This document shows, in pieces, positions 1 to 31,701 of a DNA stretch of 31,701 nt (position 1 is its first letter; every line of letters begins with the position of its first letter). The notes under the pieces are model-generated. The model saw only the letters and a program-made list of their open reading frames with translations. It ran no database searches and was not told the DNA's origin. The stretch lies in IMG/VR virus record IMGVR_UViG_3300036781_000593, positions 1 through 31,701 of that record, one strand, 5' to 3'. A program made the position numbers and the translations under genes. This DNA is from a virus.

Positions 1-17
1 CGGTTTGTAAAGCGAAA

Positions 18-791
18 TCAGCGCGGTGGTCCGAATGGCTTTGTCTTCCGGCCCTTCCAGTTGACTGCCATTTCTGCCGGTTCGCTCTCCAGGTGATAGG
101 CTGTCAATTCAGGAATGAAGCCGCGCCGTTTCCGTGGCCACTGAATCGGGAATACGGCATCTTCTCTCCCGGCGTCGGAATGACCTTCGACGTACTTCGT
201 GATTCCGCTATCAACATGCCACAACTGAAAGAACCCGATCGGGATGTAGCCGCCCTCATGATCGAATGCGATCCGCGTCCCGAGTGGGAATCCGCTGTGC
301 ACCGTGTTGATGAAAAAACCGTTGCCCTCGGTGTGCGGTTCCGGCTGACTGATGAACTTCTGCCAGGCACTCCAACTCGGGCACATCACCCGGTCGATTC
401 CATAAATCATCTTCGTGTCGAGCTCGGCTCGCTCAAGAACGTACCGCGCATTCGGCGGCAGCGCAATATCTGCATCCATATGGCAGATCCACGCGTCTTT
501 GTCGAGAAGTTCTATTCCTTCGTTGATGGCAACTCCCTTGCAGAAGTGCCCCCAGCGAGACTGGAATCCGTCAGTGACATGGAACTTGACTCCCCAGTAC
601 TGGCAGATCTTTTGGGTTTGTTTGTCCTCGGGAGCAGTGACAATCAGGATCTTGTCAAACTGCGGTTTGTTAAACGGGAGAGTGTGAGCGAGAAAATCGG
701 CGTGGTTAACGCATGTGATAATGACTTCTATTTTCATGTGATGGCGGTCGCGTCCGTCCGGGCAAGGAAGATCCGGACAATAGGATTCCAT
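18..791 (-). CDS. Glycosyltransferase family 2-like protein
   Basis: Probable glycosyltransferase that would transfer a sugar to a phage or host surface molecule or to DNA; the substrate is unknown. The fold is suggested by the strand-rich start MKIEVIITCVNHADFL, a following ILIVTAP strand and the DxD-type metal/nucleotide-sugar motif in CHMDADIALP. It has no membrane segment. I start at ATG 791 because a -35/-10 pair ends 6 nt upstream of it, as for other genes here; an alternative start is ATG 737, where homology to GT-A domains would begin. It is the last gene of the leftward region seen in this window. The GT2-like call is fairly safe, the role is not. Confidence 0.75.
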   Translation of the reverse strand: MESYCPDLPCPDGRDRHHMKIEVIITCVNHADFLAHTLPFNKPQFDKILIVTAPEDKQTQKICQYWGVKFHVTDGFQSRWGHFCKGVAINEGIELLDKDAWICHMDADIALPPNARYVLERAELDTKMIYGIDRVMCPSWSAWQKFISQPEPHTEGNGFFINTVHSGFPLGTRIAFDHEGGYIPIGFFQLWHVDSGITKYVEGHSDAGREDAVFPIQWPRKRRGFIPELTAYHLESEPAEMAVNWKGRKTKPFGPPR

Positions 792-797
792 CTGCCG

Positions 798-826
798 ATT
801 GTAGACGCTGGCGTAAAGCAACGCAA
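798..826 (-). promoter_or_regulatory. Promoter for the glycosyltransferase gene
   Basis: On the minus strand, -35 TTGCGT (826-821), a 17-nt spacer and -10 TACAAT (803-798). The -10 box ends 6 nt before ATG 791, so the mRNA would have almost no leader. The spacer contains one GCTTTAC/GTAAAGC copy seen at other intergenic sites. Confidence 0.5.
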
Positions 827-834
827 GCGCGATG

Positions 835-1005
835 TTATCTCGCCGGGCACCCGCACGATTGGCGGTCAATCGCACAAGTGCAGTAGGGACAACTACAGTG
901 TGGGTGCGCCGTGCGTGACAGACTGATCGCCGCGAGAGACACGAATGCCAGCAGGATCAACCAGCGCACCCACGGCGGAAAGATGGGGAGATCTTCGGCC
1001 GACAC
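835..1005 (-). CDS. Small cysteine-rich membrane protein
   Basis: A 56-codon ORF with a GTG start lying one base after the stop of the gene upstream. Residues about 12-29 (VRWLILLAFVSLAAISLS) form one membrane segment, followed by a cysteine-rich tail with a CSCPYCTC cluster. No family is recognised. The tail could bind metal or form disulfides. Support is the tight junction to the upstream gene and the coherent membrane-then-cysteine layout; there is no strong ribosome binding site, only GAGGTG around the start. An alternative is that it is not translated. Confidence 0.45.
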   Translation of the reverse strand: MSAEDLPIFPPWVRWLILLAFVSLAAISLSRTAHPHCSCPYCTCAIDRQSCGCPAR

Positions 1006-1006
1006 C

Positions 1007-1396
1007 TCAGTGGCCTGACCAGTGTCCTTTGCCGTCGCCGTGCATGCCCTTGCCCCCCTTACTATCTGGGTGCGTGGCGCCGTGGGTCATATGCATGGTG
1101 TGCAGTACATTGTCTTCTGAGACGGTGTGCATCTCATGGTCCATCTGACCTCCTACGTGGCCGCCGGGCCGACTGTTTGTTTCGTGCTTACCGCCGTGGC
1201 CGTGAAGTACCTTATCCGCTTTCATGTCGATTTTCTCCTTTGTCGATTCAGACATCCGGCCCTCATGAACGGCCTGCGAGGCGCGCGCGAGAGCGTTTCT
1301 GGCGTGGGATTTGTCCGGAACAGGATAACTCCGGTTCGGACCCGCGAATTCAGACTTTGGCAGAGCCTTGCGGCCTGCGCTCGAAAGTTTGGCCAT
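1007..1396 (-). CDS. Phage head-region protein with histidine-rich C-terminus
   Basis: A 129-residue protein. The N-terminal part (LSSAGRKALPKSEFAGP, then SYPVPDKSHARNALARASQ) matches a short motif found in many phage and prophage proteins of unknown function, often near capsid genes. The C-terminal half is rich in His, Gly and Asp and ends in MHGDGKGHWSGH, nearly the same tail as the next gene upstream. I chose ATG 1396 because GGAG lies 5 nt upstream; a longer frame to 1486 lacks this. Role unknown; a small virion component is possible. Confidence 0.7.
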   Translation of the reverse strand: MAKLSSAGRKALPKSEFAGPNRSYPVPDKSHARNALARASQAVHEGRMSESTKEKIDMKADKVLHGHGGKHETNSRPGGHVGGQMDHEMHTVSEDNVLHTMHMTHGATHPDSKGGKGMHGDGKGHWSGH

Positions 1397-1415
1397 GGTT
1401 ACTCCATCTATAACG

Positions 1416-1625
1416 TTACTTGTTCGACCAATGCCCCGTACCGTCGCCGTGCATGCGCCGCGCTGGCTTTGGCGGTGCTGCCGCACTCTTTACGGTCGCC
1501 GTCGGCGCGCGCTCCGGCAACTTTCCGAAATCCGTCGACTTCTCGAAATCCTTCTTTTGCGCCGCCGTAAGTGGCGAGGCGGAAGACTCAAGATACCGCT
1601 GCTGCGCTTTAGATTTGAATGGCAT
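1416..1625 (-). CDS. Small KSKAQQRYLE-type phage protein
   Basis: A 69-residue basic protein starting MPFKSKAQQRYLE, a pattern common to small phage proteins encoded beside structural genes, followed by a FEKSTDFGKLPERA segment. It ends in RRMHGDGTGHWSNK, which repeats the tail of the downstream gene. A strong ribosome binding site GGAGGTG stands about 10 nt before the ATG. Function unknown. The shared tail suggests that both proteins bind the same partner or arose by partial duplication. Confidence 0.7.
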   Translation of the reverse strand: MPFKSKAQQRYLESSASPLTAAQKKDFEKSTDFGKLPERAPTATVKSAAAPPKPARRMHGDGTGHWSNK

Positions 1626-1628
1626 TGC

Positions 1629-1850
1629 TTACTTCACCTCCACGGTTCGGCCATGAATCTTCGTGCGTCCTGACGACAACTTCTTCATCAGGTACGCCGT
1701 GGCAGGTGCCACCTTTCCGTGCTCCACGCGATACGTCTGGTGTTGAAGAACGAGTAACCCGGCCTCTTCCACCGTCACGGTGACAATGCCACCGGCCGGA
1801 AGAGACTTAGCGGCGTCTTCGATCTGTTGGACTGTTCGCGTGGTAGCCAC
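1629..1850 (-). CDS. Hypothetical protein
   Basis: A 73-residue protein starting at a GTG with AAAGGGAG about 12 nt upstream. The sequence alternates short beta-like stretches (GGIVTVTVEEAGLLVL) with a basic C-terminus. It is packed tightly between its neighbours (3 and 6 nt gaps), typical of a co-transcribed phage gene. No family recognised and no signal peptide or membrane segment. Confidence 0.65.
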   Translation of the reverse strand: MATTRTVQQIEDAAKSLPAGGIVTVTVEEAGLLVLQHQTYRVEHGKVAPATAYLMKKLSSGRTKIHGRTVEVK

Positions 1851-1856
1851 GGAAAC

Positions 1857-2039
1857 TCATGCTCCCTTTTTGAAGCTCTCTGGCTTTGGCAGGTCGGGTT
1901 GCCGCAGCGAGCGGAACACGGAGCGCGGATTCTCCATCCCAGACACGCGGACGGCCTGAGAGGAAAACGGGCGCGTTGCTGGCTTGGGGTTCGCAACGCG
2001 CGTCAAATTGGCGGTGAAGAGACCTTTGGGATATGCCAT
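1857..2039 (-). CDS. Hypothetical small basic protein
   Basis: A 60-residue basic protein rich in Pro, Arg and Lys with no recognisable domain. It begins 3 nt after the stop of the gene upstream and ends 6 nt before the next start, so it fits the operon. It has low sequence complexity and few hydrophobic residues, so it may be a disordered accessory protein. Confidence 0.55.
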   Translation of the reverse strand: MAYPKGLFTANLTRVANPKPATRPFSSQAVRVSGMENPRSVFRSLRQPDLPKPESFKKGA

Positions 2040-2042
2040 GCC

Positions 2043-2534
2043 TTATGCCTTGGCAGTCACGGGAGGAATTACCGGTTCTGGCTTTGCTGGTTTGGCCAGT
2101 TTCGCGGCCGTGAGTTGCGCGTTCTGCTCAGCCAGCAACTTCACATGCTCGTCCATCAGAGCCTTGTGATCAGCCGCGAGCTTGTCGTGAACACGCTGGA
2201 ACTCGTCGCGATCCGCCGCCGTCTTGCCATGCGCGGACTTCTCGTCGTCCAACTCCTTGCACTTTCGCTCCCACGCGCCATCAAATTTTACCTTCATCGC
2301 GTCGAGCGCGGAGTCCATGACAGCGGTGGGGACGGTGCCGGGTTGCGGCTCAGCCTTGGCGGGAGGTGCCACCTGGGTCCAGTTGGCGGCCGTCGGCGCT
2401 TCCTGGTTCAGTTCATGACTGTAGCCTTTGGCTCGCCACTCAGCCTCTTCGTCTTCATCGCGCACAAGAATGTCGCGGGCGCCTCCTTTGTACAGCCACT
2501 TCGGGTACTCGGTTGAAAGTGCAACTTTGCTCAT
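2043..2534 (-). CDS. Hypothetical coiled-coil head-region protein
   Basis: A 163-residue protein. The first 50 residues include a compact WLYKGGARDILVRDEDEEAEW stretch in two parts that resembles small phage proteins bearing a conserved position for trimming or decoration; a proline/alanine linker follows, then a long charged helix (about residues 75-140) suited to a coiled coil, and an AP-rich tail. I chose ATG 2534 because it overlaps the upstream stop as ATGA; the open frame continues to 2900 only inside the neighbouring gene. Function unknown. Confidence 0.7.
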   Translation of the reverse strand: MSKVALSTEYPKWLYKGGARDILVRDEDEEAEWRAKGYSHELNQEAPTAANWTQVAPPAKAEPQPGTVPTAVMDSALDAMKVKFDGAWERKCKELDDEKSAHGKTAADRDEFQRVHDKLAADHKALMDEHVKLLAEQNAQLTAAKLAKPAKPEPVIPPVTAKA

Positions 2535-2947
2535 AGTATATTTTCCGTCGTATCGTAGGAAATCACAATGGTGTCGCCTGCGTTCGATCCATCCACCCAG
2601 TATCGCGACACATCGATGCTGCTGGCTCCGTTCGGGAGGACGTCCGGGTCTCCATAGCTGCCGCCCGGCTGCGTTGCGCTCGGCGATGCTCCCAATTGGG
2701 CCCCCAGGTCTCCACTGGTAGCGCCAAGACCGCTCGGGATCCGCGGTGAGATCCCATCTGCCTGAACGCCGTAAATGCCCGGCAGGACCGTGCCATATCC
2801 AGCTCCGCCTGCCAGCATCTGAACAAAGAAAGATCTCACCCATACCGGCGCGAGGCGGCCATAATTGGCCATTTGAGTGGCGTTCAGGCCCGTCACGCAA
2901 TTGATCGGGCCCGCCGCCGTTACGGTAACTGTGCGATTGATTCTCAT
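2531..2947 (-). CDS. Hypothetical virion-region protein
   Basis: A 138-residue protein with a beta-rich start (MRINRTVTVTAAGPINCVTG) and a glycine/serine/proline-rich body, a composition typical of phage structural proteins. It ends WVDGSNAGDTIVISYDTTEN. Start ATG 2947 lies 11 nt after the stop of the exported protein upstream; the longer frame from 2992 would overlap that gene. Its stop overlaps the next start. Role not known. Confidence 0.65.
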   Translation of the reverse strand: MRINRTVTVTAAGPINCVTGLNATQMANYGRLAPVWVRSFFVQMLAGGAGYGTVLPGIYGVQADGISPRIPSGLGATSGDLGAQLGASPSATQPGGSYGDPDVLPNGASSIDVSRYWVDGSNAGDTIVISYDTTENIL

Positions 2948-2958
2948 GGGAGTGTGGT

Positions 2959-3624
2959 TTAGCTGAGTCCGGGGTGGACGCGATACGAGCAATCGAGGCG
3001 TCCTGAACCGCCAGTGCCGGCTGCGAATACCGCCGATCCGTTGGTGATCGAGACCGCCGTATTGAGGTTCAGCGACGACGCCGTGACCGGGATTGCCGCA
3101 TTCACCAGAATGTTCTGATTGGCCGAGAAGCTGGTCAGAACGGTGGATGCAATGGTCGAGGTGGCCGTGGAAGCAGCCACGGTCGATTGAGTTGTCCCGT
3201 AGCCGATCGTGACCGTACCGCCGCCGGTGAAGGCCGCCGAACCGAACGTCAGGTCAAGAATGCAGGAGGTTACCTCGATCAATGTTCCTGCACCCTGAGC
3301 CGGGATAATCGGCACGGGAGTCGTGAACATCGTGGTCAACTGAGTGAGCGAGAGCGGTACGGAAACCGTCCCGGTCGCAAGCACGACAGCATTGGTCGGA
3401 GCTGGCGTCCACGTCCCAAGATTGGTCGGCGGTGCCGTGTTCGGGACGCAGTAATAATAGACGCCACTCAGATAGTTGTAGACCGGCGTGGTTGCCGTGT
3501 TGCAACTTCCGCTGGGGGCGTTCGGCGAAGGAATCTTGTTCGCGTAAGTGACGGGCGGGACCTGCGCAATGAGCGTCAGGGAAAGAACGCAGATCAGTGC
3601 GACGAATCGAGAAATTCTGTGCAT
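2959..3624 (-). CDS. Exported structural-region protein with signal peptide
   Basis: A 221-residue protein. Residues 1-21 (MHRISRFVALICVLSLTLIA then Q) are a signal peptide of A-Q type. Next comes a cysteine module GSCNTATTPVYNYLSG...YYYC...W shared with two other exported proteins of the window. The rest is a beta-rich Thr/Ser/Val domain whose LSLTQLTTMFTTPVPIIPAQG stretch resembles a repeat domain found in phage surface proteins. GGA lies about 9 nt before the ATG. A decoration or host-surface role is possible; why a coat-neighbour protein should be exported is unclear. Confidence 0.75.
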   Translation of the reverse strand: MHRISRFVALICVLSLTLIAQVPPVTYANKIPSPNAPSGSCNTATTPVYNYLSGVYYYCVPNTAPPTNLGTWTPAPTNAVVLATGTVSVPLSLTQLTTMFTTPVPIIPAQGAGTLIEVTSCILDLTFGSAAFTGGGTVTIGYGTTQSTVAASTATSTIASTVLTSFSANQNILVNAAIPVTASSLNLNTAVSITNGSAVFAAGTGGSGRLDCSYRVHPGLS

Positions 3625-3654
3625 TGAGTTTTCCTTGTTTAAAAAGAAGTGGGT

Positions 3655-3685
3655 GGAGAGCGTCAGGTGATTCCTGGCGCCCTCC
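3655..3685 (-). terminator. Possible imperfect terminator hairpin
   Basis: On the minus strand GGAGGGCG-C-CAGG pairs with CCTG-A-CGCTCTCC around a 5-nt loop, with one mismatch and one wobble. A T-run follows about 9 nt later. It sits between two exported-protein genes and may lower read-through from the coat region. The distance to the T-run makes it weak. Confidence 0.35.
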
Positions 3686-3702
3686 CTTTTGCCACTGCGT
3701 TT

Positions 3703-4839
3703 TTAGGGCTGCGAGACCTGCTGGAAGTGAACCAGGATACCCATCGTGTTAACGATTTGGGCCGCAGAAGCCGATTGGTTGAATGCCTCGGTGACCAGCA
3801 CAATCTGGTCATCGGTATTCAAAGCAAGCGGGCTGGACAGGGTCAGGCGCGACGTACGGAAGGACCCGGCGGTTGTAGTGGCCAGATTTCCGGTAGTCGA
3901 AGACTGAGCAATCGTCGGGGTGATAGCGACGGGAGTGACGGTAGACGCCGTCTCGCTCGCTGCGGGAGTCGGGAAGGTGATCGTCGAGACAGCCGCGCCG
4001 TTGATCGATGTGAGCGCAGTTGTTTGAACGCCGTACGTCACATCGATGCTCGTTATATTCGTACCTCTCCCAAGGGTCTGGGTTGCGGTCGAATTCCGGA
4101 ACTGCTGACCCGAAAACGAGCACGTCAGGGTGTTGACTGAAGCGCCGGCCGCAGAAACCGAAACCTGATTGGTTGGTACAGCAGAGGCGCCAGTATTGGT
4201 ATTCCCGTTGGTCCCGGTTGTGGTCCCAGTGGTCGACCACGCGCAGGAGGATGGGGCCACCCAGACGGCATTATTAGTCGTCACGAAAGGCTCCACGTTG
4301 CCCTCTTTTGTCCAGACGTTGGCGAACGGGCCAGAGGACGGACAGGAGTAGAATGTTCCGTCAGCCGGGTTGATGTATGGTACAACCGGCGGGTTAATCG
4401 CCGAGTTGCATCCACCTTGCGGGCCCATCGGGTTTGTGATCAACTGGCTACCGGATACGACGTAAACCGTAGCACCGGAGTTGTGGGCGGTTGCAGCCGT
4501 ACCCTGGACTCCGCGGCCGACGCTGATGTTGGTTCCGCTGACCGAATTGACCTGCATCAGTTCGCGGTCAACATAGAGGAACGTGTAAGTTCCGCTGGTG
4601 GCGCTGCCGAGTCCGCCCTGCGCCGAAGGAAGTTGCGGACCAGAGATACCGGTTGCCGAAGCGACCGATACCGTGGTTACGTTCTGCTGGTTGCCGCCGC
4701 CGGTCGGGAAGCCCGCCGGTACACCAACCGTCAGAGTGGTGGAAGTGAGAGCCGTCTGCTGGCCGAAAGCGGAAGCGCAAAGCGCCGCCGCCATCAGAAG
4801 AACAGACAGGAGACGGCTCAGTTTATTCTGAGTAATCAT
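3703..4839 (-). CDS. Exported coat-neighbour protein, possible decoration protein
   Basis: A 378-residue protein encoded directly after the coat gene. It has a signal peptide (about residues 1-25, ending ASAFGQ). Then comes a domain with VDRELMQV...VGRGVQGT...HNSGATVYV, a motif known in phage virion proteins, and a module GGCNSAINPPVVPYI...FYSC...W shared with the genes at 2959 and 17106. The C-terminal half is Thr/Ser/Ala-rich and beta-like. An ATG at 4848 is only 2 nt from AAGGAG, so I prefer ATG 4839, 11 nt away. Location suggests a head or surface protein; the export signal argues for a cell-envelope step. Confidence 0.75.
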   Translation of the reverse strand: MITQNKLSRLLSVLLMAAALCASAFGQQTALTSTTLTVGVPAGFPTGGGNQQNVTTVSVASATGISGPQLPSAQGGLGSATSGTYTFLYVDRELMQVNSVSGTNISVGRGVQGTAATAHNSGATVYVVSGSQLITNPMGPQGGCNSAINPPVVPYINPADGTFYSCPSSGPFANVWTKEGNVEPFVTTNNAVWVAPSSCAWSTTGTTTGTNGNTNTGASAVPTNQVSVSAAGASVNTLTCSFSGQQFRNSTATQTLGRGTNITSIDVTYGVQTTALTSINGAAVSTITFPTPAASETASTVTPVAITPTIAQSSTTGNLATTTAGSFRTSRLTLSSPLALNTDDQIVLVTEAFNQSASAAQIVNTMGILVHFQQVSQP

Positions 4840-4904
4840 TTTGTGCATTTCTCCTTATGGGTCGTTGTTCTTTCGCTGGTAGCTGAAGTGCTTTCGCGGT
4901 TCAG

Positions 4905-7149
4905 TTAGTTCGCGCAGATACGGCAGGCAAATTCCGGCCGGATCGTCTTGATGCCGCCCAGCACATCGAGGCGGGTGTACTTCTGGTTGTCCTTGATCGA
5001 ATAGCCGCGAACGAGGCGAATCGAAATTCCCACGCGCGGATTCGACACTTCCTCGGACCATTCCATGCCGCCCGGCAGTTCCAGCTTCACGATCACAAGA
5101 GTGAACGCGTCACGATGGAAAGCAAGGTTCTGCGCGGAAGTCACGCCCGAGATATTGCCGAGCTGGCCCGAAGGCACGCCATAGACGTACACCTGGGCGT
5201 TGTTCGCCGGGGTCGCGGTCACAGTCTGGAACGGACTGGTGACGTCGATGTTGATGTCCGGCGAGATCGGAATGGTGGCCGCGCCCGCGCCATTTGAAAC
5301 AACCGGTGCTGTGACCACGAAGCTGCGCAGCGAACCCGTATCGTTGTAGCTGATCGGGTTGACCGAGTCCACGCCAGCAAACTGAACGATATCGCCAGCA
5401 TTCAGAACCTGGGTGTTGATTGCCCAGCCGGACGTGGTGATCTGATTTCCGGTCTGGTTGGCGGCGCTGACGACAGGAACGCTACCCGCGCACAGACCAA
5501 CGGACTGGCGGGCAATGTTCTGATCCATCGACCATTTGAAGCCGACGGCCTCGCCCATCTTACCGGTCATGTACTGCTCACCGATAGTTTTGGGCGGGTT
5601 GAAGATGTTGTTCACGAAGCCGAGAACTGCGGCTTCCGAACGAGGGTTCACCAGCAGGGACGTCATACGCCCCTTTGGCATTGCGCTATCCGCCAGCACC
5701 ACACCAGCATCGGTGTAAGTCGTCAGCGACGTGGGCAACACGCCGGGGGTCCCGGCAAAGTTGTAGACGTTGACGTACTGCTGCAGGATCTGGGTGTCGA
5801 TCATATTCGCAATGATCTGCACCGCAGGTTCGACGTACCGCTCGCCAAAGCGATCGATCGTCATGGTGAGGTCCTGGTCCGAGATCTGAAGATCCTGGCC
5901 CCAGAGTTGGTTGACGGTTACCGGGACCACCGTTTCACGGATGGACTCGGGCTGCATCTGGTCGCCGATGCGACCGCGGAAGCGCACAGGAATCAATTAT
6001 GTTCAACGCGGTTCGCGGCCGCGCCCGCCCACTTTACTGGGCTGCTGAACGTTATCCGTTCAGTTCAGACTATCTCTTCAGGCCAGTGGCCTGCATCGTA
6101 CTTCGGAGCGCTTGCCCCTACTCCCTTGCGGGATAGTCGTTACAGCTTCCCCTTGAGGGGCTCGCCTCGGTGTTGCCGGGTGCCTTTCGGTCCTTCGGGT
6201 TTCACCGATATCTCGATGTTATTCACTGGCCGGTTGCCCGGTCAGGCCGCTATTCTGTTTGAATGACGGGCGTTGAAGGTATACCCGATCTTGTCCCCTG
6301 GCAAAGCAAATTGTGGATCGACACTTGTGTTCAACCGCAGACGCTACGCTGCGATCCGCCCGAAGGCTGCTCCATCTTATCGAGTGGAGGTCAGATCATA
6401 TCATGAGCCGCTTTCGCGGTTCCGGTGCGCTTCGGCTCGCTTGAGCCTACGGTCTTGCGACCTGATCGTTACACCTTTCCTGGTGAGGACAAACTCCATT
6501 GTTCAGGCGCTTGCCATGCTGGCAATTTGCGCATAACACCTGGAGTCCTTCGACAAAGCCATGCGTGATCAGCCATCGATACGTGACCATTCCCGCAGCG
6601 CCCTGTTTCCCGAAATGTGCTTTCCTGAACTCTCCCCCGTCGTTATTGACGTGGTCGAGCGTCAGGAATAGCTTTTCCATCTCCCCACAACATGCACACT
6701 TCCATCCTCCGTAGTGCTGAAATACCTTGTCTTTCATCAGTTGGGTCTTTCCGCGACCGTACTGATTACCTTGACGTTTGATCTCAGCGTTCTTTGGGCC
6801 GTAGTATCGAGAATTGGTCCTCTTGCCAGTACAGGATCTGCATTCCGCTGCCCTGCCGTGCTTTCCGGACTTCTTCTCGTAGAAGTCATCGAGCGGTCCA
6901 GAATGACCGCACTTTGTGCATGTTTTCTTCAGGTCTTGGCTCGGTGTTGCCGTTTCCATAATCAATGTTAATTGATATGAAAGTCCGGTGTCCACCGAAT
7001 TCACACCGTTTGCAATGGGCGATTACTCGCCCATGGAGCCCGGCTTACGCCGACTCGCGATTCACATACTTTGCCGCTGTGAGATTGTTCTCCCAGCGTA
7101 TGAGGCTATCCTGTGCCACCGCCACCGGGTTAATAAGTTCGTTGGCCAT
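4905..7149 (-). CDS. Major coat protein, P22 type, split by two group I introns
   Basis: Major capsid protein of the P22 coat (gene 5) family. The gene is join(7149-7053, 6321-6266, 5993-4905), giving 413 residues, close to the family's 430. Exon 1 encodes MANELINPVAVAQDSLIRW up to KYVNRE; the 56-nt exon 2 encodes FDPQFALPGDKIGYTFNAR; exon 3 begins IPVRFRGRIGDQ and continues through the DLTMTIDRFGERYVEPA stretch typical of the family. Joined, the text reads VNREFDPQFALPGDKIG and NARIPVRFRG, as in intact homologues, with no frame break. Without splicing exon 1 stops after 34 codons, and exon 3 has only a TTG near its start. Scaffold lies upstream. AGGAG is 14 nt before the ATG. Confidence 0.88.
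5994..6265 (-). ncRNA. Group I intron 2 in the coat gene (no ORF)
   Basis: A 272-nt self-splicing intron. P1: exon CCGU pairs with CGG and a G of the internal guide GCGG, giving the U.G pair at the splice site, and AUUC/GAAU extends the helix. P2 is CUGACCGG-GCAA-CCGGCCAG. P7 pairs GACTAT (in AACGACTATCCC) with ATAGTC (in GAGATAGTCTGAAC); P6 is CCC-GCAA-GGG. The intron ends at G5994, and the next exon bases AUUC can pair with GAAU as P10. The splice removes an in-frame stop. Confidence 0.85.
6322..7052 (-). ncRNA. Group I intron 1 in the coat gene, carrying an HNH gene
   Basis: A 731-nt intron. P1: exon GAGU pairs with GCUC and a G of GGGCUC, giving U.G at the splice site, extended by CGGC-GUAA-GCCG. 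P2 is UGGGCGA-GUAA-UCGCCCA. P6 is GGTC-GCAA-GACC; P7 pairs GATCA (in AACGATCAGG) with TGATC (in ATATGATCTGACC); a CCGC-GAAA-GCGG hairpin lies between. The intron ends at G6322. The core TGTAACGAYYA..GCAAG..GTAGG..CAAGCG..CCGAAG is shared with intron 2. It encodes an endonuclease. Confidence 0.85.
6447..6959 (-). CDS. Intron-encoded HNH homing endonuclease
   Basis: A 170-residue HNH nuclease expected to cut intron-lacking coat genes and so spread its intron. The N-terminus has a zinc ribbon (C14, C17, C40, C43). The HNH core includes CACC at about 88-91, LDHVNNDG at 101-108 and VLCANCQHGKR at 141-151. I start at ATG 6959; a GTG at 7004 would add 15 residues but is less family-like. Neither has a good ribosome binding site. 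The last codons overlap the intron's catalytic core, including one strand of P7. A second zinc-ribbon HNH gene is at 17651. Confidence 0.85.
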   Translation of the reverse strand: METATPSQDLKKTCTKCGHSGPLDDFYEKKSGKHGRAAECRSCTGKRTNSRYYGPKNAEIKRQGNQYGRGKTQLMKDKVFQHYGGWKCACCGEMEKLFLTLDHVNNDGGEFRKAHFGKQGAAGMVTYRWLITHGFVEGLQVLCANCQHGKRLNNGVCPHQERCNDQVARP

Positions 7150-7286
7150 TGGCTGTTACATTTCTCCTGCGTCATCTCGACGCTGGTTAGAGGTTGAAGT
7201 TATGGGCCGCTGCTGCCTCACGGCATGATGCGGAACCCGCTGCCTGTTGTGCCGCCATCACGGCGGGAGAAGAAAAGGACACGCTC

Positions 7287-8522
7287 TCAGAGCATGCCGC
7301 GCATCTTCCGGACATCGTCAACGCTGAGCGCGCGCTGTTCGGCCGGCGTCATGTCTTCATAACGCTTCGCCGATTCAACGCCGCGGGCGCCGACGGGATC
7401 GATCGGAGTTGCTTTCTTCGTGGGCGGTTTTTGAGTGGTAGTTGGCGCGGCTGCTGCCGCTGCCGGCGGTCTTTGCTGCTGCGCGGGGCGTTGTGGTTGC
7501 GAACTGATGCGTGCTGCAGAAGCGTCTACCTCTGGATCAGGTTCCGCTTCGTCAGCCTTGTCATCAGCGCTTCCGGGATCCGCTCCGGCGGCTGCAGTAT
7601 CTTCGTCGGCTGCTAACTGCTCGATTTTGTCGAGTTCCCGGGTCGCGATCTTCACCAGTTTGGGATTATCGGAAATAAGTCCTTCCGTAAGTCCCTTGAT
7701 GCGTTTCGATTCCTCGGGGTGCTCGGCGAGATATTGCGCGATTCTGGCGGGGTCTTCCATGGTGAGGAGCATCGCCCGCATGGGTTCAGTGGTGTTTGGA
7801 AGATTTTCGGCGAGCTTCTGCCGCAGTCCGGACTTCTTGTCGTCGGGAAGCCGCTTCTCGAGGGCTTCGACCGATCCAAGAAAGAGTTTGGTGGCCGCGT
7901 CTGCCGTCTTTGGAGGTTCGGCCGCCGCCGGGACTACCGGAGCCGCCTTTTCCTCAACTACTTTGGGCTTCGCGCGCTCAGCGACTGCCTTGTCGTGTTC
8001 GACCTTCTTGTCGCGCCAATCAAACAACGCATCTTCGTAGGCCTGATCAGGATCGTCAGATTCGAAGAACTCGGCCTTGGTCGGTCGCTTCGGGGCTTCC
8101 GGTAATGGCGGTTCGACAACTGCTCGCGGGGGATTCTTTCGCAACTCCTCAAGCTGGGACGTGGTGGACGTCTGTGCCTTGCGGAGTTCCTCGACTTCCC
8201 GTTTCAGTTGACTGTTCGCCTCGGTCGCCTGACGTAGCGCTTCCTGGTCTCGTTCCCGGGCTTCCTTACGACGCTGGTTCCGGCTCTTGCGCTCAGTTTC
8301 TTCCGCATTTGCGGCATCTTCGCGCGCCTGCTGGTCTTTGGTCTCCTGCTCAACCCGGGCGGTCTCTGCGGCCTCCTGGATTTCTTCGGGAGTCTGTTGC
8401 GTCGCTTCCTGCTCGACTGAGGACACGTTGTATCCGAGGCTGCTCATTACCTCGGCGATCTTCTCGGCTGATTGCGTCTTGGAAGACACAGCCAGTTCCG
8501 GTAATTCTTCTGCCACTGCCAT
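7287..8522 (-). CDS. Scaffolding protein
   Basis: A 411-residue acidic, highly helical protein located immediately upstream of the coat gene, the usual place for a scaffold. Residues about 45-130 form long Glu/Gln/Arg-rich coiled coils; the middle is helical (FLGSVEALEKRL); an Ala/Pro/Gln-rich linker leads to a short basic and helical C-terminus (SAKRYEDMTPAEQRALSVDDVRKM), which in scaffolds is the coat-binding end. Scaffolds are poorly conserved, so the call rests on position, size and composition. AAGGAG lies 11 nt before the ATG. Confidence 0.75.
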   Translation of the reverse strand: MAVAEELPELAVSSKTQSAEKIAEVMSSLGYNVSSVEQEATQQTPEEIQEAAETARVEQETKDQQAREDAANAEETERKSRNQRRKEARERDQEALRQATEANSQLKREVEELRKAQTSTTSQLEELRKNPPRAVVEPPLPEAPKRPTKAEFFESDDPDQAYEDALFDWRDKKVEHDKAVAERAKPKVVEEKAAPVVPAAAEPPKTADAATKLFLGSVEALEKRLPDDKKSGLRQKLAENLPNTTEPMRAMLLTMEDPARIAQYLAEHPEESKRIKGLTEGLISDNPKLVKIATRELDKIEQLAADEDTAAAGADPGSADDKADEAEPDPEVDASAARISSQPQRPAQQQRPPAAAAAAPTTTQKPPTKKATPIDPVGARGVESAKRYEDMTPAEQRALSVDDVRKMRGML

Positions 8523-8596
8523 GCTTTGTACTGCTCCTTACTCGGGCAACCTCGATCGGTCGCGCCAGAGATCGGTTACTGAACTCGGTTTTGCTT

Positions 8597-8602
8597 TACA
8601 AT
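8597..8602 (+). promoter_or_regulatory. -10 element for the PP-loop gene
   Basis: TACAAT, preceded by GCTTTAC-type sequence. No convincing -35 was found. If used, transcription starts after the ATG at 8601, so translation must begin at ATG 8622. Confidence 0.35.
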
Positions 8603-8621
8603 GGGTGAGCGGACACAATCA

Positions 8622-9605
8622 ATGTCAACCACAGCACCAATCGAACTGCACTTATTGAATCTTGGAGCGGGCGTGCAGAGCACCTTCCTGTATTTGATGG
8701 CCTACTTGTCTGCCGTCATGAACGGTGAACTGGAGGGATCGCCATGGTCACTGAAAACGATTGCCAGCATGACGGAAAGTGAGCGTGATTTTGTTCGGCG
8801 CTTTCCTTACCGGTTCGACTATTCGATCTTTGCTGACACGCAAGACGAGCAGAGTCACACGATGCGCAACCTTCAATGGCTGATCAGTCTCAAAGGTTCG
8901 CCAATTCTTTCCCGCACTCGCGGGAGCATCCGATCAGATCTGGTGACAATCGATACTGGGAATGGTCGCTTTGCGACCATTCCCGCCTACACCGAGAATG
9001 GCGGAAAGGTGCAACGCCAGTGCACAAAGGAATACAAACTTGAAGTCATTGCCAAGTGCATTCGTCGCGAACTACTTGGCCTTGAACCTGGGCAGCGCGT
9101 TCCGAAAGGGACGAAGGTTCATCAGTACTTTGGGATATCGCTCGACGAAATGGGCCGCGCGGGAAGCATCACCCGTGCGATGCGCCGCCCGTTCGACGAA
9201 GACAGTCTTGAGTTTTGCCCTGATGATGATTTCGCTTGGGCAGAGCCGCATTTCCCACTGGTTGATGCCTATATAACCCGCGCACATTGTGAGTCGTTCC
9301 TGAGTGGAAAGACACCAGAGTTGGTTGAGCAATCGGCCTGCAAGATTTGCCCTCAAAGAGACAAATTCAACTGGGCGAGAATGGCCAGGAATCACCCGGA
9401 AGAGTTCGCTGAGGCGGTCGAGTTTGATCGCGCGATCCGCGAGATTCCCGGTTTGATGATTCAGCGCGGACTGTCTGAGCCACTGTACCTTGACAGGGAG
9501 TGCAAGCCACTCGATGAGATAGATCTTCCTTCTGACGTCGACCCCAGAAAATCCCAGTTAGGGATAAATTTTGCTGATGAATGCCTGGGGGTGTGCGGGT
9601 CTTAG
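8622..9605 (+). CDS. PP-loop ATPase, PAPS reductase-like
   Basis: A 327-residue protein of the adenine-nucleotide alpha-hydrolase/PAPS reductase superfamily. The PP-loop appears as NLGAGVQSTFLYLM near the N-terminus, where a SxGxxS-type loop binds ATP pyrophosphate. A conserved CKICPQRDKFNWARMARNHP stretch near residue 245 is typical of the phage branch of this superfamily. The substrate is unknown; nucleic-acid or sulfur chemistry is possible. It stands alone on the plus strand in a minus-strand block, ends tail-to-tail with the portal gene with a 4-nt overlap, and looks like an acquired cargo gene. An upstream ATG at 8601 is possible. Confidence 0.75.
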   Translation: MSTTAPIELHLLNLGAGVQSTFLYLMAYLSAVMNGELEGSPWSLKTIASMTESERDFVRRFPYRFDYSIFADTQDEQSHTMRNLQWLISLKGSPILSRTRGSIRSDLVTIDTGNGRFATIPAYTENGGKVQRQCTKEYKLEVIAKCIRRELLGLEPGQRVPKGTKVHQYFGISLDEMGRAGSITRAMRRPFDEDSLEFCPDDDFAWAEPHFPLVDAYITRAHCESFLSGKTPELVEQSACKICPQRDKFNWARMARNHPEEFAEAVEFDRAIREIPGLMIQRGLSEPLYLDRECKPLDEIDLPSDVDPRKSQLGINFADECLGVCGS

Positions 9606-11839
9606 GGAGTTGCCGGAGCCGCGCTCTGCGCGCTGCCCTTGCTGTCTGGGTTCGCCGTCTCATCGGAAGCCGCCAGTGCCGCTTCCCGTTGACGGAACGT
9701 CTCAGCGATTTCTCCCAGCAGGGCGTTCGAATCCGCGCTCTTCGCCTTGATGAGCGCTTCGAGGATACCGGCGAAGTCGCCATGAAGCGCCACGCGCTCC
9801 TGCGATGCCAGTTTGAGGCGTTCGGCCATTACCTTGTTGCCGAGTTCCTGAACGGACGCAGTGAGTTGCTGGATGATGGCCTGCTGCTGTTGCGCGTGCT
9901 GCATCAACTGCTGGAGCGTTGGGCCGCCATCTTCAGCCGGGATGTCCGGCGGGCGCAGGCGCGCCGCAATGGCATCACCGTCCGGAAGGTCGAGGAATCC
10001 GATCAGAAGATCGAGTGCACGCGACATGGGCCCGGGGATGAACTTCACCAGATCCATCAGCGCCGCAGCGCCTTCCTGTCGGCGGGTCGCATACGCCGTG
10101 CCAGACTTCATGACCACGTCGTACCGCGCTATGCCATGGGTCTGAGCCAGATCGTAGAAGCGCTGTGCCCCGTCCTCAAGAACGGCTGCGTTGATCTTTA
10201 CCGACCGGATCTTCTTGTCCGGATCAAAGATCGAGATCGCGCGCTCTTCGCTGTAGACGACTGGAATCAGGTCGAGCCGAATCCGCGCATCGTGCCGCAC
10301 TGACCGCGACAGATTGTCGAAATAGTTAAAGTGGGCGTTGTCGCTGTTTTTCTTCTGTGCAAGGATTGAGCGCCCGCTGGCCTCGGAGACTGGGTTCCCG
10401 AGATCTGGCCGGTAAACCTGAGTCAGGGCTTCGATATCCTGCTCGGCGTGCGCGATCGCCAAGGTGATTGCCTGCACCTGCGCATCAGCCGTATTGAGCC
10501 GAGTTGGCGGGGGGACAGGCTTCCCATTTACCTCAGTCAGGTATGGCAGGACGGCATACGCCTTACGGTTCGCATCGGCCCACAGGCTCTCGAATTGTCC
10601 GAGAGATCCTATCGCCGCTATCACCGGCGCAATCGGGGCGAGGGCAATGCTCTCAGCCTGTTTCGACCGCATGAAGTCGTAGGACAGGTTCGCATCCATC
10701 GCCGGGCGAATCATGCCGCGGAGCGATCGCTTGCCGTTCTTCCAGATCTCGTCCCCGATTACCGGGATGAACGGGATCCACTTCCCGGGCCATTCCCAGC
10801 GCTTGATTACCTGGCCGCCGGTGATCTTCGCGCAGTATATTTTCGTCTCGAACAGTTCCCGGGTGGCTTTCGGAATCGCGTCGTACAGGTGCTCGTCTGG
10901 AACCACCGCTCCGCTCTCGAGAAGGTGAATCTTGCGCTTGGTTCGTTCCTTATACCAGTACTCTGCAACGCGGATGGCCCCATTCGGGAACCAGTCCATT
11001 TTTATGCGATCACCGACAGCTTCAAACCCGACGCCGCCACCCATCATCGCAATGGTGCGCTCGACATCCTCGCCGTAGAGTTCCTTGAACACGTCGCGGT
11101 CGAAATCCTCGGTATGGAACAGGTAGTCCATATCGGAGAAATCGAACTCCATCGCCGCCGGATCGCGATAGACAGAGAAGGTGTTCGGAATGCGCCTCAG
11201 CAGCAACTTCTGCATGAATGCTTCCTGCGATTCAGGGTTATCCGTCTCCCAGTCGAACAGGACGCGGAACCAGCCCAGGCCGATCTTACAGGCCTGCTCA
11301 TATGCAGTCATGTAGACGGTATCGCTTCCGGAATCGTTGTCGATGTTCCGGAACAATCCCTGAATGACCTGCGCCGTTTCCTTGTCGGCCCCGCCGCCGA
11401 CCGGCGCTACTTCCGGCTCTGGCGGTGATTGGCGCGCTTCGTTGACGACCTGCTTGACGGCCGGCGTAATGCGGTCGAAGGTCAGGCACGGGCGCCCGGT
11501 GCGCTCCGCCTTCATCGCTTCGTCCCAATGCTTCAGGCCGTCAGTGAAGTCGAGTTCTTCCTTCGCATCGCGGCGCCACTCATTCTCCGAGGACACGCAA
11601 CGCGCGAACCGCTCCCGAGCCTTGGTAAGGAACTCCTCATCCGGATCGGTGATGGTTTCCGGCTGCTTCGTCGCGCTGACGATTACGAGACCGCTTGGTG
11701 TGGTGCGACTGGTCTTGACGGACGTTGTTACGCCGAGGTCGAGGACGGGCGCAAGTGTGGCGTCAGGTACCGGTCGATTTACGCCAGTGGCTTTGGATGA
11801 TCGGACAGAATTGTCCGGACGGTTGGGCTGTACGGCCAT
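9602..11839 (-). CDS. Portal protein, P22 type
   Basis: A 745-residue portal protein forming the head vertex ring through which DNA is packaged and the tail attached. Its length is close to P22 portal (725). Family-like features are the FTDGLKHWDEAMK..RTGRPCLTFDRI start of the wing/stem region, the ARQSPPEPEVAPVG segment, RRIPNTFSVYRDP, and the DTGNPV-like PDLGNPVSEASGRSILAQK stretch. Residues about 640-710 form a Gln-rich coiled coil (LMQHAQQQQAIIQQL), comparable to the barrel helix. It lies in the terminase-portal-scaffold-coat order. The ATG has no strong ribosome binding site. Confidence 0.9.
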   Translation of the reverse strand: MAVQPNRPDNSVRSSKATGVNRPVPDATLAPVLDLGVTTSVKTSRTTPSGLVIVSATKQPETITDPDEEFLTKARERFARCVSSENEWRRDAKEELDFTDGLKHWDEAMKAERTGRPCLTFDRITPAVKQVVNEARQSPPEPEVAPVGGGADKETAQVIQGLFRNIDNDSGSDTVYMTAYEQACKIGLGWFRVLFDWETDNPESQEAFMQKLLLRRIPNTFSVYRDPAAMEFDFSDMDYLFHTEDFDRDVFKELYGEDVERTIAMMGGGVGFEAVGDRIKMDWFPNGAIRVAEYWYKERTKRKIHLLESGAVVPDEHLYDAIPKATRELFETKIYCAKITGGQVIKRWEWPGKWIPFIPVIGDEIWKNGKRSLRGMIRPAMDANLSYDFMRSKQAESIALAPIAPVIAAIGSLGQFESLWADANRKAYAVLPYLTEVNGKPVPPPTRLNTADAQVQAITLAIAHAEQDIEALTQVYRPDLGNPVSEASGRSILAQKKNSDNAHFNYFDNLSRSVRHDARIRLDLIPVVYSEERAISIFDPDKKIRSVKINAAVLEDGAQRFYDLAQTHGIARYDVVMKSGTAYATRRQEGAAALMDLVKFIPGPMSRALDLLIGFLDLPDGDAIAARLRPPDIPAEDGGPTLQQLMQHAQQQQAIIQQLTASVQELGNKVMAERLKLASQERVALHGDFAGILEALIKAKSADSNALLGEIAETFRQREAALAASDETANPDSKGSAQSAAPATP

Positions 11840-11878
11840 TGATTGGCAACGTCATCACGACGTGGCGGGGGGAATTAC

Positions 11879-12226
11879 TTACTCATAAGCGCCGCGCTCG
11901 CGCTCCAGGGAATCCAATCGCGCAACAGTCTTCTCCCAGTTGGCCGGAGCCCAATTGCGGATAAGAGTTGGGCGTTCACCGATACATTGAGCGAGTTCTT
12001 TCGATGCGTGGTTCAACTGTCGCTCTAAATCACGGGAGTAGCTTTCCAGGGCACGGATCTGTTTCTCTTGCGACAGCAACTCTTTCTCTACTCTCGCGGC
12101 AACACCTTGAGCTAATTCTAACTTCCTTCGAAGCGCAACTTCCGAACTTGTCGGCCGGACCTTAGGAGAGCGAAGCGGTATTCTTCCGGTGCAGCGCTCG
12201 AACCATTTGGAGTATCGCGAAGCCAC
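11879..12226 (-). CDS. Hypothetical coiled-coil protein
   Basis: A 115-residue basic protein starting at GTG. Residues about 30-80 (LRRKLELAQGVAARVEKELL and following) predict one long coiled-coil helix. It lies just before the portal gene and after two other helical small genes, so it may assist packaging or head assembly. No family recognised. Confidence 0.6.
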   Translation of the reverse strand: MASRYSKWFERCTGRIPLRSPKVRPTSSEVALRRKLELAQGVAARVEKELLSQEKQIRALESYSRDLERQLNHASKELAQCIGERPTLIRNWAPANWEKTVARLDSLERERGAYE

Positions 12227-12250
12227 TTAACTATTGCTGTCTGGAATTAC

Positions 12251-12670
12251 TTACGGGACGAAGAGAACCACGCGCTCCATGCCGACCTTCCCGACCTTAA
12301 ACCGAGGTTCCTTTTTGGAAAGATCAAATAGCGTATGTTCGAACAGGGCGTAGTCTAATCCGGAAAATGGAAGGTCCTTAATTCCTATCACACGCCGTGG
12401 GTTCTGGCGAATATAATCCTCTACATCACGACAAATCAGCGGACTAGCGATAACCGTAACAGGAATCTCCGCATGAACTTGTTCCTGCCTCACATGGAGA
12501 TCCATTCGTGGTCTCAATTCCCGGTCGAACTCATCGAGTTCAAAGCGGTTATGGCGGTCCAATTCTTCAAGACGCACGGCGCGCTGTCGAGAGATTTCTT
12601 CCAGCGAAGGAGGAGGGTCTACCCACTGCTTCCAGAGTACGCGCAGAATACGGAGGAGACGGACAATCAC
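12251..12670 (-). CDS. Hypothetical protein
   Basis: A 139-residue protein starting at GTG 3 nt after the upstream stop. The first 20 residues (MIVRLLRILRVLWKQW) form an amphipathic basic helix that could touch membrane or DNA. A charged Arg/Glu helix follows (about 24-60), then a mixed domain (IPVTVIASPLICRDVEDYI) ending in hydrophobic VVLFVP. No family recognised. Confidence 0.6.
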   Translation of the reverse strand: MIVRLLRILRVLWKQWVDPPPSLEEISRQRAVRLEELDRHNRFELDEFDRELRPRMDLHVRQEQVHAEIPVTVIASPLICRDVEDYIRQNPRRVIGIKDLPFSGLDYALFEHTLFDLSKKEPRFKVGKVGMERVVLFVP

Positions 12671-12673
12671 GAT

Positions 12674-13027
12674 CTACCTGCGTTGTTTCTTGCGCGATTC
12701 CTTGATCCGCTCCTGCTCGGCAATGTACTTGCTTACCGCTTCTGATGCATTCCTATTGGCTTTTTCAAGGGAACACTTCAGGTCAACGATCTCCCTGGCG
12801 TGATTGTCGCGCTCCTGATTGGCGAATAGAACATTTCTGTTCTGCTGCTGGAGGGACTGATCCAATTGAGCGTAGTCAACTTTTTCCTTCGAGAGATCTG
12901 CAAACAGCCTATTGAACGCTTTCTGCAGTTTGTCGTTCTGCTCGTTGAGGAGCCTTATTTCGCTCATCAATTCAGACCGGTCTGAGCGCCCGGCCATTCG
13001 AATGATTTCGAATCCGAAGATTTTCAC
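12674..13027 (-). CDS. Hypothetical coiled-coil protein
   Basis: A 117-residue protein almost entirely helical, with heptad-like ELMSEIRLLNEQNDKLQKAF and a Glu/Arg/Lys-rich C-terminus ending RKKQRR. It begins at GTG overlapping the stop of the GroES-like gene (GTGA), so the two are translationally coupled. Function unknown; a structural or DNA-binding adaptor is conceivable. Confidence 0.65.
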   Translation of the reverse strand: MKIFGFEIIRMAGRSDRSELMSEIRLLNEQNDKLQKAFNRLFADLSKEKVDYAQLDQSLQQQNRNVLFANQERDNHAREIVDLKCSLEKANRNASEAVSKYIAEQERIKESRKKQRR

Positions 13028-13509
13028 TCGGACTCCTCCAGAACGGCCATCACATGCTGTTCGGCGAGCAGAATAACCAGCGTGTCGTCTTCGAGTCCGA
13101 GAGACGGGAATCGCCCCGGATGCAACTTTGCGTCACGCCGGTTCTCGTAGAGCACGATGTCACCGACATTCACCGGCATCTCGGCGTTAAGCGGACCATC
13201 TCTGAGCAATGTCGTCGTTCCAGAACAGCGACCGCACCTGAAGTTCTTGGCTGTACTCAGGCGGACGCTAAAACATTTGTCGTTCTCTTCCCCTATGAGG
13301 CAGCATCGGTCGCAATGCAGCCTGACCATCCTGTCGCCGGGCCCGGTCGCCAGAACCTCGCCACGGTGCAGATAGTCACCGCCGCTCTGGTGGATCTTGC
13401 GAAACTCCTGAGCTGATATCGGGATGTGAATTAGGCCCTGCATGTCCGCTGTTCCAAGACACCGAATCAGGACCTGGTCGCCAAGAAGGCGGATGTTGCT
13501 TATTTCCAT
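13024..13509 (-). CDS. GroES-like co-chaperonin with zinc-ribbon insertion
   Basis: A 161-residue Cpn10/GroES-like protein that would cap the host GroEL during folding of virion proteins. The N-terminal part (GDQVLIRCLG..GLIHIPISAQE) matches the first strands and mobile loop with a GGIIIP-like motif; GEVLATGPG at 50-58 and MPVNVGDIVLYE at 111-122 match the core; LVILLAEQHVMAVLEE is the usual end. Between them residues 66-95 add CDRC...CGRC, a zinc ribbon absent from ordinary GroES (about 95-105 residues). A -10 box ends 7 nt before the ATG. Confidence 0.8.
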   Translation of the reverse strand: MEISNIRLLGDQVLIRCLGTADMQGLIHIPISAQEFRKIHQSGGDYLHRGEVLATGPGDRMVRLHCDRCCLIGEENDKCFSVRLSTAKNFRCGRCSGTTTLLRDGPLNAEMPVNVGDIVLYENRRDAKLHPGRFPSLGLEDDTLVILLAEQHVMAVLEESE

Positions 13510-13516
13510 GCTTTAC

Positions 13517-13546
13517 ATCTTACGCCATCCACGATCTTGGTGTCGA
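13517..13546 (-). promoter_or_regulatory. Promoter for the GroES-like gene
   Basis: Minus strand: -35 TCGACA (13546-13541), 18-nt spacer, -10 TAAGAT (13522-13517), then GTAAAGC and ATG. The 13-mer GATGTAAAGCATG is repeated exactly at the KTSC gene start. It overlaps the end of the terminase nuclease gene. Confidence 0.55.
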
Positions 13547-14275
13547 TGGGATCTTCGGCGGTTGCGCGGATACTGATCGCTGCCGGACCTTCATGATATC
13601 CCGGCCAGAGACCCATCCATACCGAAGGGCATCGCAGAGGTGATCGTCTTTTTTGACAACGCGCCCTTTGTCATCCCGTCGGTAAATCCGCATCTGCCGC
13701 AGTAACTTCTGGCAGGTCTCTACGATTTTCAACTGTCCGCCGACTAGAGCGTCAAGAACCGCCTCGATGCCAGCGCTTACGGAATTCTCAGCGGGAATCA
13801 AGCTCACGCCGGCTGCACGATAATTCTCCATCAGCCGATCGCCATCCTTCTGGTTTCGCTGATTGGCCGCCGGGTCGCATGCTCCGGTCATCCAGTCGCC
13901 CTTGGCTTTTATTTCCGCAGCGTGGATCGAGTAAGGAGCATCTTCACGCGCATATTCCTGGTAGACATAGTAGATTCCGCTGTCAGGATCTCTGGCCATC
14001 CATACCGCCGCTGTGACGCGAATTCCAACGTCAAGGGCGAAGGATTTAGGCCAAGAGGATGGAATCCCTCCTTTCAGCGCCGCAACAACGTACTCCGACT
14101 CCGAGACCTGAAAGATCGCTCCGGCGCCAAGTTGCGGGATACCTTTTGATCTCGCGTCACGTTGCCAAACCGGAATCGAAGAGAGAAGGCTGGTTTTGGA
14201 CTCCTCGCTCAGGTGTGGGCAGGAGTCCCAATCCGCTTGCGTTACCCACCTCTCACCAAGATATTTGTAGGCCAA
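13520..14275 (-). CDS. Terminase large subunit, C-terminal nuclease half
   Basis: A 251-residue ORF corresponding to the RNase H-like nuclease domain of a phage large terminase, which cuts DNA at the start and end of packaging. WVTQADWDSCPHLSEESK and QRDARSKGIPQLGAGAIF match the linker and first strand of this terminase family; acidic candidates are D82 (LDVGI), D134 (GACDPAAN) and D211/D215 (KDDHLCDALRYG). It has no ATPase motif: that half is encoded at 18945-19733. The start TTG 14275 lies 6 nt after the KTSC gene stop, in the same frame, with no clear ribosome binding site. Coupled re-initiation or RNA joining is possible. Confidence 0.85.
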   Translation of the reverse strand: MAYKYLGERWVTQADWDSCPHLSEESKTSLLSSIPVWQRDARSKGIPQLGAGAIFQVSESEYVVAALKGGIPSSWPKSFALDVGIRVTAAVWMARDPDSGIYYVYQEYAREDAPYSIHAAEIKAKGDWMTGACDPAANQRNQKDGDRLMENYRAAGVSLIPAENSVSAGIEAVLDALVGGQLKIVETCQKLLRQMRIYRRDDKGRVVKKDDHLCDALRYGWVSGRDIMKVRQRSVSAQPPKIPSTPRSWMA

Positions 14276-14281
14276 GGAGAA

Positions 14282-14500
14282 TCAATCAGCCTTCCGCGCC
14301 TTATGCCCATGGGCGGCCTTGAACACGGTGTTGAAGTGCTTGCCAGCCGACTCCGCCGCGATCAGCGCTTTCACGTCTTCGTCCGGCACATCGTGGTACG
14401 TGTACGTCCCCTTATGCAGGAGTTCGACGTGCACGGTCTTCGTCTCCGGGTCGTGGCTTACCGCCTGCACCAGCGTGCTATCGAGAGGCGTTCTTTTCAT
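14282..14500 (-). CDS. KTSC domain protein
   Basis: A 72-residue KTSC-domain protein. The motif layout (RTPLDSTLVQAVSHDPETK, then HVELLHKGTYTYHDVP and FNTVFKAAHGHK) fits this small family, which is often fused to or encoded beside nucleic-acid enzymes and whose role is not well known. It precedes the nuclease half of the terminase in the same frame, separated by one stop and two codons. The start codon is 7 nt after a good -10 box. Confidence 0.8.
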   Translation of the reverse strand: MKRTPLDSTLVQAVSHDPETKTVHVELLHKGTYTYHDVPDEDVKALIAAESAGKHFNTVFKAAHGHKARKAD

Positions 14501-14507
14501 GCTTTAC

Positions 14508-14536
14508 ATCATACCCCTGAAGCGGAGGGGAATCAA
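14508..14536 (-). promoter_or_regulatory. Strong promoter before the KTSC/terminase-nuclease genes
   Basis: Minus strand: -35 TTGATT (14536-14531), 17-nt spacer, -10 TATGAT (14513-14508), then GTAAAGC and the ATG. The spacer itself is an inverted repeat, CCCCT-ccgcttc-AGGGG, so it could be an operator. The mRNA would be leaderless. Confidence 0.65.
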
Positions 14537-14791
14537 TGAAGGACGGCAACCGTCGAACGCCCCGGCTGCGGATCTCCCGCCGCTCTCTACCTCCTCCGCC
14601 TCAGAGAATTACGCTCGCGACCGGGCCCGACCGAAGTCCTCGGAGGTTAAGATCTCCGGCCAGGCTCAAAACGAATCCGCCTCAAGGAGGGGGTGGCGGA
14701 CTCATGTTTTTGCACTGTCGCGAGCGGGCGCTACCCGGTGCCGGTTTAACCCCGGTATCTTACTCCGGCCTGCGCCAAAACCGTCCCTTGT
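14537..14791 (-). other. Stretch without a convincing gene
   Basis: About 255 nt between the exported protein at 14792 and the KTSC promoter. The minus strand can form a 9-bp hairpin (GAGTCCGCC with GGCGGATTC). An open plus-strand frame of about 100 codons is proline/arginine-rich and low in complexity, so I do not call it. No tRNA or group I core motif was found. Confidence 0.4.
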
Positions 14792-15802
14792 CTACTGCAA
14801 CGCCAATCCGTAACTCTGCAACGGAACTGAAATAGCAATGGTCTGTCCCGGCATTATCACCGATGGCACTGGCGCAACAGGCTTTTCCGGCGCTGCCTTA
14901 ACGGGCTGCCCATCGCTGAATCCCGGCTCGTCCCACTGATCCACGATGAACACCTTGCCGGTTTCCAGCAGCCGTGGCGTGGTAACCGCCATGAACGGAT
15001 CAGGCTTCACCGCTTCGTAGTTGCTGATAAGGAACATGACATCCGGCTCACACTCCAGCAGCCTTGCCGCGTTGGTGATTACGCGCTCTGGAATGGCGTG
15101 TGGGTAGGAGGTGTTCAGTATGCGCATGGAGCCGGCGGTGCGTCGCGCAATACCGCTTATCAAATTGGAGTCTTTCGGTCGCATCGGCTCCCACGCAATC
15201 TCAACTCCGTGCTGGGCCGTTGATAGTTTTCGAGCTTGACCAACCAGATAGTTTTCGACTGCGCCCGCGTCGTATACGTTCAGCTCAAGGTTGTGGATTG
15301 CATCCAGCATCCTTGCTTCATCGGTCGCGGCGGAATCAAGGCCGATCGATTTGGCCAGCTTCAGGTAGGCAGCGGGAACCAGCTTGTCAGGCGAGATCGG
15401 CTTGGCAGCGGCGCGGACATCAACCAACGTGACAACGGGGCTGCGTGAAGCGTCGGCGCTGTAGGCAATCAGCATGCCGTTGCCAGCGCCCCCGGCGCAT
15501 ACAAGTTCTCCCGTAATGGAACTCATCGCGATGACGCAGTTGCCAGAAAAACCACCGCCGCCAACGGCGAGACTGCCTACCGCGTTGGTAAATCCACCTG
15601 TCGTCATGCCACCCGCTGCAACAGGTACGGTCGACCATGTACCAGTGGTCACAACCCCAGAAGTGCCATGTGGAACACTTCCGACGGATTCGTGCTTATG
15701 CGTTCGCGCGTTGCCGGGTTGATCAACTTGCCCAAAAATCCCCATCGCCGCCGACAGCAGCAGGAATGGAGCGAAAACAATAGAACAACAGTTTAGCTTC
15801 AT
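14792..15802 (-). CDS. Exported protein of unknown function
   Basis: A 336-residue protein with a signal peptide (about residues 1-25, ending GIFGQ). The region after it is glycine/threonine-rich and beta-like (TGTWSTVPVAAGGMTTGGF), as in phage surface proteins. The C-terminal half is a distinct alpha/beta domain with FLISNYEAVKPDPFMAV and VFIVDQWDEPGF; I do not recognise it. It lies in the segment that separates the two terminase halves. A -10 box TATACT ends 6 nt before the ATG. Confidence 0.75.
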   Translation of the reverse strand: MKLNCCSIVFAPFLLLSAAMGIFGQVDQPGNARTHKHESVGSVPHGTSGVVTTGTWSTVPVAAGGMTTGGFTNAVGSLAVGGGGFSGNCVIAMSSITGELVCAGGAGNGMLIAYSADASRSPVVTLVDVRAAAKPISPDKLVPAAYLKLAKSIGLDSAATDEARMLDAIHNLELNVYDAGAVENYLVGQARKLSTAQHGVEIAWEPMRPKDSNLISGIARRTAGSMRILNTSYPHAIPERVITNAARLLECEPDVMFLISNYEAVKPDPFMAVTTPRLLETGKVFIVDQWDEPGFSDGQPVKAAPEKPVAPVPSVIMPGQTIAISVPLQSYGLALQ

Positions 15803-15808
15803 GGGTAC

Positions 15809-15814
15809 AGTATA
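15809..15814 (-). promoter_or_regulatory. -10 element of the exported protein gene
   Basis: Minus strand TATACT followed by GTACCC and the ATG. The -10 is near consensus; a matching -35 is not clear. Confidence 0.45.
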
Positions 15815-15858
15815 GGCGGATTCGTGGACTCGTAACTCAATAACTTCGCCGGATCGCC

Positions 15859-16221
15859 TTATTCGTCGTCCTCGTCGTCATCCTTCTCGTTCTTGCCCAT
15901 GTCCTTTTTGTCTTCAGCGTCCATCTTACCCGACTTGGTCTTGTCGTCCTTATTGCCGGGCGCTTTGCCATTGCCGAGGATCTCGCCGAGCTTCGTCTGC
16001 ATGTCCTGCTCCGCATTGTCGCCGCTGAACACATGCTCATCCACCTTCGGCGACATATACATGCCCTTCTCGCCTTCAGCGCGCGGATGTTCATGGTGCA
16101 AGGTGTAACCGTTCGCTGCGCCGCGGATGCGGAGTTCAGCAAAATTGTGCTTCATGGCGCCCCGTTTGGTCGCCATGGCGGTCACCTTCCCGGCGGCCGA
16201 CTTGCTTTTGGAATCTGCCAT
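15859..16221 (-). CDS. Hypothetical acidic-tail protein
   Basis: A 120-residue protein: basic N-terminus, a middle with HNFAELRIRGAANGYTLHHEH and an Asp/Glu/Lys-rich disordered C-terminus ending DDDEDDE. I chose ATG 16221 because AGGAG lies 8 nt upstream; the longer frame to 16260 has none. The middle looks like a short phage motif of unknown role. No membrane segment. Confidence 0.65.
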   Translation of the reverse strand: MADSKSKSAAGKVTAMATKRGAMKHNFAELRIRGAANGYTLHHEHPRAEGEKGMYMSPKVDEHVFSGDNAEQDMQTKLGEILGNGKAPGNKDDKTKSGKMDAEDKKDMGKNEKDDDEDDE

Positions 16222-16272
16222 GTTCGTGGCTCCTTCAGGAAATTGTGGGCGGAATTTCACCGCCCTGTGTTG

Positions 16273-16590
16273 TTATCCGGCCAGCCGATTGTTGATTGAG
16301 CGGAGATATCCGCACATCATAGCCACCCGGCTGCACGCTACGGCTATCTTTCCGTCGAGTGATGACGCACCTTTTGAACTGTCCGGCGGTGCTGCGTCAG
16401 GTTCGAACAGGAATGAATTCAGGCGCGCCTGCTCGCCCTCCAAATCCAGAATGAGCTTCAGGAGTTCATCTGCCTTTTGGTGGGTACATGGTTCACTTGG
16501 TTGCTCGTTACGAGCCTGCTGGTTGGCAGGGCCGCGACTTCCGAAGACTGGAGAGGAGACATCTAAATCGCTTTTTATGGTGTTATACAT
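16273..16590 (-). CDS. Hypothetical protein
   Basis: A 105-residue protein with a disordered, Pro/Asn/Gln-rich first third and two helices after it (about 40-62 and 80-102, VACSRVAMMCGYLRSINNRL). No domain recognised. It lies between the membrane-protein genes and the acidic-tail gene in the same direction. Confidence 0.55.
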   Translation of the reverse strand: MYNTIKSDLDVSSPVFGSRGPANQQARNEQPSEPCTHQKADELLKLILDLEGEQARLNSFLFEPDAAPPDSSKGASSLDGKIAVACSRVAMMCGYLRSINNRLAG

Positions 16591-16612
16591 GCCGAGCGCA
16601 GGGGTATTAAAT

Positions 16613-16894
16613 TTAAGACTGCGCTGGTGGTTCGACGGTCACGCGGGTTTGCGTGTCCACGGTTGACGTCTGTACGGCGATTGCCTTTTGAGCTTCAGGA
16701 TCTTTTGGTCCGCTGCCGCTGTAAATCTTCTGGGCGATCACTCCGAGAGCTGTGACCGCTCCGGTGATGGCGCTCGCAACGGCCAGCAGCACCGGGCCGT
16801 CTTCCTTCTTGTCTATCAGCGACAACCCGACAAGCGTGCCAGAGAGCACGATGATCGCGGCGATGATTCCGAGCAGTGGCGCGTGGTCTCTCAT
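16613..16894 (-). CDS. Two-segment membrane protein, possible holin
   Basis: A 93-residue protein with two membrane segments, residues about 7-25 (LGIIAAIIVLSGTLVGLSLI) and 34-54 (VLLAVASAITGAVTALGVIA), separated by a short charged loop DKKEDG, and a hydrophilic tail. Size and layout fit a class II holin, which would permit lysis, but no endolysin is seen next to it. The start ATG overlaps the previous stop. A role in DNA delivery is another option. Confidence 0.6.
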   Translation of the reverse strand: MRDHAPLLGIIAAIIVLSGTLVGLSLIDKKEDGPVLLAVASAITGAVTALGVIAQKIYSGSGPKDPEAQKAIAVQTSTVDTQTRVTVEPPAQS

Positions 16895-17109
16895 GGAGTT
16901 TTCCGAGCGGTCGCCATCCACACTGGGCCGATCTCATCGGCGGGCATCAACTGGAATCCGGCTATCCTCGCGGTTTTCAGCATAGCGGCATCAACTCTGT
17001 TTGCCCATTCCAGCAATACGGGATCGCTGTAACGGTTTGCGGACTTCTTGATCGATATCGCTAAGTCGATCTGGCCGGTCTTCTTGAAAGAGATCGGAGC
17101 GCCCATCAT
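16891..17109 (-). CDS. Hypothetical protein
   Basis: A 72-residue protein starting MMGAPISFKKTGQIDLAISI. Its ATG overlaps the stop of the exported protein upstream and its stop overlaps the next start, so it is coupled on both sides. Mostly helical; no recognised family. Confidence 0.6.
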   Translation of the reverse strand: MMGAPISFKKTGQIDLAISIKKSANRYSDPVLLEWANRVDAAMLKTARIAGFQLMPADEIGPVWMATARKTP

Positions 17110-17708
17110 AGGCCGAACACCCTTCGGTACCACGGCTTACGTCTCGGCGCGGCATGCCACACCGGCGGCCATGTGATCCCTGGGGTCACCAGCGACGCCT
17201 GGCCCTCGTACAACCATGACCCATTCACGCAGTTGTACACCCCGGCGTTCTCGATATAGAGCACAGGCAACACCGGCAGCGCATTCACGTTACAGGCCCC
17301 ACTCGGAACCGTCAGCGGATAGTAGCTCGGGAATCCCACCCACACCGTAGCCCCCATCGCATGCCCCTGCACGTACGATCCCTGGCATCCGCGGTTCACC
17401 GGAACATAGCCGTTCACCAGCGGGCCGGTCACGCACATCGCCTCCTGGTCGACCATCAGGATCTGGTTCGTGTGCCCGGTCGGGTCGCCAATCCCAGAGG
17501 TCGAGATCGGATTGATCCCGGGAATGATCAGCGACGGGTTCGCGATCAACACTCTGTTCTGAAATGGCTGGCTCGAAGGCCATCCGGCCACCGGTGCCGC
17601 GAGCGTGGTTGTTGGAAAGGTCGCCGGCTGCGCGCACAGGCTGATGACGCTCAGCAGTCCGATGATAATTGCTGTTTGCGGGTTCGATCCGCGCGTTTGG
17701 CGAGCCAT
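17106..17708 (-). CDS. Exported structural-region protein
   Basis: A 200-residue protein with a signal peptide (about residues 1-27, AIIIGLLSVISLCAQ). The body has MVDQEAMCV...VNRGCQGS...HAMGATVWVG, the same virion motif as the gene at 3703, and GACNVNALPVLPVLYI...VYNC...W, the shared cysteine module. It ends with a basic tail. The first 58 nt overlap the end of the HNH gene. Likely a shorter paralogue of the coat-neighbour exported protein. Confidence 0.75.
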   Translation of the reverse strand: MARQTRGSNPQTAIIIGLLSVISLCAQPATFPTTTLAAPVAGWPSSQPFQNRVLIANPSLIIPGINPISTSGIGDPTGHTNQILMVDQEAMCVTGPLVNGYVPVNRGCQGSYVQGHAMGATVWVGFPSYYPLTVPSGACNVNALPVLPVLYIENAGVYNCVNGSWLYEGQASLVTPGITWPPVWHAAPRRKPWYRRVFGL

Positions 17709-18865
17709 ACGATCAGTGGTAGCGTCCCTTTTGAACTGTTGTTTTCGCGAGAGGTTACGGTCAGATTGTCAGGAGCGTTCGTGCCGCCACGGGATATCGC
17801 GGACAGGTGATCCACGGTCGGGACATCGATCAACTTTGATTCGTAGACGTCCCAGTACTGATCCCCGATCCGATAAGATTCCAAGGCAGAAGCAATTGCC
17901 TCTCGAACCTCGGGCATCTTACGGTCATCGCCAAACGCTCGGCGCCTGGCGATATTGGCTACCGCGCGAAGACGATGCTTTTCCGGATTGCGTCGGCGCT
18001 CCTCTATATTCCGAAGGCGAATGCGCTCTTTGTTGCGTTGAAAGTGATCGGCAAGATAGGCCTTTTCCCGCTTGGAGATGCTTGGGTCAGAATCTTTGCT
18101 GGCCTTACGTTTCAAATAATACTGACGGGCCTTGTCTGGATCACTGGGAACCCGGCTGGCGGTATAGCATTGCTTACATCGCGATGCCAGACGAGTGCCA
18201 CGTTTAATCCTGCCGAATAGATTTGGGTCTTTGATCTCACTACACCTGGAACAGCGCTTTGGCTTATCTACTGGATGCGGAGGAACGCCCTTCGGAGTTC
18301 CCTTCCGTACCAACTTGGACCGCTCATGCAGTTGTCGGCACGGGTCACACATCGAGTGAAGTTTTCGGCTACTTCTTCCCGTGGACGTCTTGTAGATGCG
18401 CAGGCGAAACTTCTCGAATGACTTTGTCTCTCCGCACCTATTGCAGGTCTTTGACCATGGAATAGGCTTAAGATCTTTCTCTTTTCTTGCCTTTTTGCGG
18501 CGGCACTTTGCCCGGCAATCTTTGCATGTTCCCGCGATGCAGTAACTGACTGTTCCTCGTTTCGCGACTTTCCTGGTTATGTCGTAGCGCTCGATCGGCT
18601 TAGTTTCGCCGCACTTCTTACAGGTAGAGTCGACTGGGATAGCCCTGCTTGGCCTTCTTCCTCGGCGCAGCGGCTTTTGATGGCACTCTCGGCACTCAGC
18701 AGAAAGCTTAACGCTTGTCCTGCCTGTCATGGTGAGATATTCGCATCGGTAGAATCTCGATGCGGGCAGGAATTCCTTGCAGCGTGAACAGTATTTACTT
18801 ACCGGAAGAGGCTTCAGCGCACGAAGCGGATATGGTTTTTTCTGTGGTAGGCTTTGGTCAGCCAT
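17651..18865 (-). CDS. HNH endonuclease with four zinc ribbons
   Basis: A 404-residue HNH nuclease. Four similar CxxC-x(20-35)-CxxC modules occupy about residues 20-260 (for example KYCSRCKEFLP, CKKCGETKP, CNRCGETKS, CSRCSEIKD); a basic helical linker follows; the HNH core is TVDHLSAISRGGTNAPDNL with the final N in SRENNSSKG. Start ATG 18865 has AAGGAGAG about 8 nt upstream; a GTG at 18907 is less likely. It lies directly after the ATPase half of the split terminase and is probably a free-standing homing endonuclease linked to that split. Confidence 0.85.
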   Translation of the reverse strand: MADQSLPQKKPYPLRALKPLPVSKYCSRCKEFLPASRFYRCEYLTMTGRTSVKLSAECRECHQKPLRRGRRPSRAIPVDSTCKKCGETKPIERYDITRKVAKRGTVSYCIAGTCKDCRAKCRRKKARKEKDLKPIPWSKTCNRCGETKSFEKFRLRIYKTSTGRSSRKLHSMCDPCRQLHERSKLVRKGTPKGVPPHPVDKPKRCSRCSEIKDPNLFGRIKRGTRLASRCKQCYTASRVPSDPDKARQYYLKRKASKDSDPSISKREKAYLADHFQRNKERIRLRNIEERRRNPEKHRLRAVANIARRRAFGDDRKMPEVREAIASALESYRIGDQYWDVYESKLIDVPTVDHLSAISRGGTNAPDNLTVTSRENNSSKGTLPLIVWLAKRADRTRKQQLSSDC

Positions 18866-18944
18866 CTTCGAACTCTCCTTCGAATGCTGGTTAGAGGCTG
18901 CCGTCACTGGACATGACGTCGGCCTCGATTTATTCTACCGCAAC

Positions 18945-19733
18945 TTAAACCGGTATCTGCGTCTCTGGCACCACTCCGTCTGGCATAAATTGCTGGACCA
19001 CATCACTCAATCCACGTAGGGGGCTGAACGTTAAGAGCAAAAGACCATCTACGGTCATAGTTCGCATCAGACATTCTGTGTAAACGTCAAGAGGAATTTC
19101 TTCATCGGCCCAAATAAAGTGCTGAGCAGTACCTTCAAAAGCTGTACTTGTTTGTTCGTACGACTTGAACCCAAGCACGCTTCGCTTCCCTGAGACGTGC
19201 CTGACCCAAGCTGTCTTAACCGCGCCGCGGATCTGTGCGTGGAATTCCACCGATGCTATCAGGTTGGCCGGAATCATCCCGGTACCCATCCCGATTATGT
19301 CGTCACCAACTGCGTCATCCTTCTCGAACCTACCCAGCAATTCCGCTTGCACAATATTCTTGGTAGTTTCATTGCTGGTTCCGCAGGCCCATGCAGATAT
19401 TGCCGTTTCGAACTTCCTTCCCTCCCACCAGTCTGGGTAAATTCCTGACAAATGACATGTTAGTTCAAATGCGCCAGTTGTAGTTTTACCGGTACGGTTT
19501 CCTGCCACGAAGGCTCGACTCCTGTAGTATTTTCCCGCTCTCATCAACTCCAGGTGCTTTGGATATAAGTCGCGCCTATGTGGACCAGACGACGGGAATA
19601 GGGTCTCGATCTTGTTGAGTGATCGGCGCTTCTTTTCGTCCGCGATGCTTTTGAGCTCGCGGTCAACGCGAGCGATCGCGTCGATGGGGCTGGTTAAGTT
19701 CGATTGTGGCTGGTCTGACCAGTGAGGCTGCAC
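18945..19733 (-). CDS. Terminase large subunit, N-terminal ATPase half
   Basis: A 262-residue ORF holding the ATPase domain of the packaging motor. Walker A is GNRTGKT (78-84); the adenine-side and C motif context includes YPDWWEGRKF; VRHVSGKRSVLGFKSYEQ is typical of the family; Walker B with the catalytic Glu is FIWADEE (207-212). It ends at VVPETQIPV and a TAA, exactly where homologues continue into the nuclease domain, which is found 4.7 kb further on at 14275. The GTG start overlaps the preceding gene by 40 nt. Confidence 0.88.
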   Translation of the reverse strand: MQPHWSDQPQSNLTSPIDAIARVDRELKSIADEKKRRSLNKIETLFPSSGPHRRDLYPKHLELMRAGKYYRSRAFVAGNRTGKTTTGAFELTCHLSGIYPDWWEGRKFETAISAWACGTSNETTKNIVQAELLGRFEKDDAVGDDIIGMGTGMIPANLIASVEFHAQIRGAVKTAWVRHVSGKRSVLGFKSYEQTSTAFEGTAQHFIWADEEIPLDVYTECLMRTMTVDGLLLLTFSPLRGLSDVVQQFMPDGVVPETQIPV

Positions 19734-19921
19734 AGGGTGTCTTCGGAGTAGGTATCTACAGAGCGAGGAAGGCTGCGGAAGTCAGTGAGGCGACAGAGGA
19801 GCCAGCACTTTGCTGACCCGTCATAGAGAGATCCAAACGTCAGGGCGCTTGGACACGCGCAGAGGGTCGCGATGAGGATGTACTCTTCCCGGGTCTGCGC
19901 GAGGTCCAGCAGTTCCTTCAC
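19694..19921 (-). CDS. Hypothetical protein
   Basis: A 75-residue protein with a GTG start overlapping the stop of the Acb2-like gene (GTGA). It is cysteine- and leucine-containing with no clear domain; the C-terminal end overlaps the terminase start. Real by coupling rather than by homology. Confidence 0.5.
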   Translation of the reverse strand: MKELLDLAQTREEYILIATLCACPSALTFGSLYDGSAKCWLLCRLTDFRSLPRSVDTYSEDTLCSLTGQTSHNRT

Positions 19922-20187
19922 AGCGACTTTCCGTTCAGGCTTACGGAGGCATTCGCTGTGAACAGCGCCTCACGCACTTTTCGAATGGCGGCTGATCTAT
20001 CCGCGCTCGGCGGGCAATTGATCATAATCGCCTTCAGAAGTTGCCCGGCAGTCTCACGCAGTACTTTCATCCGCGCAAGCTGATCAGGAGTCGGCGAGTG
20101 ATAGGAAACGATATCGTCGACCTCCTTGCTGATCCACAGAAGATCTTCCGCGGTTAACTCACTGGGGTGTACGGCGCAATGATCCAA
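19918..20187 (-). CDS. Acb2/Tad1-like cyclic-nucleotide sponge (anti-defence)
   Basis: An 89-residue helical protein resembling the Acb2/Tad1 hairpin domain family, which binds the cyclic oligonucleotides or cADPR-type signals used by CBASS and Thoeris and thereby blocks these defences. The signature is the C-terminal helical hairpin: ETAGQLLKAIMINCPPSADR followed by SAAIRKVREALFTANASVSL, with the cP-s-x-A-I-x-K-x-x-E-A-x-x-x-A-N-A spacing of the family. The start is TTG with GGGGAG 8 nt upstream. The N-terminal 35 residues are variable. Which messenger is bound cannot be told from sequence. Confidence 0.75.
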   Translation of the reverse strand: MDHCAVHPSELTAEDLLWISKEVDDIVSYHSPTPDQLARMKVLRETAGQLLKAIMINCPPSADRSAAIRKVREALFTANASVSLNGKSL

Positions 20188-20190
20188 GAC

Positions 20191-20562
20191 TTACGCTCCC
20201 CGATGAATTCCGGCACCGAGCGGGAATCCCATCTCTGCCGCGCGCTTCAGTGCCGCAGAGGCCTTGGCGAGCTCAGCTTTTGTGAAGTCGTGGGCCAGGC
20301 GCTCTTCGTGAAAGAGCTTCTCAAACGGATTCTCAGACGTGGAGACCGCCGGTTCACTCTTCGGATCTTCCTGCGCTGGTTTCTCCTGTCCGAGGTCCGC
20401 TCCCTTGTCCATGAGAACCTGCGCGAACTCCCGAACTGCTTCATTGTGCGGGTGGATCGAGACGACGTTGCTCGCCGGTTCCGGATCTGCCGCGGAGACT
20501 ACTTCTGCCGGCGGTGCTGCGGTTTCTTCAGCGGGCGTTCCGCCGAGGATTTCATTTTCCAT
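20191..20562 (-). CDS. Hypothetical acidic protein
   Basis: A 123-residue protein: a disordered Pro/Ala/Glu-rich first half, then helices (about 40-55 and 80-110, EKLFHEERLAHDFTKAELAK). No family. It ends 3 nt before the sponge gene, so the two are co-transcribed; GAAAGG lies upstream of the ATG. Confidence 0.6.
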   Translation of the reverse strand: MENEILGGTPAEETAAPPAEVVSAADPEPASNVVSIHPHNEAVREFAQVLMDKGADLGQEKPAQEDPKSEPAVSTSENPFEKLFHEERLAHDFTKAELAKASAALKRAAEMGFPLGAGIHRGA

Positions 20563-20576
20563 GGTGTTGCCTTTCG

Positions 20577-20951
20577 TTAGTTCTTGAGTGCGAGAATCTG
20601 GTTCTGGTCAGGAGAAACGATGCGTCGATCTGCATGCTCCTCAGCGATATTCGCGACGTAGCCGCGCTCAACCTGAGAGATGAAGTCCGGATCGGAAGGA
20701 TTGAGGCCACTGGTCACAGCCCAATCCCGATCGGCCAGTTTTCTGGCGAACTTCAGGGCGTGGTCATGGCTGAGGAAAACGCGCATCTGGCCGTGCTGGG
20801 GATCTTCCCCGAACTGCACCAAGGCATCCTTCACGGTCACCGTAAGCATTCCATCCGATTCGCGGTATAACCGGGCGGTTCGCATTGGAACGCTGGAATT
20901 CGGGACGGGCATGTCCTGATAAACGAGGCGGTGAGTTACTGGCTTGCTCAT
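20577..20951 (-). CDS. Hypothetical protein
   Basis: A 124-residue protein with beta strands early (TARLYRESDGMLTVTVKDAL) and a helical end. No recognisable motif. Its ATG overlaps the previous stop, placing it firmly in the operon. Confidence 0.6.
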   Translation of the reverse strand: MSKPVTHRLVYQDMPVPNSSVPMRTARLYRESDGMLTVTVKDALVQFGEDPQHGQMRVFLSHDHALKFARKLADRDWAVTSGLNPSDPDFISQVERGYVANIAEEHADRRIVSPDQNQILALKN

Positions 20952-21235
20952 GCGAAGAATCTTACCATGTCAGCGCGATATACGGAAAATCTTTCAGCCT
21001 TCGGGTCCACGCGGATCGGCGTTATCTTTCGAAAGAACCGGGACACGTTTGCAAGTCCGCGAGACTGAAACCAATCCAGCATGAAAGAGTCTCCAGACCG
21101 TCCGGCCATCTCAGCATCTTGCACGCCCCAGTAGATTTCCGCAAAATCCTTCTGGTTGAGGATCAGCGGATCACCTTCTGTCAGCGGGACTACGTGGTGC
21201 AGGCTGAGAGGCATCGGCAGTTCTGCTTTGAGCAA
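20948..21235 (-). CDS. Hypothetical protein
   Basis: A 95-residue protein with LHHVVPLTEGDPLILNQKDF and FFRKITPIRV segments; unknown fold. An internal ATG at 21214 would shorten it by seven residues and reduce the overlap with the cysteine-rich gene. The stop overlaps the next start. Confidence 0.6.
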   Translation of the reverse strand: MLKAELPMPLSLHHVVPLTEGDPLILNQKDFAEIYWGVQDAEMAGRSGDSFMLDWFQSRGLANVSRFFRKITPIRVDPKAERFSVYRADMVRFFA

Positions 21236-21453
21236 TACGTCTTGCAGCGCCGGTCCATCGAGACGTCCGGCTCATGCTTTTCGCAGTCCGTGTGCATTGC
21301 CTTTCCGCAAGCACATCGATGTTGCGGGCCGTCTTGCCGCGCGTAGTTGTCGCAACTCTTGTACGTTCCTTCAGGTGGCGGATCGTCCTGTCTCTCCTGC
21401 GCGAACAAGGCCAGCGCGAATATCAGCGCCCCCACAGACAGTAACTTTTTCAT
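21190..21453 (-). CDS. Small exported cysteine-rich protein
   Basis: An 87-residue protein with a signal peptide (about residues 1-18, KLLSVGALIFALALFAQ) and a mature part with about ten cysteines (KSCDNYAR, HRCACGKAMHTDC, RRCKTYC, NCRCLSACTT). The pattern suggests a disulfide-bonded or metal-binding extracytoplasmic peptide. AAGGTGG lies before the ATG. No family recognised. Confidence 0.65.
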   Translation of the reverse strand: MKKLLSVGALIFALALFAQERQDDPPPEGTYKSCDNYARQDGPQHRCACGKAMHTDCEKHEPDVSMDRRCKTYCSKQNCRCLSACTT

Positions 21454-21641
21454 TTACCACCTTCAACGTACGGCCGAATTGCATACCGGACCTGGCTCAA
21501 TGTGCGCCCGGCGAGAAGAGACGCTTCCTGATGGCTGTCACGGAGCCTTTCTGCGTCCGATAGTTCCAGCGGGACTCCGTCGTAAAGATGCACGAACTTT
21601 CCGTCGGCGCCGGCGGTCGTTACGGACAGGAAGTACTTCAC
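21450..21641 (-). CDS. Hypothetical protein
   Basis: A 63-residue protein starting at GTG with KYFLSVTTAGADGKF; helical second half. I chose this GTG because GGGAG lies 5 nt upstream and it overlaps the stop of the small membrane-protein gene (GTGA); an ATG at 21731 would add a low-complexity extension. The stop overlaps the next start. Confidence 0.6.
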   Translation of the reverse strand: MKYFLSVTTAGADGKFVHLYDGVPLELSDAERLRDSHQEASLLAGRTLSQVRYAIRPYVEGGK

Positions 21642-21775
21642 TTCGACTCCCGAAGATCCAGCCGTTGCGGACTTACGATCTTGACGCCCAGCCGCAAGGC
21701 CAGCAACGCCAGAAGAACCGGGGATTGCCACCGAACGAACTCGCGATGAGACGTGCTCTTTGAGACGCCGGTCAT
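21638..21775 (-). CDS. Small membrane protein
   Basis: A 45-residue ORF whose ATG overlaps the stop of the gene upstream (ATGA) and whose stop overlaps the GTG start downstream (GTGA). It has one hydrophobic segment (SPVLLALLALRLGVKIV) between basic ends. Being coupled on both sides is the main evidence that it is translated. Confidence 0.5.
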   Translation of the reverse strand: MTGVSKSTSHREFVRWQSPVLLALLALRLGVKIVSPQRLDLRESK

Positions 21776-22608
21776 CGCAGGGACGAGATCTCTTTCACGC
21801 GGTCTCTGGTACGTGCGGCGCGCTCAGCGCTCCCATGCGGAGAATTACTGCAGGACCACTGACGAGCAGGTTTGGATCGGACCATGGAACGCGCCATCCT
21901 GTCTGCAGCAGTTCTGATGGACACGGTTCCCAACGGAACGCCAATCTGCTTACCGACAACCTGTCCATGCTCAGCAAAGATCTGGTACCACTGTCCTGTC
22001 GCCGGATTACGGAACGACAGGTACCCACCGTCCCCCGCAGACAGCGGACGTAAGTGGGTGGATAAGAAAGTAGTTTCCTGTGATCCGAATGGATTTGAAG
22101 AATAGTAGAATGCCGGCAGGCAGAAGTCCGACACCGGCACTCCATCGATCAGGTAATTGAACGCCTCGCATGGATCACAGACCTCAACGAGAATGTCAGC
22201 GCGCGGGAACTCTGGAATCGTTTGGCTGACTGAACTCGCCTGGCAGGGTTGTGGGCCGGAGATCAGCCGGTTCCCCGATGGGTCCGCCAGCATCTCGAGA
22301 GTCTCATGACTTACCGTTACCGGCCAGTTCCCCTCGACTTGAACCAGAGAAATCGGCTGCCCGTGGGAATCCGTATGGTACCCGGCGGCGCCCGGCGCAT
22401 TGTCGTTGTCGACAAGGAGCACCTGCCAGTAGTCGGACGGTACCGACTCCAGTCTGGCGAATGCCTGCACGGTGGCCTGCACTCCCCACGCAGGACCGAA
22501 GTCCCGTGATACCTGTTTTGAAACTGCTGCGGCTACGGTCGAGACATCGTCGAACGTGACGCGCTCGGATTCAGAGACGATTGCGACGTGGTTCAGGAGA
22601 GCGCTCAT
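21772..22608 (-). CDS. Metallopeptidase-like protein, first gene of the leftward region
   Basis: A 278-residue protein with SHETLEMLADP at 100-110, a zinc-peptidase-like motif (H101, E102, E105) similar to the HExxE-type segment of some uncharacterised bacterial proteins; VEVCDPCEAFNY follows. Peptidase activity is not certain because a third ligand is not clear. The end is basic and probably disordered. It opens the leftward operon: -10 TAGAAT ends 7 nt before the ATG, with no ribosome binding site. Confidence 0.6.
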   Translation of the reverse strand: MSALLNHVAIVSESERVTFDDVSTVAAAVSKQVSRDFGPAWGVQATVQAFARLESVPSDYWQVLLVDNDNAPGAAGYHTDSHGQPISLVQVEGNWPVTVSHETLEMLADPSGNRLISGPQPCQASSVSQTIPEFPRADILVEVCDPCEAFNYLIDGVPVSDFCLPAFYYSSNPFGSQETTFLSTHLRPLSAGDGGYLSFRNPATGQWYQIFAEHGQVVGKQIGVPLGTVSIRTAADRMARSMVRSKPARQWSCSNSPHGSAERAARTRDRVKEISSLR

Positions 22609-22615
22609 GAATCAG

Positions 22616-22645
22616 ATTCTACGCCCCCACCTTGCAGTTTGTAAA
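22616..22645 (-). promoter_or_regulatory. Leftward promoter of the morphogenesis region
   Basis: Minus strand -35 TTTACA (22645-22640), 18-nt spacer, -10 TAGAAT (22621-22616), then 7 nt to the ATG at 22608. It overlaps the rightward promoter, so the two may compete. Confidence 0.6.
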
Positions 22646-22661
22646 GCAAAAGGGGTAAGAT
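22632..22661 (+). promoter_or_regulatory. Rightward promoter of the RHH-VWA operon
   Basis: -35 TTGCAG (22632-22637), 18-nt spacer holding TTTGTAAAGCAAAAG, -10 TAAGAT (22656-22661), then 6 nt to ATG 22668. The RHH protein encoded next could be its regulator. Confidence 0.6.
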
Positions 22662-22667
22662 TCTTTC

Positions 22668-22850
22668 ATGCCTGAAAAGAATCCTCTGCCGAACCCCGTC
22701 ATGGTGCGTCTCGGCGATCCGCTCCTGAAAAAGCTGAAGACCGAAGCGCGGCGCCTCAAGCATCGCGGCATCTCTTCGCTCATTCGCGAGATCTGCGAAA
22801 CGTATTTCGGGATCAAAGGGAGCGAGAAGGGAGCAACCGATGGCCGGTGA
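22668..22850 (+). CDS. Ribbon-helix-helix DNA-binding protein
   Basis: A 60-residue RHH/CopG-like protein. The beta strand PVMVRLGDPLLKKLKTEA and helix-turn-helix-like HRGISSLIREICETYFG match the fold, in which a dimer binds DNA through a two-stranded sheet. It is encoded right at the divergent promoters and likely regulates them. The tail overlaps the VWA gene start. Almost no leader precedes the ATG. Confidence 0.7.
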   Translation: MPEKNPLPNPVMVRLGDPLLKKLKTEARRLKHRGISSLIREICETYFGIKGSEKGATDGR

Positions 22851-23436
22851 ATTGACCAGTATCCTGCGGAACATCGTCAGCAAAGCTGCTGCGGCTCCCT
22901 CTTCAGGAGAGGCTTCGTCAGAGATCGAGCGCCTTCGTGGCCGTTACAAGAACTGTACCGAGGCCACCGTGGTCCTGGCCGACTGCTCGCACTCCATGGC
23001 GAGTCTTATCGGATCGTCTGACCGGCGCAAGATCGAACACGTGCGTATCGCCCTTACTGATCTTCTTGAGGCTCACCCGAAAGCGGTCATCATCGTCTTC
23101 GGAAGCTGGGTCAAGAAGTTGCGTGGAATCGAAGATCTGCCGGACGAATCAGGCCTGATGGGCGGGACGAATTTGGGCGCCGCGATCGAGGAGGCGGCAA
23201 AACTGCGCCCGCGGCGAACGATCATCATCTCAGATGGACTGGCCGATAACTGCCAGGACTGCCTTGAACAGGTCGATCACCTGACCGGCCGTGTCGATTG
23301 CGTGTATTGCGGGCCCGACGGCGACACCGATGCAGTTGGATTCCTACAATCGCTCTCGCGCAAGGGTGGCGGTTCTCAGATGACGTTCGACGGATGCCGC
23401 GAGCTCAGTCCTATGATCAGGGGATTGCTGTGTTAA
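22840..23436 (+). CDS. VWA-domain protein
   Basis: A 198-residue protein with a von Willebrand factor A domain, usually a metal-dependent protein-binding module. The MIDAS residues are present: DCSHS (48-52), T110 in MGGTNL and D132 in ISDGLAD. The N-terminal 40 residues are a helical linker. AGGGAG lies 6 nt before the ATG. In cells and phages such proteins often work with AAA+ ATPases or membrane partners; the next gene is a small membrane protein, but no ATPase is present. Confidence 0.75.
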   Translation: MAGELTSILRNIVSKAAAAPSSGEASSEIERLRGRYKNCTEATVVLADCSHSMASLIGSSDRRKIEHVRIALTDLLEAHPKAVIIVFGSWVKKLRGIEDLPDESGLMGGTNLGAAIEEAAKLRPRRTIIISDGLADNCQDCLEQVDHLTGRVDCVYCGPDGDTDAVGFLQSLSRKGGGSQMTFDGCRELSPMIRGLLC

Positions 23437-23609
23437 GAGTGCGACCATCGATAGCAAGATTAATGGCGGCTATGTTCGGCCTTGGTATGTCCATCGGCCT
23501 TATCTGCCACGAATTGCAGTTCGCAACCTGCGCGGCAGTTGTCGCCTGCTTCTGGATGCTCTGCGACATCTCGGAACAGATTCGTGAGTCAACTGAAAAG
23601 AAGGACTGA
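23430..23609 (+). CDS. Small two-segment membrane protein
   Basis: A 59-residue protein starting at GTG overlapping the VWA stop, with AGGGG 6 nt upstream. Two membrane segments (about 9-25 and 31-46) contain conserved-looking cysteines (ICHE, FATCAAVVACFWMLC). The tail is charged. It could anchor the VWA protein. No family recognised. Confidence 0.6.
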   Translation: MLRVRPSIARLMAAMFGLGMSIGLICHELQFATCAAVVACFWMLCDISEQIRESTEKKD

Positions 23610-24139
23610 TGTCTGACCTCGGACTCCAGGAAGTAACCGACGATCAACTTGTGAGCCTGCTGGCGGAGGTAACCACTGAATTGCTCTCACGCGATCGGTG
23701 TGTCCAGCAGGTGGCTCAGGCTGGAATCCTAAGCATCGCCCAAAAGCAGCAGACCTTTATCCGGGTTCTGAAGGAGGAACTCGCCGCGGCCGAGCGCCAG
23801 TACATCGAATCGCTGCGACAGGACGTTCGTCAGGAGATTCTGCGCGCTGTGCAGGCCGGAGAGTTGAATGTTGGGGCGAACCTTGGTTCCGATGGCGAAG
23901 CTAAGATCATCGCCGAGGTTTCAAAGGAACAGATCCAGAAGATCAAACAGGATCTCCAGCGCGATCCGGAAAACTCCTCATTCCAGGTAAGCTACAACGG
24001 AACCAGGAAGACTCTCATCTGCTCCTACCATTCAGCCGGCCAGAACTGGGATACCAACCGCAACCTGACAGTCAACAAGGCCCTTGCGGAATCAATCCGC
24101 CGGGCGGTCCTCGGAGCATTCGGAATCCCTACGGATTGA
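23609..24139 (+). CDS. Hypothetical protein
   Basis: A 176-residue protein; residues about 15-110 form long helices (LAAAERQYIESLRQDVRQEI), followed by a beta-containing C-terminal domain (SFQVSYNGTRKTLICSYH). Its ATG overlaps the previous stop (TGATG). It ends the RHH-VWA operon and faces the convergent gene at 24192. Function unknown. Confidence 0.6.
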   Translation: MSDLGLQEVTDDQLVSLLAEVTTELLSRDRCVQQVAQAGILSIAQKQQTFIRVLKEELAAAERQYIESLRQDVRQEILRAVQAGELNVGANLGSDGEAKIIAEVSKEQIQKIKQDLQRDPENSSFQVSYNGTRKTLICSYHSAGQNWDTNRNLTVNKALAESIRRAVLGAFGIPTD

Positions 24140-24191
24140 AGTTCTTCAGATTTCCAGTTACTCGGTTAACACGCTCGTAGGTGTCAGCTAT

Positions 24192-24779
24192 TTATTTGGC
24201 GGTGGTCACGTAATACGCCAGCCTTGCGACACTCCTGAGCATGTCATTGACCATGTCGTAGGCTCGGTCGCAGCAGAGAGATACCCCGCTGTTGCCCATA
24301 ACCCCGTACGATGACTCGCAGGTGTTTGGCGACCTCTCCCCTGTGCGCTCGAACTCAACGAGACCGCCCTGTGCCCGCGCGTAGATCATCAGGGCAATGT
24401 CGTTCGCCGGGACGTTCAGGAACTTCTCAGCGAATTCATCGCGGTGAATCGTCCTATCCTGTTGACAAAACCACGGCAAGTCGTACCAGACCGTGTGCAG
24501 CACGTGGGATTCATTCCGGCGCGTCCCGAATGGCAGGGCCGATGTTCTTACTCCCATCTCCCCCAGTTCCCGTGCGACCGCTGCGCAGAGGTAATGGGAG
24601 ATTTCATCGTCCCCGATGAGACGCTTGCCGAATCGACCGGGGTGGCGGATGTTCAGCGTCTGGCCGATCTTGTACTGAGCAGCAATATTTTGCGCAGGGC
24701 TGAACAGATTCCCGTATCCCGGAAGCGATACGATCGGCGGTAAGTTGTTCCATGGATATGGCCCATTGTTCGACGCCAT
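24192..24779 (-). CDS. Hypothetical protein
   Basis: A 195-residue protein with no recognised domain; contains PPIVSLPGYGNLFSPAQNIA and a conserved-looking HVLHTVWYDLPWFCQQ segment and a DRAYDMVNDMLRSVARLAYY end. The start ATG lies 7 nt after -10 TAGGAT. It is the last gene of the leftward cluster 24192-25595. Confidence 0.6.
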   Translation of the reverse strand: MASNNGPYPWNNLPPIVSLPGYGNLFSPAQNIAAQYKIGQTLNIRHPGRFGKRLIGDDEISHYLCAAVARELGEMGVRTSALPFGTRRNESHVLHTVWYDLPWFCQQDRTIHRDEFAEKFLNVPANDIALMIYARAQGGLVEFERTGERSPNTCESSYGVMGNSGVSLCCDRAYDMVNDMLRSVARLAYYVTTAK

Positions 24780-24786
24780 GCCGTCT

Positions 24787-24792
24787 ATCCTA
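24787..24792 (-). promoter_or_regulatory. -10 element before the gene at 24192
   Basis: Minus strand TAGGAT ends 7 nt before the ATG (AGACGGC between). No clear -35. Confidence 0.35.
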
Positions 24793-24824
24793 CCACTTCG
24801 TAACTCAGAAAGTGAACCCCGACG

Positions 24825-25019
24825 TCAGTCCTTCATCGCCTTGATCATGCTCTGCTTGCACATCTCCAGCAACCCGAACTTGATCGTCTGCGAATCCGTA
24901 CTCGAACTCCAGCACAAATCTCCGGCCTGATTCGTGTAAATCACCAGCACGTCCTTCGGCTCACTCTCCCCGAAGTCCTCCATCACATGGATCAACGCCT
25001 CAGAAGCCGTTCTGGTCAT
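24825..25019 (-). CDS. Hypothetical protein
   Basis: A 64-residue protein with MEDFGESEPKDVLVIYTNQA and DLCWSSSTDSQTIKFGLLEM, a compact alpha/beta pattern typical of small phage proteins of unknown role. The ATG directly follows the stop (TAG) of the preceding gene. Confidence 0.65.
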   Translation of the reverse strand: MTRTASEALIHVMEDFGESEPKDVLVIYTNQAGDLCWSSSTDSQTIKFGLLEMCKQSMIKAMKD

Positions 25020-25349
25020 CTACCCCCCGCTTGTCTCCGCGTACTCATGCCGCACGGCACGAAACGCCCGTACTTCGAAATCCATTATCCCAAATCCTGA
25101 AAATTCCTCAGATTTTATTTCCCGCCCTGAAGGGAGCCTGACAAATACCAGGCTCGCGCGAGAAGTCCCCCTATACCCCCTGGTGGAGGGGTTCGGATTG
25201 GGGCTGGCTGGTAGCGATGGCGGAGCGCTCGAGGGGCCTGTGGTCTGGCCGGATGGTCGGCAGGTCGGCAGGCTGGACCATGGCAGCATGACCGCATCCG
25301 CGGGCCAGCAGGCAGCCGGCGAGCAGGGCGAGTAGCACCAGCAACTCAA
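25020..25349 (-). CDS. Hypothetical protein overlapping a lipoprotein gene
   Basis: The convincing part is the last 45 residues (SLVFVRLPSGREIKSEEFSG, then FGIMDFEVRAFRAVRHEY), which look like a small structured protein and end exactly before the next ATG. The upstream part is cysteine/proline-rich and overlaps the lipoprotein gene in another frame. No start codon lies between the two, so the real start is uncertain: an internal ATG near 25289 or a +1 shift from the lipoprotein frame are options. Confidence 0.4.
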   Translation of the reverse strand: MSCWCYSPCSPAACWPADAVMLPWSSLPTCRPSGQTTGPSSAPPSLPASPNPNPSTRGYRGTSRASLVFVRLPSGREIKSEEFSGFGIMDFEVRAFRAVRHEYAETSGG

Positions 25350-25380
25350 GCCAAGCTGGACGGATCGAATACCGGATCAT
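25171..25380 (-). CDS. Putative small lipoprotein
   Basis: A 69-residue protein with a basic start, a hydrophobic stretch (LELLVLLALLAGC) containing a lipobox LLAGC, then a proline-rich mature part. Lipidated Pro-rich peptides of this size occur as outer spanins of phages, but no matching inner spanin was found. The ATG overlaps the previous stop. A second ORF overlaps its end in another frame. Confidence 0.5.
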   Translation of the reverse strand: MIRYSIRPAWLELLVLLALLAGCLLARGCGHAAMVQPADLPTIRPDHRPLERSAIATSQPQSEPLHQGV

Positions 25381-25595
25381 CGGCGGGGAGTCTCGCTGGC
25401 CTCGGCCTCGGCCGCAAGGCGCATGTGCTCAGCTTCGCGCCGGCCCATGTCGATAGCCCAGAGTTCAAACCATGGAAGGTCATCGAATGGCACGCCGTTA
25501 AGGGAGCGGATCGGCACGCAGAGGGCCCCAATAGCTACCAGATTATCCAACTGCTTAAACTCTAACTCGTTGATAATGCTAGATGACTTTGCCAT
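25377..25595 (-). CDS. Hypothetical protein
   Basis: A 72-residue protein (MAKSSSIINELEFKQLDNLV...) with an alpha-helical, Glu/Ala-rich end. Start ATG 25595 has AGGAG about 10 nt upstream; a longer frame to 25802 has a low-complexity extension. No family recognised. It is the first gene of this leftward cluster. Confidence 0.6.
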   Translation of the reverse strand: MAKSSSIINELEFKQLDNLVAIGALCVPIRSLNGVPFDDLPWFELWAIDMGRREAEHMRLAAEAEASETPRR

Positions 25596-25791
25596 GCCAG
25601 AGTATCTCCTGGTGCCTTGCGATTGCTCTACGGGGCTGCTACAGAGGTGTTTTCGGGATTGCCGGTCGATTTTGAGTTTATGTGGGGGGACAGCGAAGGT
25701 TAGCGGTTTCTTGGTCTCTTGCCGATGCCTCGCCGGCGATGGGCTAAGACTTTTACGAGCGCCGCTCGCTCGATCTGCACTATCTGGTGTG

Positions 25792-25806
25792 GAGTGTATC
25801 ACACTC
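25792..25806. promoter_or_regulatory. Operator-like inverted repeat
   Basis: GAGTGT-ATC-ACACTC, a perfect 6-bp inverted repeat with a 3-nt centre, typical in size for a dimeric repressor site. It is about 110 nt upstream of the -35 of the rightward operon. Confidence 0.45.
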
Positions 25807-25817
25807 TGTCAAGAGGG

Positions 25818-25921
25818 TGACACACAATGGTCTCTCAAGGTCTGTTCGTAACTCGTTTCCTTGCAACACCAAAAATACTGACTCAACATGACACTAAAAG
25901 GGTCCATTTTGTGCTTGACAC
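25818..25921 (+). repeat. Three TGACAC direct repeats
   Basis: TGACAC with an A-rich tail occurs at 25818-25823 (TGACACACAA), 25889-25894 (TGACACTAAA) and 25916-25921 (TGACACAAAA). The last overlaps the -35 box, as expected of regulator half-sites. Confidence 0.4.
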
Positions 25922-25944
25922 AAAAGTCTTTCATACCTTATTCT
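25915..25944 (+). promoter_or_regulatory. Promoter of the rightward methyltransferase-recombinase operon
   Basis: Consensus -35 TTGACA (25915-25920); -10 TATTCT (25939-25944) with an 18-nt spacer, or TTATTC with 17. The -10 ends 7 nt before ATG 25952. Confidence 0.6.
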
Positions 25945-25951
25945 GTCAGTC

Positions 25952-26035
25952 ATGAGAAACAAACTGCCAATCGGCACCAAAGGAATGCTCCTCGCGACCT
26001 GCCCTTCCATCAGAGAAGAGATGGGGGGGCGGTAA
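25952..26035 (+). CDS. 27-residue leader peptide
   Basis: A short ORF (MRNKLPIGTKGMLLATCPSI as its first 20 residues) starting 7 nt after the -10 and ending in TAATG, where its stop overlaps the ATG of the next gene. It may couple translation of the operon from a leaderless transcript. Protein function is unlikely to be recognisable. Confidence 0.45.
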   Translation: MRNKLPIGTKGMLLATCPSIREEMGGR

Positions 26036-26310
26036 TGGCTCACACTGCCAAGCAAATGATAATCGCCGTCGGCACTAAGGTGCTGGTCCGCTGCGAAACG
26101 ATTTGGGTAACGTGCGTTGTAATTGATGTCAAGAACGTATACGGCCGCGAACGTCTGCTTATTCGCCCCGTCGTTGGTGACGGCACCCAATGGGTCGAAA
26201 TGAGCCGGATCGTTCGAGCTCTCGATGAGCCGGTGTCCGATCCGATTAACCATCGTTGCCGAATGAATCTGGACAAAGCACTTGACGTAGTTTGGGAGGT
26301 TTCACGATGA
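26035..26310 (+). CDS. Hypothetical protein
   Basis: A 91-residue protein with a beta-rich core (GTKVLVRCETIWVTCVVIDV then RERLLIRPVVGDGTQWVEM), resembling a small SH3-like or KOW-like barrel that could bind nucleic acid; this is only an impression. It is coupled at both ends (TAATG and ATGA). Confidence 0.6.
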   Translation: MAHTAKQMIIAVGTKVLVRCETIWVTCVVIDVKNVYGRERLLIRPVVGDGTQWVEMSRIVRALDEPVSDPINHRCRMNLDKALDVVWEVSR

Positions 26311-27146
26311 CACGCATCAACAAATCCGAATCTTTTGATATGTCCGCGCGCGCGCTACCTTCCGAAGGTGGAGAGGGAGCGGTTTCCCCCTTCCAGCATC
26401 CAGACCATTCAGGCGCCTGCGTAAATGCGGGCGATTGCTGCTCGTGGATGTGCGACAGGTGCGAAAGCATCCGGCATTTGACACCTGCGCCGGATCAGAC
26501 TAACATTGCAACCAGAGTCGCCGGCGGCGCGCAACGGAAACCCATCAGCGCGTTGACTGGACTGGCTACCGGAACCTCGGAATCTTCATTGACGAGCCGA
26601 GGGACGAGCGGAAGCTCAGAAGAAACGGTAGTTGAGGGAAGCGAAAAGGCTTCAGGCTCGAATCCTCGAAACAGCAGCAAGTTTTGGGGTGGGGGGAGAA
26701 CTTCGCCTTCCGATGACACTTCAAGCGCTGACGAATCCAGAAGAGAAAAAGACGGGTGTACGGTTTGCGGCAGGGCTGATGTAGCAGGAGCGGGGCCTAG
26801 CGCAGACGGATGCCCGCATTCGTTCGAGAGCCAGAAACATTCTGCTGCGGTGCACGGTTCAATCCGGTGGGGGATCGACAACGGGCGGTGTTACGACGTT
26901 GGGGGGATCAGGCGGTACGGGCAACTGGTAACAGACGCGGGGTCGCATGTGGAAGCTGCACAGATGGCGCTGTACAAGGGGGAGAAATACAGCGTGTGGG
27001 TGCCGAACGGTACGGTGCTCGAGGTGTGGAAGGTGGGACCGGTCCACGATTACATGCGGTCTGAGAAGCGCTCGTTTGTGGTGCATTACGGGCAGGCGCT
27101 GGTATCGATTCTCGATTCTCTGACGGTTGAAGGGGGTGCGCGATGA
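26307..27146 (+). CDS. Hypothetical protein with cysteine clusters
   Basis: A 279-residue protein. The first 50 residues include CVNAGDCCSWMCDRCESIRH, the middle (about 75-150) is a Ser/Gly/Glu-rich disordered linker, and CTVCGRADV...GCPHSFES may be a second metal site. The last 90 residues are structured (RYGQLVTDAGSHVEAAQMAL). No family recognised; a zinc-binding DNA-associated role is possible. ATGA overlaps link it to both neighbours. Confidence 0.6.
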   Translation: MTRINKSESFDMSARALPSEGGEGAVSPFQHPDHSGACVNAGDCCSWMCDRCESIRHLTPAPDQTNIATRVAGGAQRKPISALTGLATGTSESSLTSRGTSGSSEETVVEGSEKASGSNPRNSSKFWGGGRTSPSDDTSSADESRREKDGCTVCGRADVAGAGPSADGCPHSFESQKHSAAVHGSIRWGIDNGRCYDVGGIRRYGQLVTDAGSHVEAAQMALYKGEKYSVWVPNGTVLEVWKVGPVHDYMRSEKRSFVVHYGQALVSILDSLTVEGGAR

Positions 27147-29065
27147 CCTGCGTATTCATCTCAGCAACGTATTCGCCGGAGGATAACAAGCTTCGTTTGT
27201 ATCCCGCGGCGCGCCTCGACAAAGACCTGTACCTGCGGGTGAAGGGGGCGGGGTTCATCTGGGCGCCGAAGCAGGGGATTTTCGTCGCTCCGAAGTGGAC
27301 ACCTGCGCGTGAGGATCTGTGCATGGAGCTGGCCGGCGAAATCAGCGACGAGGATATCTCGCTCGTTGAGAGAGCCGAGCAGCGGGCGGAACGGTTCGAG
27401 GAATACGGAGAGAACCGGGAAGCGGACGCACACCGGGCGCATGAGGCAGTAGCGCGAATTGCAGACGGGATTCCGCTGGGCCAGCCGATTCTGGTAGGTC
27501 ACCATTCGGAGAGACACGCGCGCCGGGATGCCGAGAAGATCGAGAACGGCATGCGGAAAGCGGTCAAGGCCTGGGAGACGGCGAAGTATTGGGAATCCCG
27601 GGCGGCGGGCGCGATCAGGGCAGCGAAGTACAAAGAACTGCCGGCGGTGAGAGCGCGGCGCATCAAGACCCTTGAAGCCGAGATTCGGTCTCTTGTCGCC
27701 GATTACACGCCGCATGCCGAACAGCCCGCGATCATGCAGACACCGTACAGTTTCAAGTCTCAGCACCCGTACGGGACTCCAGAATATGAAGCCGAACACG
27801 ACGCGGCGCGCGTTCCGCATGTTTGGGTTGGTCCGAAGGGGAGCGGCGGTCGATGGGTGCAGGCGAGCAGTCTCGAGCGCATCGAGAAGGCGAACCGGCG
27901 CAGCATTGAACATCGCCAGATGCGCCTGATTTACGAGAGAGCGATGCTGGCTGAGGCTGGCGGACTCGTAGCAGACCGTTTCGACATGGCAGTGGGCGGC
28001 CGCGTGAAGTATAGCGGCACGTGGTACGTGATAGCGCGGCTCAACCGGAAAGACGGCGTCACCATGAGCGTTTCGCTGATCAGTTCTTCCTGGCCGTCAG
28101 TGCTGAACGTTGAAGACATTCAGGAGTACGAACCGCCAACAGAACAGCAAGCCGAGAAAGTGAAGGCAGTGACGAAGCTGGCGCCACTTGTGAACTATCG
28201 GGCACCCGGCTGCGTGGAAATGACTACGGCTCAATGGGCAGACAAGTCGCGATTCGGAGATACCTATTTCGTGGCTCAATTCCTGCTCGACGGAAAGTAT
28301 GCCGGGTTTGGGAAGCGTGGCGATTACCGGCAGCGTAGCGTCATGCAGCGGGGCGGGGGTGACCGGGATAGCTATTTCTCCAGCATTCCGGTCTTCCTCA
28401 CGGACTCGAAAGTGATCGAGCCGAAGGGATCCGCGCCGAAACCAACGGTCCAGTACGCAGAAATCGCGCCGGTGAGAGAGGATCCTCGACCGACGTACAA
28501 AGCACCTGAGCGCACGGTATTCGATGACCTGAAAGACAGTCTGAAGGCTGGCGTTACGGTCGTGAGTGCGCCTCAGTTGTTCCCGACTCCGCCAGACCTC
28601 GCGCGGCGCATGGTGGCTCTTTCAGGGCTGCAGGCCGGTGAAACAGTGCTCGAACCGAGCGCTGGTACGGGCGCCATTGTCAGCGCGATTATCGAGGCTG
28701 TTGATACCGAGATCGTAGGTTACGAGATCAATTTCAACCTCGTTTCGCGTCTCACTCAAACGTTTCCGAGCTACAAACTGCAGGCGCGTTGCGAGGACTT
28801 TCTCACGGTGACGGAGGGCCGCGGCCAGTTCCCGGTGGTGATCATGAATCCGCCATTCGAAAACGGAAGCGACATCAAACATATCGAGCACGCGATTGGC
28901 TTCCTGAAACCGGGCGGGACGCTGGTCGCGCTGTGCGCAGACGGACCACGCCAGCGAGCGGCCCTCATGGACCGCGCGGAACACTGGGAAGAGATCCCCT
29001 CAGGCACGTTTGCCGGCACGGGCGTACGCGCTGCGTTGATGGTTATTCGCGGGGTTCAATCGTGA
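27143..29065 (+). CDS. DUF3560 - SAM-dependent DNA methyltransferase fusion
   Basis: A 640-residue fusion. The N-terminal half holds a DUF3560 domain (ERAEQRAERFEEYGENREAD, PLGQPILVGHHSERHARRDA, KAWETAKYWESRAAGAIRAA), frequent in plasmid and phage proteins of unknown role. The C-terminal domain is a SAM methyltransferase: FPTPPDLARRM, motif I LEPSAGTGAI near residue 502 and catalytic NPPFENG near 568, as in N6-adenine methylases. DNA methylation is likely, perhaps to evade restriction. A central domain (about 200-340) is unrecognised. It starts and ends with overlaps in the operon. Confidence 0.85.
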   Translation: MTCVFISATYSPEDNKLRLYPAARLDKDLYLRVKGAGFIWAPKQGIFVAPKWTPAREDLCMELAGEISDEDISLVERAEQRAERFEEYGENREADAHRAHEAVARIADGIPLGQPILVGHHSERHARRDAEKIENGMRKAVKAWETAKYWESRAAGAIRAAKYKELPAVRARRIKTLEAEIRSLVADYTPHAEQPAIMQTPYSFKSQHPYGTPEYEAEHDAARVPHVWVGPKGSGGRWVQASSLERIEKANRRSIEHRQMRLIYERAMLAEAGGLVADRFDMAVGGRVKYSGTWYVIARLNRKDGVTMSVSLISSSWPSVLNVEDIQEYEPPTEQQAEKVKAVTKLAPLVNYRAPGCVEMTTAQWADKSRFGDTYFVAQFLLDGKYAGFGKRGDYRQRSVMQRGGGDRDSYFSSIPVFLTDSKVIEPKGSAPKPTVQYAEIAPVREDPRPTYKAPERTVFDDLKDSLKAGVTVVSAPQLFPTPPDLARRMVALSGLQAGETVLEPSAGTGAIVSAIIEAVDTEIVGYEINFNLVSRLTQTFPSYKLQARCEDFLTVTEGRGQFPVVIMNPPFENGSDIKHIEHAIGFLKPGGTLVALCADGPRQRAALMDRAEHWEEIPSGTFAGTGVRAALMVIRGVQS

Positions 29066-29658
29066 ATGTTGCAATCTACGCTCGCGTCTCGACTCGCGAC
29101 AAGGGCCAGGACACCGAGAACCAGATGCGGGAGCTTCGGCAGTTTGCCGAGGCTTCCGGCTGGGCGGTGACGCGCGAATACGTTGACACTGCCAGCGGAT
29201 CGGGCAAGGTTGATCGGCCGGAATTCGCGCGCATGTTCGCGGACGCCGCGAAGAAGCGCTTCAAGCTGGTACTGTTCTGGTCACTCGATCGATTCACGCG
29301 CGAGGGAACGCTCAAAACCCTCGAGTATCTGCAGACGCTCACCAAGTACGGTGTCGCCTGGCGCTCGTTGCAGGAACAGTACATCGACTCGGCGGGCCCG
29401 TTCCGCGACGCTGTTATCTCGATCATGGCTTGTATTGCGCAGCAGGAGCGGCTACGGATCGCCGAGCGCACGCGGGCCGGGATGGAGACAGCTCGGCGGA
29501 AGGGGGCGTCTTTGGGGCGCCCGCGGTCCAGTGTCGATGTCGCCCAAGTGATCAGGATGCACCAGGCCGGCGACGGCGTCGGTAAGATCTCGCGTGCACT
29601 GGGCAACGTGTCGCGTGAGACAATCAGGCGTCTTGTGAAGGACCACGCGGCAGCCTGA
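29062..29658 (+). CDS. Serine recombinase, resolvase/invertase type
   Basis: A 198-residue small serine recombinase that cuts and rejoins DNA at short sites. The catalytic serine is S10 in YARVSTRDKGQD; the active-site Arg lies in WSLDRFTRE; a helix E-like region and a C-terminal helix-turn-helix (GVGKISRALGNVSRETIRRL) follow. Length fits resolvases/invertases rather than large phage integrases, so resolution of dimers or inversion is more likely than integration alone. The GTG start overlaps the methyltransferase stop. Confidence 0.88.
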   Translation: MNVAIYARVSTRDKGQDTENQMRELRQFAEASGWAVTREYVDTASGSGKVDRPEFARMFADAAKKRFKLVLFWSLDRFTREGTLKTLEYLQTLTKYGVAWRSLQEQYIDSAGPFRDAVISIMACIAQQERLRIAERTRAGMETARRKGASLGRPRSSVDVAQVIRMHQAGDGVGKISRALGNVSRETIRRLVKDHAAA

Positions 29659-29684
29659 AAACCCCCATCCATTACCATCAACCG

Positions 29685-29729
29685 ACCGGCTGCGATTCGT
29701 CTGAGGGCGATCTACGCAGCCGGTTTTTT
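29685..29729 (+). terminator. Rho-independent terminator after the recombinase
   Basis: A 10-bp perfect stem ACCGGCTGCG / CGCAGCCGGT with a 20-nt loop followed by TTTTTT. It ends the rightward operon; the convergent regulator gene ends inside it. Confidence 0.75.
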
Positions 29730-30185
29730 GTGTTTCAGGCTGCTTTCCCTTGTTTTTCGCCAAAGCATTTCAGCTTGGCGTGCGAACTTCTCGACGTCAA
29801 CGATATATACCGGCGACCTGCCGACACCACATACGAACATCATTTGGGCTGCTTCGGCCGCTTCACTGAATAGGAGGACTTTGAGCGAACCGTACGAACC
29901 GTATTCCGCGATCAGCCACTTAACCGATGTGATGCCGGATTTTCCGGCCAACCGGCGCACAGATGCGATAACTTTCCGCACCTTTACAAGCGTCATTCCC
30001 TTGCGTTTCAGCTCCGCAATGATTCCGATCATAACGATGTCGTTTTGGCTGTAGCATCTCCATCCACCGGCAATCATCGGAGACACGATTCCGCGCTCGT
30101 CCCACCATTGCAATTGACGCTCCGAGACGCCCATAAGTTCGCTGACTTTCTTAGTCCGCACATAGTCTTCTGCAAACGTTATCAT
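29712..30185 (-). CDS. MerR-family transcriptional regulator
   Basis: A 157-residue protein with an N-terminal winged helix-turn-helix of MerR type (VSELMGVSERQLQWWDERGI...YSQNDIVMIGIIAELKRKGM) and a longer helical C-terminal part (AEYGSYGSLKVLLFSEAAEA) that could be an effector or dimer domain. It is divergent from the gene at 30299 and probably controls that promoter. A TAACAT box ends 6 nt before the ATG. Confidence 0.8.
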   Translation of the reverse strand: MITFAEDYVRTKKVSELMGVSERQLQWWDERGIVSPMIAGGWRCYSQNDIVMIGIIAELKRKGMTLVKVRKVIASVRRLAGKSGITSVKWLIAEYGSYGSLKVLLFSEAAEAAQMMFVCGVGRSPVYIVDVEKFARQAEMLWRKTRESSLKHKKPAA

Positions 30186-30248
30186 GTAAATATGTTATCA
30201 TCAGTCCCAACCAGTGAGGCATCAGAAAAATCCTAGGTAGTTTTCTGA

Positions 30249-30277
30249 TTTACAACGAGGCGCGCGTAAAGCATAAT
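30249..30277 (+). promoter_or_regulatory. Promoter of the rightward small-gene series
   Basis: -35 TTTACA (30249-30254), 17-nt spacer, -10 CATAAT (30272-30277); AAGGA precedes the ATG at 30299. The spacer contains GTAAAGC. A MerR-type gene is divergent from it. Confidence 0.6.
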
Positions 30278-30298
30278 TGCAGACGTGGAAAGGACCAC

Positions 30299-30523
30299 AT
30301 GAATTTAAAAAATATGACAACCACTTACAAGGGCAATATGTCTCGCCAAGTGCGAAGAGCGCAACTCTTTTCCTTCCATTTTCAAAAGATAGAAGGCAAC
30401 CAGCAGTATGCCTATGACATTTCCAAGAGGCCACTCTTTAAGACGTGGATATCGCGCTCTGAGCGCCGGAAACTCGCGCGGGCCTTCGCTGCGGGAGCAT
30501 GGAAGGGAGAGCGTCAGCCGTGA
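30299..30523 (+). CDS. Hypothetical basic protein
   Basis: A 74-residue Arg/Lys-rich protein, helical, with SRQVRRAQLFSFHFQKIEG and SRSERRKLARAFAAGAW. Could bind nucleic acid. AAGGA lies 6 nt before the ATG. It is the first gene after the promoter at 30249. Confidence 0.6.
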   Translation: MNLKNMTTTYKGNMSRQVRRAQLFSFHFQKIEGNQQYAYDISKRPLFKTWISRSERRKLARAFAAGAWKGERQP

Positions 30524-30681
30524 CGACACAGCACGACCTTCACCGGCTCTACAGGGATGCATGGGCGCAGCAACCGCGCCCGCGTCTCGGCATCAGGCCT
30601 TTGTGCCTACTCGGCGCCATGGTGCTTGGGTTGGCCATGTGGGCTGTCATCATTGCCGCGGTGTGCGCGGCGGTGCGGTAA
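30520..30681 (+). CDS. Small membrane protein
   Basis: A 53-residue protein with GTG start overlapping the previous stop. One membrane segment (residues about 30-50, LLGAMVLGLAMWAVIIAAVC) follows a basic Pro-rich head. Function unknown. Confidence 0.55.
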   Translation: MTTQHDLHRLYRDAWAQQPRPRLGIRPLCLLGAMVLGLAMWAVIIAAVCAAVR

Positions 30682-30701
30682 AGAGGAAGGGGCGCAGTTT
30701 T

Positions 30702-30905
30702 ATGGCACAGAGGCCGACTCTCGAACAGATGAAGCGTTTCGCCCGACCCATGATCGAGGCGGGTGACGATTGGCAACAAGTCCAGTGGGAAATCCTGAAC
30801 CATTTCGAGGGGATCACCAATTCGGACGAAGACGAAGAGTACACGCGCGACGCGATTCGGGAAGTCGAGGAAGAAATAGCGGATCGTGAATGGAGTCGGA
30901 TGTGA
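30702..30905 (+). CDS. Hypothetical acidic protein
   Basis: A 67-residue acidic, helical protein (MAQRPTLEQMKRFARPMIEA, then DEDEEYTRDAIREVEEEIAD). A GAGGAAGG ribosome binding site lies about 13 nt before the ATG. No family. Confidence 0.55.
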   Translation: MAQRPTLEQMKRFARPMIEAGDDWQQVQWEILNHFEGITNSDEDEEYTRDAIREVEEEIADREWSRM

Positions 30906-31120
30906 GCACCCAACAGTATCCTGAGCGCGGCTCAGTTTGGCTCGTAACCTATCCTCTCCGCGACGTTCGCAAACGAGTTCTGATGGAGGTGATTGGCTCC
31001 GGCCACGGTTCTGTGATCGCTCAACGGGTGGGCACGCCAACTTTAGAGCGCTTCGGCATTCTCGGGTGGGCTTCCATGAATCCGGTGCGCAACTGGCGGA
31101 GGTTATCGCCCCATGCGTGA
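30902..31120 (+). CDS. Hypothetical protein
   Basis: A 72-residue beta-containing protein (RGSVWLVTYPLRDVRKRVLM). GTG start overlaps the previous stop; an ATG at 30890 is an alternative. Confidence 0.55.
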   Translation: MSTQQYPERGSVWLVTYPLRDVRKRVLMEVIGSGHGSVIAQRVGTPTLERFGILGWASMNPVRNWRRLSPHA

Positions 31121-31193
31121 AACCCTGACCTGGCTCTCTCTGCTGGCCTTCGTCCTGGCAATGCTGTTTGCAATCGAGGTGTGGCGCATATGA
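31113..31193 (+). CDS. 26-residue membrane peptide
   Basis: A very short ORF with one hydrophobic helix (LTWLSLLAFVLAMLFAIEVW), overlapping the end of the previous gene and the start of the next (ATGA). Likely real because both overlaps are exact. Confidence 0.5.
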   Translation: MRETLTWLSLLAFVLAMLFAIEVWRI

Positions 31194-31414
31194 TCATCGC
31201 GCGCACGGCTACCGTAGTTGAGTTCGACGACGCGGGCCCGATGTTTCGGGACGTCGAGGAGTCCTACTTTGAGATCCACATGGAAGGATACCGCAAGGTG
31301 TCTATTCCGCTCGCAAGCTTCCTGCTCATCGCGGCCAAGGCGAAAGGCTGGAAGCAGTTTCACGACATGATTGAGGAAGAAATTCCGGAAAGGACGATGG
31401 CAGCAAATGCCTAA
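31190..31414 (+). CDS. Hypothetical protein
   Basis: A 74-residue alpha/beta protein ([40 protein letters not shown]). Its ATG overlaps the membrane peptide stop. No family recognised. Confidence 0.55.
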
Positions 31415-31701
31415 AGAAAAAAGAGAAATCAAGCACCGATTTACCGGCGCGATCATAGCTTCGGCGGAAACTCAGTCTTTGGCCGAACTTGCGACAACCT
31501 ACCGCGCGAACCTGAGCTACGCGAACCTGTACCGCGCGAACCTGTACCGCGCGGACCTGCGCGGCGCGGACCTGAGCGGCGCGGACCTGAGCGGCGCGGA
31601 CCTGCACAGCGCGGACCTGAGCGGCGCGAACCTGTACGGCGCGAACCTGCGCGGCGCGAACCTGTACGGCGCGAAGATCGGAGAATACGAACTGACGAGT
31701 C
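31407..31701 (+). CDS. Pentapeptide-repeat protein (cut by window edge)
   Basis: At least 98 residues, open at the right end. After about 31 residues, twelve five-residue repeats of A(N/D)LxG type ([15 protein letters not shown] and so on) build a right-handed quadrilateral beta-helix. Such proteins often mimic DNA and protect gyrase or bind other partners. The start overlaps the previous stop. Function of this copy is unknown. Confidence 0.8.
31500..31679 (+). repeat. Twelve 15-bp tandem repeats coding pentapeptides
   Basis: Imperfect 15-bp units of the form tacggcgcgaacctg, strongly alike at DNA level (many units differ by one to four bases), encoding the repeats of the gene above. This suggests recent unit duplication. 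Confidence 0.75.

What the first reader, a model, noticed from the sequence alone, without database searches (positions are those of the whole stretch)
13520..19733. Large terminase split into ATPase and nuclease ORFs 4.7 kb apart
The ATPase ORF stops after VVPETQIPV and the nuclease ORF resumes at the next homologous position (YKYLGERWVTQADWD). Between them are an HNH gene and eight others. The nuclease ORF has only a TTG and no clear ribosome binding site. Either the motor works as two polypeptides, or the RNAs or proteins are joined.
Basis: partly seen in the sequence, partly recalled or inferred. Interest (0 to 1): 0.8.

Follow-up and report, generated by a model that had tools for sequence, protein, structure and literature searches.

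The report
Packaging motor made in two pieces
This virus encodes its DNA-packaging motor protein as two separate proteins whose genes lie 4.7 kb apart, and many distantly related viruses cut the same protein at the same loop, which suggests that this motor does not need an unbroken chain between its ATP-burning engine and its lever-plus-cutter half.

Summary
The large terminase (TerL) is two ORFs on the minus strand, 19733-18945 and 14275-13520. No second copy exists in the record. The break is not between ATPase and nuclease. It lies inside the ATPase domain, in a hypervariable loop between the ATP-hydrolysing core and the lid ('transmission') subdomain; the second ORF carries lid, linker and nuclease. 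All catalytic residues are present.

The arrangement is not unique. Of 209 loci holding both halves, 47 are split at this loop, including a complete circular phage genome and a closed phage-plasmid of a cultured bacterium. Many pairs are adjacent with 4-base stop-start overlaps, which leave no room for an intron. Others carry 0.2-6.3 kb of unrelated cargo. The split/intact state changes at least 7 times on well-supported branches. Both halves are under strong purifying selection in relatives. No intron or split intein was found; a positive control (an intron-split Proteus phage TerL) was detected.

Best reading: two independently translated polypeptides that assemble without a peptide bond, with accessory genes collected at the break. 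In the window these include an HNH/endonuclease-VII-like gene; a complete relative keeps an HNH remnant at the same place. Protein-level proof is missing.

The parts
18945..19733 (-). TerL-N: ASCE ATPase core of the large terminase (Walker A GNRTGKT, Walker B/catalytic E ADEE, motif III TFSP); ends PETQIPV*
   Evidence: (PF03237, phrog_31467)
13520..14275 (-). TerL-C: lid subdomain + linker + RNase H-like nuclease + C-terminal tail (SWMA*); TTG start
   Evidence: (PF17289, phrog_5653)
17651..18907 (-). HNH/endonuclease VII-like gene with zinc-ribbon-like repeats (418 aa), first gene after TerL-N
   Evidence: phrog_1035 3e-18; several HNH PHROGs; Pfam HNH only below cut-off
17106..17708 (-). 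cargo ORF, 200 aa, no family
16891..17133 (-). cargo ORF, 80 aa, no family
16613..16921 (-). cargo ORF, 102 aa, membrane-like by eye, no confident family
16273..16590 (-). cargo ORF, 105 aa, no family
15859..16260 (-). cargo ORF, 133 aa, acidic tail, no family
14792..15802 (-). cargo ORF, 336 aa, signal-peptide-like start (by eye), no family
14282..14500 (-). KTSC-domain gene; its stop codon ends 6 nt before the TerL-C TTG, so TerL-C may be translated by reinitiation
   Evidence: (PF13619 2.7e-15)
14501..14536 (-). possible promoter of the KTSC/TerL-C pair (TTGATT-17-TATGAT, 7 nt before the ATG)
   Evidence: consensus match only
9602..11839 (-). P22-like portal gene, downstream of TerL-C
   Evidence: PF16510 6.6e-136
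4905..5996 (-). P22-like coat gene
   Evidence: PF11651 1e-29

Best explanation
This phage uses a two-chain large terminase. TerL-N makes the ASCE ATPase core. TerL-C makes the lid (transmission) subdomain, hinge/linker and RNase H-like nuclease as one chain. The two are translated independently and assemble non-covalently on the P22-like portal into an otherwise ordinary packaging motor (assembly inferred). The break sits in a hypervariable, low-confidence surface loop, so each half keeps every conserved residue (shown). Once the chain is cut there, the junction becomes a tolerated landing site for accessory genes, and the window has collected 4.7 kb of them (shown by comparison). In some lineages, possibly this one, an HNH-type endonuclease gene probably made or used the break, as mobE did in nrdA of phage Aeh1 (inferred). 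TerL-C is probably expressed with the preceding KTSC gene by termination-reinitiation (inferred).
For: Both halves match Terminase_6N/6C and keep all ATPase and nuclease active-site residues. Single-ORF homologues align through the junction; every split examined falls in the same variable loop. 47 of 209 loci are split there, with 4-nt ATGA/TTGA/GTGA overlaps in about a dozen and gaps of 0.2-6.3 kb in others. Complete-genome cases: MW202785 (circular phage genome, two 'large terminase protein' CDSs) and the closed Endozoicomonas phage-plasmid NZ_CP103299 with TerS, TerL-N, TerL-C and a following gene in the portal position in a row, each with one TerL place. dN/dS 0.03-0.19 for both halves in split relatives wherever dS was not saturated. 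N- and C-half divergences correlate in split loci (Mantel r 0.61, 0 of 999 permutations). State changes at least 7 times on starred branches, 18 by parsimony, against about 37 for shuffled labels. AlphaFold2 of an intact homologue (pLDDT 86) places the cut at loop 229-238, between helix 221-226 and strand 239-244; pLDDT is under 50 at 231-234. Solved ATPase domains align through model residue about 281. No intron in Rfam for the window even at E<=1, while a group I intron is found in the intron-split Proteus phage TerL. HNH remnant in the MW202785 gap (phrog_99 4.7e-5).
Against: No protein or RNA data. No close relative of the window is held, so selection on the window's own halves could not be measured (nearest TerL halves about 50% identical). 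For T4 gp17, separated ATPase and nuclease domains without the hinge lost translocation (PMC9958956), although that cut is at a different place. The N half alone folded poorly in AlphaFold2 (pLDDT 47, 11 sequences), which may be alignment depth or real dependence on the lid. The window record is not known to be complete, so an intact second TerL off the record cannot be strictly excluded. Some metagenomic 'splits' could be frameshift errors.
Confidence: 0.84

Rival explanations
1. The two ORFs are exons of one gene: the 4.7 kb is removed by cis- or trans-splicing of an intron, so a single TerL is made, as in ICP1, Jug phages and (presumably) Proteus phage 3H10_20.
For: Intron-split terL with real splicing exists (ICP1: PMC10448857; Jug phages: PMC12363816; intron found in Proteus phage). 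An HNH gene lies in the gap.
Against: No Rfam intron at gathering level or at E<=1 in the window, though the same search finds the Proteus intron at 73 bits. Eight genes within one intron would be extraordinary. Relatives have 4-nt stop-start overlaps with no room for an intron. The junction is a variable loop, whereas introns favour conserved sites. Nearly every C half has its own start codon at the junction.
Confidence: 0.04
2. The halves are ligated after translation by a split intein (as in the fractured genes with gp41/NrdJ split inteins).
For: Ordinary cis inteins do occur in this TerL family: L019 and L131 carry one at Walker A.
Against: In the window the N half ends about 11 residues after the last conserved position (FMP) and the C half starts about 10 residues before the next conserved strand, leaving no room for intein pieces. 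No intein motif is seen at the split in any locus examined.
Confidence: 0.02
3. The split is an artefact or decay: misassembly, or a dead prophage whose TerL is broken, or an intact TerL exists off the record.
For: The window is one metagenomic virus record of unknown completeness. GC of TerL-N and HNH is slightly lower than the rest (0.52-0.53 against 0.57).
Against: Independent records, including a complete circular phage and a closed isolate phage-plasmid, are split at the same loop. All catalytic residues and the C-terminal tail are kept. Purifying selection acts on both halves of split relatives. All genes in the region are co-oriented and lie in a P22-like head module.
Confidence: 0.08
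4. The halves are joined by programmed ribosomal frameshifting.
For: Adjacent pairs in relatives overlap in different frames.
Against: Impossible for the window (4.7 kb gap) and for the other gapped loci. The overlap differs between loci (-4, -1, -8, +1 to +4 nt), and ATGA-type overlaps look like ordinary translational coupling.
Confidence: 0.02

Closest known systems
P22 gp2 / Terminase_6-type large terminase (single polypeptide)
   Same: Sequence families PF03237 + PF17289; the intact homologue's nuclease aligns to P22 TerL nuclease 4dkw (Z 23.7) and its fold to D6E TerL (Z 22.6); P22 portal and coat in the window.
   Different: Two genes, cut at the ASCE/lid loop, with 4.7 kb of other genes between them.
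Aeh1 NrdA split by mobE; gp43A/gp43B of phages 44RR and 25; T4 topoisomerase gene 39/60 (PMC2988022)
   Same: An essential phage enzyme is divided into separately translated polypeptides; an HNH-type gene can lie in the break; no splicing; the enzyme is shown or proposed to work as two chains.
   Different: Here it is the packaging motor, cut between engine and transmission. The state changes at least about 7 times at one loop, often with no endonuclease and with diverse cargo.
Intron-split terL of ICP1, Jug phages and Proteus phage 3H10_20
   Same: terL appears as two ORFs, often with a homing endonuclease.
   Different: Those contain introns (group I found in Proteus L233). The window and tested split relatives have none.
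Fractured genes with split inteins (gp41, NrdJ; from memory)
   Same: Gene halves separated by other genes and an endonuclease.
   Different: No intein sequences at the break.

Membership tests
P22-type (Terminase_6) large terminase | ASCE ATPase with Walker A, Walker B, catalytic Glu, motif III | tested here: met
   PF03237 7.4e-13; K83, D210, E211, T235 conserved
P22-type (Terminase_6) large terminase | RNase H-like nuclease with acidic active-site residues | tested here: met
   PF17289 2.1e-11; D82, D134, D211/D215 present
P22-type (Terminase_6) large terminase | Encoded with P22-type portal and coat genes | tested here: met
   P22_portal and P22_CoatProtein in the window
P22-type (Terminase_6) large terminase | ATPase core, lid and nuclease in one polypeptide | tested here: not met
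   Two ORFs 4.7 kb apart; hence a two-chain variant
Endonuclease-fractured enzyme (Aeh1 nrdA kind) | Free-standing endonuclease gene between the halves | tested here: met
   418-aa HNH/EndoVII-like ORF directly after TerL-N; Pfam HNH only sub-threshold
Endonuclease-fractured enzyme (Aeh1 nrdA kind) | Intact homologues in relatives; nothing conserved lost | tested here: met
   162 intact loci; junction alignment
Endonuclease-fractured enzyme (Aeh1 nrdA kind) | Halves reassemble into an active enzyme | not testable with these tools
   Needs biochemistry; purifying selection in relatives is consistent
Intron-split terL | Group I or II intron RNA around the break | tested here: not met
   No Rfam match at E<=1 in 13000-20000; positive control found
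Split intein gene | Int-N and Int-C segments at the break | tested here: not met
   No room and no motif

The most novel reading that the evidence does not exclude
Tailed phages repeatedly evolved a heteromeric packaging motor in which the ATP-hydrolysing engine and the transmission-plus-nuclease are separate proteins. Force is then transmitted without a backbone link between ASCE core and lid, and the two chains can be expressed at different times or ratios.
Probability: 0.6. Interest if true: 0.82.

Novelty: new variant of a known kind. Interest (0 to 1): 0.71.

Why it matters
TerL is the standard marker gene of tailed phages and is treated as one protein; in T4, ATPase and nuclease domains without the hinge lose translocation (PMC9958956). 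These phages show where the chain can be cut in nature: between engine (ASCE) and transmission (lid), not at the lid-nuclease hinge, in the loci examined. That constrains power-stroke models and supplies ready-made two-component motors for biochemistry. It also means TerL-based surveys may miss or double count such phages: the N half is a PHROG of 'unknown function' (phrog_31467), and the C half in NZ_CP103299 is annotated 'hypothetical protein'.

Tried and rejected
Intron: Rfam at gathering level on the window, 14 split loci and the Proteus control, and at E<=1 on the window: none except the Proteus control. Split intein: none; but cis inteins noticed in L019 and L131. Second TerL: none in the record. 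A conserved cargo that would explain the break: cargo ORFs of 19 gapped loci share no family by BLAST. A pattern scan for HNH/AP2 in the gaps hit only L231; the HNH pattern was too strict to find even the window's own gene, so it says little. N-half structure alone: pLDDT 47, uninformative. DNA-level relatives of the region: only a 72-nt match to EBPR podovirus 1. Literature for a two-gene terminase: phrase searches turned up only intron-split terL; 'split terminase' gave 0 papers. The library holds open-licence papers only and most hits were not read in full, so absence is not proof of novelty. Promoter counts in the gap are not above chance (3 against 3.5) and terminator-like sites only slightly (11 against 6.8).

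Full report
Observation. On the minus strand of the window, ORF 19733..18945 (262 aa) is the N-terminal part and ORF 14275..13520 (251 aa) the C-terminal part of a P22-like large terminase. They are 4,669 nt apart. The record holds one N and one C match only. The P22-type portal and coat genes lie downstream, so this is the phage's own packaging module.

Where the cut is. Aligned with single-ORF homologues, the splits fall between motif III with its following helix (TFTPLxGLxxVVxxFLP) and the strand K/RxxVxAxWDDVPHL; intact proteins have 4 to about 35 unconserved residues there. AlphaFold2 of the intact homologue L068 (pLDDT 86, pTM 0.72) puts this at loop 229-238, with confidence under 50 at 231-234. 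Solved TerL ATPase domains (P74-26, T4) align through model residue about 281 and nuclease domains begin at about 282. In D6E the ATPase domain consists of ASCE core and lid, and the linker to the nuclease is residues 230-241 (PMC5727402). So the N ORF is the ASCE core, and the C ORF is lid + linker + nuclease.

How common. Searching viral contigs and species genomes with the halves and their alignments and classifying by two profile HMMs gave 162 intact, 47 split (window included) and 21 partial or one-sided loci. Some of the latter are probably splits running off contig ends. In about a dozen splits the genes overlap by 4 nt (ATGA, TTGA or GTGA; e.g. L007, L092, L095, L144, L156, L178, L185, L187, L188, L198); in others they are 0.2-6.3 kb apart. 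The arrangement occurs in a complete circular phage genome (MW202785) and in a closed phage-plasmid of cultured Endozoicomonas gorgoniicola (NZ_CP103299), each with a single TerL place. On a maximum-likelihood tree of 153 sequences the state changes 18 times, at least 7 forced by starred branches, against a mean of about 37 for shuffled labels: recurrent, yet stably inherited in clades such as the eight-member group L012/L172/L103/L104/L173/L130/L138/L180. The quick tree used LG+G4 on concatenated halves, and direction of change is not inferred by the method; most basal rows are intact.

Are both halves alive? Walker A Lys, Walker B Asp, catalytic Glu, motif III Thr and the nuclease Asp residues are as conserved in split as in intact proteins (the two alignment columns that vary do so in both groups). 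Wherever dS was not saturated, dN/dS was 0.03-0.19 for N and C halves of split pairs. N- and C-half distances correlate among split loci (r 0.61; 0.82 among intact). The window itself has no close relative held, so its own selection could not be measured.

Splicing or ligation. Rfam finds a group I intron (73 bits) in Proteus phage 3H10_20, whose terL is split around an HNH gene at a different position, but no intron in the other split loci tested or in the window even at E<=1. There are no split-intein pieces. L019 and L131 carry ordinary inteins at Walker A in addition to the split.

What fills the gap. Cargo differs from locus to locus with no shared family: often beta-helix-like or structural-looking proteins by eye, one match to a virion structural PHROG (L130) and one to a tail-fibre PHROG (L172). 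The window has an HNH/endonuclease-VII-like gene next to TerL-N. In MW202785 the 133-nt gap holds a 46-aa ORF that overlaps both neighbours by ATGA and matches an internal, AP2-like stretch of HNH endonucleases (phrog_99, 4.7e-5, profile 228-265 of 383): a remnant. This fits, for some lineages, the fission route known for Aeh1 nrdA, where mobE split the gene and the enzyme stayed active (PMC2988022). Most gaps show no endonuclease, so it was lost or is not the general cause.

How TerL-C may be expressed. Its TTG is 6 nt after the KTSC stop, and most genes in this phage lack a Shine-Dalgarno. KTSC has a -10-like TATGAT 7 nt before its ATG with a TTGATT 17 nt upstream. Six of 22 examined gene starts show TANNNT at 6-7 nt, against 3.7% of all ATGs on that strand (spacing 5-8 nt), which suggests short-leader transcription. 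The gene list was chosen by hand, so this is a lead only.

Mechanistic meaning. In T4 models NsubI is the engine, NsubII the transmission and the C-domain the wheel; without the hinge, separate domains keep their activities but lose translocation (PMC9958956). The natural cut keeps transmission, hinge and nuclease on one chain and severs only the engine-transmission backbone. I infer that this connection can be replaced by non-covalent contacts. That two chains assemble into a working motor is the untested step.

Verdict. Confirmed observation; best explained as a two-chain terminase, a recurrent variant, apparently undescribed in the literature searched, of a known kind of event (gene fission of an essential phage enzyme).

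Noticed in passing
window 19918-20187 (-): An 89-aa protein just upstream of TerL-N matches the Acb2/Tad1 hairpin domain (PF24729, 2.4e-10), a family of anti-CBASS/anti-Thoeris sponges.
   Followed up: no
window gene starts at 24779, 22608, 20951, 15802, 14500, 13509 (-): Six genes have a -10-like TANNNT hexamer 6-7 nt before the ATG (6 of 22 against 3.7% background), suggesting leaderless or short-leader transcripts.
   Followed up: partly
window 13500-13526 and 14491-14517: 27-nt imperfect direct repeat (85%) at the start of the KTSC gene and of the gene after TerL-C; both contain GATGTAAAGCATG and the pair brackets KTSC + TerL-C.
   Followed up: partly
L019 989-2197; L131 3826-5589: Split TerL-N halves that additionally carry an intein at or near the Walker A motif (L131's insert is about 320 aa, long enough for a homing endonuclease).
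   Followed up: partly
L233 611-830 (Proteus phage 3H10_20): Group I intron in terL with an HNH gene, annotated as two 'terminase large subunit' genes; close relatives (Privateer, P59) match in one piece.
   Followed up: partly
L231 2858-2995 (MW202785): 46-aa ORF between TerL-N and TerL-C with ATGA overlaps on both sides; an AP2-like remnant of an HNH endonuclease.
   Followed up: yes
L129 4472-4518 and 7645-8043: Acido-Lenti-1 RNA (RF01687) inside the 6.3-kb TerL gap; a GroES (Cpn10) gene also lies in that gap.
   Followed up: no
window 27143-29065 (+): DUF3560 protein with a C-terminal methyltransferase-like domain on the opposite strand.
   Followed up: no
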